A stretch of 64,000 nt of DNA from the NCBI GenBank assembly GCA_019638475.1, contig JAHBTR010000004.1:62001-126000 (forward strand), read 5' to 3'. This stretch comes from Chitinophagaceae bacterium (lineage in GTDB: Bacteria > Bacteroidota > Bacteroidia > Chitinophagales > Chitinophagaceae). Positions 1 through 64,000 of this stretch are shown here, piece after piece (position 1 is the first letter of the stretch; each line of letters starts with the position of its first letter). A program made the translations under genes and the position numbers. The notes under the pieces are model-generated. The model did no database searches and was not told where the DNA came from. It saw nothing but the letters and a program-made list of their open reading frames with translations.

Positions 1-1092
1 ATAGTCAATCAGTTATACAAAAGAAGAAAAATAAATAAAGACACTTTTATTATTTGTAATGGCTTTAAACAAAAAGCATATACTTCAAGAATTATTAAAT
101 TAATAAATGCTGGATTTAAAAATGTAATACCAGTATTAGATAATAAAGAAGAATTACAAGCATATAAAAGAGGTATAAAACAACCTGTTGGTATTGGTAT
201 TAGAATAGCAGCAGAAGAAGAACCTACTTTTCCTTTTTATACATCAAGATTAGGTATTAGAGCAAAAGATATTTTAGAATTTTATGTAGATGAAATAGAA
301 GGAAATGAAAATAAATTTTATTTAAAAATGCTACACGTTTTTTTAAATAAAGGCATCAAAGATGATATTTATTATTGGAGTGAATTAAATAAAATCATCA
401 ACCTATATTGTCAATTAAAAAAGATTTGCCCTGAATTAGATTCTATCAATATTGGTGGAGGTTTTCCTATAAAACATTCATTAGGTTTTGAATATGATTA
501 TCAATTTATGATAAATGAAATAGTTGGTAACATAAAGAAAACTTGCAAAAAAGCAAAAGTGCCAGTACCAAATATTTTTACAGAATTTGGCAGTTTTACT
601 GTAGGCGAAAGTATGGCACATATTTATAGTGTAATAGGAGAGAAAAGACAAAATGATAGAGAAACATGGTATATGATAGACTCTTCTTTTATTACCACTT
701 TACCAGATACTTGGGGTATTGGAGAAAAATTTTTATTGCTACCTATTAATAAATGGGACAATGAATACCATAGAGTAGTATTAGGAGGAATTACTTGCGA
801 TAGCCATGACTATTACGATAGTGAAGAACATATAAAAGAAGTATTTTTACCTAAAAGAAAAAGCAACAATAAAGAAGATATAATAAACAAAGAACCACTG
901 TATATAGGCTTTTTTCATACAGGGGCTTATCAAGACCAAATAAGTGGTTATGGAGGAATAAAACATTGCTTAATACCCTCTCCTAAACACATTATTATAG
1001 AACATGATAAAAATGGCAACCTCATTGACTGGGTTTATGCCAAAGAACAAACAGCAGCAAGTATGCTGAAAATTTTAGGATACTTACGTTAA
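1..1092 (+). CDS. speA: Biosynthetic arginine decarboxylase, 3' part (5' end outside window)
   Basis: The frame is open from base 1 to the stop at 1092, so this is the last 363 residues of a longer gene; the ATG at 328 is internal. The product resembles the PLP-dependent fold-type III arginine decarboxylases that turn arginine into agmatine for polyamine synthesis. Visible motifs are GGGFP, which in this family contacts the PLP phosphate, EFGSFTVGES, and a C-terminal GAYQDQISGYGG stretch carrying the late active-site residues. The catalytic PLP lysine should lie upstream of the window. A 23-base gap separates it from the FKBP gene. The family is clear; the split between arginine decarboxylase and a related decarboxylase is less certain. 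Confidence 0.85.
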   Translation: MVNQLYKRRKINKDTFIICNGFKQKAYTSRIIKLINAGFKNVIPVLDNKEELQAYKRGIKQPVGIGIRIAAEEEPTFPFYTSRLGIRAKDILEFYVDEIEGNENKFYLKMLHVFLNKGIKDDIYYWSELNKIINLYCQLKKICPELDSINIGGGFPIKHSLGFEYDYQFMINEIVGNIKKTCKKAKVPVPNIFTEFGSFTVGESMAHIYSVIGEKRQNDRETWYMIDSSFITTLPDTWGIGEKFLLLPINKWDNEYHRVVLGGITCDSHDYYDSEEHIKEVFLPKRKSNNKEDIINKEPLYIGFFHTGAYQDQISGYGGIKHCLIPSPKHIIIEHDKNGNLIDWVYAKEQTAASMLKILGYLR

Positions 1093-1115
1093 TTATTTTT
1101 TACAAAAATTACAAC

Positions 1116-1850
1116 ATGAAAAAAACATTTTTTCTTCTTGCATTATTGCCTATAATGGCAATGGCACAAACAACTAAGCCAAAACCAAAATCACCTGTTG
1201 CAAAAGCCAACCCACAAGTAGTTGCAAAACCTACTAATGCACTTACAACAGGATTGGATTCTTTAAGCTATGCTTTAGGCACAAGAATTGCTTTAAACTT
1301 AGCTGCCAATAATATAGATACTTTAAGTTACAATGCTTTTGTAGCAGGTATTAAAGACGTACTGAAAAAAAGTAATTTAAAATTTGATGATAATACCTGC
1401 AACAATATTATTAATACTAAACTACAAGAACTTGCTAATATGAAAGCTACCAAAGAAAAAGCAGCCAGTGAAAAATTTCTGACAGAAAATAAAAAGAAAC
1501 CTGGCATTACAGTAACCCCAAGTGGATTACAATATGAAGTAATTACTATGGGTACTGGCATAAAACCTACTTTACAAGATACAGTAGTTTGTCATTATCG
1601 TGGTACTTTAATTAATGGACTTGAATTTGATAATAGCTATTCAAGAGGAGAGCCTATTACATTTCCTGTAACAGGTGTTATTAAAGGCTGGACAGAGGCT
1701 TTACAGTTGATGCCACAAGGCAGTAAATGGAAATTATATATTCCATCTGAATTAGGTTATGGAGATAGAGGAGCAGGAAATGATATACCTGGTGGTGCTG
1801 CATTAATTTTTGAAGTAGAATTGGTTGGAGTAAAAACAGCTGCTCATTAA
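1116..1850 (+). CDS. FKBP-type peptidyl-prolyl cis-trans isomerase, exported (FkpA/Mip-like)
   Basis: The 244-residue protein starts with a signal peptide (MKKTFFLLALLPIMAMAQ), then a Pro/Lys-rich linker, an N-terminal helical region like the dimerisation domain of FkpA/Mip proteins (about residues 45-125, beginning DSLSYALGTRIA), and a C-terminal FKBP domain (about 130-242) with VCHYRGTLINGLEFDNSY, the VIKGWTEAL loop and a closing ALIFEVELVGV strand. It should catalyse prolyl isomerisation and act as a folding helper in the periplasm. A clear intrinsic terminator follows at 1896-1927, so the transcript probably ends here. Confidence 0.93.
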   Translation: MKKTFFLLALLPIMAMAQTTKPKPKSPVAKANPQVVAKPTNALTTGLDSLSYALGTRIALNLAANNIDTLSYNAFVAGIKDVLKKSNLKFDDNTCNNIINTKLQELANMKATKEKAASEKFLTENKKKPGITVTPSGLQYEVITMGTGIKPTLQDTVVCHYRGTLINGLEFDNSYSRGEPITFPVTGVIKGWTEALQLMPQGSKWKLYIPSELGYGDRGAGNDIPGGAALIFEVELVGVKTAAH

Positions 1851-1895
1851 TTATACTTATTGAAGTGCTAAAAATATTTGCATAATACTTAACTA

Positions 1896-1927
1896 AGTTT
1901 ACTGAACTATTATCAGTAAACTTTTTT
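1896..1927 (+). terminator. Rho-independent terminator after the FKBP gene
   Basis: A perfect 10-bp stem (AGTTTACTGA at 1896-1905, TCAGTAAACT at 1913-1922) with a 7-base loop is followed directly by a T run (1922-1927). It lies 46 bases after the FKBP stop and before the promoter-like element at 1996, so it separates two transcription units. Confidence 0.85.
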
Positions 1928-1995
1928 GTTTTATACTAAATTACTTTATTACAAAAAAAGACTTCTTACAGCACCATACTATAAAAATATGCACC

Positions 1996-2003
1996 TATTT
2001 TTG
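1996..2003 (+). promoter_or_regulatory. Bacteroidota -7 promoter element (TATTTTTG) for the SDR gene
   Basis: TATTTTTG matches the TAnnTTTG consensus of the Bacteroidota primary sigma factor. It sits downstream of the terminator and 35 bases before the SDR start codon at 2039, a normal spacing for a short leader. I did not see a convincing -33 TTTG partner. Confidence 0.5.
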
Positions 2004-2038
2004 CTTCATTATTTCATACTGATAAAGCAAGTTTTACA

Positions 2039-2845
2039 ATGTCCATTTTTACCAATAAAGTTGTTGTTATAACAGGAGGTTCTGAAGGTATAGGAAAAGC
2101 CTTAGTAGAATCTTTTTTAAACATAGGTGCCACAGTAGCTACTTGTGGAAGAAATTATGATAAGCTATATCAGTTACAATCTATTCATTCAGGTAAACCT
2201 TTAATGATTCACACAGCAGATGTAAGTAAAGAACAAGAGTGTAAACATTTTATAGATACGGTAATAAAAAATTATCATGGTATAGATATTTTGATAAACA
2301 ATGCAGGAATATCTATGAGAGCTTTAGTAGAAGATGTAGAAATTGATACCATCAAAAAAGTAATGGATATTAATTTTTGGGGAACTGTATTCTGTACCAA
2401 ATTTGCTTTGCCTTATATTATGCAATCTAAAGGAACAATAGTAGGCGTTTCATCAATAGCAGGCTTTAGAGGTTTGCCAGGTAGAAGTGGTTACTCTGCT
2501 TCTAAATTTGCTGTCAATGGATTTATGGAATCTTTAAGAACAGAGTTATTAGAATCTGGTGTAAATGTTATGTGGGTTTGCCCAGGGTTTACCACATCAA
2601 ATATTAGAATAGCATCATTAAATAGTAAAGGGCATTCTCAAGGAGAATCTTCTATGAATGAAGGAAAAATGATGAGTGCTGAAGAATGTGCCCAACACAT
2701 TATAAAAGCTATTGAAAAAAGAAAACGCACTTTAATACTTACATTTACTGGAAAGAAAACAGTTTTCTTAAATAAACTATTCCCAAAAATTGCAGATAAA
2801 TTTACCTATAAATATTTTTATAAAAACGGAGTACTTATTAAATAA
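2039..2845 (+). CDS. Short-chain dehydrogenase/reductase (SDR) family oxidoreductase
   Basis: A classical SDR of 268 residues: cofactor-binding TGGSEGIG at 12-19, NNAG at 87-90, catalytic Ser near 138, and the YxxxK pair at Tyr152/Lys156 within SGYSASKFAV. This fold performs NAD(P)H-dependent reduction or oxidation of a carbonyl or hydroxyl. The C-terminal tail (TFTGKKTVFLNKLFPKIADK) is basic and hydrophobic, as in SDRs that associate with membranes and act on lipid-like substrates, but the substrate cannot be named. The DUF62 gene follows after 30 bases and is probably co-transcribed. Confidence 0.9.
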   Translation: MSIFTNKVVVITGGSEGIGKALVESFLNIGATVATCGRNYDKLYQLQSIHSGKPLMIHTADVSKEQECKHFIDTVIKNYHGIDILINNAGISMRALVEDVEIDTIKKVMDINFWGTVFCTKFALPYIMQSKGTIVGVSSIAGFRGLPGRSGYSASKFAVNGFMESLRTELLESGVNVMWVCPGFTTSNIRIASLNSKGHSQGESSMNEGKMMSAEECAQHIIKAIEKRKRTLILTFTGKKTVFLNKLFPKIADKFTYKYFYKNGVLIK

Positions 2846-2875
2846 CAAAATGTATATTTATCGTTAAAGCATACA

Positions 2876-3697
2876 ATGCCATTATTAACTTTAACTACCG
2901 ATATTGGACAACAAGATTTTATTGTTGGAGCTGTTAAAGGACAGTTACTATCGGCTATGCCAAACTTACACATTACAGACATTACCCATTATCTTCCTCA
3001 CGATAATTTTGCTCATGCTGCATATATCTGTAAAAATGCTTTTACTTATTATCCAGAAAATACGATACACTTTGTACTATTAAATATTTTTGAATCCTCA
3101 TCAACTCATTTTGTTATTAGCCATTATAATAATCAATTTATTATTTGTCCCAATAATGGTATTCTTAGCATGATTACTGAAAAAATACCAGCATCAAGTG
3201 TTGTATTACCCATTTTAAATGCCAATACTACTCTTCAAATTACACAACAGGTAGCAGAAGCTATTCTAAAAATTACACAACTTGAAAACTTAGAAAATAT
3301 TGGCACAAAAGGATTGAACATTATTGAAAAATCTATGATGAAACCAGCTATTGGAACAGATTGGATGGAAGGACAAATTTTGTTTATAGATAATTTTGAA
3401 AATGTAGTAGTTAATATTACTAAAGAAGAATTTGAAAAAGAAAGAAAAGGAAGAAACTATCAAATTATATTCAAAAGAAATGAAACTGTCAATACACTTC
3501 GTAATAACTATGCAGATGTAAAAGAAGGCGATAGTTTAGCTTGGTTTAACTCTGCTGGTTATTTAGAACTTTCTATTAATAAAGGTAAAGCAGCAGAACT
3601 GTATGGCTTAGAAAATTTTAATGAAAAAATGATGAAACGAGGTACAAACTTTCAGAATAAATGGTTTTATCAAATAGTGCGTATCTTTTTTAAATAA
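2876..3697 (+). CDS. SAM hydroxide adenosyltransferase (DUF62 / SAM-chlorinase-fluorinase family)
   Basis: The N-terminus LTTDIGQQDFIVGAVKGQL is the hallmark of the DUF62 family, whose characterised non-halogenating members hydrolyse S-adenosylmethionine to adenosine and methionine. In this family the early Asp (Asp9 here) binds the ribose. The C-terminal part (about residues 165-260, IGTDWMEGQILFIDNFENVVVNI onward) is the second domain, which helps form the trimer interface. The length of 273 is usual. Nothing suggests it is a halogenase; hydrolysis is the default expectation. It follows the SDR by 30 bases. Confidence 0.85.
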   Translation: MPLLTLTTDIGQQDFIVGAVKGQLLSAMPNLHITDITHYLPHDNFAHAAYICKNAFTYYPENTIHFVLLNIFESSSTHFVISHYNNQFIICPNNGILSMITEKIPASSVVLPILNANTTLQITQQVAEAILKITQLENLENIGTKGLNIIEKSMMKPAIGTDWMEGQILFIDNFENVVVNITKEEFEKERKGRNYQIIFKRNETVNTLRNNYADVKEGDSLAWFNSAGYLELSINKGKAAELYGLENFNEKMMKRGTNFQNKWFYQIVRIFFK

Positions 3698-3769
3698 ATT
3701 AATTGACGTTTTTTACCTATTGTGCCATAACACTCTGCCAAACTTCAATGGCTTACTCATTCAAATGAT

Positions 3770-3777
3770 TATCTTTG
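3770..3777 (+). promoter_or_regulatory. -7 promoter element (TATCTTTG) directly in front of mtaB
   Basis: TATCTTTG is a full match to TAnnTTTG. Its last base is only 4 bases before the ATG at 3782, so with the usual spacing transcription would start at or next to the A of that ATG. This predicts a leaderless mRNA for mtaB. Confidence 0.6.
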
Positions 3778-3781
3778 CAAA

Positions 3782-5077
3782 ATGATGAATAGTAAACGTA
3801 CAGTAGCCTTTCATACATTGGGTTGTAAACTCAATTTCTCTGAAACTTCTACCTTATCCAGAATGTTAGAATCTGAAGGGTATGAAAAAAAGAGTTTTGA
3901 TGATTTTGCAGATGTGTATGTTATTAATACTTGCTCTGTTACAGATAATGCAGATAAAGAGTGTAGGCAAATAATAAGACGTATTCAAAGAAAAGCACCA
4001 GAAAGTTTGGTAGTCATTACAGGTTGTTATGCTCAATTAAAACCAAAAGAAATTGCTGAAATACCAGGTGTAGATTTAGTGTTAGGAGCTTCTGAAAAAT
4101 TCAATATTGTAAAACATATTTCAGAATGGAACAAAGGCGATAGCACCAAAATTTGTAGTTGCGATACTGAAGATATTTCAGGTTTTAATGCTTCGTTTTC
4201 TGCACATGATAGAACAAGAACATTTTTAAAAGTACAAGATGGTTGCGATTATAATTGTAGCTATTGCACTATACCAATGGCAAGAGGGAAAAGCAGAAGT
4301 GATAGTATTACTAATGTACTAAAAAATACTGAAGAACTTGCTACAAAAGGGGTAAAAGAAATTGTTTTAACTGGCGTAAATCTGGGAGATTTTGGAAAAG
4401 GAAATGATGGTGTAAATACTTCTGTAAGCATTAATCAAAGAGAAGAAAATTTTTATGAACTAATACAAGCATTAGATGAAGTAAAAGGTATAGAACGTTA
4501 TAGAATATCATCTATTGAGCCTAATTTATTAACCAATGATATTATCACTTTTGTAGCTAATAGCAAAAAATTTATGCCTCACTTTCATATTCCTTTACAA
4601 AGTGGAAGTAACCATATTTTAAAGCTAATGCGAAGAAGATATTTAAGAGAATTATATGCAGAAAGAGTAACATTAATCAAACAATTAATTCCTCATTGCT
4701 CTATAGGTGTAGATGTAATTGTAGGTTTCCCTGGAGAAACAGAAGAGTGTTTTCAAGAAACAAAAAACTTTTTACATAACCTTGATATTAGCTACTTGCA
4801 TGTATTTACTTATAGCGAAAGAGCCAATACTGTAGCATTAGATATTAAACCTATTGTACCTATTCATATAAGGCACGAAAGAAATAAAATTTTACGAAAC
4901 CTTAGTTATATGAAATCTCAATACTTTACAGAACAACATAGAGAACAAACTCGTAAAGTATTGTTTGAAACATCTGATAAAAATGGTATGATGGAAGGTT
5001 ATACAGATAATTATATAAGAATAACCACACCTTTCAGGCAAGAGTGGGTTAATGAAATTATAGATTGGAAAGTGTAA
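3782..5077 (+). CDS. mtaB: tRNA t6A37 methylthiotransferase MtaB
   Basis: A 431-residue radical-SAM methylthiotransferase that adds a methylthio group to N6-threonylcarbamoyladenosine at tRNA position 37. The N-terminal UPF0004 domain carries the three cysteines of the auxiliary Fe-S cluster (Cys15, Cys51, Cys82). The radical SAM motif CX3CX2C is at Cys155, Cys159 and Cys162. A short TRAM-like C-terminal part follows. The N-terminus AFHTLGCKLN is typical of MtaB rather than MiaB or RimO. The ATG at 3785 is an equally possible start. The stop overlaps the recF ATG by one base (TAATG). Confidence 0.93.
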   Translation: MMNSKRTVAFHTLGCKLNFSETSTLSRMLESEGYEKKSFDDFADVYVINTCSVTDNADKECRQIIRRIQRKAPESLVVITGCYAQLKPKEIAEIPGVDLVLGASEKFNIVKHISEWNKGDSTKICSCDTEDISGFNASFSAHDRTRTFLKVQDGCDYNCSYCTIPMARGKSRSDSITNVLKNTEELATKGVKEIVLTGVNLGDFGKGNDGVNTSVSINQREENFYELIQALDEVKGIERYRISSIEPNLLTNDIITFVANSKKFMPHFHIPLQSGSNHILKLMRRRYLRELYAERVTLIKQLIPHCSIGVDVIVGFPGETEECFQETKNFLHNLDISYLHVFTYSERANTVALDIKPIVPIHIRHERNKILRNLSYMKSQYFTEQHREQTRKVLFETSDKNGMMEGYTDNYIRITTPFRQEWVNEIIDWKV

Positions 5078-6162
5078 TGCTTCGTTTAAATAATATATCA
5101 TTTGTTCAGTTCAAAAACTATTTACAACACCAGTTTGTATTTGACCAAAAAGTTATTGGCATTTGTGGCAATAATGGTACTGGAAAAACAAATTTATTAG
5201 ATGCTATTTATTATTTATCATTTACCAAAAGCTATTTTACAGGAACGGATGCTCAAAATGTTTTTCATGGAAAAGCAGGTATGAGAATTGAAGGAAACTA
5301 TACAAACGATACAGAAAACTGTCAATTAGTTTGCATACTCAGAGAAAATAATAAAAAAGAATTTTTACAAAATAATGAAACTTTAAAAAAGTTTTCAGAC
5401 CATATTGGTCGTTATCCTTGTGTAATGATTGCTCCAGATGATACAGAATTACTTGTTGGTAGTAGTGAGTTAAGAAGAAAATATATTGATACTATTATTG
5501 CTCAAATAAACAAACAATATTTACAATATTTAATAGACTATGGAAAACTGCTACAACAAAGAAATAGTTTATTAAAACAAGCAGCAGAAACAACTATATT
5601 GAATGAAGATGTTTTAAATATTCTTGACAAACAACTTTCAGAAAAAGCTACTTATATCTATCATACAAGAAAAGATTTTTTCAATCACTATTTACAACTA
5701 ACACTTGAATATTATACCAAGATTGCAGAAAATACAGATAATATTTCATTAGCTTATCAAAGCTCTCTGCATCATGATACAATGCAAGAACTTTTAAAAA
5801 ATGCTTTACAAAAAGATATTGTATTACAAAGAACTTCTGTAGGCACACATAAAGATGATATAGATATAACTATGAATCAATTTGCATTTAAAACTACAGC
5901 TTCTCAAGGGCAAAGAAAAAGTTTACTATTTGCATTAAAATTAGCCGAATGGCAAACACTAAAATTAAACAAAGGTTTTGCCCCCATTTTATTATTAGAC
6001 GATGTTTTTGAAAAATTAGACCAGCAAAGAATGTATAATTTATTGCAATGGGTTTGTAAAGAAGATGATGGACAAGTGTTTATTACAGACACACATAAAA
6101 GTAGGTTACAACAAGCATTACAACATGCAGATATTACTTTTCAATTAATAGAATTGTCATAA
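5077..6162 (+). CDS. recF: DNA replication and repair protein RecF
   Basis: RecF loads RecA at single-strand gaps together with RecO and RecR. From the ATG at 5077 the protein has 361 residues, with Walker A GNNGTGKT at 31-38, the ABC-type signature-like SQGQRKSLLFALKLAEW and Walker B ILLLDDVFEKLD in the C-terminal third. An upstream TTG at 5065 would add four residues, but the ATG coupled to the mtaB stop is the better start. The gene ends 13 bases before the end of the convergent rfbD gene, and no terminator hairpin is visible between them. Confidence 0.94.
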   Translation: MLRLNNISFVQFKNYLQHQFVFDQKVIGICGNNGTGKTNLLDAIYYLSFTKSYFTGTDAQNVFHGKAGMRIEGNYTNDTENCQLVCILRENNKKEFLQNNETLKKFSDHIGRYPCVMIAPDDTELLVGSSELRRKYIDTIIAQINKQYLQYLIDYGKLLQQRNSLLKQAAETTILNEDVLNILDKQLSEKATYIYHTRKDFFNHYLQLTLEYYTKIAENTDNISLAYQSSLHHDTMQELLKNALQKDIVLQRTSVGTHKDDIDITMNQFAFKTTASQGQRKSLLFALKLAEWQTLKLNKGFAPILLLDDVFEKLDQQRMYNLLQWVCKEDDGQVFITDTHKSRLQQALQHADITFQLIELS

Positions 6163-6175
6163 ATTACTTATCCTG

Positions 6176-7048
6176 TTATACATGCATCAAATTATCAATA
6201 CAAATTTTTAAACTTTCTTTCCAATCTGTTATTGTAATAGAAAAATCTTTTGCAATAGCAGTTGTATCCATTACAGAATATACAGGTCTTTTGGCAGGTG
6301 TAGGAAATGCAGAGGTTGGTATAGCATTTACTGTACAACTAAATTCTGCAAATTCTTTAATCGTTGCCGCAAATGTGTGCCAAGAAATATTGCCTGTATT
6401 AGAAAAATGATAAATACCAGAATGTTTATTATCAGGTAATTGTTCTACTATTTGCATAATAGCTTTAGCTAAATCAGGAGCATAAGTAGGGCAACCTATT
6501 TGGTCGCTTACTACATTGATTGCTGTTCTTTCTTTCATTAAACGCAGCATGGTTTTTACAAAATTATTTCCATGCTCACTATATACCCAAGATGTTCTAA
6601 TGATAATAGTTTCAGGATTATTTTCTAATGCTAATTTTTCGCCAAGCCATTTTGAATAACCATAATAATTAATAGGGTTGGTAGGATGATTGGTTTTATA
6701 AGGAGAAGTTCCATTGCCATCAAAAACATAATCTGTAGAAATAGTTATAAAAAAAGCACCAATAGCAGCACAGACTTTTGCCATTTCGCCAACAGAAGTT
6801 GCATTTATTTGCAAAGCAAGTTCTTGTTCAGTTTCTGCTTTATCTACTGCTGTATAAGCAGCACAGTTGATAAAATATTTTGGCTGATGTTGTTGAATAA
6901 ATGCTGCAATAGTTTCGGGCTTTGATAAATCTAATTGTTCTCTTGTTACAAACAAAAAATTATATTGATTATATGCCGCTAAAAGTTTTTGCAAACTCCA
7001 TCCCAACTGTCCATTTGTTCCTGTAACTATGATAAGAGGTTTATTCAT
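6176..7048 (-). CDS. rfbD: dTDP-4-dehydrorhamnose reductase
   Basis: RfbD carries out the last step of dTDP-L-rhamnose synthesis, NADPH reduction of dTDP-4-keto-L-rhamnose. The 290-residue protein has the Rossmann motif TGTNGQLGWSL, CAAYTAVDKAE, STDYVFDG, YGYSKWLGE (the catalytic Tyr and Lys) and RTSWVYSEHG, all typical of the family. rfbA, rfbB and rfbC are not in the window, so they must lie elsewhere if the pathway is complete. It is first in the minus-strand order when read from recF, with 126 bases of repeat-like spacer behind it. Confidence 0.92.
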   Translation of the reverse strand: MNKPLIIVTGTNGQLGWSLQKLLAAYNQYNFLFVTREQLDLSKPETIAAFIQQHQPKYFINCAAYTAVDKAETEQELALQINATSVGEMAKVCAAIGAFFITISTDYVFDGNGTSPYKTNHPTNPINYYGYSKWLGEKLALENNPETIIIRTSWVYSEHGNNFVKTMLRLMKERTAINVVSDQIGCPTYAPDLAKAIMQIVEQLPDNKHSGIYHFSNTGNISWHTFAATIKEFAEFSCTVNAIPTSAFPTPAKRPVYSVMDTTAIAKDFSITITDWKESLKICIDNLMHV

Positions 7049-7059
7049 AATTTGTGGTG

Positions 7060-7172
7060 AGGAGTTTATTTGTTAATTCGTTAATCAGTTAATTGGTTTA
7101 TTAGTATATGAAATCATTAGCACATTAGCATAACTTGTCCCGACCTTTCGGGATTGGCTAATTAGCTAATTT
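7060..7172. repeat. Intergenic dispersed-repeat-like spacer with a TCCCGA/TCGGGA hairpin
   Basis: The spacer between the two minus-strand genes is built from short near-repeats: GTTAATTCGTTAATCAGTTAA at one end and TTAGCACATTAGCA with GGCTAATTAGCTAATTTT at the other. Between them is a perfect 6-bp hairpin, TCCCGA (7138-7143) and TCGGGA (7148-7153), with a CCTT loop. Such modules recur between genes in Bacteroidota genomes; I infer a dispersed repeat, possibly also acting as a terminator, from its form only. Confidence 0.5.
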
Positions 7173-7174
7173 TC

Positions 7175-8215
7175 TTACCTTCTACTTTCAAACTCTTTAG
7201 GTTGTTTTACCAATTCTTCTTTGGGCAATGATTTAAAATAGTTGTAAGTAATTTTTAAACCTTCTGCCCTATCTACTTTTGGCTGCCAACCTAAAATTTC
7301 TTTTGCTTTGGTAATATCTGGTTTACGTTGTTTAGGGTCGTCTGTTGGTAAAGGTTTATAAGTAATTTTTACAGAAGAGCCTGTAAGTTTCAATACTTCT
7401 TCTGCAAAATCTTTTAAAGAAATTTCATTAGGATTACCAATGTTTACAGGCAAATGATAATCACTTAACAACAAACGATAAATACCTTCAACCAAATCAT
7501 CTACATAACAGAAACTTCTTGTTTGGCTACCATCGCCAAAAACAGTTAAATCTTCACCACGCAAAGCCTGACCAATAAATGCAGGTAATGCTCTTCCATC
7601 ATTCAATCGCATTCTTGGACCATAAGTATTGAATATTCTTATAATTCTTGTTTCTACATTATGAAACGTGTGATAAGCCATTGTAATACTTTCCATATAA
7701 CGTTTAGCTTCATCATACACACCTCTTGGACCCACAGGATTTACATTGCCCCAATATTCTTCTGTTTGTGGATGTACCAAAGGGTCGCCATAAATTTCAC
7801 TTGTACTTGCTACCAATATTCTTGCATTTTTTTCTTTAGCAAGACCTAAGCAATTATGTGTACCATGTGCCCCTACTTTTAATGTTTGAATAGGAATTTT
7901 TAAATAATCAATAGGACTTGCAGGCGATGCAAAATGTAAAATATAATCCAACTTACCAGGTATATGAATATACTTAGTAACATCATGGTTGTAAAATTCA
8001 AAATTTTCCAACGGAAAAAGATGCTCTATATTTTTTAAATCGCCTGTAATAAGATTATCCATGCCTATTACATGGTAGCCTTCTTTTATAAATCTATCGC
8101 ACAAATGCGAACCAAGAAATCCTGCTGCACCTGTAATTAAAACACGCCCAGCCTCCCCACCCTCCAAAGGAGGGATTTTAGTAGCTTCGTAATTATTATT
8201 TTTTATTTCACTCAT
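7175..8215 (-). CDS. UDP-glucuronate decarboxylase (UDP-xylose synthase), extended SDR
   Basis: This enzyme converts UDP-glucuronate to UDP-xylose. Recognisable parts are [14 protein letters not shown] (cofactor binding), [43 protein letters not shown] (catalytic Tyr/Lys) and [11 protein letters not shown]. The neighbouring gene encodes UDP-glucose dehydrogenase, which supplies the substrate. The first 25 residues are odd: residues about 15-24 ([10 protein letters not shown]) are encoded by a copy of a palindromic intergenic repeat, and the start region is a 14-bp tandem duplication. The enzyme fold itself begins at about residue 25. The C-terminal ~320 residues match the family in length. 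Confidence 0.92.
8148..8174 (-). repeat. Dispersed palindromic repeat translated inside the UXS N-terminus
   Basis: On the minus strand CCCTCC-TTT-GGAGGG is followed by TGGGGAGGCTGG. This matches, in the opposite orientation, the element at 8307-8337 (CTCCCCC-TTT-GGGGGAG, then a purine-rich stretch ending GGGGGCTGG). Here it is in frame and encodes about ten residues of the decarboxylase. The inverted pair lies about 130 bases apart across the start of the gene. Confidence 0.7.
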
Positions 8216-8229
8216 TTTATTTCACTCAT
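8212..8229 (-). promoter_or_regulatory. Duplicated start region: five-codon upstream mini-ORF coupled to the UXS start
   Basis: The 14-bp unit containing ATGAGTGAAATAAA occurs twice in tandem. The upstream copy (ATG at 8229-8227) reads M-S-E-I-K and stops at a TGA (8214-8212) that overlaps the real ATG (8215-8213) as ATGA. Either this is a leader peptide with translational coupling or a neutral slip duplication. Confidence 0.55.
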
Positions 8230-8306
8230 TTTATAAATTTTCAATCATCAATATTCAACTTACAATTTACAATAAAAAAAATCGCTTCAATCTTCTCCAT
8301 CCAATT

Positions 8307-8337
8307 CTCCCCCTTTGGGGGAGTTAGAGGGGGCTGG
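8307..8337 (+). repeat. Dispersed palindromic repeat between UDP-glucose dehydrogenase and UXS
   Basis: A perfect palindrome, CTCCCCC (8307-8313), TTT, GGGGGAG (8317-8323), is followed by TTAGAGGGGGCTGG. It ends one base before the 3' end of the minus-strand dehydrogenase gene, so it may also work as a terminator-like hairpin. It is the GC-richest short stretch in the area and belongs to the same family as the copy at 8148-8174. Confidence 0.7.
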
Positions 8338-8338
8338 A

Positions 8339-9637
8339 TTATCTTCCCACACTCTCATAATGATAACCCATATCTTTTATTTGTTGCACTTCAAATAAAT
8401 TTCTTCCGTCAAAAATTACTTTGTTCTTTAAAGCAGTATTAATTTTTTCAAAATCAGGTGTACGAAACTCAGACCATTCTGTTGCTATAATTAAAGCATC
8501 TGCATTGGCTAAAGCATCGTACTGATTGTCTGCATAATTTATTTTATTGCCAATTAAATTCTGTACATTTTTTATAGCTTCAGGGTCATAGGCTGTTATA
8601 GTAGCACCTGCTGCTGTTAAAGCATCAATTACATATAAAGCAGGAGCTTCACGTATATCATCTGTATTTGGTTTGAAAGCCAAGCCCCATAATGCAAAAT
8701 GTTTTCCTTTCAAATCATTATTAAAATAGGTTTTTATTTTAGGAATAAGATGCAGCTTTTGTGCTTCATTTACTTCTTCCACAGCTTTCAAAATTTGAAA
8801 ATTGTATTTTACTTCTTCAGAAGATTTTATTAATGCTTGTACATCTTTAGGAAAACAACTTCCACCATAACCAATACCAGGGAATAAAAATCTTTTTCCT
8901 ATTCTATCATCACTACCAATGCCTCTTCTTACCATATCCACATCAGCACCTAAGCGTTCACAGAGTTGTGCAATCTCATTCATGAATGAAATTTTTGTAG
9001 CCAAAAAAGAATTAGCAGCATACTTGGTAAGCTCTGCACTTTTTTCATCCATAAAAATTATAGGATTTCCCTGACGTACATAAGGAGCATACAAATCTCC
9101 CATTAGTTTTTTAGCTCTTTCAGATGAAGTGCCAATAACCACTCTATCAGGTTTCATAAAATCATCTACGGCAACACCTTCTCGTAAAAATTCAGGATTG
9201 CTTACTACATCAAAAGCTACTTTTGCATTTTCTGCAATGGCAGCATGTACTTTTTCTGCTGTGCCTACGGGTACAGTACTTTTATCTACAATTACTTTAT
9301 AATCTGTAATAATTTTTCCTAAATCTTTGGCTACGCCTAATACATATTTTAAATCTGCACTTCCATCTTCACCAGGGGGTGTGGGCAATGCAAGAAAAAC
9401 AATAGCAGCATCTTGTACACCTTCTGCTAAATTGGTAGTAAATTTTAAACGTTCTTCTTTTAAATTTCTTAAAAATAATTTTTCAAGTCCAGGTTCGTAA
9501 ATAGTTATTTCACCATTGGAAAGTTTGGTTACTTTGTTTTGGTCAATGTCTATACAAGTAACAGTATTGCCTGTTTCTGCAAAACAAGTTCCTGAAACCA
9601 ATCCTACATATCCTGTTCCTACAACTGCAATTTTCAT
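8339..9637 (-). CDS. ugd: UDP-glucose 6-dehydrogenase
   Basis: This NAD-dependent enzyme oxidises UDP-glucose to UDP-glucuronate. The 432-residue protein begins with the Rossmann motif KIAVVGTGYVGLVSG, has the family residues in NPEFLREGVAV, and carries the catalytic cysteine in GYGGSCFPKD (Cys261). The length is typical. Its product feeds the adjacent UDP-xylose synthase and could also serve glucuronate incorporation in the polysaccharide. The sequence is of the UDP-glucose type, not the WbpA/WecC type that acts on UDP-N-acetylhexosamines. It lies 24 bases downstream of the aminotransferase gene on the same strand. Confidence 0.94.
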   Translation of the reverse strand: MKIAVVGTGYVGLVSGTCFAETGNTVTCIDIDQNKVTKLSNGEITIYEPGLEKLFLRNLKEERLKFTTNLAEGVQDAAIVFLALPTPPGEDGSADLKYVLGVAKDLGKIITDYKVIVDKSTVPVGTAEKVHAAIAENAKVAFDVVSNPEFLREGVAVDDFMKPDRVVIGTSSERAKKLMGDLYAPYVRQGNPIIFMDEKSAELTKYAANSFLATKISFMNEIAQLCERLGADVDMVRRGIGSDDRIGKRFLFPGIGYGGSCFPKDVQALIKSSEEVKYNFQILKAVEEVNEAQKLHLIPKIKTYFNNDLKGKHFALWGLAFKPNTDDIREAPALYVIDALTAAGATITAYDPEAIKNVQNLIGNKINYADNQYDALANADALIIATEWSEFRTPDFEKINTALKNKVIFDGRNLFEVQQIKDMGYHYESVGR

Positions 9638-9661
9638 AATATCCTTTTAATTTTTAGTTTT

Positions 9662-10792
9662 TTATTGATTAATAAAATTAGACACTTCTGTTGTTATATA
9701 ATTTAATTGTTCTTCGTCTAATTCTGTGTGCATGGGTAAGCTGATAACTCTTTCAGTTAGCCAATCTGTAATTTCTAAATGATATTCTCCTGCTCCAAAT
9801 GTTTCAAAAACTTTTTGTCTGTGTGCTGGTACTGGATAATATATCATAGAAGGAATTTTCTTTTCTGCTAAATATGTATGCAAAGCATCTCTATTTACTC
9901 CATCTAATATCAATGTATATTGATGATATACATGTGAACAATATGATGCTACATAAGGAGTAGTAATTTTTGGATGATTGGCAAATGCTTTATTATAAAA
10001 ATTGGCAGCATTTTGTCTTGCATGTATATAAGTATCTAAGTGTTTTAATTTTACCTGCAATACTGCTGCTTGTATAGCATCTAATCTTGAATTGCAACCA
10101 ACCAAATCATGATAGTAACGAACTTTTTGTCCATGATTGGCAATCATTTTTAATTTTTCTGCCAATGCTGCATCGTTGGTAAATATTGCTCCACCATCGC
10201 CATAAGCTCCTAAGTTTTTACTTGGATAAAAAGAAGTGCAACCTATATGCCCAATAGTGGCTGTTTTCTTTACTGTTCCATTTTTAAAAGTATAATTACA
10301 GCCAATACCTTGTGCATTATCTTCTACTACAAATAAATTATGCTCCTCTGCTATTTGCATAATTTCTTCCATAGGTGCTGCATGACCATATAAATGAACA
10401 GGCACAATAGCTTTTGTTTTTGGCGTAATCGCTTTTCTTATTGCATCGGGATTGATACAAAAAGTTTTAGGGTCAACCTCTACAAAAACAGGTTTTAATT
10501 GTAGCAATGCTACTACTTCTGTTGTGGCTATATAAGTAAATGATGGAGTAATTACTTCATCACCTGGTTGTAAGCCTAAAGCCATTAAAGCTATTTGCAA
10601 AGCATCTGTTCCATTACCACAAGTAATAGTATAACTACTGCCATGATAATTATTTAGTGCTGTTGCAAAATCATTAACTTTTTGCCCACCAATATACATG
10701 GCACTATCTAATACTTCTTGTATTCCTTTATCTACTTCTTCTTTAATTTTTAGATACTGTGTTTTAGTATCTACCATTTGAATAGGCTTCAT
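9662..10792 (-). CDS. DegT/DnrJ/EryC1/StrS sugar aminotransferase (WbpE-like)
   Basis: A PLP-dependent nucleotide-sugar aminotransferase of 376 residues with the PLP lysine at Lys192 in FYPSKNLGAYGDGGAIF, the cofactor-contacting EDNAQGIG (157-164) and a GTDALQIAL segment. The FYPSKNLG-AYGDGG form resembles WbpE/WlbC enzymes that aminate the 3-position of UDP-3-keto-GlcNAc uronate. This would complement the wbpB-like (41437) and wbpD-like (37191) genes. Other 3- or 4-aminotransferases share these features, so the exact substrate is inference. It is the first gene of the minus-strand unit, behind the promoter element at 10813-10820. Confidence 0.85.
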   Translation of the reverse strand: MKPIQMVDTKTQYLKIKEEVDKGIQEVLDSAMYIGGQKVNDFATALNNYHGSSYTITCGNGTDALQIALMALGLQPGDEVITPSFTYIATTEVVALLQLKPVFVEVDPKTFCINPDAIRKAITPKTKAIVPVHLYGHAAPMEEIMQIAEEHNLFVVEDNAQGIGCNYTFKNGTVKKTATIGHIGCTSFYPSKNLGAYGDGGAIFTNDAALAEKLKMIANHGQKVRYYHDLVGCNSRLDAIQAAVLQVKLKHLDTYIHARQNAANFYNKAFANHPKITTPYVASYCSHVYHQYTLILDGVNRDALHTYLAEKKIPSMIYYPVPAHRQKVFETFGAGEYHLEITDWLTERVISLPMHTELDEEQLNYITTEVSNFINQ

Positions 10793-10812
10793 ATATTATT
10801 TTTAAACGGCAG

Positions 10813-10820
10813 CAAAGGTA
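10813..10820 (-). promoter_or_regulatory. -7 promoter element (TACCTTTG, minus strand) for the nucleotide-sugar unit
   Basis: Read on the minus strand, TACCTTTG matches TAnnTTTG and ends 20 bases before the aminotransferase ATG at 10792, predicting a leader of about 16 bases. It is one of two divergent promoter-like elements in the 247-base region between this gene and lysS. Confidence 0.55.
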
Positions 10821-11007
10821 TTAGAAAAAATAATAGATTTAGTAGTGGGGCTGATTTTATCCCAAATTGGATTTGGGCGTTATAGGAAACTCCTAACTGA
10901 TTAATGAGTGCTTATAGTCTTTTCTATTTGTACATACCTTAATAGTGCTATTGGCTATTCTTCATTGTAGGCATTCTTAAACATAAGAATTATTGTAAGC
11001 TACACCT

Positions 11008-11015
11008 TACTTTTG
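11008..11015 (+). promoter_or_regulatory. -7 promoter element (TACTTTTG) for lysS
   Basis: TACTTTTG fits TAnnTTTG and lies 24 bases upstream of the lysS ATG at 11040, which predicts a leader of about 20 bases. No convincing -33 element was found at the standard distance. Confidence 0.5.
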
Positions 11016-11039
11016 CACTTCTTTTAAAATATTATATCA

Positions 11040-12563
11040 ATGAGTAGGCAATTAAGTGAACAAGAAATTATTCGCAGAGAAAAATTAGCTAAAATTCAAG
11101 AAGCTGGTATCAATCCTTTTCCAGCAGCATTGTATCCTGTCAATTCTTTTTCTACAAATATTAAAGAAAATTTTTCTGAAGAAAAGAAAGATGATTTTAC
11201 CAATGTGTGTGTAGCAGGAAGAATTATGAGTATTAATGATAAAGGAAAAGTTTTCTTTATAAAAATACAAGATAGTAAAGGCATTATTCAACTATATGTA
11301 AAAAGAGATGAAATATGCCCAACAGAAGATAAAAGTTTTTGGGATACTGTGATAAAACATGGGTTAGACCTTGGCGATATTATTGGTTGTTCTGGTTTTG
11401 TATTTATTACCAAAACTGGTGAAACATCTATTCATGCACAAACCATTACTCTATTAACCAAAAGCATAAAACCTTTACCTGTTGTAAAAAGAGATGAAGA
11501 AGGTAATGTTTTTGATGAAGTTACAGACCCTGAATTTAGATATAGACAACGCTATGCAGATTTAATCATCAATCCATCAGTAAAAGAAACTTTTGTAAAA
11601 AGAACAAAACTGATAAACACTATGCGTAATTTTTTAAATGAGCATGGAGCATTAGAAGTTGATACACCTGTATTGCAAGCAATTCCTGGTGGTGCTGCTG
11701 CAAGACCATTTATTACACATCACAATGCTTTAGATGTTCCTTTTTATTTAAGAATTGCTAATGAATTGTATTTAAAAAGATTGATAGTAGGAGGGTTTGA
11801 TTGGGTGTATGAGTTTAGCAGGAATTTTAGAAATGAAGGAATGGATAGAACACATAATCCTGAGTTTACTATTTTAGAATGGTACACAGCTTACAAAGAT
11901 TATTATTGGATGATGGAAATAACAGAGCAATTACTTGAAAAAGTTGCTATTGAATTACATGGTACAACAGAATTGCAAATAGGTTCTCAAACCATCAATT
12001 TTAAAGCACCATATAAACGTATGTCTATTTTTGATGCCATAAAAGAAAATACTGGTATTGATGTAAGTGATTTAGATGAAGCAGGATTAAGAGATGTGTG
12101 TAAACAATTAAACATTGATGTACCACCAACTATTGGAAAAGGAAAATTAATAGATGAAATTTTTAGTGCTACCAGTGAGCATACTTTTATTCAACCTACT
12201 TTTATTATTGATTATCCTGTAGAGATGAGTCCACTAACTAAAAAACACAGAAACAAAAAAGGCTTAGTAGAACGCTTTGAATTAATGGTAAATGGAAAAG
12301 AAATTGCTAATGCTTATAGTGAATTAAATGACCCAATAGACCAACGTGAACGCTTTGAAGAACAAGTAAAATTAATGGAACGTGGTGATGATGAAGCCAT
12401 GTTTATTGATTATGATTTTTTAAGAGCATTAGAATATGGAATGCCACCAACAAGTGGTATAGGCATTGGTATAGATAGATTGGTTATGTTAATGACCAAT
12501 CAACCAAGTATTCAAGATGTGTTATTGTTTCCTCAAATGCGACCTGAAAAAATGGACAATTAA
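11040..12563 (+). CDS. lysS: Lysyl-tRNA synthetase, class II
   Basis: The enzyme charges tRNA-Lys with lysine. The 507-residue protein has the N-terminal OB-fold anticodon-binding domain (VAGRIMSINDKGKVFFIKIQD and following) and the class II catalytic core: motif 1 around residues 190-215, motif 2 RNFRNEGMDRTHNPEF, and motif 3 GIGIGIDRLVMLMT near the C-terminus. The length is normal for bacterial LysS. The next gene starts three bases after the stop, so translation may be coupled. Confidence 0.96.
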   Translation: MSRQLSEQEIIRREKLAKIQEAGINPFPAALYPVNSFSTNIKENFSEEKKDDFTNVCVAGRIMSINDKGKVFFIKIQDSKGIIQLYVKRDEICPTEDKSFWDTVIKHGLDLGDIIGCSGFVFITKTGETSIHAQTITLLTKSIKPLPVVKRDEEGNVFDEVTDPEFRYRQRYADLIINPSVKETFVKRTKLINTMRNFLNEHGALEVDTPVLQAIPGGAAARPFITHHNALDVPFYLRIANELYLKRLIVGGFDWVYEFSRNFRNEGMDRTHNPEFTILEWYTAYKDYYWMMEITEQLLEKVAIELHGTTELQIGSQTINFKAPYKRMSIFDAIKENTGIDVSDLDEAGLRDVCKQLNIDVPPTIGKGKLIDEIFSATSEHTFIQPTFIIDYPVEMSPLTKKHRNKKGLVERFELMVNGKEIANAYSELNDPIDQRERFEEQVKLMERGDDEAMFIDYDFLRALEYGMPPTSGIGIGIDRLVMLMTNQPSIQDVLLFPQMRPEKMDN

Positions 12564-12566
12564 ATT

Positions 12567-13106
12567 ATGTCAATAGTTGAATTTACTTTCTATATAAAAA
12601 ATACACGCAAAAAGCAACTATGGCTATTGGCTTATGGTTTATTGATAGTGAATGCACTATTGTTTTTTTTATTTGCTTTAAAACTGATTTTTCATAAATG
12701 GATATTTATACCTGCTTCTTTTGCTTTTGCAATAGCACTATTTGGATTACTTTATAAAAATAAAACATCTTTTTTATATAAAATTGGAGCAGTTATAGTT
12801 TGCATTGGTTGGATTAAATTAAGCTATTTTTGGTTAGCTATTGTAATGATTATATTATTAAGCATTGTAGAGTATATAGCAAAAGATACAACACTTATAT
12901 TCAATCAATCTGCAATAATGCTGAAAGCTGTTTTAAATAAAAAATATCAGTGGAATGAATTACAAAATGTTGTTTTAAAAGATGGGCTATTAACTATTGA
13001 TTTTAGAAATAATAAATTGCTTCAATTAGAAATTGATAATTTAATCAATGAAAAAGAGTTTAATGAATTTTGCCAACAACAGTTAACTAATCAATCAACA
13101 GTATAA
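12567..13106 (+). CDS. Hypothetical membrane protein
   Basis: I do not recognise a named family for this 179-residue protein. It starts three bases after lysS. It shows a basic N-terminus (NTRKKQLW), about four hydrophobic segments between residues 19 and 115 that look membrane-spanning, and a soluble C-terminal part. The C-terminal pattern TLIFNQSAIMLKAVL...QWNELQNVVLKDGLLTIDFRNNKLLQLEID resembles the short PH-like domains that follow membrane segments in many bacterial small proteins; that is a weak inference. It is tightly placed between lysS and a radical SAM gene. Confidence 0.75.
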   Translation: MSIVEFTFYIKNTRKKQLWLLAYGLLIVNALLFFLFALKLIFHKWIFIPASFAFAIALFGLLYKNKTSFLYKIGAVIVCIGWIKLSYFWLAIVMIILLSIVEYIAKDTTLIFNQSAIMLKAVLNKKYQWNELQNVVLKDGLLTIDFRNNKLLQLEIDNLINEKEFNEFCQQQLTNQSTV

Positions 13107-13115
13107 ATACATACA

Positions 13116-14414
13116 ATGCTACAACACTCTCCCTATTTATTATATTCAGATGGTAAAGGAAATATTTTTGAAGATACTTCTTTATATGCCACAGGTCGTG
13201 CAGGTTGGGATGCATTTGAAGTTGAATTGGATAATTGGATTGAACTGCCAGAAGGAGGTAATTTATATGAACTACCAGGAAGAAAAGGAATTGGCATTGA
13301 TGTTCAAACAGGCAATATGCGTTTGTGTGATAAAGGTTGGGCTGTAGCAGCTTTTATACCTCCTGCACATACAAGTTTATTTTTAGCTTCTTTTGAAACT
13401 GATAAAGATGCACCCACACTTCCCTTATTTTGTTATACAGCAGCAGGTTGGCATAATAATAAAACTTATGTAACTGCTGTAAGAGTAGAAAAAGATATTC
13501 GTCAGGAGTGTGCAGGTTATGATGAAAAAGAAATAGCATCTGGTAGTCAATGGTTGTTGCAACAATATCCTCAAAACAGATTGGTAAAGCATTTAATGCA
13601 AACTTGCTGCATGACATATCATTGTCCTGCTGCAAGAAATTTTTCTATGCACAGATGGGAGTGTCCTGTTCCTGCTTCTCCTGCTTGTAATGCAAATTGT
13701 TTTGGCTGTGTTTCATTTCAACCAAAAGAAGAAGATATTACATCGCCACAAGATAGATTAACTTTTAAACCAACTGTAGAAGAAATTGTTGAATACACTG
13801 TACCGCATTTAATAAATGCTCCTTATCCTATTATTAGTTTTGGTCAAGGTTGCGAGGGAGAACCTTTATTGATGTGGGAAACAATAGAAAAATCTATTAT
13901 AGAAATAAGAAAACATACAAATAAAGGCAGTATAAACATTAATACAAATGGTTCAAAGCCAGATGCTGTAAAAAAATTATTTGATGCAGGATTAAACAGT
14001 ATAAGAGTTAGCATTAATAGTGCAAGAAAAGAAATATACACTCATTATTATCGTCCAAACAATTATACTTTTGAAGATATTGTTCAAAGCCTTAAAGTAG
14101 CAAGTGATAATGGAGGTTGGAGTAGTATTAATTACTTTGTTTTCCCTGGTATGACAGATAGTGTAGAAGAATATGAGGCATTGAGAAAGTTAATTATAGA
14201 TACAGATTTAAAAATGATACAATGGAGAAATTTTAATATTGACCCTGATTGGTATTTAGGTTTAATAGGTATAACTGAAACAACTGAAATAATAGGCATC
14301 AAGCAAATGATGCAATTAATACATGATGAATTTCCATCAGTAAAGTTTGGTTATTTCAATCCGCCCATTGAAAGAATAAAAGGAAATTTTGAAATAGATT
14401 TTGCTCATCATTAG
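13116..14414 (+). CDS. Radical SAM protein, function unknown
   Basis: The CX3CX2C motif of radical SAM enzymes is at Cys191, Cys195 and Cys198 (CNANCFGC), unusually far into the 432-residue protein, after an N-terminal region of about 180 residues containing more cysteines (CC at 164-165, Cys170, Cys183) that could hold a second cluster. SAM-binding landmarks follow: SFGQGCEGEPLL (the GGE-like motif) and INTNGSKPDAVKKLFDAGLNSIRVSI. It resembles uncharacterised Bacteroidota and Chlorobi radical SAM proteins of about 430 residues. The substrate is unknown. It lies 9 bases after the membrane protein gene. Confidence 0.85.
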   Translation: MLQHSPYLLYSDGKGNIFEDTSLYATGRAGWDAFEVELDNWIELPEGGNLYELPGRKGIGIDVQTGNMRLCDKGWAVAAFIPPAHTSLFLASFETDKDAPTLPLFCYTAAGWHNNKTYVTAVRVEKDIRQECAGYDEKEIASGSQWLLQQYPQNRLVKHLMQTCCMTYHCPAARNFSMHRWECPVPASPACNANCFGCVSFQPKEEDITSPQDRLTFKPTVEEIVEYTVPHLINAPYPIISFGQGCEGEPLLMWETIEKSIIEIRKHTNKGSININTNGSKPDAVKKLFDAGLNSIRVSINSARKEIYTHYYRPNNYTFEDIVQSLKVASDNGGWSSINYFVFPGMTDSVEEYEALRKLIIDTDLKMIQWRNFNIDPDWYLGLIGITETTEIIGIKQMMQLIHDEFPSVKFGYFNPPIERIKGNFEIDFAHH

Positions 14415-14446
14415 TTGTATAATTTGAATTAAATTTTTATTGAACT

Positions 14447-15547
14447 ATGTACAAACTATTATTATTTTTATTATGCTGCGTTCAAATAAATTTTGCACAA
14501 GCTCAAAGCCTTTTCATTGTTAATAAAGATTCAACAGTTTTTACTTTAACAGAAGCAGGTGCATTGCATCTTGCCACATTACCTTTAAAATGTTTAGATG
14601 TTGAATATCCTAATAAAACAAGCCATACTTCCTTATCTAAAGAAAATCATATTCTTACACCAAAAGAATTGCATCCTGCATTTTATGGTTGTTTTGATTG
14701 GCATAGTTGTGTGCATGGACATTGGATGTTAGTTAAACTATTAAAACAATTTCCTAATTTAAAAGAAGCAGGAAAAATTAGAACGGCTATTGCAAAAAAT
14801 ATTACTACATCAAATATTGAAGCAGAATTACAATACTTCCACTCCCCTATAGCAAAAACTTGGGAAAGAACTTATGGCTGGGCATGGTTATTAAAATTGC
14901 AACAAGAATTGATAAGTTTTAATGATAAAGATGCTATAGCTTGGAGCAAAGCATTACAACCTCTTTGCGATACAATAGTTAATATGTGGATGCAATATTT
15001 ACCCAAACAAACATATCCTAATCGTACAGGTGTACATCCTAATACTGCATTTGGTTTGGTCTTAGCATTAGATTATGCAAGGGCAGCAAAGCATAAAGTA
15101 TTTGAAAGTGCTATTACCAAAGCTGCTATAGATTTATTTTTGAAAGATAGTAATGCACCAGCACTTTGGGAGCCAAATGGTACTGATTTTTTATCTCCAG
15201 CTTTAGAAGAAGCAGATTTAATGAGAAGAATATTACCTCAAAAAGAATTTATCATTTGGTTCAATAACTTTTTACCACAAAAATCTTTAGAACATTTATT
15301 ACAATTACCAGAAGTTAGCGATAGAAGTGATTATCAAATTGTACATTTAGATGGCTTACATTTTAGTCGTAGTTGGTGTATGAAGGGTATAGCAAATGCC
15401 TTACCTAAAAATGATGCAAGAAAAAAACTTTTGCAAGTGGGTGCCATACAGCATTTAGCCAAAAGTTTGCCTCATATAGTTAGTGGAAATTATGGTGGTG
15501 AACATTGGTTGGCAAGTTTTGCTGTTTATGCACTAACAGAACAGTAA
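14447..15547 (+). CDS. DUF2891 family protein, exported
   Basis: The 366-residue protein begins with a signal peptide (MYKLLLFLLCCVQINFAQAQ) and contains the DUF2891 hallmark HPAFYGCFDWHSCVHGHWMLVKLL, followed by repeated helical segments (ERTYGWAWLLKLQQEL; TYPNRTGVHPNTAFGLVLALDYA; SPALEEADLMRRIL) that suggest an alpha/alpha-barrel like those of glycan-active enzymes. No biochemical role is established for the family as far as I know. It probably acts in the periplasm. It ends the lysS run of genes; the 339-base region behind it contains the promoter of the polysaccharide locus. Confidence 0.85.
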   Translation: MYKLLLFLLCCVQINFAQAQSLFIVNKDSTVFTLTEAGALHLATLPLKCLDVEYPNKTSHTSLSKENHILTPKELHPAFYGCFDWHSCVHGHWMLVKLLKQFPNLKEAGKIRTAIAKNITTSNIEAELQYFHSPIAKTWERTYGWAWLLKLQQELISFNDKDAIAWSKALQPLCDTIVNMWMQYLPKQTYPNRTGVHPNTAFGLVLALDYARAAKHKVFESAITKAAIDLFLKDSNAPALWEPNGTDFLSPALEEADLMRRILPQKEFIIWFNNFLPQKSLEHLLQLPEVSDRSDYQIVHLDGLHFSRSWCMKGIANALPKNDARKKLLQVGAIQHLAKSLPHIVSGNYGGEHWLASFAVYALTEQ

Positions 15548-15639
15548 AAAATACTTTTATGATGGCTATTTACATTAAGATATAATCAAAATATTTTATG
15601 TATTATACTAAAAATAGCTATACCAATTAAAATTTACCC

Positions 15640-15647
15640 TATATTTG
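15640..15647 (+). promoter_or_regulatory. -7 promoter element (TATATTTG) for the polysaccharide locus
   Basis: TATATTTG matches TAnnTTTG. It is the only good element in the 339-base gap before the first export gene and would give a transcript with a leader of about 230 bases. All following genes to the end of the window are on the same strand, so this may be the main promoter. Confidence 0.55.
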
Positions 15648-15819
15648 CAACTCGCAAAAATAAACAGTTGCAATTTTATTTATAAGTAATTGTTTATTAA
15701 TGTGTTATAGAACAATAAATTTTCGGAATTTTGAATAATTTTTTATATAAACAGACATACGGGCAAGTAATATCTTAATCATTATTTCCTGCTATTTCTG
15801 TTTTTTTTTGAGCATATAA

Positions 15820-15849
15820 TAACCTAATATGTGGGTTACTTGGCGGAGC
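15820..15849 (+). promoter_or_regulatory. Leader hairpin followed by an ops-like octamer
   Basis: A TAACC (15820-15824) / GGTTA (15834-15838) stem is followed by TTGGCGGAGCTTTTT. GGCGGAGC differs from the core of the RfaH-recruiting ops element (GGCGGTAGC) by one missing base. Long surface-polysaccharide operons often need NusG-paralogue antitermination through leader elements. No such paralogue gene is in the window, so this is suggestive only. Confidence 0.3.
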
Positions 15850-15886
15850 TTTTTATTTACTGAAAATTTTTACTTATTACTTTAAT

Positions 15887-16645
15887 ATGAAACAATTTCT
15901 TTTTGCATTATTTAGCACTGTTTTATTAGTTGGCTGCTCTAATATTAAGAAGTTAGAAAAAGAGTATCAATTATTTCAAACAGGTTTTGACAGTTTAAGC
16001 AATTATTCTTACAAAGAACTAACATTGAAAGAAGGCGATAAAATAAGCATCAAAGCTTATACAATGGCAACTGCCAGTCAAGAACAAGCAGGGCTTTTTA
16101 ATGTTTTAGGCAATAATGGAATATATATTATTGATAAAAATGGCAAAATTGAGTTACCAAAAATTGGCTTTCTAAAAGTTGTTGGGCTTACTTGTAAGCA
16201 ATTAGAAGAATTGGTAACGAATGCTTGGAGCAAGTATATTAAAGATATTTCTGTTAATGTGCAATTTCAAGAATTTTCTGTAAATGTGTTAGGAGAAGTT
16301 AAAAGTGAAGGAATAAAAACTTTTAAAACAGAAAGAGTAACCATTTTAGATGCTATAGCACAATCAGGGGGTTTATCTGAAGATGGTAAAAGAAGTAATG
16401 TATTAGTTGTTAGAGAAGATAATGGACAAAGAAAAAGTTATTATATGGATTTAAGAGAGGCAAATTTTTACGAATCGCCAGCCTTTCAGTTACAGCAAAA
16501 CGATATGATTTATGTAAGTGCAAATGAAAGAAAATTTAAGAAAATGAGAGATATAGAATTTAGAAATAATATGCAGCCTTTAATGCAAGTTGTTAGTATT
16601 TCTCTTAGCCTAATTAACTTTTTTATATTGTTAGGCAGAAGGTAA
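15887..16645 (+). CDS. Polysaccharide export lipoprotein (Wza-like)
   Basis: The 252-residue protein has a lipoprotein signal with lipobox LVGC (Cys17), a poly_export domain (KEGDKISIKAYTM...ELPKIGFLKVVGLT, about residues 45-125) and one SLBB-type domain (VNVLGEVKSEGIKTFKTERVTILDAIAQSGGL, about 128-200), and ends in a hydrophobic helix (VVSISLSLINFFILLGRR). It should form, or be part of, the outer-membrane export channel for the polysaccharide. It is shorter than E. coli Wza, as is common in Bacteroidota. The tyrosine autokinase gene follows after 22 bases. Confidence 0.9.
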   Translation: MKQFLFALFSTVLLVGCSNIKKLEKEYQLFQTGFDSLSNYSYKELTLKEGDKISIKAYTMATASQEQAGLFNVLGNNGIYIIDKNGKIELPKIGFLKVVGLTCKQLEELVTNAWSKYIKDISVNVQFQEFSVNVLGEVKSEGIKTFKTERVTILDAIAQSGGLSEDGKRSNVLVVREDNGQRKSYYMDLREANFYESPAFQLQQNDMIYVSANERKFKKMRDIEFRNNMQPLMQVVSISLSLINFFILLGRR

Positions 16646-16667
16646 CTTTTATAAATTTTTTAAGCAA

Positions 16668-19142
16668 ATGAATGCTACAACCCCTCAATCAATCATACCA
16701 GGCATAGTTCAACAGAATGAGCACAAACCAAAATTTTCGGTAAGGGAAGTTTTGGTAAAATACCTTAGCCATTTTCCATTGTTTATATTATCTATGGTAT
16801 TATGTCTTGGTACTGCTTTAATGTATATAAGGTATAAAGTACCTATCTATAAAGCAAATGTGCAGTTATTGGTTCGTAATTCTGAAAAAAGTGGCTCACA
16901 GAATGATTTAATAAGTCAGGCTGTATCAGGTGTTAGGTCTATTATCCTTGATAATGAAATGCAGTTAATTCGTACAAAAAAATTATTGGAAAATGTTGTT
17001 ATAATGGGAGGTTTTAATATTATTTATAGCAAAGAAGGAAACATTAAAACTTCTGATTCTTATAAAGCAACTCCTTTTACATTTAGCCCTATTTATATAC
17101 CAGATTCAGCACTTGTTTATACTTTTAAAGTAAAGTCATACAATAATACTGGTGGAGAAATTGAATTGAGTAAAAGAAGCAAACAATTCAAATGGGGCGA
17201 CTCTCTTAACTTATATGGTTATAGTTTTAGATTAATAAAGAATGAAAAAACAATAGAAACAAGTACAGACCCTTACATTATTAATTGGCTGCCTGTGCAG
17301 TATGCTACAGGTATGATGCAATCTAATTTATCAGTTGGTACACTTAGCCAAAAAACCAGTGTATTAATTTTAGGATTAACCGGAGAAAATAGAAAAAAAA
17401 CAGTAGATTTTTTAGATTTATTGGTTAAAGAAATTATTAGAAGCAATATAGAATTGAAAAAAGAAAATGCTATAAATACTGTATCTTTTATCAATAATAG
17501 ATTAAGTATAGTAGCAAAAGAGCTAAGCGATTTAGAAGCTGAAATTAGAGATTACAAAAAAAGTAATCGCTTCTTTGATATACAAGGAGAGTATCTGTAC
17601 TTACAAAGTAGATTAACAGATGCAGAAAAAGTTGTATTAAATCTTCAATTAGAAATTGAAAATTTAGATAAAATAGATGACTATTTACGCAATAATAAAA
17701 GTATTGGAAAATCTAAAGTAATTCCTTCTAATTTGGGTGTAGATGATATGTCTTATAATACATTAATTCAGCGATACAATGACTTACAAATTCAAAAAGA
17801 AAAATTAGAATTTGTAGCTTATAAAGACAACCCATCATCTTTAGAGATAGATAATCAGATTGAACAGCTTAAACAAAGTATTTTAGAAGCTGGGGCTATA
17901 TTAAAACAATCTAAAAAATTAAAAATTAGTACTTATGAGGGGCGTAGTGATGTAGATATGGAAAAACTGGCTTCCTTGCCAGATAAAGAATTAGAATTAA
18001 TCAACATCAACAGACAAAAAGGCGTAAAAGAAAAACTATATTTATATCTTTTACAAAAAGGAGAAGAAACAGCCATTGCATCTGTATCTACAGAATCTAA
18101 CTATCAAGAGTTAGACCCTGCTTATGCTTCTTATGTACCAATAGAACCTAAAAGCAATCAAATAAAAACCTTTGCCATTATTTTAGGACTGCTTATTCCA
18201 ATAGGTATTATTTATTTATTAGATTTATTAAATGACAAAATAACTACAAGACAAGATATAGCATATAAAACAGATATACCCATTGCAGGCGAAATTAGCC
18301 ATGTGGACAATGTTGGTTCTATTGTAGTAGAAAATAGCAGAAATATAGTAGCAGAACAGTTTAGAATTTTGCGAAGCAACTTAGAATTTGTTTTAGCAGA
18401 AAAGAATGAAAATAAAGCTACATCTATATTAATTACTTCATCTATTAGTGGTGAAGGAAAATCATTTATCAGTTTAAATTTTGCAGCAGTATTAGCACTT
18501 ACAGGAAAAAGAGTTGCTCTTTTAGAATTTGATTTACGCAAACTAAAAGGGATAGAAATTGATGAAATTGAAAGCAACAATGACAGAGGAATTACCAATT
18601 ATTTAATTGGACAAACAAATGATATAAGTAGCATTTACAAAACATTAAGAAAACATCCTCAACTACATTTATACAATACTGGTCCTATACCACCCAACCC
18701 AGCAGAACTCATTATTGGTAATAGAATGGAAGCCTTCTTTACTACGCTAAAAGAAAACTATGATTATATAGTAATAGACTCTGCACCTGTTGGTTTAGTT
18801 AGTGATTCTTTTGCATTAAGCAAATTTGCCGATGCTACTTTATATGTAATAAGACAACGCTATACACTAAAAAAACAAATGGACTTTATCAATGACATGA
18901 AGAAAGATAATAAGCTACATAATATGGCTATTGTAGTAAATGATGTAAACTTGGCTGGGCGTTATGGTTATTATGGCTATGGCTATGGCTATGGTTATGG
19001 TTATATGTATGGCTATGGAAAAGGGTATAATAGATATATTTATGGGGGAAGAAAAAAAGACCCATACTTTGATGCCAACAGTAAAGGTTATTTTGACAAT
19101 AATGTGAAACTAAGTTGGTGGCAAAGATTATTTAGAAAATAA
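16668..19142 (+). CDS. Polysaccharide biosynthesis tyrosine autokinase (Wzc-like)
   Basis: An 824-residue co-polymerase/kinase. The N-terminal Wzz-type region has a first membrane segment at about residues 35-52 and a long periplasmic coiled-coil part, with a second membrane segment (IKTFAIILGLLIPIGIIYLLDLL) near residue 510. The cytoplasmic BY-kinase domain has Walker A SGEGKSFISLN near residue 595, Walker A' LLEFDLRKLKG and Walker B DYIVIDSAPVGLVSD. The C-terminus is a striking Gly-Tyr tail (residues about 765-795), the usual site of autophosphorylation. It should control chain length and export together with the Wza-like protein just upstream. Confidence 0.93.
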   Translation: MNATTPQSIIPGIVQQNEHKPKFSVREVLVKYLSHFPLFILSMVLCLGTALMYIRYKVPIYKANVQLLVRNSEKSGSQNDLISQAVSGVRSIILDNEMQLIRTKKLLENVVIMGGFNIIYSKEGNIKTSDSYKATPFTFSPIYIPDSALVYTFKVKSYNNTGGEIELSKRSKQFKWGDSLNLYGYSFRLIKNEKTIETSTDPYIINWLPVQYATGMMQSNLSVGTLSQKTSVLILGLTGENRKKTVDFLDLLVKEIIRSNIELKKENAINTVSFINNRLSIVAKELSDLEAEIRDYKKSNRFFDIQGEYLYLQSRLTDAEKVVLNLQLEIENLDKIDDYLRNNKSIGKSKVIPSNLGVDDMSYNTLIQRYNDLQIQKEKLEFVAYKDNPSSLEIDNQIEQLKQSILEAGAILKQSKKLKISTYEGRSDVDMEKLASLPDKELELININRQKGVKEKLYLYLLQKGEETAIASVSTESNYQELDPAYASYVPIEPKSNQIKTFAIILGLLIPIGIIYLLDLLNDKITTRQDIAYKTDIPIAGEISHVDNVGSIVVENSRNIVAEQFRILRSNLEFVLAEKNENKATSILITSSISGEGKSFISLNFAAVLALTGKRVALLEFDLRKLKGIEIDEIESNNDRGITNYLIGQTNDISSIYKTLRKHPQLHLYNTGPIPPNPAELIIGNRMEAFFTTLKENYDYIVIDSAPVGLVSDSFALSKFADATLYVIRQRYTLKKQMDFINDMKKDNKLHNMAIVVNDVNLAGRYGYYGYGYGYGYGYMYGYGKGYNRYIYGGRKKDPYFDANSKGYFDNNVKLSWWQRLFRK
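18964..19030 (+). repeat. GGYTAT-type hexamer repeats encoding the Tyr-rich tail of the autokinase
   Basis: Successive GGCTAT/GGTTAT units encode alternating Gly-Tyr near the end of the kinase. The near-perfect hexamer repetition makes slippage that changes the number of tyrosines without breaking the frame likely. Confidence 0.7.
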
Positions 19143-19206
19143 GCAGATTTGTAAGGCAAATTACAATTACAAGAAGTATGCAGCTATCCAAAGAATTAAA
19201 TAAGCA

Positions 19207-19482
19207 ATGACACGAAAGCAACTCATAAAAAAATATAAAAACCTATTTTGGTATTTTGATAGCAACAAGCTTGATAATATGAGTAATGAGGTATTGGTAG
19301 AATTTATTCTTAATTATGGTAGTTGGGAATCGTTTAAAGATTTATTAAATACTTTAGATACTAAGGAAGTGGCAGACATATTTAATTTACAACACGCTAA
19401 AAAAAGAAGCAATTATTTTCCTGAAATTTCCAACTATTTCAACTTGTATTTTAAGTACCATGCACCTAAGCATTCTCAATAA
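19207..19482 (+). CDS. Probable antitoxin of an AbiEii-type pair (DUF6922-like)
   Basis: A 91-residue basic protein (MTRKQLIKKYKNLFWYFD start) with the pattern LSNEVLVEFILNYGSWESFKDLL-like helix and KEVADIFN, similar to the small proteins found directly upstream of AbiEii/AbiGii nucleotidyltransferase genes in Bacteroidota. The pairing is the main evidence: its 3' end overlaps the next gene by 23 bases. If the module works like known type IV toxin-antitoxin systems, this protein neutralises or represses the toxin. It sits between the autokinase and ABC exporter genes, with no obvious role in polysaccharide synthesis. Confidence 0.65.
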   Translation: MTRKQLIKKYKNLFWYFDSNKLDNMSNEVLVEFILNYGSWESFKDLLNTLDTKEVADIFNLQHAKKRSNYFPEISNYFNLYFKYHAPKHSQ

Positions 19483-20065
19483 AGAACAGCAAGAACAATT
19501 AGAATTGCTGAACAAATTTAAACGTGGATATATATTAGTAGGCGGCACAGCTATTGCACTTCATATAGGGCATAGAAGAAGTATCGATTTCGACTTATTT
19601 AAAGAAACCCACACAGATAACGCAAAAATTAAAAGAACATTGGCAGAAAAAGGCATACAATATCAACTTTTATTTGAAAATGCCGATGGAATAAACCTGC
19701 TGATAAATAATGTAAAGTGGACTTTCTTTTATTACCCTTTTCCTATTAAGGAGTTTGCCGTTTCGGGAAAATATTTTAAAATCCCTGATTTATTAACCCT
19801 TGCAGCTATGAAAGCCTATGCTTTAGGCAGACGTTCTAAATGGAAGGATTATGTTGATTTGCTTATTATCTTAGAAAATCATTATACTATTGAAGAAATT
19901 TCTAAAAGAGCAGACCAAATATTTGGTGATGGATTTTCAGAAAAAATGTTTAGAGTGCAGCTTGTTTATTTCAAAGACATTGATTACAGCGAACAAATAG
20001 AATGGCTGATACAGCCTATACCCGATAAAGAAGTTCAAAACAGACTCACGAAGATGGCAGTTTAA
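19460..20065 (+). CDS. AbiEii/AbiGii-type nucleotidyltransferase (probable toxin)
   Basis: This 201-residue protein has the nucleotidyltransferase signature: LVGGTAIALHIGHRRSIDFDLF, with GGTA at 28-31 and the metal-binding Ser41-x-Asp43-x-Asp45 pattern, then ALGRRSKWKDYVDL further on, as in DUF1814/AbiEii proteins. Characterised relatives transfer nucleotides to tRNA acceptor ends or other targets and stop growth, and give phage resistance by abortive infection. Here the motif residues are intact, so activity is plausible. It overlaps the putative antitoxin by 23 bases. The ABC permease gene follows 50 bases later. Confidence 0.8.
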   Translation: MHLSILNKEQQEQLELLNKFKRGYILVGGTAIALHIGHRRSIDFDLFKETHTDNAKIKRTLAEKGIQYQLLFENADGINLLINNVKWTFFYYPFPIKEFAVSGKYFKIPDLLTLAAMKAYALGRRSKWKDYVDLLIILENHYTIEEISKRADQIFGDGFSEKMFRVQLVYFKDIDYSEQIEWLIQPIPDKEVQNRLTKMAV

Positions 20066-20115
20066 AGTTTTAGATTTCAGTTTTATCATATCTACAAAAT
20101 ACCAAACAATAGTTC

Positions 20116-20973
20116 ATGCAAGAGCATCAAAGGACATTGGAAGAAAAAGTTTATAAAAGCAATAATCATTACAGTGTAACTAAAATTATAAAAGACAGTT
20201 TGAATGGGTATGCTAAGTCTTTTTATCTTGCCAAGCAATTAGCAAGCAGAGATATAAAAGCTTTATACAGGCAGTCTTTATTAGGTTTTTTTTGGGCTAT
20301 TGCTCCCGTAATTATGAATGCTGCTGTTTGGATTTTTTTACAAAGTACCGGTACTGTAAGATTGTCTGATACAGGCATACCATACCCTGTTTTTGTTATT
20401 TTGGGAACTACATTTTGGATATTAATAAGTGAATGTTTGTTATTGCCTACGGAAACCATTAATGCCAATAAATCTATTATTACCAAAATCAATTTTCATA
20501 AAGAGGCATTAATTACTTTGGGTATTCTAAAATTGGGGTTCAACCTGCTAATTAAGCTGGGGTTGGTTGTTGTGTTTCTTTGCATATTTAAAATATTGCC
20601 CTCTGCTTCTATACTATTTTTTATTCCTGTATTACTATTTACCGTTATAGCCTTTGTAAGTATAGGAACTATTATATCTCCCATTGGAGTTTTGTATAAC
20701 GATATTGGTAAAGCCCTGCCAATAGCCATGCAATTACTCATGTATGTAACACCTGTGGTGTATGCAGTACCCAAATCAGGTATTATGAAATTGCTGATGA
20801 GTTGGAACCCTTTATCATACATAATTATCAACATCAGAAACAGCCTTACAGGAGGCAGTGTTGATGTTTTATTTATTGTACTATTGGGCATTGCAGCCAT
20901 TGTACTGGCATTAATTGCTATGCTCATATACAGAATAGCTATGCCTGTAATAACAGAAAGAATGAGTGCATAA
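20116..20973 (+). CDS. wzm: ABC-2 type polysaccharide export permease (Wzm-like)
   Basis: The 285-residue protein has an N-terminal cytoplasmic part, the typical motif DIKALYRQSLLGFFWAIAPVIMNA before the first membrane segment, and about six membrane segments ending in ALIAMLIYRIAMPVI. It forms the inner-membrane channel that exports a finished, lipid-linked glycan in the ABC-transporter-dependent pathway. The ATPase gene overlaps or follows directly. Together they show that a chain is completed in the cytoplasm before export, which differs from the Wzx/Wzy set at the other end of the locus. Confidence 0.92.
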   Translation: MQEHQRTLEEKVYKSNNHYSVTKIIKDSLNGYAKSFYLAKQLASRDIKALYRQSLLGFFWAIAPVIMNAAVWIFLQSTGTVRLSDTGIPYPVFVILGTTFWILISECLLLPTETINANKSIITKINFHKEALITLGILKLGFNLLIKLGLVVVFLCIFKILPSASILFFIPVLLFTVIAFVSIGTIISPIGVLYNDIGKALPIAMQLLMYVTPVVYAVPKSGIMKLLMSWNPLSYIIINIRNSLTGGSVDVLFIVLLGIAAIVLALIAMLIYRIAMPVITERMSA

Positions 20974-20983
20974 TAAATTAACT

Positions 20984-22204
20984 ATGGGAGAAGTATTAAT
21001 AAAAGCGGAAAATGTATCTAAAAAGTTTGCCAAAGACTTTAAAAGAAGCTTGTACTATGGCGTAAAAGATGTATTTAGTAAGGTAAGTGGTGGGGAGAGG
21101 AAGAAAGAACTACGCAAAACTGAATTTTGGGCGGTAAAAGATGTGAGTTTTGAAGTAAAGAGGGGAGAATGTTTGGGATTGATAGGGCATAATGGAGCAG
21201 GTAAAAGCACTTTATTAAAAATGCTGAATGGTTTAATAGCACCCGATGAAGGCTCTATTACCATGAGAGGGAAAATAGGAGCATTGATAGAATTAGGAGC
21301 AGGCTTTAATCCCATACTTACCGGTAGAGAAAATATTTACAACAATGCCTCTGTATTAGGGTTTACCAAAGAAGAAGTAAATAAAAAATTTGACAGTATT
21401 GTAGAGTTTTCTGAAATAGGCGAATTTTTAGATATGCCTGTACAGAACTACAGCAGTGGTATGAAAGTTCGTTTGGGTTTTGCAGTAGCTGCACAAATGG
21501 AACCTGATATTTTATTGATAGATGAAGTATTGGCAGTGGGAGATATGGGCTTTGTATTAAAATGTTTTAAACGTATAGATGAAATTTTACCACATACAGC
21601 AGTAATTTTTGTTTCACATAGTATGCCTATGGTTTCTCGTATATGTACACAAATTACTTTGATGAATAAAGGAGTCATACAATACTATGGAGTTGATGTT
21701 GGAAAAGGAATTGACAGCTATTATCAGCACTTTTCTGCTGGAGAAAATGCGTATGAAGTTTATTCAAATCAAACATTAAAATTTATTTCTGCATCGGTTA
21801 AAGATAGAAATATAGAGGGAGGTAATTTTATTATAGGATGGAATGAAGATGTTGAGATGATATTTAATTTACAAGTACTTCAACCACTTCTTTCTCCTTT
21901 ATGTAGTATAGCTATATATAATCAGGAGCAAAGAGGTATTGCAGAGAGTAAAACAACAATAAGTTTAGATATTGAAGATGAACAATACTTTAAAAATGAC
22001 ACCTTAATAATTAAGATGAGCACAAAAAAATTATCCTTGTCTAAAGGTATTTATTCTATTACGCTTAATATAAGTGATAAAAAGAGTAGCAGCCCTATTC
22101 TTAAAATAAATAATGCTTTAAACATACAAGTAACCAATGCTGCTCAAACATGGACTTCATATTTGTTAGATATTGATACTGTTATATCTAAATCAAAAAT
22201 TTAA
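20984..22204 (+). CDS. wzt: ABC transporter ATPase with C-terminal carbohydrate-binding-like domain (Wzt-like)
   Basis: The N-terminal ~240 residues form the ATPase: Walker A GHNGAGKST near residue 70, NYSSGMKVRLGFAVA signature, Walker B DILLIDEVLAVGD. The last ~150 residues are predicted beta-rich (SVKDRNIEGGNFIIGWNEDVEMIFNLQ; KGIYSITLNISD) and match the position of Wzt C-terminal domains that recognise the capped end of the exported glycan. A GTG at 20966 would add six residues and overlap the permease; I prefer the ATG at 20984. The next two genes may make the cap this domain recognises. Confidence 0.9.
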   Translation: MGEVLIKAENVSKKFAKDFKRSLYYGVKDVFSKVSGGERKKELRKTEFWAVKDVSFEVKRGECLGLIGHNGAGKSTLLKMLNGLIAPDEGSITMRGKIGALIELGAGFNPILTGRENIYNNASVLGFTKEEVNKKFDSIVEFSEIGEFLDMPVQNYSSGMKVRLGFAVAAQMEPDILLIDEVLAVGDMGFVLKCFKRIDEILPHTAVIFVSHSMPMVSRICTQITLMNKGVIQYYGVDVGKGIDSYYQHFSAGENAYEVYSNQTLKFISASVKDRNIEGGNFIIGWNEDVEMIFNLQVLQPLLSPLCSIAIYNQEQRGIAESKTTISLDIEDEQYFKNDTLIIKMSTKKLSLSKGIYSITLNISDKKSSSPILKINNALNIQVTNAAQTWTSYLLDIDTVISKSKI

Positions 22205-22224
22205 ACAAATAAAATAAATAGATT

Positions 22225-22905
22225 ATGAATGAAATAAAGTTATTAACTTTTGAAGACTACTTTGCTAAAGTAAAAGAATTAGAAGGTGGGCATTGGACTT
22301 TAGATACCATTAAACTAAGATGGACTTACCATTATAGGGTTGTTGAATTAATAAAAGCCTTACAATTAAAAGATGCTTCTAAGGTTTTGGAAATGGGTAC
22401 AATGGGAGTTCAGTGTGTGAAAAACGGGCATACAATAGACTATGCAGAAAGATGGAATTTCCCTGGTAAACAACCTGATTATTTACATGATGCTAGAAAA
22501 TTACCTTGGCCAATAGAAGATAAAAAATATGATTTGTTTATTGCATTAAGAGTTTATCAACACCTTGTTCCTGTACAGAAAGAATGTGTACAGGAAGCTA
22601 TGCGTATAGCTAAAAAAGTCATTATTATTACGCCTAATTATTATGATAACAATGTACTTCCTGATTCTCGTGGTATAACCTATACAAATTTTGTTGAATT
22701 TCTTAATGGTATTCACCCTAATTTATATATACCAACAGAATTGGGAGACCTTTATTATTGGGATACAGAGCAACCTTCTGCATTAAATATAGAGCAAGTT
22801 GTTAGCCCTACTATCAAATACCCAAAAAATGATACTTCCGAAAGTTCATTTAAAGATAGTTTCTCACGAAAAATAAAAAGAAAAATCAAAAGGTTATTAA
22901 AATAA
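22225..22905 (+). CDS. Class I SAM-dependent methyltransferase-like protein
   Basis: The 226-residue protein has a degenerate motif I (KVLEMGTMGVQCV instead of the usual E/DxGxGxG), a DARKLPWPIEDKKYDLFIALRVYQHL stretch typical of class I methyltransferases (motifs II-III) and KKVIIITPNYYDN after it. It ends in a very basic tail (RKIKRKIKRLLK). The weak glycine motif makes methyl transfer likely but not certain. It lies directly after the Wzt gene and before a P-loop kinase-like gene, an arrangement that recalls glycan end-capping functions. Confidence 0.75.
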   Translation: MNEIKLLTFEDYFAKVKELEGGHWTLDTIKLRWTYHYRVVELIKALQLKDASKVLEMGTMGVQCVKNGHTIDYAERWNFPGKQPDYLHDARKLPWPIEDKKYDLFIALRVYQHLVPVQKECVQEAMRIAKKVIIITPNYYDNNVLPDSRGITYTNFVEFLNGIHPNLYIPTELGDLYYWDTEQPSALNIEQVVSPTIKYPKNDTSESSFKDSFSRKIKRKIKRLLK

Positions 22906-22914
22906 TAGACTATA

Positions 22915-23658
22915 ATGAGAAGTAAGATTTTGAATTTTATTTTACGTAAGAAACCAAAAACAAAACCTCAATTTGAATTTTTAGATAATTACATTATAGA
23001 ATTTATTGGACCCGCGGGTGTAGGTAAAAGTACTTTATATAAAAAAATACTTGAGAATGCTAACTTTAATTCTCCTACAATAGAAGAATTAAATAGCATC
23101 ATAAAAAAAGACGACATCTATAACATTTCTACTTCTATTCATAATACGCTATTAAATTCAAAATTTCAAAACTTAATGCAGAGAGGGTATAATGCTTATG
23201 TAAATGCAGAATTAATAAACTACTTTTCAAGTGTAATTAAAAAGGATATAACTATTCAATATACCCCTTCTCAAAAAGGAATAATTTTAGAAGAAGGGCT
23301 TTGTCATAATTTCTCAAAAGAGTTGGTATCATTAAATAATGCAGACTTACAAACTATAACGCATAAGAGAGTACTTATTTATATTAGACCTGATGACTCC
23401 TTAACTGTTGTTAAGCGTATTAGAAAAAGACAACAGGAAGGTGAGCATACTGTTACACATCACAATGGAAAATCTGACGATGAACTAAAGGATATTAGTA
23501 AAACTTCTATTACAAGTTTTGATAACTTAATTGAAGCAATAGCAAACTTTCAAATTCCTTATTTCACTGTTAAGGCAGAGGAAACTAATAATGCTCATTT
23601 GGTATTGCAATTTTTAAAAGACAAGAAAATAGTTACAGAACGCTTAAATCAAGCTTAG
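22915..23658 (+). CDS. P-loop kinase-like protein
   Basis: The 247-residue protein has a Walker A (FIGPAGVGKSTLYKKI, about residues 30-45), an ILEEGLCHN segment where nucleoside-monophosphate-kinase folds carry the acidic Walker B region, and an Arg-rich lid-like stretch (VVKRIRKRQQEGEHT). This suggests phosphoryl transfer to a small molecule or sugar. I do not recognise a specific family. It is placed nine bases after the methyltransferase-like gene and five before a sugar aminotransferase gene. A role in capping the exported chain is inference from position. Confidence 0.7.
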   Translation: MRSKILNFILRKKPKTKPQFEFLDNYIIEFIGPAGVGKSTLYKKILENANFNSPTIEELNSIIKKDDIYNISTSIHNTLLNSKFQNLMQRGYNAYVNAELINYFSSVIKKDITIQYTPSQKGIILEEGLCHNFSKELVSLNNADLQTITHKRVLIYIRPDDSLTVVKRIRKRQQEGEHTVTHHNGKSDDELKDISKTSITSFDNLIEAIANFQIPYFTVKAEETNNAHLVLQFLKDKKIVTERLNQA

Positions 23659-23663
23659 TTTCA

Positions 23664-24734
23664 ATGATTCCCGTTACCAAAACATTTCTTCCACCAATCA
23701 AAGAATATAATTCTTGGGTACAAAAAGCCTTTGACAATAACTGGCTTACCAACAGAGGAGAATTGGTAAAAGAATTAGAAGAAAAACTAATAGCTTATTT
23801 GGGTATTGACTGGATAACTATTACCAATAATGGTACAGTACCTTTGCAAATAGCCTTAAAACTATTAGGTAAAGGAGGAGAAATTATTACAACGCCTTTC
23901 AGTTATGTTGCTACAACAGCCTCTATTGTTTGGGAAAACTGTACTCCTGTTTTTGTGGACATTCACCCAGAATATTTAACCATTGACGAAACTAAAATAG
24001 AAGCAGCCATAACCGAAAAAACAACCTGTATTCTGGCAACGCATGTTTTTGGCAATCCTTGTAATATAGAAGCCATAGAGCAAATTGCTAGTAAGCATAA
24101 ATTAAAAGTAATTTACGATGCTGCCCATTGTTTTGGTGTAAATTATAACGGGCAAAGTATTTTTAATTATGGCAATGTAAGCACTTGCAGTTTTCACGCA
24201 ACCAAGCTCTTTCATACAGCCGAAGGCGGAGCGATGTTCACCAATGATAAAGAATTGCAACACAAACTTTATTACAGCCATAATTTTGGACATAAAACCC
24301 AACTTGATTTTCACGGTTTAGGAATTAATGCCAAAATCTCTGAATTACAAGCAGCAATGGGACTTTCTGTACTTCCGTATATGCAAGAGATTTTGGATTC
24401 AAGAAAAAAAGTAATCGAAACATACGATTCAATTCTTGACTTTTCTAAACTGCAAAAACTAAAAATCAGAGAAAACACCAAATGGAATTACAGTTACTAT
24501 CCTATAATTTTTGAATCAGAAGAAAAATTACTGGAGACACAAAAAAAGCTGAACGAAAACAATATCTTTCCAAGACGGTATTTTTATCCGAGTTTGAATA
24601 ATTTGCCTTATATTGATAAACAGATGATGCCTATTTCAGAAAGTATTGCCAAGCGAATTTTGTGTTTACCGTTGTATGTAGGGTTAACGGTAGAAGAAAT
24701 AGAAAACATTATCAGCTTCTTGGTTAATCAATAA
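23664..24734 (+). CDS. DegT/DnrJ/EryC1/StrS sugar aminotransferase
   Basis: A PLP-dependent aminotransferase of 356 residues with the PLP lysine at Lys181 in SFHATKLFHTAEGGA and YDAAHCFGV at 151-159. The compact length and HATKLFHTAEGG motif are typical of enzymes that aminate C4 or C3 of dTDP- or GDP-linked 4-keto or 3-keto 6-deoxyhexoses (for example toward Qui4N, Fuc4N or Fuc3N). The product would be an amino sugar ready for N-acylation, which fits the acyl-making cassette just downstream. The exact sugar cannot be read from the sequence. Confidence 0.87.
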   Translation: MIPVTKTFLPPIKEYNSWVQKAFDNNWLTNRGELVKELEEKLIAYLGIDWITITNNGTVPLQIALKLLGKGGEIITTPFSYVATTASIVWENCTPVFVDIHPEYLTIDETKIEAAITEKTTCILATHVFGNPCNIEAIEQIASKHKLKVIYDAAHCFGVNYNGQSIFNYGNVSTCSFHATKLFHTAEGGAMFTNDKELQHKLYYSHNFGHKTQLDFHGLGINAKISELQAAMGLSVLPYMQEILDSRKKVIETYDSILDFSKLQKLKIRENTKWNYSYYPIIFESEEKLLETQKKLNENNIFPRRYFYPSLNNLPYIDKQMMPISESIAKRILCLPLYVGLTVEEIENIISFLVNQ

Positions 24735-24763
24735 TAAATAAATAAATAAATAAATAAATAAAT
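24733..24763. repeat. Tetranucleotide (ATAA)n microsatellite, about seven units
   Basis: An uninterrupted run of about seven ATAA units begins at the stop codon of the aminotransferase gene and lies 70 bases before the next start. Slippage here would change the spacing between two genes of the locus but not a reading frame. Confidence 0.85.
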
Positions 24764-24834
24764 TCCTTTTATATATCTATAATTGGGATGAAAATGAAAC
24801 ATTGAAATTAAAAACTTCAATAAAAATTTAATAT

Positions 24835-25647
24835 ATGCTTGATTCATATTTTTTTATACCAGCAGATAAACCTAAATTCATAGAAAAGGCATCTACTTTA
24901 AAGGTAGATTATTTGGTATATGATTTAGAAGATGCCGTTCCTAACACTAATAAATTAGTAGCGTATGAGCAATTGATCGAATTGAAATTAACTGGAAATG
25001 AATACGTTAGAATTCCTTTTCTTGATAACATATTTAGTTCTGGACAATTAAAAAACCTCATAAATCATTTTAATGAAAGGATAGTTATTCCTAAAATAAG
25101 CTCAACAGCAGATTTTGAAACCATTAAACATTATTTTGCTGGTAATAAAAGAAATATCATCTTACTGATAGAAAATTCTAAGGCTCTTATTAATTTGAAA
25201 AACATTCTTGAAGCTTATCACCCATATATTCAGGCAGTAGGGTTTGGAACACACGATTTTACATCTGAGATAGGAATGATACATTCTTTAAAAAATTTAG
25301 AGCAGTTCAAAAGGGAAATTATAGTAACTGCACACGCCTTTGGTATTTCCTATATAGATAGTGTAGATTTAAACTTAAACGATTCACAGACATTTATTGA
25401 AGAAAGTCTTTTCGCTTATCAGAATGGAGCAATTGGAAAATTTTTAATTCATCCTAATCAGGTACAATTTTTGAAAAAAATACCTTTTATAACAGAAGAT
25501 GAGTTTAATAAGTTAAAGACTGTGTATGAAAAGTTTAAATTTATTGACCCCAATAAAATAGAAGTTTATAGAATTGACGGAGAGGTTTATGAAAAGCCAC
25601 ACATCAATAGAATTATTAAATTATTTAATAAATTGAATAAAAAATAG
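24835..25647 (+). CDS. HpcH/HpaI aldolase / citrate lyase beta-like (CitE-like) protein, first copy
   Basis: A TIM-barrel CitE-family protein of 270 residues. Family landmarks are present: LVYDLEDAV near residue 30 (substrate contact), VIPKIS, the metal-binding Glu in ILLIENSKAL, the second metal ligand in GFGTHDFTSEIG, and the closing KFLIHPNQVQFLKK. Family members cleave or form beta-hydroxyacyl-CoA thioesters (citryl-, malyl- or methylmalyl-CoA). Such enzymes are unusual in a polysaccharide locus. It forms a set with the MaoC-like gene 5 bases downstream and a second CitE-like gene. Confidence 0.85.
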   Translation: MLDSYFFIPADKPKFIEKASTLKVDYLVYDLEDAVPNTNKLVAYEQLIELKLTGNEYVRIPFLDNIFSSGQLKNLINHFNERIVIPKISSTADFETIKHYFAGNKRNIILLIENSKALINLKNILEAYHPYIQAVGFGTHDFTSEIGMIHSLKNLEQFKREIIVTAHAFGISYIDSVDLNLNDSQTFIEESLFAYQNGAIGKFLIHPNQVQFLKKIPFITEDEFNKLKTVYEKFKFIDPNKIEVYRIDGEVYEKPHINRIIKLFNKLNKK

Positions 25648-25652
25648 AAGTT

Positions 25653-26120
25653 ATGGAAGCAAATAAAATGGGAAATTATTTTGAAGACTTTAATGTTGGA
25701 GAAGTGATAAAACACTGTCAGTCTAAAACCATTTTTGAATCTGACAATAATCTTTTTTCTCTGTTGACAATGAATCATCATCCCGTTCACATCAATATTG
25801 ATTATTGCAAAGACAACCAACACAATCAGATTTTAGTTCCTGGGACATTAGTTTTTTGTTTGGCTGTACACTTGACTGTAATGGATATTAGCGGAAAAGC
25901 TATCGCCAATTTAGCTTATGAAAACATAGAACATTTACATCCTACATTTATAAACGATACAATTTATAGTAAAACTGAAATATTGGATAAGACCGAGTCA
26001 AAAACAAAAAATGACAGAGGAGTTGTCTATGTTGAAACTGTAGGTTACAACCAAAATGGTATAGATGTTATTCGTTTCAGAAGGAAAATACTAATTAAAA
26101 AGAGAAATAATGAAAAATAA
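25653..26120 (+). CDS. MaoC-like hot-dog dehydratase/hydratase
   Basis: The 155-residue protein opens with NYFEDFNVGEVIKHCQSKTIFESD and has the MaoC catalytic region LTMNHHPVHINIDYCK, where the usual Asp/His pair appears as Asn and His. The form MNxxPxH is, to my knowledge, seen in MaoC proteins that sit next to CitE-like genes. VPGTLVFCLAVHL follows at the expected place. The family adds or removes water across the double bond of an enoyl-CoA. The start could also be the ATG at 25668 (MGNYFEDF). The 3' end overlaps the second CitE-like gene by 11 bases, so the three are one unit. Confidence 0.85.
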   Translation: MEANKMGNYFEDFNVGEVIKHCQSKTIFESDNNLFSLLTMNHHPVHINIDYCKDNQHNQILVPGTLVFCLAVHLTVMDISGKAIANLAYENIEHLHPTFINDTIYSKTEILDKTESKTKNDRGVVYVETVGYNQNGIDVIRFRRKILIKKRNNEK

Positions 26121-27018
26121 AATGCAACTGTTACGGAGTATGATGTTTGTACCCGGACACAACGAAAAACTGATAGACTCTGCTTCAAGAAGTACAGCCG
26201 ATGCTCTTATATTCGATTTGGAAGACAGTGTACAACCTGAATCCAATAAAATAATAGCACGAGAAATTATTGTGAATAATTCAAAAAAAGAAGAATTTAA
26301 TCACTTTCAAAAATTTGTAAGACTGAACGAAATTGGAACCGAATTTTTCTTACAAGATGTACTACAAGTGACATTGGGCAATATAGACGGTTTTTTGCTT
26401 TCAAAGACAAATACAAAAGAAGATGTTCAATATTTGGACAATCTTTTAACTTCCATAGAAAAAGAAAGACATTTAGAATTAGGTCGCTTTTCTATTATCC
26501 CTATTTTAGAAAGTGCTCAATCAATTGTAAATATTAACGAAATAGCTACAAGTTCTAAAAGAATAATCGCCTTAGGTTTCGGTTCGGAAGATTATGTTTC
26601 AGATATACAAGGGGTAAGAGATTTTGAAACGAATATTAGTATTAGCTATCCACGTAGTTTAGTGCCAATTGTAGCCAGAGCTTATGGTTTAGAAGCAATA
26701 GATGCTGCGTATATCAAAGTTCACGATTTAGAAGGATTAGAAAGACACTTAAATACCGGAAAAATATTAGGATATGGAGGTATGTGGGTTTTGCACCCAA
26801 AACAAAATGAATTGGCAAATCAGTATTTTGCCCCAACAGAACAAGAATATAATAGCTCTGTAGAATTTTTAAGGTTATATGAAGAGGCTAAGAAAATAAA
26901 TAAAGGAGTAGCCATTATTGAAGGGAAATTTGTCGGACCTCCTTTGATTACAAAATCGAAAGATATTATAGCACGTTACGAAATGATTCAACAAAGAAAA
27001 CAGTTATGGAAAAAGTGA
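26110..27018 (+). CDS. HpcH/HpaI aldolase / citrate lyase beta-like (CitE-like) protein, second copy
   Basis: A 302-residue CitE-family protein that differs clearly from the first copy. It keeps RSMMFVPGHNEKLI at the start (as in malyl-CoA/citramalyl-CoA lyases), ALIFDLEDSVQ, the metal-ligand region IPILESAQSI, LGFGSEDYVSDIQG and GGMWVLHPKQNELA near the end. The longer C-terminus with GKFVGPPLITKSKDIIARY is also seen in CoA-ester lyases. Both copies look catalytically intact, which argues for two different steps and not a redundant duplication. It overlaps the PglD-like gene by 13 bases. Confidence 0.87.
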   Translation: MKNKMQLLRSMMFVPGHNEKLIDSASRSTADALIFDLEDSVQPESNKIIAREIIVNNSKKEEFNHFQKFVRLNEIGTEFFLQDVLQVTLGNIDGFLLSKTNTKEDVQYLDNLLTSIEKERHLELGRFSIIPILESAQSIVNINEIATSSKRIIALGFGSEDYVSDIQGVRDFETNISISYPRSLVPIVARAYGLEAIDAAYIKVHDLEGLERHLNTGKILGYGGMWVLHPKQNELANQYFAPTEQEYNSSVEFLRLYEEAKKINKGVAIIEGKFVGPPLITKSKDIIARYEMIQQRKQLWKK

Positions 27019-27674
27019 TTATAATTGGAGGCAAGAGTTCTGCTACACTAATAGCAGATTATATATATGACGCTCAGCATAAATATAATATGCCTATTGA
27101 ATGCCTTGGTTTCGCGTATGATAATGAACCTGTCGGTACTGATATAAATGGATTCCCTGTTCTTTGTAATGTAGCAGATGTATATTCTGAATACGAAAAC
27201 GATAAAAATGTAAAGTTTATTTTTCAGATGTACGATATTCAGGATATGCTGAAAACGATAGAATTTAAAGATAGTCTAGGTATTCCTGAAGATAGATATT
27301 GTACTTTTATTCACCCAAGTTGTTTCATTGCAAGAAGTTCTGAAATTGGTGCAGGAACTGTTATTTTAGCTCATTCGGTAGTTAATCCGAAAGCTAAAAT
27401 AGGGAAGTTTAACACTTTTGTAAGCGGAGTAACCATTGGTCACGATGCTGTAGTAGGAGATTATAATTTGGTAGCTACTCAAGCTATTATTGCTAATGTA
27501 ATTATGGGAAGCCGTAATTTTGTGGGTATAAATGCTACTACAAATAATAAAATAACGATTGGAGATGATTGCCAAATAGGCATGGCTTCAAATGTCGTTA
27601 AAGACGTTCCTTCAGGAACAAAGTGTTTTGGTAATCCTGCAAAACCTGTAGATACCCCTAAAAGATTAAGATAA
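27006..27674 (+). CDS. PglD/NeuD-family sugar acyltransferase
   Basis: The 222-residue protein has the N-terminal Rossmann-like PglD domain (EKVIIIGGKSSATLIADYIYD) and a C-terminal left-handed beta-helix of hexapeptide repeats (IGAGTVILAHSVVNPKAKIGKF and following). The likely catalytic base His lies in GVTIGHDAVVGDY. The family N- or O-acylates nucleotide-linked sugars, classically using acetyl-CoA on UDP-4-amino sugars. Its 13-base overlap with the CitE-like gene suggests that it uses the acyl-CoA made by the CitE-MaoC-CitE set on the amino sugar made by the aminotransferase at 23664. Confidence 0.88.
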   Translation: MEKVIIIGGKSSATLIADYIYDAQHKYNMPIECLGFAYDNEPVGTDINGFPVLCNVADVYSEYENDKNVKFIFQMYDIQDMLKTIEFKDSLGIPEDRYCTFIHPSCFIARSSEIGAGTVILAHSVVNPKAKIGKFNTFVSGVTIGHDAVVGDYNLVATQAIIANVIMGSRNFVGINATTNNKITIGDDCQIGMASNVVKDVPSGTKCFGNPAKPVDTPKRLR

Positions 27675-27681
27675 TTAGTAT

Positions 27682-28539
27682 ATGGACAATCTTCTTGTAT
27701 CAATATCTTGTACTACTTATAACCACGCTCCTTATTTTAGAGAATGTTTAGATGGTTTTTTGATGCAAAAATGCAATTTTGATTTTGAAGTTTTAATTCA
27801 CGATGATGCTTCGACTGACGGCACTTCTGATATTATTAGAGAGTACCAAGCCAAATACCCCAAAATTATCAAACCTATTATACAAGAAGAAAATCAATGG
27901 TCACAAGGAATAAAGCCAACTTGGGAGTTTAATTTTCCAAGAACCAAAGGAAAATATATTGCTCTTTGTGAAGGCGATGACTATTGGACAGACCCTTTAA
28001 AACTTCAAAAACAGGTTGATTTTTTAGAGCAAAATGAAGACTTTGTAGGGTGTTTTCATAACACTTATTACGCAGATGAACGCAAAGGGAAAACATCCGA
28101 ATTGATACCATGGAGAAAATATGACAGAGATATTTTTACTACAGAAGACACTATTCATACTGCATCTCTGTTTCATACAACATCATATCTATTTCGGAAT
28201 TTAAAAATTAAAATTCCTTTAGTAGAAGGTGTTTATAGCGGAGATATGCTGTTATTGGGAGTTATCTCAAAATATGGAAAATTAAAATTATTGCCCGATT
28301 TTATGTCTGTGTACAGAAAGAATGATGGTGGCATTACTTCTGAAGAAAATATAATAAAATACCATAGAAACAGAATTATTCTAACCCAATTTTTAAACCA
28401 ATATTTTGATTATAAATATGAAAGAAAAGCCAAACAAATTTTGAACCATCATAAAAATGAGATATTTAAGATTAAATACCCTTTTCTTTTTAAAATAAAA
28501 GAATTGATTATTTTTAGGTTTTATAATCTATCAAAATGA
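27682..28539 (+). CDS. Glycosyltransferase family 2
   Basis: A GT-A fold glycosyltransferase of 285 residues. It starts LLVSISCTTYNHAPYFRECLDGFLMQKCNFDFEVLIHDDASTDGT, the nucleotide-binding region of GT2, and has the metal-binding motif in CEGDDYW near residue 95. It should add one sugar in the cytoplasm to the growing lipid-linked chain. The stop overlaps the ATG of an 18-codon gene stub (28536). Confidence 0.88.
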   Translation: MDNLLVSISCTTYNHAPYFRECLDGFLMQKCNFDFEVLIHDDASTDGTSDIIREYQAKYPKIIKPIIQEENQWSQGIKPTWEFNFPRTKGKYIALCEGDDYWTDPLKLQKQVDFLEQNEDFVGCFHNTYYADERKGKTSELIPWRKYDRDIFTTEDTIHTASLFHTTSYLFRNLKIKIPLVEGVYSGDMLLLGVISKYGKLKLLPDFMSVYRKNDGGITSEENIIKYHRNRIILTQFLNQYFDYKYERKAKQILNHHKNEIFKIKYPFLFKIKELIIFRFYNLSK

Positions 28540-28592
28540 ATATAGCAATCCTAACTCCTTCTCAAAACTCATATTCTGAACCCTTTCTTTAA
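28536..28592 (+). pseudogene. Five-prime stub of a GT4 glycosyltransferase gene
   Basis: The ATG overlaps the preceding stop (ATGA). The 18 codons read MNIAILTPSQNSYSEPFL and then a stop. This matches the start of the intact GT4 at 29308 (MTKILAIFSPNKNAYSETFI) in spacing and in the xSP-x-N-x-YSExF pattern. I read it as the remnant of a related glycosyltransferase gene cut off where the methyltransferase gene at 28601 now begins. Confidence 0.6.
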
Positions 28593-28600
28593 GTATAATT

Positions 28601-29305
28601 ATGGATAATTTTATCAATATACCTTTCACATCAAAAAACTTAGACCGTTATGTGGTTAGAAATGCTATTCTTAGCGCTTTAAGAGAGAGCCTACCTTTTT
28701 TAAATGGTTCTTTATTAGATATTGGATGCGGTAAAATGCCATACAAAAACTATATTTTAGAAAATAGCCATGTAAAAAAATATGTAGGTTTAGATATTGA
28801 AAATGCTTTAGAATATGATAAATCAGTAAAGTCTGATTTTACTTGGGATGGTAAGGTTATGCCATTTGAAGATTTAAGTTTTGATTGTGCTTTTGGTACT
28901 GAGGTTCTCGAACATTGCCCTGAACCAGAAGTTGTTCTAAAAGAAACTTATCGTGTGTTAAAAGCGGGTGGTTGTTTTTTCTTTACCGTTCCGTTTTTGT
29001 GGCCATTACATGAAGTGCCTTTTGATGAATATAGATATACCCCATTTTCATTAAAACGACATTTGGAAAATTCGGGATTTAGTAATATTGAGATTAATGC
29101 ACTTGGAGGATGGCATGCTTCTATGGCGCAAATGATTGGATTGTGGGTAAGAAGGTCTCACTTGGGAGCAACTAAAAGAAAAGCCCTCTCTTGGGCACTA
29201 AAGCCTGTAATTAATTATCTAATAAAAAAAGATAAAGGAGTGAACGTTAAATTTATAGACACTACAATGATAACGGGGTTATACGGTTGTGCGTATAAAA
29301 AATAA
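28601..29305 (+). CDS. Class I SAM-dependent methyltransferase
   Basis: The 234-residue protein has a good motif I (LLDIGCGKMPYKNYI), an acidic end of strand 2 (VGLDIEN), motif II-like FDCAFGTEVLEHCPEP and post-motif YRVLKAGGCFFFTVPF. This is the Methyltransf_11 type, likely to methylate a sugar hydroxyl of the polysaccharide or its precursor. It sits between a glycosyltransferase stub and an intact glycosyltransferase gene, three bases before the latter. Confidence 0.87.
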   Translation: MDNFINIPFTSKNLDRYVVRNAILSALRESLPFLNGSLLDIGCGKMPYKNYILENSHVKKYVGLDIENALEYDKSVKSDFTWDGKVMPFEDLSFDCAFGTEVLEHCPEPEVVLKETYRVLKAGGCFFFTVPFLWPLHEVPFDEYRYTPFSLKRHLENSGFSNIEINALGGWHASMAQMIGLWVRRSHLGATKRKALSWALKPVINYLIKKDKGVNVKFIDTTMITGLYGCAYKK

Positions 29306-29307
29306 TT

Positions 29308-30414
29308 ATGACAAAAATATTAGCCATATTTTCTCCCAATAAAAATGCTTATTCCGAAACTTTTATTCAGGCACATAAACAATTACCCTTTAATATTAAA
29401 TTTTACTATGGAGGATTGGTGCCACAAAATTTAGAGGGTTATAGAAGTATTTTTAACGTATCTATTATTGAAAAAATAATAGTTAAGCTAAAAGGTTCAT
29501 TATCTGTAAGAGAGTATGCTTTATTAAAATCCCTAAAAAAGCAAAAAATAGATTGTGTTTTAGCTGAATATGGAATAACAGCAGCAGAAGTACTAAATGT
29601 TGTGCAGTATGCCAAAATATCAATGGTTGTTCATTTTCATGGATTTGATGCAAGCGTTAAGGAAACTGTGCAAGGATATGCTGCTAAGTATAGAGATATT
29701 TTTGGGTATGCCTCTGCTGTAATAGTTGTATCTGAACGCATGAAAAAGGCAGTAATAGAAATGGGATGTCCTGAACAGAAAATTGTTTTATCTTATTATG
29801 GACCGAATCAAATTTTTTTAAGTAATCAACCTACATACCAACAACAGCAATTTTTAGCGGTTGGAAGATTTGTAGAAAAAAAAGCACCACATTTAACCAT
29901 TTTTGCTTTTGCTAATGTAGTAAAACTATATCCTCAAGCTCGTCTTATTATGGTAGGCGATGGAATGTTGTTGCCCGTATGTAAAGATTTGGTTAAAAAT
30001 TTAGGGTTAGAGCAATATGTTGAATTTAGAGGGGTACAATCTCCAGAACAAGTAAGACTGCTTTTTGAAACAAGTATTGCATTTGTGCAACACTCTGTAG
30101 TGGCAGATAATGGTGATAGTGAAGGTACCCCTGTGGCAGTATTGGAGGCACAAGCTGCTGCTTTGCCGGTTATAGCTACTTATCATGCAGGAATACCGGA
30201 TGTTGTTTTGCATAATACAACAGGCTTTTTGGTGGAAGAGAAAGATGTGTTAACAATGTCCGAATATATGATAAAAATTTTGAAAGAGGAGGGGCTTGCT
30301 AAACAATTAGGAGAAGAAGGGAGAAAAAGAATGATGGAAAACTTTACCATAGAGCAGCATTTGAAGCAGCTTGAAGATGCAGTTAAAAAAGCAGTTGTTT
30401 ATAGAAATATATAG
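29308..30414 (+). CDS. Glycosyltransferase family 4
   Basis: A 368-residue GT-B fold enzyme. The C-terminal Rossmann domain has the GT4 pattern QFLAVGRFVEKKAPHL, LIMVGDGMLL and the nucleotide-sugar binding EGTPVAVLEAQAAALPVIAT, with the EX7E-like acidic pair. The N-terminal domain starts TKILAIFSPNKNAYSETF. It likely uses a nucleotide sugar at the inner face of the membrane. Confidence 0.9.
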   Translation: MTKILAIFSPNKNAYSETFIQAHKQLPFNIKFYYGGLVPQNLEGYRSIFNVSIIEKIIVKLKGSLSVREYALLKSLKKQKIDCVLAEYGITAAEVLNVVQYAKISMVVHFHGFDASVKETVQGYAAKYRDIFGYASAVIVVSERMKKAVIEMGCPEQKIVLSYYGPNQIFLSNQPTYQQQQFLAVGRFVEKKAPHLTIFAFANVVKLYPQARLIMVGDGMLLPVCKDLVKNLGLEQYVEFRGVQSPEQVRLLFETSIAFVQHSVVADNGDSEGTPVAVLEAQAAALPVIATYHAGIPDVVLHNTTGFLVEEKDVLTMSEYMIKILKEEGLAKQLGEEGRKRMMENFTIEQHLKQLEDAVKKAVVYRNI

Positions 30415-30436
30415 GGGCTTATTATTTTTTTAGTAT

Positions 30437-30934
30437 ATGAAAATTCTTCATATTCATACTTATGATTATGGAGGTGCAGCAACAGTTTGTATGAGAATAC
30501 ATTTGGGGTTGTTGCAAAAAGGAGTACCATCTAAGTTGTTGTTATTAGATAAAATAAAAAATATTCCTCATGCATACGGATTTCTTCAATACAATCGGTC
30601 TTTGCTTATAAAAGCTTATGACAAAATAGAAAGTCGTATAATATCTGAATTGAATAAATCTAAAATGAAAAAATTTAATAGAAGTCAGCATGTTTCAAAA
30701 ATACTTTATTATCGTCCATATCTGTTTCGCTCTCCCTATGTATGGGGTAGAGAACAAAAATTGCCTGTAAGCAGACAATTAAAACTTTGGGAACTGTATC
30801 ATAACTTTTTTTTACTGCAAAACTCCAAAAACAAACGAAAAATTAAACAAACACTTTTTTTACTTAAAAATGCCGTATTGTTTCCTATGCTTCTAAAATA
30901 TAAGTTGTTTTGGAAAAAAAATTCCAGTTACTAA
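30437..30934 (+). pseudogene. Truncated GT4 glycosyltransferase-like gene (N-terminal part only)
   Basis: The 165-residue product begins MKILHIHTYDYGGAATVCMRIHLGLL, the N-terminal nucleotide-fold start of a family of GT4 enzymes that are normally around 400 residues. No C-terminal domain with the EX7E motif follows. From about residue 110 the sequence becomes basic and hydrophobic (RKIKQTLFLLKNAVLFPMLLKYKLFWKK), unlike the expected middle of such an enzyme, which suggests a chimera with the end of another gene. It may be translated but is unlikely to transfer a sugar. Confidence 0.55.
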
Positions 30935-30972
30935 ATTCTTAAACAAGAAATAAAATTATTATTCGTTTTTAA

Positions 30973-32580
30973 ATGTTAGCCCCAATAGTTTTATTTACCT
31001 ATAATCGCCCTTTGCATACCAAGCAAACGCTTGATGCTTTGGCTTTGAACCCAGAAGCTAAAGATAGTGTGTTGTATATTTTTTGCGATGGAATAAAGGA
31101 AAACGCAACAGGGGATATATTACAAAAAATAAATGAAGTCCGTTTTTTGGTGAAGAATGAAAACAGATTTAAAGAGGTAATCGTAAAAGAGCAACCGAAA
31201 AATAAAGGCTTGGCAGATTCCATAATTGGCGGTGTTACCAAAATAGTAAACAAACACGGAAAAATAATTGTGCTGGAAGATGACATTGTAACTTCAAAAG
31301 GCTTCTTGAAATATATGAACGATGCGTTATCGGTGTACGAAAACGAAGAACGAGTAATGCATATTTCGGGTTTTATGTATCCGCACAAAGAAAATTTACC
31401 CGAAACATTCTTCTTTAATGTTCCACTTTGTTGGGGTTGGGCAACTTGGAAACGTGCTTGGGATAATTTTGAAATAAGTACAGATAAATTGTTGGAGTTT
31501 GCCGATAAAGAAGATAACTGGAATGCCATAAACAAATTTGGTGGTACTTTTTTGGGCGACCAGTTAAAAATGAATAAATCGGGTAGATTAAACACTTGGT
31601 TTATTAAGTGGCACATTAGTGTTTTTATGAAACAGGGATATACGCTTTATCCTGGCATTTCGTTAGTTAATAATGTAGGCTTTGACAATACAGGTGTACA
31701 TAACGGTACAACAGATAGATTTAATCACGATAAAATTGCTGATAATGTTTTGATAACCCTTCAACCTTTGCAAGAAAATAAACTTGCCGAAAAAATTATT
31801 GTTAATTTTTATAACAAGCCTACAACAATTCAACCGATAAAGCAAAGTAAATTTCGACAGATTGTTAAAGCAATTATTAACTTAATTCCTTTTAAACAGA
31901 AAATACTAAGTGGAATGCTTTGGACATTTAGAAAAACTGTACTAAACATTCAAATATTACAGAATGAAAAAATAAAATGGAATTTCATAGAATCTAAAAT
32001 CGAAAATTTATTTATTGGCAATAATGTAAAATTATACGAGCCGTATAAATTATTTGATGTAATTGTTGGGCAATACACTTACATAGCTCAAAACGCAACT
32101 ATTTCAAAAGCGAGAATAGGTAAATTTTGCTCAATAGGTCCAAATTTTTTGTGTGGATGGGGTGTACACCCAACAAATGGCATCAGTACAGCACCTATGT
32201 TTTATTCAGCCCTAAAACAAAATGGAATGACTTTATCTTCAATAAATAAAATTGAGGAACGAAAAACTATTTATATTGGCAATGATGTTTTTATCGGAAT
32301 GAATGTAACCGTGTTAGATGGCGTTACCATTGGCGATGGGGCAATTATTGGTGCAGGTGCTGTTGTGTCTAAAGATATACCACCTTATGCTATTGCAGTT
32401 GGTAGCTCTATTAAGATTATCAAGTATAGATTTTCTGAAGGTCAAATTGAAAAACTACTTAAAATAAAATGGTGGGATTTTGACGAGGATAAATTACAAG
32501 ATATTGAAAAATATTTTTTTGATGTAGATGCTTTCATAAATAAATATGCTGATTCCCAAACTCTTCATCATAACCATTAA
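30973..32580 (+). CDS. Fusion: GT-A glycosyltransferase with a C-terminal hexapeptide acyltransferase
   Basis: The 535-residue protein has two modules. Residues 1 to about 300 are a GT-A fold (LAPIVLFTYNRPLHTKQTLDAL, metal-binding IIVLEDDIVTSKGFL, CWGWATWKRAW). Residues from about 340 to the end are a left-handed beta-helix acyltransferase of the xenobiotic/Vat type (VGQYTYIAQNATISKARIGKFCSIGPN, VFIGMNVTVLDGVTIGDGAIIGAGAVV). It could add a sugar and then acetylate it, or two genes may have fused by chance. Its 3' end overlaps a GT2 stub that starts in another frame at 32546. Confidence 0.85.
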   Translation: MLAPIVLFTYNRPLHTKQTLDALALNPEAKDSVLYIFCDGIKENATGDILQKINEVRFLVKNENRFKEVIVKEQPKNKGLADSIIGGVTKIVNKHGKIIVLEDDIVTSKGFLKYMNDALSVYENEERVMHISGFMYPHKENLPETFFFNVPLCWGWATWKRAWDNFEISTDKLLEFADKEDNWNAINKFGGTFLGDQLKMNKSGRLNTWFIKWHISVFMKQGYTLYPGISLVNNVGFDNTGVHNGTTDRFNHDKIADNVLITLQPLQENKLAEKIIVNFYNKPTTIQPIKQSKFRQIVKAIINLIPFKQKILSGMLWTFRKTVLNIQILQNEKIKWNFIESKIENLFIGNNVKLYEPYKLFDVIVGQYTYIAQNATISKARIGKFCSIGPNFLCGWGVHPTNGISTAPMFYSALKQNGMTLSSINKIEERKTIYIGNDVFIGMNVTVLDGVTIGDGAIIGAGAVVSKDIPPYAIAVGSSIKIIKYRFSEGQIEKLLKIKWWDFDEDKLQDIEKYFFDVDAFINKYADSQTLHHNH

Positions 32581-32743
32581 TTATAACAACCTTTCAAGAT
32601 TACAAAAACCATATAAAGCATATTTAAACAATACAGAAATTGCTACAAGTTTTTATAATTATAAGGGAGTCAATAATTTTAATTTTCTTCCCTTTTTGCT
32701 TACCTTACTAAACAAAATTTTTAAAAATTGCTTATTGTATTAA
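32546..32743 (+). pseudogene. Five-prime stub of a GT2 glycosyltransferase gene
   Basis: Codons 1-21 read MLIPKLFIITINYNNLSRLQ, the classic start of a GT2 domain, and begin inside the last 35 bases of the preceding gene, as tightly packed genes in this locus do. After about codon 22 the sequence no longer looks like a glycosyltransferase and a stop comes at 32743. I read it as the remnant of a GT2 gene removed by recombination, with unrelated sequence read through behind it. Confidence 0.55.
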
Positions 32744-32750
32744 GCAAAAG

Positions 32751-32812
32751 GTATAAAAATTCCTCAAAAATTCTATGACTAACACAAAATTCTTCCATTA
32801 GCTATAGTAGAT
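32751..32812 (+). repeat. Direct repeat, left copy: broken start of the wbpD-like gene
   Basis: From 32757 a 20-plus-base stretch (…TTCCTCAAAAATTCTATGA) is identical to the sequence just before and across the ATG of the acyltransferase gene at 37191. The similarity continues into the coding part: ATG at 32775, then codons M-T-N-T-K-F-F-H and a stop, compared with M-I-N-T-N-F-F-H-H-P in the intact gene, and again at TAGTAGAT/TTGTAGAT. The pse-like module lies exactly between the two copies. Confidence 0.75.
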
Positions 32813-32852
32813 TTAAGAAAAACCATCATTGAAAAAAAACTTAATAAATATC

Positions 32853-33998
32853 ATGAAAGCAATTCCTTATGGAAGGCAACATATTACTCAGTTAGATATT
32901 GATGCAGTTGTAGAAACTTTACAATCAGATTTTCTTACACAAGGTCCTAAAATAGCTGAGTTTGAAAATAATTTTGCAAAATATATTGGCTGTAAATATG
33001 CTGTTGCTGTTGCCAATGGTACAGCAGCTTTACATTTATGTGCTATGGCAATGAATGTTCAAAAAGGAGATAAGGTAATAACAACGCCTATCACATTTGC
33101 AGCGTCTGCCAACTGTATTGAATATTGTGGTGGTGAAGCTGTTTTTGCAGACATCAATTCCAATACTTATTTATTAGATATTAATAAAGTTCGTGCATTA
33201 TTAGAAGCTGCACCTAAAGGTACTTATAAAGGTATTATTCCTGTTGATTTTGCAGGTGCTGCTATCAACTTAGAAGAGTTGAAAAAATTAGCCGATGAAT
33301 TTGAATTATGGATAATTGAAGATGCTTGTCATGCACCTGGTGGCTTCTTTATTGATAACAAAGGAACAAAGCAACTATGTGGTAATGGACAATTTGCAGA
33401 TGTAGCAATATTTTCTTTTCATCCTGTAAAACATATTGCAACTGGAGAAGGTGGTATGATTACTACCAACAGTAAAGAAATATATGATAAACTTTGCTTA
33501 TTACGAACACATGGTATTACCAAAACACCGGAATTACTACAAGAAAATCATGGAGGTTGGTATTATGAAATGCAAGCGTTAGGCTATAATTATCGTATGT
33601 GCGATATGCAAGCAGCTCTTGGAATTACACAATTACAACGTGCCGATGATGGATTACAAAAAAGAAAGCAAATTGCTAAAATATATGATGAAGCATTTGC
33701 TTCAAATAAAAATATAGAAATACCCATCTATAATAATGGTCATGCCTTTCACCTATACATCATTAAAGTAAAAGACAGATTAGGACTATACAATTATTTA
33801 AGGGCTAAAAATATTTTTGCTCAAGTACATTATATTCCTGTTCATACCATGCCTTACTATCAACATAAAGGATATAAAAAAGGCGATTATCCAATAGCAG
33901 AAAAATATTATGAAGCATGTTTAAGTATTCCAATGTACCCAACATTAACCAATGAAGAGCAACAATATGTAATTACTTGTATAAATGAGTTTGTTTAA
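32853..33998 (+). CDS. pseC: PseC-type UDP-4-amino-4,6-dideoxy-N-acetyl-altrosamine transaminase
   Basis: PseC aminates C4 of UDP-2-acetamido-2,6-dideoxy-L-arabino-hexos-4-ulose in pseudaminic acid synthesis. The N-terminus IPYGRQHITQLDIDAVVETL and FLTQGPKI are PseC hallmarks, and the PLP lysine is Lys193 in FSFHPVKHIATGEGG. From the ATG at 32853 the protein has 381 residues, the usual length; an upstream TTG at 32829 is less likely. The stop overlaps pseF by 14 bases. PseB, the enzyme before it in the pathway, is not in the window. Confidence 0.93.
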   Translation: MKAIPYGRQHITQLDIDAVVETLQSDFLTQGPKIAEFENNFAKYIGCKYAVAVANGTAALHLCAMAMNVQKGDKVITTPITFAASANCIEYCGGEAVFADINSNTYLLDINKVRALLEAAPKGTYKGIIPVDFAGAAINLEELKKLADEFELWIIEDACHAPGGFFIDNKGTKQLCGNGQFADVAIFSFHPVKHIATGEGGMITTNSKEIYDKLCLLRTHGITKTPELLQENHGGWYYEMQALGYNYRMCDMQAALGITQLQRADDGLQKRKQIAKIYDEAFASNKNIEIPIYNNGHAFHLYIIKVKDRLGLYNYLRAKNIFAQVHYIPVHTMPYYQHKGYKKGDYPIAEKYYEACLSIPMYPTLTNEEQQYVITCINEFV

Positions 33999-34680
33999 TA
34001 ACATAGCTATTATTCCTGCACGTGGTGGCAGTAAACGTATTCCAAGAAAAAATATCAAAGAATTTTTAGGCAAACCAATTATTGCATATTCTATTCAAAC
34101 AGCCATACAAAGCAACTTGTTTAATGAAATAATGGTTTCTACAGATGATGAAGAAATAGCAACAATAGCAAAACAATATGGAGCAAAAGTTCCATCTATG
34201 CGTAGTAGTAAAAATGCTGATGATTATGCTACAACAATAGATGTGCTCAATGAAGTACTCAACTTTTATAAAAATGATAACAAGCATTTTGATTATGCTT
34301 GTTGCATTTATCCAACAGCTCCATTGGTAAACGTAGCACAGTTAAACAATGGGTTTGAAAAATTACATACCAATAAAGCAGATGCAGTTTTTCCAATAGT
34401 AGCTTTTAGTTACCCTATATGGCGTAGTGTAGAAGTTGATGAAAATGGATATACAAAAATGCTGTGGAACGAATATTTAAAATCACGTTCACAAGATTTG
34501 AAAAAAGTTTATCATGATGCAGGTCAATGGTATTGGTTTAATCCAAACAAAATAACCAACTCTTTATTTACAGATAATACAACTTCAATTATTCTTAAAG
34601 AAGATGAAGTACAAGATATAGATACACCAACCGATTGGTTATTGGCAGAAATGAAATATAAAATACTTTATCATCAATAA
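33985..34680 (+). CDS. pseF: CMP-pseudaminic acid synthetase (PseF-like)
   Basis: A 231-residue cytidylyltransferase with the N-terminal CTP-binding motif IIPARGGSKRIPRKNI and the CCIYPTAPLV region of the CMP-sugar synthetase family. It activates the nine-carbon sugar as the CMP-linked donor, the final step before transfer. Its placement directly after pseC and in the same module as pseI supports PseF over a CMP-sialic acid synthetase. The stop and the next ATG overlap by one base (TAATG). Confidence 0.9.
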   Translation: MSLFNNIAIIPARGGSKRIPRKNIKEFLGKPIIAYSIQTAIQSNLFNEIMVSTDDEEIATIAKQYGAKVPSMRSSKNADDYATTIDVLNEVLNFYKNDNKHFDYACCIYPTAPLVNVAQLNNGFEKLHTNKADAVFPIVAFSYPIWRSVEVDENGYTKMLWNEYLKSRSQDLKKVYHDAGQWYWFNPNKITNSLFTDNTTSIILKEDEVQDIDTPTDWLLAEMKYKILYHQ

Positions 34681-35243
34681 TGCGTAAGTATTTGTGTTTA
34701 CAAAAAAATGAGTTTCAATTTAAAAGCTACAAATTAGTTCCAATTCGTGATGAAGATAAGTATGTCATCATGCAATGGCGTAACGAACAGATTGATATTT
34801 TGCGTCAAAAGCAGTTACTAACTAAAGAGCATCAAGAAAACTATTTTTCAACAGTTGTTACAAATTTATTCAAGCAAGAAAAACCTCAACAAATACTTTT
34901 TAGCTTTTTAGAAAATGATACATTGATTGCTTATGGAGGATTAGTACATATTGATTGGGAAAGTAAAAATGCAGAGATTTCTTTTCTTTTATCAACAGAG
35001 TTGAATAATCAAATAAATATTTTTAAGCATAAATGGGATATTTATTTAAAGATGCTAACAGGTATTGCATTTAATGAATTAGAGTTTCACAAAATATATA
35101 CTTATGCTTATGATATTAGAGACTATTATTTTGAAGTAATGTATAAACAAAATTTTTTTAAAGAAGCTCACCTAAAAGAACATATTCTTATTAATAATAG
35201 ATTAGTAGATATTCTTATTTTATCAAAAATGAATAATGGATGA
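34680..35243 (+). CDS. pseH: GNAT-family acyltransferase (PseH-like)
   Basis: The 187-residue protein reads as a GNAT N-acetyltransferase: YKLVPIRDEDKYVIMQWRNEQI at the start, LIAYGGLVHIDWESKNAEISFLLS in the central acetyl-CoA-binding region, and FNELEFHKIYTYAYDIRDYYFEVMYKQNFFKE at the end. PseH transfers acetyl to the C4 amino group made by PseC. Sequence and position both fit, although a formyltransferase gene follows in the same module, so which acyl group ends up at this nitrogen is open. Its last bases overlap the next ATG (ATGA). Confidence 0.8.
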   Translation: MRKYLCLQKNEFQFKSYKLVPIRDEDKYVIMQWRNEQIDILRQKQLLTKEHQENYFSTVVTNLFKQEKPQQILFSFLENDTLIAYGGLVHIDWESKNAEISFLLSTELNNQINIFKHKWDIYLKMLTGIAFNELEFHKIYTYAYDIRDYYFEVMYKQNFFKEAHLKEHILINNRLVDILILSKMNNG

Positions 35244-36121
35244 ATGTTGGGTTATTAATTAGCGGACATTTGGGTAAAATTATTTTAAATGAATTATTAG
35301 CTTGTAATCATTCACTAACTTTTGTATTTACTGATTTTAATTCGAAAGAAATCATTGATACTTGCGAAAAGAATAAGATTCCACACTTTAAAGGTAATCC
35401 AAGAAATGGAAATGCAACTTCATTTATACAAACTGTTTCAACACCTGATTTATTATTATCTGTAAATTATTTGTTTATTATTGATAATGATATAATAGAT
35501 AAAACAAAGGGCTTTTCAATTAATATTCATGGTTCTTTACTTCCAAAATATAGAGGTAGAACTCCACATGTTTGGGCAATTATTAATGGAGAGAATGTAA
35601 CTGGCATAACTGCTCATATTTTAACAACAGCATGCGATGAAGGAGATATTATTTATCAAGAAAGTATAGAAATTAATAAAGATGATACAGGATATGATAT
35701 ATTGCAAAAATTCAATAGCTTTTATCCAAGTATTGTTTTTAAAATTATATCAATGGTTGAAAGGAATGAAGTAAGAAAAATTCCTCAACAACATAGTAAT
35801 GCAACCTATTTTGGTAAAAGAACACCTGAAGATGGTTTAATTAATTGGAGTTGGCACAAGGAAAGAATAAAAAATTGGGTTAGAGCACAAGCCAATCCTT
35901 ACCCTGGTGCATTTAGCTTTTATAATGGAAATAAAGTTATTATACAAAAAATTGACTTCTCAGAATTTGGATTTAATTATAATGATACAAATGGAAAAAT
36001 TTTATCTATTGATAATGGAATAATTGTAAAAACTCCTAATGGAGCAATTACCATTTCTGAATATTCATCTTCTAACAACAACATTTTTGAGATAGGAAAA
36101 AACTTTGATAATGGAAATTAA
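35240..36121 (+). CDS. Sugar N-formyltransferase (methionyl-tRNA formyltransferase-like)
   Basis: A 293-residue protein of the formyl-THF-dependent transferase family with the catalytic triad Asn95, His97 and Asp133 (SINIHGSLLPKYRGRTPHVWAI and TTACDEGDI). The C-terminal ~90 residues (INWSWHKERIKNWVRAQANPYPGAFSF) are the domain found in Fmt-like sugar formyltransferases. It should put a formyl group on an amino sugar, as ArnA-type and VioF-type enzymes do. It takes the place where pseG is often found in pse operons. It overlaps pseH by 4 bases and pseI by 11. Confidence 0.88.
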   Translation: MNVGLLISGHLGKIILNELLACNHSLTFVFTDFNSKEIIDTCEKNKIPHFKGNPRNGNATSFIQTVSTPDLLLSVNYLFIIDNDIIDKTKGFSINIHGSLLPKYRGRTPHVWAIINGENVTGITAHILTTACDEGDIIYQESIEINKDDTGYDILQKFNSFYPSIVFKIISMVERNEVRKIPQQHSNATYFGKRTPEDGLINWSWHKERIKNWVRAQANPYPGAFSFYNGNKVIIQKIDFSEFGFNYNDTNGKILSIDNGIIVKTPNGAITISEYSSSNNNIFEIGKNFDNGN

Positions 36122-37160
36122 AATAGGTAACCATATAATAAGCAATAACCATAAGCCTTTTATTATTGCTGAAATGAGTGGCAATCATAACCAATCATTA
36201 GAACGTGCTTTAGCTATTGTAGATGCTGCTGCAGAAACTGGTGTACAGGCTCTAAAATTACAAACTTATACTGCCGATACTATTACTATGAAAGGTGCTT
36301 ATACCATCAATGATAAAAACTCATTGTGGTATGGCAAAGAGTTACACGACTTATACAAAGAAGCATATACTCCTTGGGAATGGCATAAACCAATTTTTGA
36401 TAGAGCAAAAGAAAAAGGAATGTTAGCTTTTAGCTCTCCATTTGACGAAACTGCTGTAGATTTTTTAGAAAGTTTAGATGTGCCAGCATATAAAATTGCA
36501 TCATTTGAAAATACACATCATCCATTATTAAGAAAAGTTGCTGCTACTGGAAAACCTATTATTATGTCCACTGGTGTAAGTACTTTACAAGATATTCAAG
36601 AAAGTGTAGAAGTATTAGGAAATGCAGGATGTAAAGAACTAATTCTTTTAAAATGTACCAGCACTTATCCAGCAACTCCAGAAAATACCAATTTACTGAC
36701 TATACCAGACATGTTTCAAAAATATACTTGTATGATTGGCTTATCAGACCATACAATGGGTATTGGCGTTAGTATTGCTTCTGTGGCTTTAGGTGCAAGG
36801 GTTATTGAAAAACATTTTACATTAAAACGTGCAGATGGAGGTGTTGATAGTGCTTTCTCTATGGAACCAGATGAAATGAAAGCCTTAGTAATAGAAAGCG
36901 AAAAAGCATTTATAGCTTTAGGAAAAATACAATATGGTATTCAACCAGCAGAAGAAAAAAGTATATTTTTTAAACGTTCTATTTATGTAGCTAAAAATAT
37001 AAAGAGAGGAGAAGTTTTTTCTATAGACAATGTAAAAATTATTCGCCCAGCAAATGGTTTAGCACCAAAGTATTGGGACAATGTTTTAGGACAATATGCT
37101 AAAACAGATTTACAAGCTGGTAATCCATTAACAAAAGAAGATATTGAAAATTTCAGCTAA
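36111..37160 (+). CDS. pseI: Pseudaminic acid synthase (PseI)
   Basis: PseI condenses the 6-deoxy-2,4-diacylamino hexose with phosphoenolpyruvate to form pseudaminic acid. The protein has the NeuB-type TIM barrel (PFIIAEMSGNHNQSLERALAIVDAAAETGVQALKLQTYTADT) and the C-terminal SAF/antifreeze-like domain (RSIYVAKNIKRGEVFSIDNVKIIRPANGLAP). PseI-type features include LWYGKELHDLYKEAYTPWEWH. The ATG at 36111 (349 residues) is preferred to a TTG at 36105. Its acceptor must be freed from UDP by a PseG-type hydrolase that I do not find nearby. Confidence 0.94.
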   Translation: MEIKIGNHIISNNHKPFIIAEMSGNHNQSLERALAIVDAAAETGVQALKLQTYTADTITMKGAYTINDKNSLWYGKELHDLYKEAYTPWEWHKPIFDRAKEKGMLAFSSPFDETAVDFLESLDVPAYKIASFENTHHPLLRKVAATGKPIIMSTGVSTLQDIQESVEVLGNAGCKELILLKCTSTYPATPENTNLLTIPDMFQKYTCMIGLSDHTMGIGVSIASVALGARVIEKHFTLKRADGGVDSAFSMEPDEMKALVIESEKAFIALGKIQYGIQPAEEKSIFFKRSIYVAKNIKRGEVFSIDNVKIIRPANGLAPKYWDNVLGQYAKTDLQAGNPLTKEDIENFS

Positions 37161-37163
37161 ATT

Positions 37164-37233
37164 GTATAAACTAAATTCCTCAAAAATTCTATGATCAACA
37201 CAAACTTCTTCCATCACCCATCAGCAATTGTAG
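37164..37233 (+). repeat. Direct repeat, right copy: intact start of the wbpD-like gene
   Basis: This copy spans the end of the pseI spacer and the first codons of the acyltransferase gene at 37191. It matches the broken copy at 32751-32812, including more than 20 identical bases ending at the start codon. The distance between copies is about 4.4 kb, the size of the pse-like module. Confidence 0.75.
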
Positions 37234-37772
37234 ATGAAAATGCTGTGATAGGCGAAGGCACAAAAATTTGGCATTTTTCACACATCATGTCTCATTGCAC
37301 CATTGGTAAAAATTGCAATATTGGACAAAATGTTGTTGTATCGCCACAAGTAGTTTTAGGCAATAATGTTAAGGTGCAAAACAATGTCTCTATATACACA
37401 GGTGTTATTTGTGAAGATGATGTTTTCTTAGGTCCAAGTATGGTATTTACCAATGTTATCAATCCACGAAGTGCTATTGTTCGTAAAAACGAATATAAAA
37501 CTACCCATGTAAGAAAAGGGGCAAGCATTGGTGCCAATGCAACCATTGTTTGTGGCAATGAATTAGGAGCTTATTGTTTAATTGGTGCAGGAGCAGTAAT
37601 AACAAAACCTGTACCTGCTTTTGCGCTAATGGTAGGCAACCCTGCAAAGCAAATTGGTTGGGTTAGTGAGTATGGACACAGATTACATTTTAATGAAAAC
37701 AACAAAGCCATTTGCCCAGAATCTAATCAAGTATATATATTAGATAATCAGCAGGTAAAACGTATAGAGTAA
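37191..37772 (+). CDS. WbpD/WlbB-like UDP-sugar N-acetyltransferase
   Basis: A 193-residue left-handed beta-helix acyltransferase: FFHHPSAIVDENAVIGEGTKIWHFSHI, IGKNCNIGQNVVVSPQVVLGNNVKVQNNVSIYTGVICEDDVFLGPSMVFTNV and KGASIGANATIVCG. This matches the WbpD/WlbB family that acetylates the 3-amino group of UDP-2-acetamido-3-amino-2,3-dideoxyglucuronate. Partners are the WbpB-like gene at 41437 and the WbpE-like aminotransferase at 9662. A broken copy of its first codons lies 4.4 kb upstream, on the other side of the pse-like module. Confidence 0.9.
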   Translation: MINTNFFHHPSAIVDENAVIGEGTKIWHFSHIMSHCTIGKNCNIGQNVVVSPQVVLGNNVKVQNNVSIYTGVICEDDVFLGPSMVFTNVINPRSAIVRKNEYKTTHVRKGASIGANATIVCGNELGAYCLIGAGAVITKPVPAFALMVGNPAKQIGWVSEYGHRLHFNENNKAICPESNQVYILDNQQVKRIE

Positions 37773-37825
37773 AGAGTATTGTTCTTATTAGCATTTATTA
37801 AAAAACTAATTTACTACAACAAACA

Positions 37826-38830
37826 ATGATTCGTTTTGCTATTATAGGTTGTGGAAGAATATCTCAAAGACACGCAGAACACATAGCTAAAAGAGGTGTA
37901 TTGGTGGCTGTTGTAGATATTATACAAGAAAAAGCAAATGCTTTAGCCTCTCAATACAACACAAAAGCATATTACTCTGTAGAAGAATTTATCACAGCTA
38001 AACCAACAGTAGATATTGTAGCTATTTGCACACCAAATGGTTTACATGCGTTACATTCTATACAATGTTTACAAGCCCACTATCATGTACTTTGCGAAAA
38101 ACCAATGGCTATTAAAATAAGCGATTGTGTAGAAATGATAAAAGTAGCAAAAGAAAATAAACAACATTTATTTTGTATAAAACAAAATAGGTTTAACCCA
38201 CCAGTTGTAGCAGTAAAAAAAATAATTGATGAAGGCAGATTAGGAAAAATATATAGTGTGCAATTAAATTGTTTTTGGAACAGAAATGCAGACTATTACC
38301 TCAACTCTTGGAAAGGAACTAAAACATTAGATGGGGGTACTTTATTTACCCAGTTTAGTCATTTTATAGATTTATTATATTGGATGATTGGTGATGTAAC
38401 AAAAGCAAAAGCTATTACAAAAAACTATGCTCATAAAAATGATATAGAGTTTGAAGATACAGGTGCAGTATTATTAGAATTTAGTAATGGAGCTATTGGA
38501 ACAATACACTATACAGTAAATAGTTATAACAAAAACATGGAAGGTTCATTAACCATATTTGGCGAAAAAGGAACAGTAAAAATTGGTGGACAATATTTGA
38601 ATGAATTAGAATACCAGCAAATAGAAGATTATACAATAGAAAATTTACCTATTGGTAATATTGCCAATAACTATGGAGAATATCAAGGCAGCATGAGTAA
38701 TCATGATAAAGTATATGATAATGTAATAGATGTTTTACAAAACAATGCAATCATAAGTGTTAGCTCTTTTGAAGGAATGAAAACTGTAGAAATTATTGAA
38801 AAAATTTATGCAGTGGCTAATAAAGAATAA
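37826..38830 (+). CDS. Gfo/Idh/MocA family sugar oxidoreductase
   Basis: A 334-residue NAD(P)-dependent sugar dehydrogenase with the Rossmann motif FAIIGCGRISQRHAEHI and the catalytic-lysine motif CEKPMAI, followed by KQNRFNPPV. The C-terminal domain pattern (GGTLFTQFSHFIDLLYWMIGD) is also typical. It lies between the WbpD-like gene and a glycosyltransferase gene and could oxidise C3 of a UDP-sugar, but the second Gfo/Idh gene at 41437 is the closer match to WbpB. Its own substrate is not clear. Confidence 0.87.
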   Translation: MIRFAIIGCGRISQRHAEHIAKRGVLVAVVDIIQEKANALASQYNTKAYYSVEEFITAKPTVDIVAICTPNGLHALHSIQCLQAHYHVLCEKPMAIKISDCVEMIKVAKENKQHLFCIKQNRFNPPVVAVKKIIDEGRLGKIYSVQLNCFWNRNADYYLNSWKGTKTLDGGTLFTQFSHFIDLLYWMIGDVTKAKAITKNYAHKNDIEFEDTGAVLLEFSNGAIGTIHYTVNSYNKNMEGSLTIFGEKGTVKIGGQYLNELEYQQIEDYTIENLPIGNIANNYGEYQGSMSNHDKVYDNVIDVLQNNAIISVSSFEGMKTVEIIEKIYAVANKE

Positions 38831-38833
38831 ATA

Positions 38834-39733
38834 ATGAATAAACAAAACTGGCCATATACCAACCCTGTTAATCCCGAAATTTACAATAGCCAAACCGATT
38901 GGCCAAAAATTTCTATTGTAACACCAAGCTACAACCAAGGGCAATTTATAGAAGAAACCATTTTATCTGTAATAAATCAGAATTACCCCAACTTAGAATA
39001 TATTATTATTGATGGAGGTAGTACAGATAATACAGTTGAAATTATTAAAAAATATGAAGATAAAATTACTTATTGGGTAAGTGAAAAAGATAATGGTCAA
39101 GCTGATGCTATCAACAAAGGAATTGCTAAAGCAACTGGGGATTATTTTTGTTTTATTAACTCAGATGATACTTTTAACCCATTAGCCCTTAAAGAATTGG
39201 TACAATGTTTTACAATTGACAATATTGTATTAGTTTATTCTAATGTTTATAGGGTAGATGAACAAAGCAATATATTAGGCAAAATATGGGATATATCAGA
39301 TGTTGCTGAAACTGAACACCTAATTTTTAGAGGTTGTCCATTTCCCCAACCAGGGGTTATATTTCGGTTAGAAACGCTAAAAAGTATTGGCGGCATGAAT
39401 TCTAATTTACAACTATCTTTCGATTATGATTGTTTTTTAAAACTTTTTTTTCAAGGAAAATTTGCCAAAACAGAATTTGTTACTGCTAACTTTCGTACAC
39501 ATATTGCACAAAAAACATTTGTATCTTCAACAATTGAAACCAAAGAAATGCTGCACATTTTGAACCCTTATTTAAAAGATAAGAGACTTTCGCTCAAACA
39601 AAGGCAATTTTTAAAACAAGGCATTGCCGTACAATATCAACTTAGGTCAAAAATTTATAAAAAGCAAAAAAACTATATACTCTACGCTTATTACTTTGTA
39701 TTGTTTGCTGTATTGTACCTGCCTAATAAATAA
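38834..39733 (+). CDS. Glycosyltransferase family 2
   Basis: A 299-residue GT-A enzyme with WPKISIVTPSYNQGQFIEETILSV and IIIDGGSTDNTVEI at the start, then EKDNGQADAINKGIAKATGDYFCFINSDD, which carries the metal-binding DxD-type motif (NSDD). The end is hydrophobic (YILYAYYFVLFAVLYLP) and may associate with the membrane. It begins three bases after the previous stop and shares its last base with the next start (TAATG). Confidence 0.92.
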   Translation: MNKQNWPYTNPVNPEIYNSQTDWPKISIVTPSYNQGQFIEETILSVINQNYPNLEYIIIDGGSTDNTVEIIKKYEDKITYWVSEKDNGQADAINKGIAKATGDYFCFINSDDTFNPLALKELVQCFTIDNIVLVYSNVYRVDEQSNILGKIWDISDVAETEHLIFRGCPFPQPGVIFRLETLKSIGGMNSNLQLSFDYDCFLKLFFQGKFAKTEFVTANFRTHIAQKTFVSSTIETKEMLHILNPYLKDKRLSLKQRQFLKQGIAVQYQLRSKIYKKQKNYILYAYYFVLFAVLYLPNK

Positions 39734-40854
39734 TGAGTAAAAAACATACTACATGGGTAATCTGCTCTGCAGAAGGGTATATAAAAAGAGGATATGAAAC
39801 CTATACCAGAGAATTGGTTGACAATTTAAACAAAGATTATCCTAACTCTACATTGTTGGTTAGAGCAGCAGTTAAAAACAACAACGAGAGAAATACTTTA
39901 AATGTTTTAAATGTTTTAAAATTTGGTGGGACCTTAAATTCATTTCTTTCCAAAAGAATTAAGAAATTTCATCCTTATCAATCATACTATCTTCACCTAT
40001 CTGGATTTATTACTTCTTTGTTTATTCTGCTATTTTTTAAACGCCCTAAAATTGTGTATGTTGTTGAGGGAACTGTTTACAAATATCTTTTTAATTACAA
40101 GAAATATCTTAATAAAAAGTTTAAACTAATCTACTTCACAGGGGGACAACTTGTTGGCACTTTACCGGTAGATGATTCTATATATTTACATCATGTAACA
40201 CCTTGTTATATAGATACTGCAACAAAAATGGGTTTTAATAAAGAAAAACAATTTTTAATTCCCCATTTTACCAATACACAACCAAATATTTATAACAACT
40301 CCAATGTTTTAAGAAAAAAATACGGTATTAGTAATAGTGCTTTAATTGTACTTTCAGTTGGTTCTATAGACAGCATTTTTAAAAGAATGGATTATGTAAT
40401 AGAGGAATTTACTAAAGTAGAGAAAGAAAAATTTCTTATACTCTTGGGGCACAAAACAGACCAAACATTGTTAATAGAAGAAATAGCCAATAAACATTTA
40501 GCTAAAGAAGAATACTTAATGCTAACAGTACCAAAAGAAGAAATTGACCAATATTATCAATTAGCAGATATTGTTGTATCAGCTAGTTTAAGAGAGGGTT
40601 TTGGTTTAATGTATGTAGAAGCTTTGGCAAATAAAAAAGTTCCAATTGTACACGATTTTCCTGTTTCAAGATATGTGTTAGATAGTTTTGCTATTTACAG
40701 AAATTTTAATAAGCCAAATGAATTAAAAAATGCTATTGATAATTACAATGAATTGGTAAAAGAAATAAATACAGAAAATATCTATCCTTTTATTAAGGAA
40801 AGATATGCTTGGCAAAAGCAAACAACATTATATTATCAACATTTACTCAATTAA
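39733..40854 (+). CDS. Glycosyltransferase family 4
   Basis: A 373-residue GT-B protein. The C-terminal half has ALIVLSVGSIDSIFKRMDYVIEEF, FLILLGHK and the donor-binding segment IVVSASLREGFGLMYVEALANKKVPIVHD with the EX7E-type acidic pair. The N-terminal half starts HTTWVICSAEGYIKRGYETYTREL. Translation is coupled on both sides by TAATG overlaps. Confidence 0.88.
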   Translation: MSKKHTTWVICSAEGYIKRGYETYTRELVDNLNKDYPNSTLLVRAAVKNNNERNTLNVLNVLKFGGTLNSFLSKRIKKFHPYQSYYLHLSGFITSLFILLFFKRPKIVYVVEGTVYKYLFNYKKYLNKKFKLIYFTGGQLVGTLPVDDSIYLHHVTPCYIDTATKMGFNKEKQFLIPHFTNTQPNIYNNSNVLRKKYGISNSALIVLSVGSIDSIFKRMDYVIEEFTKVEKEKFLILLGHKTDQTLLIEEIANKHLAKEEYLMLTVPKEEIDQYYQLADIVVSASLREGFGLMYVEALANKKVPIVHDFPVSRYVLDSFAIYRNFNKPNELKNAIDNYNELVKEINTENIYPFIKERYAWQKQTTLYYQHLLN

Positions 40855-41393
40855 TGTTTTATCAGTTCAAATATTTCTTTTACAGAATAAGGCTTAACCT
40901 AAGAAAAATTAAAGCTTATTTTTTATTGGGGAAATTTAGTGTGGCTATTTTAGATAATGTATCTATAAAATCTAAGCCCCTTAAATCTGTAATAGGAAAT
41001 AATGTAATATTTTATGATAATTGTATTTTAGAAATTCATCCCACAGCTACCTTGTATATAGGTAATAATTGTACATTCTCTTATGGTGTAGTATTCTCGG
41101 CTTTTCAAGAAATTATTATTGGTAATGACGTAATGATTGGTGAATACTCATCTATAAGAGATACAACTCATCAATATAATATTAGAGATAAGTCAATGGT
41201 ATTTGGAAATGATACATCAATACCTATTAAAATTGGTAATAATGTTTGGATTGGTAGAGGTTGTTTAATTATGCCTGGCACTATAATAGAAGATGGAGTT
41301 GTAGTAGCTGCAAACTCTTTGGTAAAAGGAACTTTAAAAGCCAATTCAATTTATGGAGGAAATCCTGCAAAATTTATTAAGAATAGGATTTAA
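40854..41393 (+). CDS. Hexapeptide-repeat O-acyltransferase (maltose acetyltransferase-like)
   Basis: From the ATG at 40854 the protein has 179 residues; an upstream TTG at 40809 lies inside the previous gene and is less likely. It has a beta-helix of hexapeptide repeats (TATLYIGNNCTFSYGVVFSAFQEIIIGNDVMIGEYSSIRDTTH; IKIGNNVWIGRGCLIMPGTIIEDGVVVAANSLV) and the closing YGGNPAKFIKNR. It likely O-acetylates a sugar of the repeat unit. The start overlaps the previous stop as TAATG. Confidence 0.88.
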   Translation: MFYQFKYFFYRIRLNLRKIKAYFLLGKFSVAILDNVSIKSKPLKSVIGNNVIFYDNCILEIHPTATLYIGNNCTFSYGVVFSAFQEIIIGNDVMIGEYSSIRDTTHQYNIRDKSMVFGNDTSIPIKIGNNVWIGRGCLIMPGTIIEDGVVVAANSLVKGTLKANSIYGGNPAKFIKNRI

Positions 41394-41436
41394 TAAACAA
41401 TTCAGTTAAATATTTTATATCATTAATTAACCACAC

Positions 41437-42402
41437 ATGAAAACTTTTGCTCTTATTGGTGCTGCTGGTTTTATAGCACCAAGACACATGAAAGCTATTA
41501 AAGATACCAACAACAATATTGTTTGTGCATTAGACAAATTTGATAGTGTTGGTATTTTAGACAGCTATTTCCCTAACGCAGACTTTTTTACAGAGTTTGA
41601 ACGTTTTGACAGACATATAGAAAAACTTAGGCTAAACAAAACGCCCATTGATTTTGTTTCAGTGTGTTCACCAAATTATTTGCATGATGCTCATATTCGT
41701 TTTGGGCTAAGAAATAATGCAGATGTTATTTGCGAAAAACCCATTGTATTAAACCCATGGAATATTGATTCACTATCAGATTTAGAAAAGCAAACAGGAA
41801 AAAAGATTTATAACATTTTACAACTAAGATTACACCCTTCTATCATAGCTTTAAAACAAAAAGTAGCAGCCGATACTTCTGATAAAATATATGATGTGGA
41901 CTTAACTTACATCACCTCTCGTGGTAATTGGTATTATACAAGCTGGAAAGGCGATGTACATAAATCTGGAGGAATTGCCACCAACATTGGAGTACATTTT
42001 TACGATATGCTTTCTTGGATTTTTGGAGAGTTAAAACAAAACGTTGTACACCTACACGAGCATGATAGGGCAGCAGGTTATTTAGAATTTAAAAGAGCAA
42101 GGGTTCGTTGGTTTTTGAGTATAGATTATAATACTATACCTACAGAAGTTAGCAATGCAGGTAAAAGAACATTTAGAGAATTAAATATTAATGGAGAAAC
42201 TTTTGAATTTAGTGATGGCTTTACAGAGTTGCACACACATAGTTATAAAGAAATTTTAGCAGGTAATGGTTTTAGATTATCAGAGGCTAAAACTGCTGTG
42301 CAAATAGTGCATGATATTCGCAGCCAAAAACCATTAGGCTTACAAGGCAATTATCATCCTTTTGCAAAATTACCATTAAGCAAACATCCATTTGCTGTTT
42401 AA
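41437..42402 (+). CDS. wbpB: WbpB/WlbA-like UDP-N-acetylglucosaminuronate 3-dehydrogenase
   Basis: The N-terminus KTFALIGAAGFIAPRHMKAIKDT is nearly diagnostic of WbpB/WlbA, which oxidises C3 of UDP-GlcNAc uronate and hands a 3-keto product to the WbpE-type aminotransferase. The catalytic-lysine motif is CEKPIVLNPWNID, followed by ILQLRLHPSIIALK as in that family. The length of 321 is usual. The pathway partner WbpD is at 37191. The dehydrogenase WbpA is not seen in the window. Confidence 0.9.
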   Translation: MKTFALIGAAGFIAPRHMKAIKDTNNNIVCALDKFDSVGILDSYFPNADFFTEFERFDRHIEKLRLNKTPIDFVSVCSPNYLHDAHIRFGLRNNADVICEKPIVLNPWNIDSLSDLEKQTGKKIYNILQLRLHPSIIALKQKVAADTSDKIYDVDLTYITSRGNWYYTSWKGDVHKSGGIATNIGVHFYDMLSWIFGELKQNVVHLHEHDRAAGYLEFKRARVRWFLSIDYNTIPTEVSNAGKRTFRELNINGETFEFSDGFTELHTHSYKEILAGNGFRLSEAKTAVQIVHDIRSQKPLGLQGNYHPFAKLPLSKHPFAV

Positions 42403-42403
42403 A

Positions 42404-42431
42404 CCTTCCCCTCTTTTGGGAGGCAAGAGGA
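42404..42431 (+). repeat. Degenerate copy of the dispersed palindromic repeat
   Basis: CTTCCCCTCTTTTGGGAGGCAAGAGG follows the wbpB stop by one base or so and resembles the family at 8307-8337 (pyrimidine-rich arm, T run, purine-rich arm, then AGAGG). The arms pair imperfectly. Its presence inside the locus marks one of the few internal breaks between genes (94 bases). Confidence 0.5.
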
Positions 42432-42495
42432 TGTTGAAAAATTAAAATATAATAATAGTTCGTACAAACACGAAACAAGGCTTTAGTCTATAAAA

Positions 42496-43716
42496 ATGAA
42501 GAAAAAGATTTTATTCATTTCAACAGCTAATCTTACTACCAATCCAAGAATATCGAAAGAAATAAAATTGGCTATTTCTTTAAATTATGATGTACAATTT
42601 ATTGGTTTTAATATGAACAACTGGTCTGATGAGATAGAAAAAAAACATATTGAAACACTAAAAAATACTATTACACTTTATTATATAAATGCCGGCAGAA
42701 AGCCATTTTTACCTTGGTTTATTTCATCTGTTACAGAAATTGGATTAAGAAAAGTATTTTTTCTTTTTACAACATCATTAAAAGCCAATGCTTATGCTTC
42801 TAATAAAAGAAGTTTTTTATTGCAACAATGGTTTCAAAAAAATAAACCAACAGCAGATTTAATTGTTGCCCACACCTTAGGTGCATTATATCCTGTGTAT
42901 CAATATGCACAAAATCTTAAAACCGATTTTGCATTTGATGTAGAAGATTATCACCCTGGTGAAAAAATTCATAACGATATTAACAATGAACATCAAAGAA
43001 GAATTTTTTTACTAAGACAATTATTGCCTTTTGCAAAATATATTTCATGTGCAGCACCATTAATTGAATTGCAAATTAGAAGAACTATTTTAAGCGATAC
43101 AATCAGCACTCATATTTTCACTGTAAACAATAGTTTTTCTCAGCAAGAATTTATTAAACCTGTATTAACCGATAAAGAAGAGAAACTAAACTTAGTGTGG
43201 TTTTCTCAAAATATATCATTTGGCAGAGGGTTAGAAATAGTGCTTCCTATGCTTGAACAATTTGCCAATAAAATTACTGTTACATTAATTGGTAATATGG
43301 ATACTCATTTTTATCAATCTATTGTTGTACAGTATGCAAACTTTGTACAAGTATTACAACCACTTTCTCAAACAGCATTGCACAAAAAATTAGCTGAATA
43401 TGACATAGGCTTAGCAATAGAAGATGCCAATGCAGATGAAAATAGAAATATTTGTTTAACCAATAAAATTTGGAGCTATTATCAAGCAGGATTATATATA
43501 ATAGCCACCAACACTAAAGCACAAAATAAATTTATTACAGAAAATAAACAACATGGGGTAATAGTTAATTTTTCTGAAAATGATTTTAAAAAATTATTTC
43601 AAGAAATAATTGATAGTAAAGATTTAATTATTTCTGCAAAAAATAAAAGACACCAAACAGCAATAAATGATAGTTGGGAAAATGAAACTAAAAAACTAAT
43701 TGAAGTTTGGAAATAA
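42496..43716 (+). CDS. Glycosyltransferase family 4-like
   Basis: A 406-residue GT-B type protein. It starts KKILFISTANLTTNPRISKEIKLAISL, has FDVEDYHPGEKIHNDINNEHQRR in the middle, and in the C-terminal half LNLVWFSQNISFGRGLEIVLPML, ITVTLIGNMD and YDIGLAIEDANADENRNICLTNKIWSYYQAGLYIIAT as the donor-side region. The EX7E motif is not in its classic form, so it belongs to a more distant subfamily. It follows the repeat at 42404 with 94 bases of spacer. Confidence 0.8.
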   Translation: MKKKILFISTANLTTNPRISKEIKLAISLNYDVQFIGFNMNNWSDEIEKKHIETLKNTITLYYINAGRKPFLPWFISSVTEIGLRKVFFLFTTSLKANAYASNKRSFLLQQWFQKNKPTADLIVAHTLGALYPVYQYAQNLKTDFAFDVEDYHPGEKIHNDINNEHQRRIFLLRQLLPFAKYISCAAPLIELQIRRTILSDTISTHIFTVNNSFSQQEFIKPVLTDKEEKLNLVWFSQNISFGRGLEIVLPMLEQFANKITVTLIGNMDTHFYQSIVVQYANFVQVLQPLSQTALHKKLAEYDIGLAIEDANADENRNICLTNKIWSYYQAGLYIIATNTKAQNKFITENKQHGVIVNFSENDFKKLFQEIIDSKDLIISAKNKRHQTAINDSWENETKKLIEVWK

Positions 43717-43732
43717 ATAAGTGAAAAATTAA

Positions 43733-45004
43733 ATGAAAAAAATCCTCATCATATCGCCTCACTTTCCTCCATCTAATTTAGCAGCAGTGCATAGAAGCAG
43801 GTTATTTGCACAACATTTACCTGAATTTGCTTGGCAGCCAATTATACTTACTGTACATGAAAATTTTTATGAAGAAAAATTAGATTGGGATTTGCACAAA
43901 CTATTACCAAAAGATTTGCAAATTGAAAAATCATCAGCTTTTAAGGTTACTAAACCTCGTTTAATAGGAGATATTGGATTAAGAGCATTTTTTCAGTTGT
44001 ATAAAAAAGCAAAAGCAATTATACAAAAAGAACAAATAGATTTTTTATATATTCCTATTCCTTCTTTTTATGTTGCTTTATTAGGCAGATGGTTACACAA
44101 AACTACTGGCGTAAAATATGGAATAGATTATATAGACCCTTGGGTGCATTTTTTTCCTGGCAGCGAAAAAATATTTTCTCGTCATTGGTTCAGCACACAA
44201 ATAGCTAAATTTTTAGAACCCATTGCTATAAAAAAATCTTCATTAATTACAGGAGTTGCAGAAGGTTATTATAAAGGAGTAATAGATAGAAACCCACATT
44301 TGCTAAAACAAACATTATTTCAGGCGATGCCTTATGGTGGCGAACATCAAGACCATGTTAAATTAAAAGACTTACATATTAAACCCTATCTTTTTGAGAA
44401 AAAAGAAACAAAAATACAATTGGTATATGCTGGTGCTATGTTGCCCAAAGCATACAAACCAATGGAACAAATTTTTACGGCAATAGCCAATAACAAAGAA
44501 GTTTTTAAAAATATTGAAATTCATTTTATAGGTACAGGGAAATCGCCAAATGATAAAGAAGGATTTAATATTAAACCTTATGCAGAAAAGTATCATTTAT
44601 GGCAAGATATTATTTTTGAATATCCTGCACGTATTCCTTATTTAGATGTTTTAGTTCATTTAGATGCTGTTGATGGTATTTTTATTTTAGGAAGTACAGA
44701 GCCACATTATACACCTTCAAAAGTGTATCAAGGTGTTTTATCTGAAAAGCCTTTGTTTGCTGTATTGCATAAAGCAAGTACAGCCTGTAATGTTATAGAA
44801 GCATCTAAAGCAGGTATGGTTTTAGCATTTGAAGGAGAAGAAGATATTGATACTATAGGTAAGAATTTTACAGAATTTTTCAAAAATTATTTACAATATA
44901 TTACTCAGTTTAATCCATCTGAAGTTAATAAAGAAATATTTAATCAGTATAGTGCAAGAGAAGTTACAAAGCTATTGGCAACTCAATTAAATGCAATTAA
45001 CTAA
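43733..45004 (+). CDS. Glycosyltransferase family 4-like
   Basis: A 423-residue protein with an N-terminal GT4 start (KKILIISPHFPPSNLAAVHRSRLFAQHL) and a C-terminal region with IQLVYAGAMLPKAYKPMEQIF, IEIHFIGTGKSP and VDGIFILGSTEPHYTPSKVYQGVLSEKPLFAVLH. The pattern fits the GT-B enzymes whose donor-binding Glu residues are altered. It should act in assembly of the repeat unit. It starts 16 bases after the preceding stop. Confidence 0.82.
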   Translation: MKKILIISPHFPPSNLAAVHRSRLFAQHLPEFAWQPIILTVHENFYEEKLDWDLHKLLPKDLQIEKSSAFKVTKPRLIGDIGLRAFFQLYKKAKAIIQKEQIDFLYIPIPSFYVALLGRWLHKTTGVKYGIDYIDPWVHFFPGSEKIFSRHWFSTQIAKFLEPIAIKKSSLITGVAEGYYKGVIDRNPHLLKQTLFQAMPYGGEHQDHVKLKDLHIKPYLFEKKETKIQLVYAGAMLPKAYKPMEQIFTAIANNKEVFKNIEIHFIGTGKSPNDKEGFNIKPYAEKYHLWQDIIFEYPARIPYLDVLVHLDAVDGIFILGSTEPHYTPSKVYQGVLSEKPLFAVLHKASTACNVIEASKAGMVLAFEGEEDIDTIGKNFTEFFKNYLQYITQFNPSEVNKEIFNQYSAREVTKLLATQLNAIN

Positions 45005-45042
45005 ACCTTAAATTGGTATAAAACAACGTTATAATTTTTTTC

Positions 45043-45937
45043 ATGAGCCAAAGAAATAATTTAAGTTTTGGTTGTGTAGCTCTTACAACTTATAGTTTAA
45101 AAAGCAGAGCCATTAAAATGTTAGAGTTGGCTTATGATAATGGCATTACTAACTTTGATACAGCTCCTTTATACGGCAGAGGATATTCTGAAGAAATAGT
45201 GGGTAGTTTTATAAGAAATAAAAGAAGTAAAGTTGTAGTTACAACAAAAGTTGGTCTTGGCTCTTTAAATGAAAATTCAATACCTGCAAGCATTGCTTTA
45301 CCATTATACTCATTAAAAAGAAAATTAAAAAAACAATATAGTGCTACTATAAAAGTTCCTACAGAGTTACCCAAACCGTTAACTTATAGAAAAATTGATA
45401 AAAAATACATAGAACAATCATTACAACTAAGTTTAAAAAGATTAAAAACAGATTATATAGATAATTATTTTTTGCACGAAGCATTACCAAGTTTTATTAC
45501 AGATGAAGGATGGAGTTATTTACAAGAACTGAAAAAAAAAAGGAATAATTCTTAATATAGGTGTTGCTACAAGTTTTATAAATTTTAAAGATTTGCAGTT
45601 AAGCAATTATGATATTGATTTTTTACAGTACGAAAATAATTTTTATTCCAACTCTGATAGTTTGATAGAGCAGTATCCTTATACTAAACACAATTATCAT
45701 AGTGTTTTAAAATATATACCACTTATTAAGAGTAAACAATTTTCAACAAATGAAATTGCAGGTTTATTATTAAACAATGCAGTAAGAAAAAATAGTAGTG
45801 GAGGTTATGTTTTATTTTCTACTACAAAAAAAGAAAGGCTAATAAATAATTTAATTGAGTTTGATAAGTGTAATACATTATCATTATCTGAATTGAGCAA
45901 TAATATAAGTACACTTTACAATCAAAATAATTTATGA
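45043..45937 (+). pseudogene. Aldo/keto reductase with a homopolymer frameshift
   Basis: Two reading frames together make one aldo/keto reductase of about 297 residues. The first 165 residues or so (from 45043) contain the catalytic tetrad: Asp39 and Tyr44 in NFDTAPLYGRGY, Lys69 in VTTKVG and His145 in NYFLHEA. An A10 run at 45532-45541 then shifts the frame to a stop at 45555. With nine A residues the reading continues as KKKGIILNIGVATSFINFKDLQ and on to 45937, where the stop overlaps the next ATG (ATGA). That coupling and the complete length suggest a recent or variable shift. Confidence 0.8.
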
Positions 45938-47472
45938 CAAGTAAAAATTTAAAACCTACTGTTATTGTAGGGGCAGGCACAGTAGGTTTAATGCTTGCTC
46001 ACGAATTGGTTTTAAATAATAAGCCTCTAATTATAATAGAGGCGGGTGATGAAAATTTAGATTTTTTTAAAGCAAATGAATATAAAAGTATTGGCAAAAT
46101 ACACGCAGGGGTACAGTATGGTAGAGCAAAAGCAGTAGGAGGTACTTCAAATTTATGGGGCGGTCAATTAACAGAATTTATACAAGAAGATATAGAGGGT
46201 AGTAATTTCGACCAACCTAAGTGGGTAATTGAATGGGAAACGATAAAAAAATATTATGCTAAAGTTTATGAAAAATTAAAATTTACTAATACTGTACCGT
46301 ATACTCCACAAACTTTAATAGAAGATGAAAAGTCAAAGGAAAGTTTAGAAATATTTTGTTCACGTTGGATAAAACAACCCAACTTTAAATTTCATTATTG
46401 GGAATTTTTAAAGTACTCATCATTAGTAACAATTTATACAAATGCAACAGTTACAGGTTTAGAGTTTAATAATAATAAATGTTGTAAAATAATTTATTCA
46501 AGCAACAACATAACACATACAATTACTGATTTTGAAAATATAATATTAGCAAATGGAACCATAGAAATTATAAGATTATTATTGCATAATGCTAAAAATA
46601 ATAACGTACCTTATTCTAGCAATAAGAATATTGGCTTGTATTTTCAAGACCATTTAGGGTTTAAGGTAGGAGAAATAAAAAAAAGCATCTAAAGACTTCT
46701 TTAATAAGTTTTCTAACTTTTTTGTTCAAAATGAAAAATTACAACCTAAGTTACGTTTAAAGCCATCTGATAAAACTATACCTGATTATTTAGGAATTTG
46801 CGGTTTTTTTCTTATGAATCAGATGCTTCTGAACATATTTATATGTTCAAACAATTTGCAAAATCTATCTTAGGGCAATCTAAACAGAAAGTAAAGTTTT
46901 TAGATTTAGTAAAAACATTTTTTAAGTTAATACCGGCTACTTCTCAAATTTTTAAACTGATATTTAATTATATTAAAAGTAATAAAATCTATATTCCATT
47001 TAATTCTACAATAAAACTTATAATTAACACCCAACAAATCTCTATAAAAGAATCAAGAATAATAATTTCTGATGATGAAGTTGATAATGTAGGCATACCC
47101 AAAGCTATTATTAACTGGCAAGTTGATGGTAATGAAATAAATTGTGTAAAAACATTTTGTAATTTACTAAATGAATATTTACAGCAAAATAACTATGGTG
47201 CTTTTAAAGCAGATGATTGGTTTATTAAAGTAAGTGAATTATATAATAAAGAGTGGATAAATAATGTTGGAGATATGTATCATCAAGCCGGAGGAATGAT
47301 AATGAGCAAAACAGCAGAAGAAGGAGTAGTGGATGAAAATTTAAAATTGCACAATACCGAAAATATATATGTGTGCGGTGCTTGTGTAATGCCTACATCA
47401 AGCTATGGAAATATTACTTTAACTTCTTTAGCATTAACCTTGAGATTAGCAGATTATTTATTAGCAGATTAA
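45934..47472 (+). pseudogene. GMC-type oxidoreductase with two compensating homopolymer shifts
   Basis: The parts 45934-46692 and 46798-47472 are one FAD-dependent GMC-like oxidoreductase of about 512 residues. The N-terminal part has TVIVGAGTVGLMLAHEL (FAD), AVGGTSNLWGGQ and NGTIEIIRLLL; the C-terminal part ends YVCGACVMPTSSYGNITLTSLALTLRLADYLL. At the A8 run 46677-46684 the frame breaks; the intended frame continues as KKASKDFFNKFSNFF and runs to a T7 run at 46804-46810, where a second shift returns to the original frame. One A fewer and one T more would restore the gene. It is coupled to the aldo/keto reductase upstream. Confidence 0.8.
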
Positions 47473-47512
47473 TTTGTATAAAAGAATAAACGTATTTGCT
47501 TTATTATATAGC

Positions 47513-48622
47513 ATGAAACCTCATAAAAAAATTCTCTTTTTTGTTGGAGCATCTTATATTGGAGGAGCAGAAATTACCAACCTTTCTTTAATCAAAGATT
47601 TGCATCTGCAAGGATATAATGTATTGGTAATAGTTAGTGGCTGGAATGATGGAGATTTTATTAGTAGATTAAATGATGCTCAGGTTCCATACAAAATTGT
47701 AAAACTTGGCTTCTTTTTTATAAAAAAACCTTCTTGGATTTTGGATAGTTTAATACATTACCCTAAAGCCTTTTTTCAAATAAGAACTGTTCTAAAAAAC
47801 TTTAAACCGGATTGGATTTTTCATGCTACATACAGAAGTTTTATTATGACTTACCCGTTAATTAAAAGGCATAAAAATATTTATCGTGAGCATGATGACC
47901 CTCTTTTAGATAAAAAGAATATTCGGTTTTATTCATTTCTTAGAAAGCATATAAATAAATTTATCTGTCCAAGTGAAACAGTAAAAAATACACTTATTAA
48001 ATTTCAAATTAATCCTGAAAAAATAACTATCATTCCAAGTCCCATAGATAGAGAGCTAATAGAAGCAGCTAAAACAACTAATGACGATAAAGAAGAAAAA
48101 AACACATTGAATATAGGGATAATTGGGCAAATTATACCAAGAAAAGGGTTCGATTTTTTATTTGATGAACTATTAAAAATAAAACACAATTTCAATTTTT
48201 ATATCTATGGAGATGATTCAACTCCTTATGCACAAAATTTGAAACAAAATATTTCTAAAGAATTGATAGATAAAATAAAATGGATGGACTTTGTAAAGGA
48301 CAGGGTTAGTGTTTATGAAAATTTAGATATTATTATTTATCCAAGTTTGTCCGAATCTTTTGGAAGAATAATTATTGAAGCTGCTCTATTTAAAATTCCA
48401 ATTATTGCATCTGATATAGATTGTTTTAAAGAAATTGTACAACATGGAGAAACCGGTTTTTTATTTAAACTAAGTAATAAGCATGAATTAGCTTTATATA
48501 TTGATGAATTACTTTCTAATGCCTTGCTAAGAGAAGAAATGGGTAGAAAAGCTAAAGAATATGCATTAAGTAATTTTACTTCTGACAGATGTACAGAAAT
48601 TTTTAAAAAACTTATTGCTTAA
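47513..48622 (+). CDS. Glycosyltransferase family 4
   Basis: From the ATG at 47513 the protein has 369 residues; a TTG at 47474 would add 13 residues and is less likely. It starts KKILFFVGASYIGGAEITNLSLI and has the GT4 C-terminal signature: LNIGIIGQIIPRKGFDFLFDELL, FNFYIYGDD and IIIYPSLSESFGRIIIEAALFKIPIIASD with the EX7E acidic pair. It should act in the cytoplasm on the lipid-linked intermediate. It begins 40 bases after the GMC oxidoreductase gene. Confidence 0.9.
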   Translation: MKPHKKILFFVGASYIGGAEITNLSLIKDLHLQGYNVLVIVSGWNDGDFISRLNDAQVPYKIVKLGFFFIKKPSWILDSLIHYPKAFFQIRTVLKNFKPDWIFHATYRSFIMTYPLIKRHKNIYREHDDPLLDKKNIRFYSFLRKHINKFICPSETVKNTLIKFQINPEKITIIPSPIDRELIEAAKTTNDDKEEKNTLNIGIIGQIIPRKGFDFLFDELLKIKHNFNFYIYGDDSTPYAQNLKQNISKELIDKIKWMDFVKDRVSVYENLDIIIYPSLSESFGRIIIEAALFKIPIIASDIDCFKEIVQHGETGFLFKLSNKHELALYIDELLSNALLREEMGRKAKEYALSNFTSDRCTEIFKKLIA

Positions 48623-48656
48623 ATAATACAGTATTAAGTTAACTTTTATAAAGACT

Positions 48657-49829
48657 ATGATGATAAAGAAATTAGCTATCGTTTCTACACATCCCATTCA
48701 ATACTATGCACCATTATTTAAACTAATGGCTGAAAATAATAGTATGGAAATAAAAATTTTTTATACTTGGGGGCAAGCAAAAGATACCATATTAGATAAA
48801 GATTTTGGCATAGAAAGAAAATGGGATATTCCTTTATTAGAAGGGTATGAATATCAATTTGTAGAAAATGTTTCAAAACAGCCAGGTTCTCATCATTACA
48901 AAGGAATTATTAATCCAACACTCATAAGTGATATAGAAGATTGGAATGCCAATGCTATATTAATTTTTGGTTGGAATTTTCAAAGCCATTTAAAAGCTAT
49001 AAGATACTTTAAAGGGAAAATACCAATTATTTTTAGAGGAGATTCTACTTTATTAGATGAGCCTTCCGGGTTTTCAATAAAAAAAATAGCAAGAAGAGTT
49101 TTTCTTACTTGGGTGTATAAGCATATTGATATTGCTTTGTATGTAGGCAAAGCTAACAAGGCTTATTATAAGGTTCATGGGCTGAAAGAAGAACAATTAA
49201 TTTTTGCTCCACATGCCATAGACAACAATAGATTTGCTACTATAACGCAAGAACAAGAATACTTTATAAAGAAAACAAAACAACATTTTCAAATTGTTGA
49301 TACGGATATAACTTTTGTTTTTTGTGGTAAGTTTCAACCAAAGAAAAATCCTTTGTTGTTGCTAAATACATTTAAACAAATTCTTCAGCAAAATATTCAC
49401 TTAATTTTTGTAGGTAATGGTGAATTGGAAAATGAAATGAAAGCAATAGCAACTAATGATGCAAGAATTCATTTTTTGCCATTTCAAAATCAGTCATTCA
49501 TGCCTACTATTTACAGGCTTGGGGATGTGTATTGTTTACCATCTTCAGGTCCCGGAGAAACTTGGGGTTTAGCAGTTAATGAAGCAATGGCTTGCCGCAA
49601 AGCGGTTTTGGTAAGTAATAAATGTGGTTGCAGTTATGACCTAATACAAGAAGGGATAAATGGTTTTGTTTTTAAAACTAATGATACAAAAGATTTAGCT
49701 GAGAAAATAGATTTATTAGCAATCAGTAAACAACAATTACAGCAAATGGGTAAGGCTTCTGAAAGTATAATACAAATTTGGAATTTTAAGAAAATTGCAG
49801 AAGTAATTCATAAATTGATAATAGCATAA
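48657..49829 (+). CDS. Glycosyltransferase family 4
   Basis: A 390-residue GT-B enzyme starting KLAIVSTHPIQYYAPLFKLMAE. The C-terminal domain has FVFCGKFQPKKNPLLLLNTF, LIFVGNGELENEMKAI and the donor-binding GPGETWGLAVNEAMACRKAVLVSNKCG. The HPIQYYAP start is common in Bacteroidota and Cyanobacteria glycosyltransferases of polysaccharide loci. The gene stands between another GT4 and a small methyltransferase gene. Confidence 0.9.
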   Translation: MMIKKLAIVSTHPIQYYAPLFKLMAENNSMEIKIFYTWGQAKDTILDKDFGIERKWDIPLLEGYEYQFVENVSKQPGSHHYKGIINPTLISDIEDWNANAILIFGWNFQSHLKAIRYFKGKIPIIFRGDSTLLDEPSGFSIKKIARRVFLTWVYKHIDIALYVGKANKAYYKVHGLKEEQLIFAPHAIDNNRFATITQEQEYFIKKTKQHFQIVDTDITFVFCGKFQPKKNPLLLLNTFKQILQQNIHLIFVGNGELENEMKAIATNDARIHFLPFQNQSFMPTIYRLGDVYCLPSSGPGETWGLAVNEAMACRKAVLVSNKCGCSYDLIQEGINGFVFKTNDTKDLAEKIDLLAISKQQLQQMGKASESIIQIWNFKKIAEVIHKLIIA

Positions 49830-49839
49830 AATTTAGTAT

Positions 49840-50400
49840 ATGCAAGGAAATGCACTGATCCATTTAATGAAATATTATTTAGGTTTTGATAAACCTAATT
49901 CACAAACTTCAATTGCAGAGCAAGAGTGTATCAAGAAATATGCTCAAAACTCTGCGGTTTGTTTAGAGATTGGTGTTTTTGAAGGAGTAAATACTTTAAT
50001 AATTGCAAACTCAATGGACCCCTTTTTTAAAGGTAAAATGGGCATTTGTTATTATGAACTGATAGCTAAGTCCGAGTTGAGAAAAAAGAATTTATTAGAT
50101 AGAGTAAAGTTCATATCCAAGTTTAGCTTCAATGCATCAGAAGATGTACCCAATGGCATTGATTTTATTTTTATTGATGGTGACCATTCATTGGAAGGAA
50201 TTAAAAAAGATTGGGAAATATTTTCTCAAAAAATAAAATCAGGCGGCATGATTGCACTTCATGATACTTCAATTCCTAACCATAATCCATCTGTAAAAGG
50301 ATTGGGTTCTTATCAATACTTTAATGAATATATTATTAAGGACAATAGATTTGAGTATATTGAAACGGTGGATTCTCTTAATGTAATGAAAAGAAAGTAA
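49840..50400 (+). CDS. Class I methyltransferase (Methyltransf_24-type)
   Basis: The 186-residue protein has CLEIGVFEGVNTLIIANSM as motif I and IDFIFIDGDHSLEGIKKDWEIFSQKIKSGGMIALHDT, the signature of the cephalosporin-hydroxylase/Methyltransf_24 group. It is likely to methylate a sugar in the repeat unit. It is one of three methyltransferase-like genes in the locus. The polymerase-like gene follows after 63 bases. Confidence 0.85.
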   Translation: MQGNALIHLMKYYLGFDKPNSQTSIAEQECIKKYAQNSAVCLEIGVFEGVNTLIIANSMDPFFKGKMGICYYELIAKSELRKKNLLDRVKFISKFSFNASEDVPNGIDFIFIDGDHSLEGIKKDWEIFSQKIKSGGMIALHDTSIPNHNPSVKGLGSYQYFNEYIIKDNRFEYIETVDSLNVMKRK

Positions 50401-50463
50401 ATTCATTTACTATATCTGCAAAATCGGGAGAGATGTTTTAATGTTGAAAAATGGTTTATCCAA

Positions 50464-51861
50464 TTGATGAAGAATATTAGCTTACAGGCAAGTATTTATT
50501 TTATTTTAGCAGTAGCTGTATTACTGTTATCGCTGTTATTACCCAATGCATGGATGGTTTCATTGGGTTTAATTATATTGGCTATTATAACAGCTACTAC
50601 ATGGAAACCTTATTTACCCAATGTTTTCTTTTTTATTTTAGCATATCATTTATTACAGGTAATTACTTTTCCTTTATACATCAACTATTCATGGAATGGA
50701 AATGTAGATTATAATACAGAACATGCTGTAAAAGCTTTTATAGTAGCATTAATTGGGATATTAGTATTATGGTTAGTAATAGTGAAATTGGTATATAAAA
50801 ATGTAGTCATAACAAAAGAAATTTTTGAAATACATGTAGCCCAATTAAATCCTAAGAAAGTACTGATTGTTTATTTGTTTTTGTATTTTATTGCTAACAT
50901 AGCTGGGACATTTGCAGATAGTGGCGTATTAAGGCAGGTATTCATCAACATACAATTACTGAAATGGATGGGTTTTGTATTGTTGGGCTATGTTAGTATT
51001 AGGAGCAAGGTGTATAGATTGTATTTTTTTATTGCATTTTCATTAGAATTTGTCGGTGGTTTTTTTAGTTTTTTTTCTTCTTTTAAAATGGTTTTCTTTT
51101 ATACTGCTATTATTTTGATGACTTATGTAAGAAATATAAGTTTAAAAACTGTTGTACAATTTTTTACAATAGGTACATTTTTATTTATTATTATAGTTTA
51201 TTGGACAGCTATTAAGGGAGAGTACAGAGCTTTTCTTAATCAGGGCACCAAAACACAAACAGTACAAGTTAGCCAATCAGACGCTTTTAATAAACTAAAT
51301 GAATTGGCATCCTCTGTAAGTACAACAGTATTTAATGAAACATTAGGTGATTTGTATTATAGGCTGCAATATGTATTTCATTTATCTAAAGCAATGGATA
51401 TAGTACCGAGTGAAGTGCCTTATCAAAATGGAAGTGTTTGGGGCGAGAATATAAAATTTGTTTTGGTACCAAGATTTTTAGACCCTGATAAAGGAACTAT
51501 TGATGCTTCTCTAAAGACAAGTAAGTTTACAGGTATTGAATTTGCTGGTGTAGATAAAGGAACATCTATTAGTCTTGGCTATTTTGGAGATTGTTATGTG
51601 GACTTTGGTATTCCTGGTATGTTTGCAGTATTAGCTATAATAGCTTTTATGTGGGTAAGAATTTATCGCTATTTTTTATTAAAGGCAACCTCAAACCTTG
51701 TTGTTAATTATTCCATTACCATAGCTTTTTTTGTACAGTTTGCCTACTTTGAAAGTGACGGGACTTTTATGCTCGGAAGGTTATATACCACTTTTGTAGT
51801 TTTCTTTTTGTTTAAAATTTTATTTTTTAAACGGATTGAAAGATATATTACTTCATGGTAG
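50464..51861 (+). CDS. Multi-pass membrane protein, probable polysaccharide polymerase (Wzy-like)
   Basis: The 465-residue protein has about 11-12 hydrophobic segments and a long loop of about 110 residues (around residues 255-370, KGEYRAFLNQGTKTQTVQVSQ to KGTSISLGYFGD) between later segments, as in Wzy-type O-antigen polymerases. FSSFKMVFFYTAIILMTYV and GDCYVDFGIPGMFAV are typical of the oligosaccharide repeat unit polymerase group. Sequence identity in this family is always low, so the call rests on topology and context. A second polymerase-like gene lies at 62370. Confidence 0.75.
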   Translation: MMKNISLQASIYFILAVAVLLLSLLLPNAWMVSLGLIILAIITATTWKPYLPNVFFFILAYHLLQVITFPLYINYSWNGNVDYNTEHAVKAFIVALIGILVLWLVIVKLVYKNVVITKEIFEIHVAQLNPKKVLIVYLFLYFIANIAGTFADSGVLRQVFINIQLLKWMGFVLLGYVSIRSKVYRLYFFIAFSLEFVGGFFSFFSSFKMVFFYTAIILMTYVRNISLKTVVQFFTIGTFLFIIIVYWTAIKGEYRAFLNQGTKTQTVQVSQSDAFNKLNELASSVSTTVFNETLGDLYYRLQYVFHLSKAMDIVPSEVPYQNGSVWGENIKFVLVPRFLDPDKGTIDASLKTSKFTGIEFAGVDKGTSISLGYFGDCYVDFGIPGMFAVLAIIAFMWVRIYRYFLLKATSNLVVNYSITIAFFVQFAYFESDGTFMLGRLYTTFVVFFLFKILFFKRIERYITSW

Positions 51862-51914
51862 AAGATTTTTCTTTAAAATTTTAGAATAAAAAATTTGTTA
51901 TTAATTGTTAATCT

Positions 51915-53711
51915 ATGTGTCGTATAGCAGGTATTTTAGGATTCAGTAATAAAGATACTATTAAACAAAGGGTAAGTTTAATGACAAATGCTATGCATCG
52001 AGGAGGTCCTGATGATGAAGGGTTTTATATGGATAAATTACTTCCTGTTGCTTACGGTCATAGAAGATTGTCGTTAATTGATTTATCTTCTTTGGGACAT
52101 CAACCAATGCAGGATGATAAGGAAGAAATAGTGATAACTTATAATGGGGAAATTTATAATTATATAGAAATTAGGAATGAACTAATTGCTTTAGGGTATC
52201 ATTTTAAATCTCACTCAGATACAGAAGTAATTATTTATGCTTATAAACAATGGGGAGTAAATAGTTTTAATAAACTAAATGGAATGTTTGCTTTTTCATT
52301 GTTAGATAAAATAAATAAAAAAGCACTTTTAGTGAGAGATTATGCAGGTATTAAACCTCTTTACTATTCATATAAAAATGGAGAACTCATTTTTGCCAGT
52401 GAAATAAGAGCTTTTAAAACATTAGAAAAAACTTGGTCAGAAAATACCGAATGGAAAAAATATTTTTTATTGTTTGGCTTTTTGCCAGAACCAATAACAA
52501 CATTACAAAATGTTCAGCCATTGGCAAAAGGTTCTTACTTAGAATTTAATCTGAATACAAACGAATATAGCACAAAAGAATACTTTAATCTTTCCTATAA
52601 TTATATTATAACAAATGAAGATGAAGCTATTGAAAAAGTAAGAGCAGTACTAACAAAGGCAGTGCAACGTCATTTAATTTCTGATGCACCAATTGGTTTG
52701 TTTTTAAGTGGAGGGATAGATTCCAGTTTACTTACTCTATTAGCTAAACCTACAGTTGGAGATAATCTTAAAACATTGTCTATTGTTTTTGAAGACGCTA
52801 AATTTTCTGAAAAGAAATATCAAGATATTATTATTGAGAAAACTGGTGCTCACCACCATTCCTTTCTGATAAACCAGCCAACTTTTTTTGATTACTTGCC
52901 TGATATTTTGGAGGCAATGGACCAACCAAGTTGCGATGGCATTAATTCATATTTTATTACAAAGTATGCAAAAGAGTATGGATTAACAGCTGTACTGAGT
53001 GGTTTAGGTGCAGATGAAATTTTTGGAGGGTATCAGTCATTTTACAGAACCAAACAAATTAATCTTTTAAAAAAACTCCCAAATATAATATTGGCTTTGG
53101 CAAATATTCATCCTGACGATAGAATCAAAAGAATTTCGTTCTTAAACAAAAAATCTGTAGCAGGAGATTATTTATTAAATAGAGGCTTTTATACTGTTTC
53201 ACAAGTAGCAAATATGTTGGATTGCTCTGTTGCAGAAGTTAGATATGTGTATGAAAATTCATTGTTACTATTCCCCGATTATGTAAACAAATTAGATGAA
53301 CAAGAAAAAGTAAGTTATTATGAACGAAATTGCTATATGCAAAATCAGTTGTTGAAAGATACTGATTATATGAGTATGTGGCATAGTGTAGAAGTAAGGG
53401 TTCCTTTTTTAGATAAAGAATTACTTGAACTTGTTTATTCTATAAGACCATCAATAAGATATAATGCACAATGTAAAAAGCATTTGCTGATTAAAGCATT
53501 TAAAAATATTTTACCCGAAGAAATTTGGAATAGGAAAAAACAAGGATTTACTTTTCCTTTTGAAAGTTGGATGAAACATTTTGAACCAATTAATAAGAAA
53601 GCAGCACAACAACACAAATTATTACTCAATAATAAACTACATTGGAGTAAATATTGGTGTTATATGTTATCTGACAATAGCTTTAAGCAACAATTTCTTT
53701 CAAAACAATAA
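51915..53711 (+). CDS. asnB: Asparagine synthase-like amidotransferase (glutamine-hydrolysing)
   Basis: A 598-residue two-domain enzyme. The N-terminal glutaminase has the catalytic Cys2 (MCRIAGILGF) and RGGPDDEGFY; the C-terminal synthase domain has the pyrophosphate loop FLSGGIDSSLL near residue 265 and SGLGADEIFGGYQSF. It joins ammonia from glutamine to a carboxylate activated by ATP. In polysaccharide loci, relatives convert sugar uronic acids to uronamides, and this locus has genes for a diacetamido uronic acid. True asparagine synthesis cannot be excluded. The next ATG is right after the stop. Confidence 0.9.
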   Translation: MCRIAGILGFSNKDTIKQRVSLMTNAMHRGGPDDEGFYMDKLLPVAYGHRRLSLIDLSSLGHQPMQDDKEEIVITYNGEIYNYIEIRNELIALGYHFKSHSDTEVIIYAYKQWGVNSFNKLNGMFAFSLLDKINKKALLVRDYAGIKPLYYSYKNGELIFASEIRAFKTLEKTWSENTEWKKYFLLFGFLPEPITTLQNVQPLAKGSYLEFNLNTNEYSTKEYFNLSYNYIITNEDEAIEKVRAVLTKAVQRHLISDAPIGLFLSGGIDSSLLTLLAKPTVGDNLKTLSIVFEDAKFSEKKYQDIIIEKTGAHHHSFLINQPTFFDYLPDILEAMDQPSCDGINSYFITKYAKEYGLTAVLSGLGADEIFGGYQSFYRTKQINLLKKLPNIILALANIHPDDRIKRISFLNKKSVAGDYLLNRGFYTVSQVANMLDCSVAEVRYVYENSLLLFPDYVNKLDEQEKVSYYERNCYMQNQLLKDTDYMSMWHSVEVRVPFLDKELLELVYSIRPSIRYNAQCKKHLLIKAFKNILPEEIWNRKKQGFTFPFESWMKHFEPINKKAAQQHKLLLNNKLHWSKYWCYMLSDNSFKQQFLSKQ

Positions 53712-54812
53712 ATGAGCAAAGTTCTTTTTCTGTATCTAAATGCTTTTTCTGTTACAGGTGGAATTGAAAAATTTAATAGTTCTTTTTTAAAAGCATTACA
53801 AGAATTAAGTAATGAAGAAACAATGAATGCTCAAGCCTTCTCAATGTATGATACGGAAACAAATGAAAAATATTTCTCCAAAACAAAATTTAAAGGATTT
53901 TCGGGGAATAGAATTTTATTTGTTCTTTCGTCTGTCCTACATTCATTTAGAAATAATACAATAATTCTTGGGCATATAAACTTAGCATTAGTTGGATGGC
54001 TTATCAAGAGAATAAATCCTAAAACAAAAATTATTCTCATTGCTCATGGCATTGAAGTTTGGGAAACACAAACAAGTTTAAAAAAAAGAATATTGAAAGA
54101 AGCTGACTTTATTTGGTGTGTTAGTAATTTTACTAAAAATAAAATGATAACATCAAATTCATTTGTTAATCCAAACAAAGCATTTATTTTTCCCAATACA
54201 ATAGATGATTATTTTATTTTTCCTTTAAATTTTTCTAAGCCAGATTATTTATTAAATAGATATAAAATTTCACCTACCAAAAAAATTATTCTTACCATTA
54301 CAAGATTATCTTCTTCAGAAAAGTATAAAGGATATGAAAATGTTTTACAAGGGCTATCTAAAATAAATAATTCATCTATTAAGTATATTTTAGGGGGTAA
54401 AGCAGATGAAAAAGAAAAGCAAAGAGTAGAAACTTTAATAAAAGAATATGGACTTGAGGATAAGGTTTCTTTGATTGGCTTTATAAAAGATGAAGAACTA
54501 ACAGACCATTATTTATTGGCAGATGCTTTTGTAATGCCAAGTAAGGGAGAAGGTTTTGGTATTGTATTTATAGAAGCGATGGCTTGTGGTTGTAAAGTAA
54601 TTGCAGGCAATAAAGATGGTAGTGTAGATGCTTTGCAAAATGGAGCATTGGGCAAATTGATAAATCCTGACAGTGTAGAAGAATTAGAAACAGCTATTAA
54701 AGAAACCTTAGCAGATACACAACACAATGCTTTAGAACTTCAGCAAAAAGTAATGACTGCTTTTGGCTTTCCTGTATTTAAAAACAGATTGAAACAATAT
54801 TTAAGTGCCTAA
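53712..54812 (+). CDS. Glycosyltransferase family 4
   Basis: A 366-residue GT-B enzyme starting KVLFLYLNAFSVTGGIEKFNSSFLKAL. The C-terminal domain has KKIILTITRLSSSEKYKGYENVLQGL, IKYILGGKADEKEKQRVE and MPSKGEGFGIVFIEAMACGCKVIAGNKDGS with the EX7E pair. Its ATG comes directly after the asnB-like stop. It overlaps the next gene by 8 bases. Confidence 0.92.
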   Translation: MSKVLFLYLNAFSVTGGIEKFNSSFLKALQELSNEETMNAQAFSMYDTETNEKYFSKTKFKGFSGNRILFVLSSVLHSFRNNTIILGHINLALVGWLIKRINPKTKIILIAHGIEVWETQTSLKKRILKEADFIWCVSNFTKNKMITSNSFVNPNKAFIFPNTIDDYFIFPLNFSKPDYLLNRYKISPTKKIILTITRLSSSEKYKGYENVLQGLSKINNSSIKYILGGKADEKEKQRVETLIKEYGLEDKVSLIGFIKDEELTDHYLLADAFVMPSKGEGFGIVFIEAMACGCKVIAGNKDGSVDALQNGALGKLINPDSVEELETAIKETLADTQHNALELQQKVMTAFGFPVFKNRLKQYLSA

Positions 54813-55968
54813 GAAAAAAGTATTGGTATTGTACGAATATTTTTACCCTGGCTTTAAAGCAGGTGGTCCAATACAATCTTTGGTAAATATGGTAATTGCT
54901 ATGCAGCATAAATATGATTTTTATATTGCTACAACAGCATTTGATATGCAAGCCAAAGAGCCTTATAAAAATGTTGCACTCAATCAATGGACAGATGTTG
55001 TTTTGTCAAACAATGGGTTGCCTGTAAAAGTTTGGTATTCTGCAACTCCTAAACCTTCTTTTAAAGAATTGCTACAAGTAATTAAAACGGCAGATTGTAA
55101 AACAATTTATATCAATGGTTTTTATACCCATCATTTTTTATTTCCATTATTATTTAAAAAATTAGGCTTACTAAAAAATGTTGATTGGATTGTAGCTCCA
55201 AGAGGTATGTTGCAACAAGGGGCTTTACAAATAAGAACTTTTCAAAAGAAAGTATATTTTAATGCCATAAGATTTTTTAGCTTGATGAAGCATGTAAGAT
55301 TTCATGCTACAACAAAAGACGAAGAAATAGATACAAAAAAAATGTTTGGAAATAAAGTTTCAGTAATTGTTGCAGAAAATATTCCTAAACAACCTTATAA
55401 AATTTGCAATCAATCAAATAAACAAACTTCTACTTTAAAATTGGTTTTCTTATCGCTTATTACAGAAAAGAAAAATTTATTGCTAATGTTACAAGTTCTT
55501 GAAAAATGTAGCAATAATATATTGTTAGATATTTATGGACCAATAAAAGATACAATCTATTGGCAACAATGCTTACAAGCTATACAGGCATTGCCTACCA
55601 ATATTACAGCTACTTATAAAGGAGAAGTTTTGCCCAATAATGTACAAGCTACTTTTTCACAATATGATGCCATGATATTATTAACCAAAGGAGAAAATTT
55701 TGGTCATGCCATATATGAAAGTTTAAGTGTAGGCACTCCTGTCATCATTAGTCATTTTACACCATGGAATAATTTGCAAGAAAAAAATGCAGGTTGGAAT
55801 GTGCATATTAATCATCAGCAAGAAATTTGTACTTTAATGAATGATTTAAGTAAACTTGATAAAACAGAATGGCAACATTATTGTAATGGTGCATGGCAAT
55901 TAGCTAATGATTATTATAATACACAACAAATAGAAAAAACTTATTGTGAACTTTTTAGTTTCAAATAA
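54805..55968 (+). CDS. Glycosyltransferase (GT4-like), GTG start
   Basis: A 387-residue protein with KKKVLVLYEYFYPGFKAGGPIQSLVNMV at the N-terminus, WIVAPRGMLQQGALQIRTFQKKVYFNAI in the middle and YDAMILLTKGENFGHAIYESLSVGTPVIISHF on the donor side. The first good start is the GTG at 54805, which overlaps the previous gene by 8 bases; the next in-frame ATG would cut into the N-terminal fold. The final base of the stop is shared with the next ATG (AATAATG). Confidence 0.88.
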   Translation: MPKKKVLVLYEYFYPGFKAGGPIQSLVNMVIAMQHKYDFYIATTAFDMQAKEPYKNVALNQWTDVVLSNNGLPVKVWYSATPKPSFKELLQVIKTADCKTIYINGFYTHHFLFPLLFKKLGLLKNVDWIVAPRGMLQQGALQIRTFQKKVYFNAIRFFSLMKHVRFHATTKDEEIDTKKMFGNKVSVIVAENIPKQPYKICNQSNKQTSTLKLVFLSLITEKKNLLLMLQVLEKCSNNILLDIYGPIKDTIYWQQCLQAIQALPTNITATYKGEVLPNNVQATFSQYDAMILLTKGENFGHAIYESLSVGTPVIISHFTPWNNLQEKNAGWNVHINHQQEICTLMNDLSKLDKTEWQHYCNGAWQLANDYYNTQQIEKTYCELFSFK

Positions 55969-56519
55969 TGCAAACAGATTTATCAAAATTTAATAATAAT
56001 TGGTTTAACCCTGGTGCAGGTGTAATAAAACGTTGGCTATGGTTTTATATAAATACATTTTTTGTAAATAGTTATTTAATTCCATTACCTGCTTTAAAAG
56101 TTTTTTTATTAAGATTATTTGGTGCTAAAATTGGTAAAGGAGTGATGATAAAACCAAAAGTAAATATTAAATATCCATGGAATATTTCAATAGGTGATTA
56201 TTCATGGATAGGGGAAGATGTATGGATAGATAGCTTATCAAAAATTTCAATTGGGAAAAATGTTTGTATATCTCAAGGAGCATTTTTGTTAACAGGCAAT
56301 CATGATTTCACTAAATCAAGTTTTGACTTAATAGTAAAAGAAATTGTTATAGAAGATGGAGTTTGGATAGGAGCAAAAGCAGTTGTTTGCCCAGGTATAG
56401 TTTGTTATTCACATGCTATTTTAACAGTAGGCTCTATTGCTACAAAAGAATTAGAAGCATATTCAATATATCAAGGTAATCCAGCACAAAAAATTAAAAA
56501 CAGAAATTTGATTAGTTAG
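55968..56519 (+). CDS. WcaF-like hexapeptide O-acetyltransferase
   Basis: A 183-residue protein that starts DLSKFNNNWFNPGAGVIKRWLWFYIN, characteristic of the WcaF colanic acid acetyltransferase type, followed by a beta-helix (AKIGKGVMIKPKVNIKYPWNISIGDYSWIGEDVWIDS; GAFLLTGNHDFTKSSFDLIVKEIVIEDGVWIGAKAVVCPGI). The His in GNHDF is the catalytic residue of the family. It should O-acetylate the polysaccharide. It is coupled to the preceding gene and followed 25 bases later by a GT2 gene, the same pairing as in colanic acid-like loci. Confidence 0.9.
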   Translation: MQTDLSKFNNNWFNPGAGVIKRWLWFYINTFFVNSYLIPLPALKVFLLRLFGAKIGKGVMIKPKVNIKYPWNISIGDYSWIGEDVWIDSLSKISIGKNVCISQGAFLLTGNHDFTKSSFDLIVKEIVIEDGVWIGAKAVVCPGIVCYSHAILTVGSIATKELEAYSIYQGNPAQKIKNRNLIS

Positions 56520-56544
56520 TAAACTTTATCTTGAAAAATTCTAC

Positions 56545-57300
56545 ATGAAAGTTTCCATCATAACAGCTACTTATAATAGTGCTACAACAGTTGCAGATAC
56601 TTTATTATCTGTGGAAAGGCAAACTTATTTGTCTAATGTAGAGCATATTATTGTAGATGGAAAATCAGAAGACAATACACTAAAAATTATTCAGCATTTT
56701 AAACATGTTCATTCTGTAATATCAGAAAAAGACAAAGGTATTTATGATGCTATGAATAAAGGAATTGGTAGTGCAACTGGCGATATTATTGGTATTTTAA
56801 ACTCTGATGATTTTTATGCCCATGAAAATGTGATTGAAGAAGTGGTAAAACTTTTTGAAGCTACTAATTGTGATGCAGTTTATGGTGATTTAATTTTTGT
56901 TCATCCAGAAAAGCCTACACGTATTTTACGAAAATGGATAGCAGGAAATTATAGTCCTAAACAAATTCTTAAAGGATGGATGCCTCCGCATCCTACTTTT
57001 TTTGTACGCAAAGAAGTGTATGAAAAGTTTGGTATGTTTAATACTACATTTATAAGTTCGGCAGATTATGAATTATTGTTAAGGCTTTTATATATGCACC
57101 ATATAAAAGTAGAATATTTAAAAGATGTTTTGGTACACATGCGTAGTGGTGGACAAAGTACAAAATCTTTTAAAAATAGAATAAGGGCACATAAAGAAGA
57201 TTATATGGCATGGAAAGTAAATAAATTACAACCAAAGTGGTACACATTAATGATGAAGCCAGCCAGAAAAATTAAACAGTTTCTGTTCCCAAGAAGTTAA
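56545..57300 (+). CDS. Glycosyltransferase family 2 (WcaA/WcaE-like)
   Basis: A 251-residue GT-A enzyme with MKVSIITATYNSATTVADTLLSVERQTY, IIVDGKSEDNTLKII, SEKDKGIYDAMNKGIGSATGDIIGILNSDDF (the metal-binding NSDD) and WMPPHPTFFVRKEVYEKFG. The last element is typical of the small GT2 enzymes that travel with WcaF-like acetyltransferases. It is the last gene before a 240-base gap. Confidence 0.92.
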   Translation: MKVSIITATYNSATTVADTLLSVERQTYLSNVEHIIVDGKSEDNTLKIIQHFKHVHSVISEKDKGIYDAMNKGIGSATGDIIGILNSDDFYAHENVIEEVVKLFEATNCDAVYGDLIFVHPEKPTRILRKWIAGNYSPKQILKGWMPPHPTFFVRKEVYEKFGMFNTTFISSADYELLLRLLYMHHIKVEYLKDVLVHMRSGGQSTKSFKNRIRAHKEDYMAWKVNKLQPKWYTLMMKPARKIKQFLFPRS

Positions 57301-57309
57301 AACTTCTTT

Positions 57310-57374
57310 TTCCCTTTGTACCCTTCGTGCCTCTGTGGTAAAAAGAAAATAACTAACCACAAAATCACAGGGGA
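57310..57374. repeat. Dispersed-repeat-like imperfect inverted repeat after the GT2 gene
   Basis: CCTTTGTACCCTTCGTGCC and CTCTGTGGTA are followed by ACCACAAAATCACAGGGG, which forms an imperfect inverted match. Sequences of this type (CTTTGTG/CTCTGTGG and complement) are scattered between genes in many Bacteroidota genomes. Here it separates the main synthesis block from the second export block and may act as a transcription terminator. Confidence 0.5.
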
Positions 57375-57528
57375 AGAAGATTATCCCCCTCTATCCTAAA
57401 AAACAAAACAATTTTGTCATAAAAAATTAATATTGTAATATTGAACTTTCAATTTTATTACTGATTGTCTATTGAACACTTCTACACACAATTTTTTTCT
57501 TTTCGTTATTTAAAATAATTTGTTGTCT

Positions 57529-57536
57529 ATTTTTTG
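57529..57536 (+). promoter_or_regulatory. -7 promoter element (TATTTTTG) in front of the second export block
   Basis: TATTTTTG is a full TAnnTTTG match that ends four bases before the ATG at 57541, the same distance as at mtaB. It predicts a leaderless transcript for the large SLBB protein gene and an independent promoter for the Wzx/Wzy-type block. Confidence 0.5.
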
Positions 57537-57540
57537 TATT

Positions 57541-59994
57541 ATGAAACGTAGTATTATATTTATTATTTGTGTTCTATTGTCATTACCTGCTATATCTCAA
57601 AGTTCATTACAAGAACTTATTAGCAGCAAAGACCTATCTAATTTTAAAGTAGAAATGCTGAAAGATGAAGATATTATGAAGTATAGAACATACTTACAAA
57701 ATGCAGGTGTTACTGAAGCACAAGCAGAGCAATTAGCATTACAAAGAGGTTTGCCATCATCAGAAATTCTGAAACTAAAAGCCAGAATTAATAGTTTAGC
57801 TCATGCCAATACATTGGTAACAAAACCAACTGCTAAGGGTCGTACTTCTGCTATTAAAGATGCAGATTCTTTATCATCAAATACACGTATTGATACAAAA
57901 GAAAAATCAACTATACAACCAGAAGATGAAATTTTTGGCTCAGAACTATTTACTAATAATGATTTAAAATTTGAACCAGATTTAAGAATACCAACACCCA
58001 AAAATTATATCATTGGTCCTGATGATGAAGTAGCTATTGATGTATATGGATTTCAAGAAACCAATCCAAGACTTACTGTTTCGCCTGAAGGATTTATTAA
58101 TATTCCTAATGTAGGTTTTGTGTCTGTAAATGGCTTAACTGTTGAAGCAGCTACAAAAAGAATTAAAGATAAAATGATGAAAAATGGCTATTCAAGAATA
58201 GCTAATGGACAAACAAAAGTAGAAGTAAGTATTAGTAAAATAAGAACTATTAGAGTTACTGTAATTGGTCAAGCTAAAAAACCTGGCACCTATAGTGTTT
58301 CTTCTTTATCTACTATTTTCAATGTATTATATGCAGCAGGAGGCCCAAATGATAAAGGAAGCCTTAGAACTATAGAGCTAATAAGAGATAATAAAGTAAT
58401 AGCTACCTTAGATGCTTATGATTTTTTATTAAAAGGTATTCAGCAAAATAATATCAAACTCACCGACCAAGATGTTGTAAGAATACCAGCAGCAACTGTT
58501 CAAGTAAAACTAAAAGGAGAAATAAAAAGACAAGGCATTTTTGAAATGCTGCCAAATGAAAACATGAACGATTTGGTTGGCTTTGCACAAGGCTTTACAG
58601 GAAAAGCTTATACAGCATCTGCAAGTGTAGAAAGATATACAGAGAAAGAAAAAGAAATGTTAGATGTAAAGAAAACAAATTTTAATACATATACACCCAA
58701 CAATGGAGATATTGTAACAATAGGAAAAGTATTAGAAAGATATAGTAACAGAATTGTTATAGATGGTGCAGTTTATAGACCAGGACATTATGAACTTACT
58801 TCTTCTTTAACACTATCTCAACTAATAGCTAAAGCAGATGGTGTAAAAGAAGATGCTTATAAAGAAAGAGGTTTATTGTATAGAATAAATGAAGACCTAT
58901 CTAAGCAGGTAATTGATTTTAATTTAAACAATATTGAAACAAAAAAAGAAGCAGATATTTTACTGAAAAAAGATGACTCTATAGTAATAGCTTCTGCAAA
59001 AGATTTTTATGAACTATACACTTTAACAGTAGATGGAGAAGTAAGAAAACCTGGGGTATATGAATATTATAAAGGCATAACACTAAAAGGATTAATTTTT
59101 CAAACAGGAGGTTTTACAGATGCTGCCAGTGCCCAACGTATAGAAATAGCCAGAAGAATACAAGGCGATATTACAAGCTCTACAGCCATTGCACAAGTAA
59201 TAGAAATAGCTACAGAAAAAGATTTAAGCATTAAAGGAGATGAAGTAGTATTACAACCTTGGGATGTAGTAATTGTAAGAAGCAACCCTGGTTACAAACC
59301 ACAAATTACTGTAAAAGTAGAAGGAGAAGTAATGTACCCAGGTACCTATGTTTTAAGTAGTAAAGAAGATAATGTAAGCGATATTATAAAACGTGCAGGT
59401 GGTGTAACTCCACAAGCAGATAATACTGGTGCTTTTATTACACGTGTAAACACCAGCACTTTTAAAGATGAAGCAGCAGAAAGATTACAGAAATTAAAAA
59501 AAGCCAGCGACACATCTACTCAGTTAATAGAAGAACTAACAAAGCCTACTGTAAAAATTAGTTTAAGGTTAGATGAAATATTAAACAATAAAGGCAATGC
59601 TTTAGAAAATATTACTTTGTTAGAAGGCGATATTATTTCTGTACCAAAACAAAGAAATGTAGTAAAAGTAAATGGCGAAGTAATGTTTCCTACAGAAATA
59701 GTGTATAAAGAAGGGGCATCTATACATTATTATTTAGACAAAGCTGGAGGCTTAACAGAAAATGCCAGAAAGAAAAAAATAGCTGTATTAAATTCAAATG
59801 GTAGTGCTGCTAAAACAAAGAAATTTTTATTTTTTAGAACTTATCCAAAAGTAGTGGCAGGCTCAGAAATATTAGTACCCAAAGTACCAGAAAAACAAAA
59901 ACAAGGATTAAGTACAGCAGAATGGTTAGCTGTTGCAAGTGGTTTAGCATCATTGGCAGGTGTAGCTGTAGCTATTATTAATGTAACGAGATAA
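57541..59994 (+). CDS. Large SLBB-domain polysaccharide export protein
   Basis: From the ATG at 57541 the protein has 817 residues and a clear signal peptide (MKRSIIFIICVLLSLPAISQ); a TTG at 57520 would mask it. A poly_export domain (YIIGPDDEVAIDVYGFQETNPRLTVSPEGFINIPNVG, near residue 160) is followed by about six SLBB-like repeats (VTVIGQAKKPGTYSV, VQVKLKGEIKRQGIF, LTVDGEVRKPGVYE, VKVEGEVMYPGTYV, VKVNGEVMFPTEIVY). The last 25 residues form a hydrophobic helix. It should form the envelope channel for Wzy-type export, distinct from the small lipoprotein at 15887. Wzz follows 11 bases later. Confidence 0.93.
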   Translation: MKRSIIFIICVLLSLPAISQSSLQELISSKDLSNFKVEMLKDEDIMKYRTYLQNAGVTEAQAEQLALQRGLPSSEILKLKARINSLAHANTLVTKPTAKGRTSAIKDADSLSSNTRIDTKEKSTIQPEDEIFGSELFTNNDLKFEPDLRIPTPKNYIIGPDDEVAIDVYGFQETNPRLTVSPEGFINIPNVGFVSVNGLTVEAATKRIKDKMMKNGYSRIANGQTKVEVSISKIRTIRVTVIGQAKKPGTYSVSSLSTIFNVLYAAGGPNDKGSLRTIELIRDNKVIATLDAYDFLLKGIQQNNIKLTDQDVVRIPAATVQVKLKGEIKRQGIFEMLPNENMNDLVGFAQGFTGKAYTASASVERYTEKEKEMLDVKKTNFNTYTPNNGDIVTIGKVLERYSNRIVIDGAVYRPGHYELTSSLTLSQLIAKADGVKEDAYKERGLLYRINEDLSKQVIDFNLNNIETKKEADILLKKDDSIVIASAKDFYELYTLTVDGEVRKPGVYEYYKGITLKGLIFQTGGFTDAASAQRIEIARRIQGDITSSTAIAQVIEIATEKDLSIKGDEVVLQPWDVVIVRSNPGYKPQITVKVEGEVMYPGTYVLSSKEDNVSDIIKRAGGVTPQADNTGAFITRVNTSTFKDEAAERLQKLKKASDTSTQLIEELTKPTVKISLRLDEILNNKGNALENITLLEGDIISVPKQRNVVKVNGEVMFPTEIVYKEGASIHYYLDKAGGLTENARKKKIAVLNSNGSAAKTKKFLFFRTYPKVVAGSEILVPKVPEKQKQGLSTAEWLAVASGLASLAGVAVAIINVTR

Positions 59995-60005
59995 TAAAAT
60001 ATTTA

Positions 60006-61073
60006 ATGGAAACTATATCTCAAAATACAATACAATATGATGATGTAATGAGCAAAGGGAAAAAAATGTTCCAATATTTATGGACAAAAAAATTGCTTAT
60101 TATACTCATTGCATTTTTTGGTGGTGTTATTGGCGTTGTAAATGTATGGTTGCAAGACCCTGCTTACTCTGCTGAACTTACATTTACTCCAGAAAATTCT
60201 TCAGACTCTAAAATTGGTTCTTATGCTGGCATTGCTGCACAGTTTGGAATTGATTTAGGTATTGGTGGAGGAGGTGTTTTTGAAGGAGATAATATTATTG
60301 AACTTTTTAAAAGCAATGTTTTAATAGAAGAAACGCTTGAATCTCCTATTGGAATTACAGGTTATAATTCATTAATTGATTATTATATTCCTTTAACAAA
60401 AAATAAAAAAATTATTAAGTTAGTTAAAGACAATAAAATTGATTTTACTGCATCCACTCAAAAAGGTTTTAGAATTAGAGACAGCATCATGCAAGTTGCT
60501 ATTAAAGACATTGGCAAAAAATTAGATGTAGATAAAATAGATAAAAAATTAACCATTATTAAAGTAAGTTTTTTATTTAAAGATGAAATTTTTGCAAAAA
60601 AATTTGTTGAAGCATTAACCAATACTGCTGTAGACTATTACTTAAATTATAAAAGCGAAAAAGCAAGACAGAATGTAGCTGTTTTACAGCACCAGGCAGA
60701 TTCTGTAAAAGCTGAACTTTTTGGTAGTGTTACTAATGTAGCAGAGTTAAATGACTTAAATGTAAATCCTACAAGACAAGCAGCAAGAGTAGGTTCTCAA
60801 AAACGTTCAATAGATGTTCAAGTAAATGGAGCTATTTATACAGAAATTTTAAAAAATCTTGAGTTAGCTAAAATTGCTTTAAGAAGAGAAACACCTTTTA
60901 TACAAATTATTGATAAACCTATTTATCCTTTGAAAAATAAAAAAATGGGTAGATTAAAAGGCGGCATATTAGGAGCTTTTATTTTTGGGTTTCTAACTGT
61001 TCTTTTTTTAACGGTAAAAAAATCTTTTATCACTAATTCTCATCAACCCACAAAAGGGGTAACTAATGCTTAA
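60006..61073 (+). CDS. Wzz-family chain length determinant
   Basis: The 355-residue protein has a first membrane segment (KLLIILIAFFGGVIGVVNVWL, about residues 29-50), a periplasmic part starting YSAELTFTPEN and containing a glycine-rich GIGGGGVFEG loop, a helical middle, and a second membrane segment near the end (GGILGAFIFGFLTVLFLTV) preceded by the Pro-rich IIDKPIYPLKNKKMGR typical of Wzz. There is no kinase domain, unlike the protein at 16668. It should set chain length for the polymerase of this block. It overlaps the flippase gene by 8 bases. Confidence 0.9.
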   Translation: METISQNTIQYDDVMSKGKKMFQYLWTKKLLIILIAFFGGVIGVVNVWLQDPAYSAELTFTPENSSDSKIGSYAGIAAQFGIDLGIGGGGVFEGDNIIELFKSNVLIEETLESPIGITGYNSLIDYYIPLTKNKKIIKLVKDNKIDFTASTQKGFRIRDSIMQVAIKDIGKKLDVDKIDKKLTIIKVSFLFKDEIFAKKFVEALTNTAVDYYLNYKSEKARQNVAVLQHQADSVKAELFGSVTNVAELNDLNVNPTRQAARVGSQKRSIDVQVNGAIYTEILKNLELAKIALRRETPFIQIIDKPIYPLKNKKMGRLKGGILGAFIFGFLTVLFLTVKKSFITNSHQPTKGVTNA

Positions 61074-62373
61074 TATGCTTTTTAGAGCATTTAAAAGAAT
61101 TAAAAATATTCCAATAATAAAGGTTTCTTCTTTAACAGCAGTAGCCACAGTTGTTAGAGTTGCAACTAATCTTATTCTTTCAAAAGTATTAGCTATTACA
61201 GTAGGTGCTACTGGTATAGCTTTAGTAGGTCAAATTATTAATGGGAGCAATATTTTTATGAATATAGCTTCTGGCGGTCTAAGTCAAGGAATTACAAAAT
61301 ACATTGCAGAAACAGACGACTTTAAAGAAAGAAAAAAGATAATCAATACTGTTTATACTTTTGTTCTTTTTGCATCCATATTTGTTGCAGCAGTTTTAAT
61401 CATTTTTGCTCCTTTTTGGAGCAATTATTTTTTTCATACAAACGAATATTGGGATGTAATTATTTACATGGGTGTATTTATAGTTTTCTTTGCTTATAAT
61501 AGTGTTATATTAGCTATTATTAATGGATTAAAACAGTTTAAGTTATTTGTCATTGTTAATATAGCTAATAATATTGTAGGATTATTAATAACTGTTATAC
61601 TACTATATTTCTTTAATTTAAGAGGAGCTTTAATAGCTACAGTACTATATCAGTCAGTTGTTTTTTTTGTAACAATTTTTTTTATTCGCAATCAAAAAAA
61701 AATATTTTCATTTTCTCAACTCATACTTCCATCAGAACTAATAAAAAAATTACTTGGCTTTTCATTAATGATGTTTATTAGCATCATTTGTATTTCTGTT
61801 TCTCAAATTTATATTAGAACATTTATTGCAAGTCATATTTCATTTAAAGATGCAGGAATTTGGGAAGCATTAAATAGAATTTCAGCAGGATATTTATTAT
61901 TTGCATCAGCAAGCATAGTTACTTATTATTTACCAAGGCTAAGTGAATTACAAAACCCAAAAGATGTTTGGAATGAAATATTACATTCTTCTAAAGCAAT
62001 ATTGCCTTTGGTGGCAATGGCTTCTTTGTTAGTATTTTTATTTAGAAAAATAATTATTCTGGTTCTTTTTGATAAATCTTTTATGTATATGGAAGATTTA
62101 TTTATGTGGCAAATGATTGGCGACTTTTTAAAAATTACTGCTTGGATGTTTGCTTATACAATGTGGGCAAAAAGATGGGTTACAATTTTTGTAATCAGCG
62201 AAATTTCTTTAGCTCTTGTTTATTGTTTATTATCTGTTGTTTGTATTGATAATTTTAAATTAGGTTTATATGGTGCACCTGTTGCATATTGTGTAACTTA
62301 TGTGTTGTATTTGTTAGGCATATTTTTTATGGTTAAACAAAAATTAGGCATTTCATTTAAGCCATTCAGATGA
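61066..62373 (+). CDS. wzx: Polysaccharide flippase (Wzx-like, MOP superfamily)
   Basis: The 435-residue protein has about 12 membrane segments. The start (VSSLTAVATVVRVATNLILSKVLAITVGATGIALVGQIINGSNIFMNIASGGLSQGITKYIAE) matches the O-antigen translocase type that flips lipid-linked repeat units across the inner membrane. Overlap with the upstream Wzz-like gene (8 bases) and the downstream polymerase gene (4 bases, ATGA) shows one translational unit. It is the only flippase in the window. Confidence 0.92.
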   Translation: MLNMLFRAFKRIKNIPIIKVSSLTAVATVVRVATNLILSKVLAITVGATGIALVGQIINGSNIFMNIASGGLSQGITKYIAETDDFKERKKIINTVYTFVLFASIFVAAVLIIFAPFWSNYFFHTNEYWDVIIYMGVFIVFFAYNSVILAIINGLKQFKLFVIVNIANNIVGLLITVILLYFFNLRGALIATVLYQSVVFFVTIFFIRNQKKIFSFSQLILPSELIKKLLGFSLMMFISIICISVSQIYIRTFIASHISFKDAGIWEALNRISAGYLLFASASIVTYYLPRLSELQNPKDVWNEILHSSKAILPLVAMASLLVFLFRKIIILVLFDKSFMYMEDLFMWQMIGDFLKITAWMFAYTMWAKRWVTIFVISEISLALVYCLLSVVCIDNFKLGLYGAPVAYCVTYVLYLLGIFFMVKQKLGISFKPFR

Positions 62374-63473
62374 TTTATTTCTGGATAATTTTTTTATTAA
62401 TTATTGCTCTTACCAATTTAGATTGGATAGAATCTTATAAAGAATATAAACTCTATTTTGCTGTATTTATAGGCATTGTATTAGTTGCTTTTGCAGGATT
62501 AAGAGGCGATATTGATTTAGATTGGAGTAACTATTTAGACCATTATAAAGCTACTAAACTTGAATTAAGTAGAGGTAATTATGGTTATCAATATTATATA
62601 GTAGAACCTTTATACATTCTTATTAATCAGGTTGCTATTCTATTAAAATTAAAATTTCAAGCAGTAATATTTTTTGTTGCAACTGTAGCAGTAAGTTTAA
62701 ACCTTATTTGTTTTTGGCGATACTCTAAATATTTTTTTTTCTGTGTATTATTTTATTTTGTACATACTTATTTGTTAAGAGAAATGCTACAAATAAGAGC
62801 AGGTTTAGCTTGTGCTATTTTAATGCTTTCTATTCCATATATTCAAGAAAAAAAGTTTAAACCATTTTTATTATTAGTTGTTATAGCTGGATTAATTCAT
62901 TCTATATCTTGGGTATATCTGTTAGTATATATACTTTGTTTATTTCAATTCAGCAAAAAATCATACTGGATAATATTATTAACTTCTTTATTCATTGGTC
63001 AATTTTTCCCTTTAGGAGACCTCATTTTTTCAATATCAGACATCAATACTGATATTGTTGCTTTACAAAAAGTTGCAGGATATTATATTGACCAAGAGTT
63101 TAATTATGCTTTGGGTGTTTTTAAAAATCCAACACTATTAAAACAACTTTTCTTTTTAGTAATTGCTTTATTTTATTTTAATACTTTATCTAAAAAAATA
63201 CCTTATTTCAGAACTATTTTTAATTTATATTTTTTGTCTGTTTGTTGGCTTGCTTTGTTCAATGATTTTGGATTAATAGCAGGAAGACTTGCAACAGTCT
63301 TTTCAATAGTAGAGCCTATTTTAGTTACTGGACTTATTTATGTATTAAAACCTAAATTAAAATTTCAGCTAACGTATGTACTTTTTATTTGGGTATTAGC
63401 TTCAGGTATTTTGTTTTATAATTTATATATACAAACATTTATAGAACCTTATAAGTTTTTTTGGGAAGGATAA
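62370..63473 (+). CDS. EpsG-family membrane protein, probable polysaccharide polymerase
   Basis: The 367-residue protein has about 10 membrane segments and the EpsG-family feature FAGLRGDIDLDWSNYLDHYK near residues 45-65 (an RG-x-DxD-type motif at the start of a loop). LREMLQIRAGLACAILMLSI is also typical of the family. EpsG proteins act as Wzy-type polymerases in exopolysaccharide and O-antigen loci. It starts inside the stop of the wzx gene (ATGA). Confidence 0.87.
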   Translation: MIYFWIIFLLIIALTNLDWIESYKEYKLYFAVFIGIVLVAFAGLRGDIDLDWSNYLDHYKATKLELSRGNYGYQYYIVEPLYILINQVAILLKLKFQAVIFFVATVAVSLNLICFWRYSKYFFFCVLFYFVHTYLLREMLQIRAGLACAILMLSIPYIQEKKFKPFLLLVVIAGLIHSISWVYLLVYILCLFQFSKKSYWIILLTSLFIGQFFPLGDLIFSISDINTDIVALQKVAGYYIDQEFNYALGVFKNPTLLKQLFFLVIALFYFNTLSKKIPYFRTIFNLYFLSVCWLALFNDFGLIAGRLATVFSIVEPILVTGLIYVLKPKLKFQLTYVLFIWVLASGILFYNLYIQTFIEPYKFFWEG

Positions 63474-63498
63474 GATTATTTAAAATTTCGTATAAAGA

Positions 63499-64000
63499 AT
63501 GCACATAGTTTATATTATTTCAACTTTAAGAAGATGTGGTCCAACAAATTTATTGTATGATGTTATCAATCATTTACCAAATAACTATCAAGTTTCAATT
63601 ATAACATTATCCGATGAAAGAGAAAATTCAAGATGGACAGATTTTGAAACTATCAGCACAGTAAAAAGAATACAAAAAGTAAATAGCAATAATTCAAACT
63701 TATTCATACTTGGAAAAGCAGTTAAGCAAATGTGTGTAGAGCTAAAACCTGATGTTATACATACACAAGGTTTTAGACCAGATATTATTAGTGCAATATT
63801 TTTAAAAAATTATAAAAGAGTTTATAATATTCAAAACTATCCGTATGACGATTTTGTTATGCAGTTTGGATGGAAAGGCTACATAATGGCTTTTCTAAAT
63901 ATTTATTTATTAAGAAATGAAAAGTATGTTACTGTATGTTCTAAATATGTAAAAAATAAGATTGAAAAAAGTTTTAATCAACCACTTCATGTAGTTCAAA
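63499..64000 (+). CDS. Glycosyltransferase family 4, N-terminal part (runs off the window)
   Basis: An open frame starts at the ATG at 63499 and continues to the last base. It reads MHIVYIISTLRRCGPTNLLYDVINHL, then VSIITLSDERENSRW and PDVIHTQGFRPDIISAIF, which is the N-terminal domain of a GT4 enzyme. The C-terminal donor domain lies beyond the window. The locus therefore continues to the right. Confidence 0.85.
   Translation, partial: MHIVYIISTLRRCGPTNLLYDVINHLPNNYQVSIITLSDERENSRWTDFETISTVKRIQKVNSNNSNLFILGKAVKQMCVELKPDVIHTQGFRPDIISAIFLKNYKRVYNIQNYPYDDFVMQFGWKGYIMAFLNIYLLRNEKYVTVCSKYVKNKIEKSFNQPLHVVQ

Follow-up and report, generated by a model that had tools for sequence, protein, structure and literature searches.

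A recurrent MaoC-CitE gene pair beside PglD-like acyltransferases in Bacteroidota glycan loci: a candidate source of N-acyl groups for amino sugars

The gene set and its surroundings

The window (i.e. the whole analysed stretch of 64,000 nucleotides from a Chitinophagaceae bacterium) carries, at 23664-27674 on the + strand, five open reading frames encoding a DegT-type sugar aminotransferase, a first CitE-like protein (CitE1), a MaoC-fold protein, a second CitE-like protein (CitE2) and a PglD/VioB-like acyltransferase. With their neighbours, they are arranged as follows:

20116..20973, + strand: ABC-2 type polysaccharide exporter membrane protein, Wzm-like (PF01061, 38.5 bits)
20966..22204, + strand: ABC exporter ATPase with Wzt C-terminal domain, Wzt-like (PF00005, 88 bits; PF14524, 35 bits)
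23664..24734, + strand: DegT/DnrJ/EryC1 sugar aminotransferase, 356 aa (PF01041, DegT_DnrJ_EryC1, 301 bits)
24835..25647, + strand: CitE1, CitE-like, lid Glu E253, accessory member, 270 aa (PF03328, HpcH_HpaI, 85 bits)
25653..26120, + strand: MaoC-fold hydratase/dehydratase of the RipB/Mch-like branch, 155 aa (MaoC_dehydratas, 47 bits; PF19315, MC_hydratase, 52 bits)
26110..27018, + strand: CitE2, CitE-like, Gly276 at the lid Asp position, core partner of MaoC, 302 aa (PF03328, HpcH_HpaI, 130 bits)
27006..27674, + strand: PglD/NeuD/VioB-like hexapeptide acyltransferase, 222 aa (Hexapep, 42 bits; TIGR03570, NeuD_NnaD, 129.8 bits, cut-off 160.8)
27682..28539, + strand: family 2 glycosyltransferase, next in the operon (PF00535, 71.8 bits)

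The open reading frames and family scores confirm the composition given in the first-pass annotation (DegT, two CitE-type proteins, MaoC and a PglD-type enzyme), and the coordinates agree with its description of the last four genes as tightly packed: 5 bases separate CitE1 from MaoC, MaoC and CitE2 share 11 bases, and CitE2 and PglD share 13. The spacer between the DegT and CitE1 genes is 100 bases long with a GC content of 12%. The two CitE-type proteins are, as had also been proposed, clearly different: CitE1 used as a query aligned to CitE2 from the same genome with 28% identity across residues 2-238, and these two were the only CitE-type genes that it found there. No CoA-transferase gene was found among the open reading frames scanned at 22225-29305, and the ten scanned around the cassette included no recognisable carrier protein.

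Recurrence in Bacteroidota glycan loci

Forty-six loci (L016-L061) were retrieved with CitE1, whose presence there holds by construction: 27 carry a MaoC of at least 55% identity, two (L022, L024) are cut at CitE1, two (L031, L042) hold a lone CitE1-like gene and 15 contain distant CitE relatives outside cassettes. A MaoC-anchored set of 28 loci is reported apart, L081 being left out as the query itself. The counts for MaoC-CitE2 and PglD leave out short copies (L002, L003, L065-L067), later views (L077-L081) and seven duplicate rows, and count near-identical relatives separately (L037, L038 and L043; L036 and L058); L125-L127, which all carry CitE1 and CitE2, are in no count, and L127 looks the same as L038. 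The residue alignments of MaoC, CitE and PglD still include the duplicates L062-L064 and L068.

The cassette recurs in Bacteroidota glycan loci, and its gene order, being repeated in many genomes, cannot be put down to chance. Of the 49 distinct loci that have a close MaoC, 47 extend far enough to show the genes that follow, and in every one of these CitE2 comes after MaoC: it is the very next gene in 46 and is separated by one gene in L091. Cultured carriers of the cassette include Flavobacterium fontis DSM 25660, Ulvibacter litoralis DSM 16195 and Algoriphagus marincola DSM 16067. The distances among the proteins of the module also correlate (for MaoC-CitE2, r 0.79, a value reached in 0 of 2000 permutations, with host kinship uncorrected). 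The first-pass annotation had taken two CitE lyases around MaoC as the unit; CitE1 is present in only 11 of the 28 MaoC-anchored loci, so that the essential unit is MaoC-CitE2 and CitE1 is optional.

Sugar- or glycan-type reference matches accompany the pair in 26 of the 28 MaoC-anchored loci; of the other two, L098/L121 includes a flippase-family gene (PF13440) in its neighbourhood and L100 no more than a NusG-like one, identified by eye. The neighbourhoods show a set that behaves as a unit, in glycan rather than catabolic loci. A PglD-type gene is the immediate neighbour of the unit in 33 of 46 loci, lying after CitE2 in 27, just before MaoC in five and just before CitE1 in one (the weakest match in these upstream positions has 22% identity), while 13 of the 46 have none. 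In CitE1-bearing loci, it stands directly after CitE2 in 24 of 30. A homologue of the family 2 glycosyltransferase also follows PglD in L016, L017 and L019.

Properties of the MaoC and CitE-type proteins

The best NCBIfam match of MaoC is RipB/Ich, at 129 bits against a cut-off of 340, and its Asn41-x4-His46 pair does not vary across 37 aligned rows (duplicates counted); it is close to hydratases of C5-dicarboxylyl-CoA esters. CitE2 is modelled as a TIM barrel with a C-terminal lid (AlphaFold2, pLDDT 92.5), for which Foldseek returns CLYBL and malyl-CoA lyases as best matches (TMq 0.80-0.86 for the top ten); CLYBL is also the best match of the CitE1 model (pLDDT 92.9). R71 and E134 of CitE2 are invariant in two alignments, D161 is invariant in one and conserved in at least 90% of the other, and the Mg ligands and the Arg are invariant in both CitE-type proteins in one alignment. 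The roles of the Mg-binding Glu/Asp and of the substrate Arg in the CitE-like superfamily are those described in PMC3832036, which also gives a lid Asp as conserved throughout, the only exception being a Glu in the malyl-CoA thioesterase group.

At this lid position, profile-aligned to 4l9y and 5vxc, CitE2 has Gly in 43 and Ser in three of 46 complete sequences; CitE1, aligned in the same way to the lid Asp of CLYBL, has Glu in 32 of 32, the residue of the Mcl2 subgroup. The Asp is kept in all 18 CitE relatives found outside cassettes. On its residues, therefore, CitE2 does not qualify as an ordinary malyl/citramalyl-CoA lyase, and the condensation of acetyl-CoA with a keto acid becomes doubtful for a protein without the superfamily Asp. 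The earlier description of the CitE-type proteins as makers of malyl- or citramalyl-CoA is not borne out as worded, since none of the 46 CitE2 sequences has the Asp. A heteromeric active site, with the Glu lid of CitE1 serving CitE2, was considered and set aside because the Gly/Ser lid is also found without an adjacent CitE1 and because genomes G461 and G687, which are of this kind, contain no match scoring like CitE1 (best matches 50 and 36 bits, versus at least 119 bits for the CitE1s of four other genomes). G461 does have one more CitE-like match, of 50 bits, on another contig.

RipB and RipC being the best NCBIfam matches of MaoC and CitE1, the set might be an itaconate/mesaconate catabolic operon that lies inside a glycan locus by chance. 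This is very improbable: scores are far under the Rip cut-offs (CitE1 89 bits and CitE2 121 bits against RipC, cut-off 375), the cassette has no CoA-transferase gene and PF02515 (CoA_transf_3), the one CoA-transferase family searched for in the genome, was not found there, the lid Asp is lost while non-cassette relatives keep it, and the MaoC-anchored loci are overwhelmingly of sugar or glycan type. Scores, lid residues and gene context together led to the rejection of catabolic readings (itaconate, mesaconate or glyoxylate shunt).

The PF03328 family takes in pyruvate-type aldolases as well, a breadth that would suit a reading in which the CitE-type enzymes work as aldolases and attach a carboxylated carbon branch to a keto sugar, no acyl group being made. 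A precedent for such a product is shewanellose, a C-branched sugar reported to carry a carboxamide branch of three carbons (PMC4052302). We consider this quite improbable, given that the closest solved relatives and folds of the CitE-type proteins (CLYBL, malyl-CoA lyase, citramalyl-CoA lyase) are CoA-dependent and that their regular partner, MaoC, belongs to a family of CoA-ester hydratases.

The sugar pathway and the acyltransferase

The best NCBIfam match of the DegT protein is DesI (240.5 bits, below the cut-off of 650). DegT homologues of 52-72% identity precede CitE1 in nine other loci, four of which have RmlA and RmlB in the same stretch, and an RmlB homologue of 74% identity lies 8.4 kb past the window end. 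The protein is thus likely to be a 4-aminotransferase acting on a dTDP-4-keto-6-deoxysugar; the identity of the sugar would follow from homology, the DesI and NeuD models being under cut-off for the window proteins. The best PDB relative of PglD is VioB (E 3e-15). G145-H146 is invariant in 32 aligned rows, and we take the conserved His146 to be the catalytic His of PglD/NeuD sugar acyltransferases. No residue marks the cassette-linked PglDs in this alignment, which had no acetyl-specific set.

The MaoC-CitE module is found with several amino-sugar pathways, as judged from context labels that were mostly taken from the best blastp match among already labelled proteins of the window or the loci, several of which had been named by eye; curated models were applied afterwards to representatives. 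In these checks, RmlA and RmlB of L018 and PseB, PseC, PseF and PseI of L036 are above cut-off (PseG of L036 is below), and an FdtA family member is present in L039. Bacillosamine-like loci with the cassette are L035 (uncultured Tenacibaculum) and L125 (a genome of the same genus); 2-hydroxyglutaryl, known from Flexibacter maritimus, was considered as the acyl group from these two loci and not adopted.

In pseudaminic clusters, the cassette with PglD fills the slot of PseH, which was above cut-off in none of nine genomes with such clusters. All 10 genomes scanned do contain GNAT proteins that match the PseH model less well (best 58 bits, cut-off 93), so that a divergent PseH elsewhere is possible. 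The pseudaminic cluster L124 has MaoC-CitE2 plus a GNAT gene, CitE2 of L121 is directly followed by an Antibiotic_NAT acyltransferase rather than PglD, and an Antibiotic_NAT gene is found one gene further on in L120. The product of MaoC and CitE might then go elsewhere, as an O-linked ester or placed by a GNAT or other transferase, with PglD using acetyl-CoA. Loci lacking an adjoining PglD-type gene, the GNAT gene of L124 and the lack of a cassette-specific invariant residue in the PglD alignment would all fit; we nevertheless hold it unlikely in view of the majority of loci in which PglD-type genes adjoin the unit, their regular place directly after CitE2 where CitE1 is present and the pseudaminic clusters without another recognised acyltransferase at the PseH step.

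A proposed route to an N-acylated sugar

The best reading is a dedicated acyl supply to the PglD-type enzyme for sugar N-acylation, because the set behaves as a unit, is set in glycan loci and stands at the acyl-transfer step in several amino-sugar clusters; on the same evidence, this part of the first-pass annotation is upheld. The five genes probably serve to make a nucleotide-linked amino sugar and to cap its amine with a short acyl group, likely carboxylate-bearing, that is built as a CoA ester. RmlA and RmlB would make dTDP-4-keto-6-deoxyglucose, which DegT would aminate at C4 to a Qui4N-type dTDP sugar, as suggested by context and by the DesI/VioB-like relatives. MaoC and CitE2, whose pairing is observed, would interconvert beta-hydroxyacyl-CoA and enoyl-CoA and provide a carboxylated acyl-CoA bound to Mg; CitE1, which has Glu at its lid, would be an accessory enzyme, either a second lyase or an editor resembling malyl-CoA thioesterase. 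Given where it lies, and because it takes the place of PseH elsewhere, PglD would transfer the group onto the sugar amine, after which glycosyltransferases would build the chain and Wzm/Wzt would export it.

The leading guess for the group is a carboxylated C4-C5 acyl. Since a search of the genome gave no isocitrate lyase, pyruvate is preferred to glyoxylate, and a citramalyl-, mesaconyl- or itaconyl-type C5 group is therefore the first guess and malyl the second. Glyceroyl was also considered, from Pse5Am7Gra of Tannerella forsythia, for which PMC6120980 gives the glyceroyl gene as unknown and describes a pse gene region broken up by ORFs without a known function; no link to the cassette is claimed.

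A broader proposal, tentative and somewhat doubtful, is that of a widespread plug-in cartridge, in which MaoC and the Asp-less CitE would build the carboxylated acyl-CoA by an undescribed CitE reaction (e.g. driven by malonyl-CoA decarboxylation, or on enoyl-CoA passed from MaoC) and PglD-type enzymes would place it on dTDP-4-amino, dTDP-3-amino, bacillosamine-type and pseudaminic-type sugars, as a shared, undescribed surface modification of Bacteroidota.

N-acyl groups help to decide how surface glycans are recognised by phages and hosts, and the makers of many unusual ones are unidentified. A compact module found across several sugar pathways would offer a direct handle on the acyl groups of many Bacteroidota glycans, and the fact that CitE2 consistently lacks the lid Asp yet retains the metal site suggests that this well-known superfamily includes chemistry yet to be assigned.

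Comparison with known systems

Custom N-acyl supply is familiar from the anthrose operon of Bacillus, in which an enoyl-CoA hydratase, a sugar aminotransferase and an acyltransferase lead to an N-acylated Qui4N-type sugar; the hydratase is of the crotonase type and no CitE is known from this operon. The window and related loci likewise have putative acyl-making genes beside a sugar aminotransferase and an acyltransferase, but with MaoC and CitE in the acyl-making part. The pairing of a MaoC hydratase with a CitE-type enzyme recalls RipB/Ich and RipC/Ccl of itaconate degradation, from which the cassette differs by scores far below the cut-offs, by the absence of a RipA-type gene, by the lost lid Asp and by its glycan setting. 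Malyl-CoA lyase (Mcl), too, has a MaoC-type partner, mesaconyl-CoA hydratase (Mch). The cassette shares with Mcl/Mch the CitE fold and the Mg and Arg site (PMC3832036), and differs in having Gly/Ser in CitE2 and Glu in CitE1 where the lyases carry Asp.

As to the product, carboxylated N-acyl amino sugars (N-malyl, 2-hydroxyglutaryl) are known from the marine bacteria Pseudoalteromonas rubra, Vibrio vulnificus and Flexibacter maritimus (PMC3210612); the available part of that source names no genes that make them, and so does not tie them to the cassette. Among the matches listed from the open-licence literature, by titles and abstract starts, none placed CitE or MaoC in sugar acylation, in agreement with the earlier view that no pathway with such an arrangement has been described, and neither 'citrate lyase' nor 'MaoC' was found in the available portions of PMC6519341, PMC6120980 and a third paper. 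A parallel in design is the set of O-antigen R-group genes wfpC-wfpG of Flavobacterium psychrophilum, in which acyl-making genes adjoin a PglD homologue predicted to add a non-acetyl group, 3,5-dihydroxyhexanoyl, to the amine of a nucleotide amino sugar (PMC6519341). There, genes resembling those of fatty acid synthesis are proposed to assemble the acyl group on an acyl carrier protein, whereas here MaoC and CitE-type enzymes would take that place.

Locus and genome

The five genes that the first-pass annotation had placed in the cassette, all in the same direction, are borne out by the ORFs of the window, as is the packing of the last four, with a 5-base gap followed by overlaps of 11 and 13 bases:

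20116-22204, ABC-type polysaccharide exporter (Wzm/Wzt-like), upstream of the cassette with two genes intervening
23664-24734, forward strand, DegT aminotransferase
24835-25647, forward strand, CitE1, first CitE-family protein
25653-26120, forward strand, MaoC
26110-27018, forward strand, CitE2, second CitE-family protein
27006-27674, forward strand, PglD-like protein

DegT ends 100 bases 5′ of CitE1, the gap being AT-rich, and glycosyltransferase and methyltransferase genes lie downstream of the cassette. An AATA repeat of 7.8 perfect copies (24733-24763), which begins inside the DegT stop codon, is possibly length-variable. The genome comprises 2.59 Mb in 12 contigs (the window is contig 7, 62001-126000), and a search with CitE1 found CitE1 and CitE2 as its only CitE-type genes; neither isocitrate lyase (PF00463) nor a CoA_transf_3 gene (PF02515) was found in it. 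An RmlB homologue on contig 7 (134429-135472) is 74% identical to RmlB of L018, a cassette locus of another genome, so that the dTDP-4-keto-6-deoxyglucose precursor is likely available.

Elsewhere in the window, a second amino-sugar cluster (32829-37160: DegT aminotransferase, cytidylyltransferase, GNAT, formyltransferase, NeuB) is consistent with an N-formylated nonulosonic acid as product. An AbiEii-like nucleotidyltransferase (PF08843, 19460-20065) marks the edge of the polysaccharide locus, and two short ORFs, one covering just a portion of an aldo/keto reductase (45043-45555) and the other just the C-terminal portion of a GMC oxidoreductase (46798-47472), are probably remnants.

Protein families and active sites

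None of the five proteins reaches an NCBIfam cut-off, the top models being DesI for DegT (240.5 bits, cut-off 650), RipB/Ich for MaoC (129, cut-off 340), RipC for CitE1 (89, cut-off 375), citE for CitE2 (194, cut-off 443) and NeuD_NnaD for the PglD-like protein (129.8, cut-off 160.8); judged by the Rip cut-offs, the cassette falls outside the Rip pathway. The nearest PDB relatives are CLYBL and malyl-CoA lyases for both CitEs, a MaoC-domain dehydratase and beta-methylmalyl-CoA dehydratase for MaoC, and VioB for the PglD-like protein. The AlphaFold2 models of CitE1 (pLDDT 92.9) and CitE2 (pLDDT 92.5) each end in a helix-hairpin-helix lid, and CLYBL ranks first for both in Foldseek.

The substrate-binding Arg and the Mg-binding residues are invariant in the alignments of CitE1 (R59; E113 and D141) and CitE2 (R71; E134 and D161). 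The C-terminal lid Asp, described in passages of Zarzycki and Kerfeld (PMC3832036) as the proton donor to the acyl-CoA enolate, is there said to be kept across the CitE-like superfamily, with the exception of the malyl-CoA thioesterase cluster, which has Glu. At this position, which profile alignments set opposite the lid residues of CLYBL and malyl-CoA lyase, CitE1 has Glu in 32/32 sequences, as does the lone CitE1-like gene of another locus (L031), and CitE2 has Gly in 43 and Ser in 3 of 46 complete sequences (two cut sequences excluded). Asp is found in all 18 CitE relatives outside such cassettes, four of them beside RipB-like MaoC genes. Thus, with Gly or Ser in place of Asp, CitE2 lacks the acid/base residue that normally serves the acyl carbon, but with the invariant Arg and Mg ligands it retains the means of holding a hydroxy- or keto-carboxylate on Mg. 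MaoC has an invariant Asn-x4-His pair, which recurs in RipB-like neighbours of CitE genes and, in the alignment with beta-methylmalyl-CoA dehydratase, opposite the second half of that enzyme.

Gene order and co-variation

After removal of duplicates, 49 distinct loci were available. CitE2 lies downstream of MaoC, on the same strand and within 1.2 kb, in 47/47 loci with room to show it, and immediately after it in 46 (L091 has one intervening gene). CitE1 stands directly 5′ in 32/49, a count inflated by the CitE1-anchored fetch, and is present in 11 of 28 MaoC-anchored loci; two genomes with MaoC-CitE2 (G461 and G687) hold no gene with a CitE1-like score. A PglD-type gene adjoins the unit in 33/46 loci: immediately 3′ of CitE2 in 27, directly 5′ of MaoC in five and of CitE1 in one, these six upstream genes being 22-37% identical to reference PglDs. 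PglD directly follows CitE2 in 24/30 loci with CitE1 versus 3/16 without.

Where all four genes stand side by side (24 loci), the pairwise protein distances are correlated, most strongly for MaoC-CitE2 (0.79), followed by CitE1-MaoC (0.69), CitE1-CitE2 (0.60), CitE1-PglD (0.53), CitE2-PglD (0.47) and MaoC-PglD (0.43); with host relatedness uncorrected, 0/2000 permutations were as high for any pair. Compared with the window's proteins, those of the closest cassettes (L016-L019) show identities of 84-92% for MaoC, 77-82% for CitE2 and 76-82% for PglD. CitE1 reaches only 46-49%, so that it either evolves much faster or undergoes allele swapping, which again marks it as the peripheral member.

Distribution

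A CitE1 profile search of the named genomes gave 46 loci, in 27 of which MaoC is 55% identical or more. In searches with MaoC, 19 of 59 relatives match at E 0.001, and three (the window's own genome, G008 and G016) at 55% identity or more; 1/396 genomes sampled from its own order matches, namely the own genome, the sample evidently being without G008 and G016. Across the phylum (E 1e-20), 11/395 genomes match, eight (own included) at 59% identity or more and three, RipB-like, at 36-39%. Of 393 genomes from the order of G791 (the Bacteroidia genome that carries L033), 19 match, G791 among them, as do 4 of 97 from the genus of G710 (the Tenacibaculum genome that carries L035). By these low counts the module is sparse and scattered. 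The CitE2 family is large, since CitE2 of L033 has 4478 relatives (E <1e-60) in the protein collection, counted regardless of a MaoC neighbour.

Sugar contexts

Sugar- or glycan-type reference hits surround 26 of 28 MaoC-anchored loci; contexts were labelled from such hits and representatives checked. In context A, with a window-type DegT, RmlA and RmlB are present in L018, L020, L040 and L046, ABC exporter genes in L016, L019, L021 and L022, and neither in L017; the sugar is likely a dTDP-4-amino sugar. Context A′ has FdtA-type ketoisomerases (L039, L044, L074, L083, L086) and, likely, a dTDP-3-amino sugar.

In context B, the module sits within pseudaminic acid clusters at the acyl transfer (PseH) step, in the order PseB-PseC-PseF-[CitE1-MaoC-CitE2-PglD]-PseG-PseI (L026, L033, L036, L037, L043, L058, L073; L030 has extra genes and L029 lacks an adjacent PseB). 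PseH exceeds its cut-off in 0/9 of these genomes (best 58 bits versus 93, with weaker GNAT matches in all) and in 1/14 control genomes. That the cassette replaces PseH is countered by the pseudaminic cluster of L124, which holds MaoC-CitE2 plus a GNAT gene. With 81 bits, PseG of L036 stays short of its cut-off of 153.6; an altered substrate would be consistent with this score but is not proved by it.

Context C, bacillosamine-like, combines an initiating sugar-phosphate transferase with DegT (L027, L034, L035, L125), in L027 and L034 also with a long UDP-GlcNAc 4,6-dehydratase-like protein; it is the least certain, since the L027 models score below cut-off.

Two loci carry aminoglycoside-acetyltransferase-family genes (Antibiotic_NAT, PF02522), likely sugar acyltransferases:

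L121, 7247-8149, directly after CitE2, in PglD's place
L120, 6231-7193, one gene further on after CitE2

A WbqC-family gene, a Pfam-less protein and/or an ATP-grasp gene are gained inside or beside the cassette in some loci (the WbqC-like gene of L019 is split over two reading frames):

L019, 9280-9908
L020, 7814-9997
L021, 3794-5456
L040, 12166-13814

L028 has CitE1-MaoC-CitE2 flanked by a WbmS-like deacetylase (PF22537, 7124-7849) and a second related gene (10045 onwards), with no PglD immediately 3′ of CitE2. In L031 (2470-6046) and L042 (306-3939, where the gene is split over two reading frames), a lone CitE1-like gene has a hexapeptide transferase gene on one side and a GFO/IDH dehydrogenase gene on the other; these clusters, with DegT and a UDP-sugar dehydrogenase, resemble the GlcNAc3NA pathway, and N-malyl GlcNAc3NA is known in other bacteria, according to passages of PMC3210612.

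Proposed route and known systems

The first-pass annotation proposed an unusual acyl-CoA, transferred to an amino sugar by the PglD-like protein. In the route favoured here, MaoC-CitE2 would provide a carboxylated C4-C5 acyl-CoA, CitE1 may assist or edit, and PglD would place the acyl group on the amine of a sugar nucleotide. What is observed is the order of the genes, their pairing and recurrence, the changed residues and the placement at the PseH step; the chemistry throughout, the sugar and the acyl group are inferred. A carboxylated acyl is chemically plausible, since amino sugars with N-malyl and 2-hydroxyglutaryl groups are known (passages of PMC3210612). If CitE2 forms a C-C bond at all, the enolate would have to arise without the lid Asp, and malonyl-CoA decarboxylation is one possible source. 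Since the search for isocitrate lyase in the own genome came up empty, pyruvate is favoured as the keto acid, though glyoxylate has other sources.

The anthrose operon, like the cassette in the proposed route, joins a dedicated acyl supply to a sugar N-acyltransferase, but with different acyl-making enzymes. The R-group genes of F. psychrophilum, as set out in passages of PMC6519341, also combine a dedicated acyl supply with a sugar N-acyltransferase, an arrangement that the cassette would share by analogy while differing in the acyl-making enzymes.
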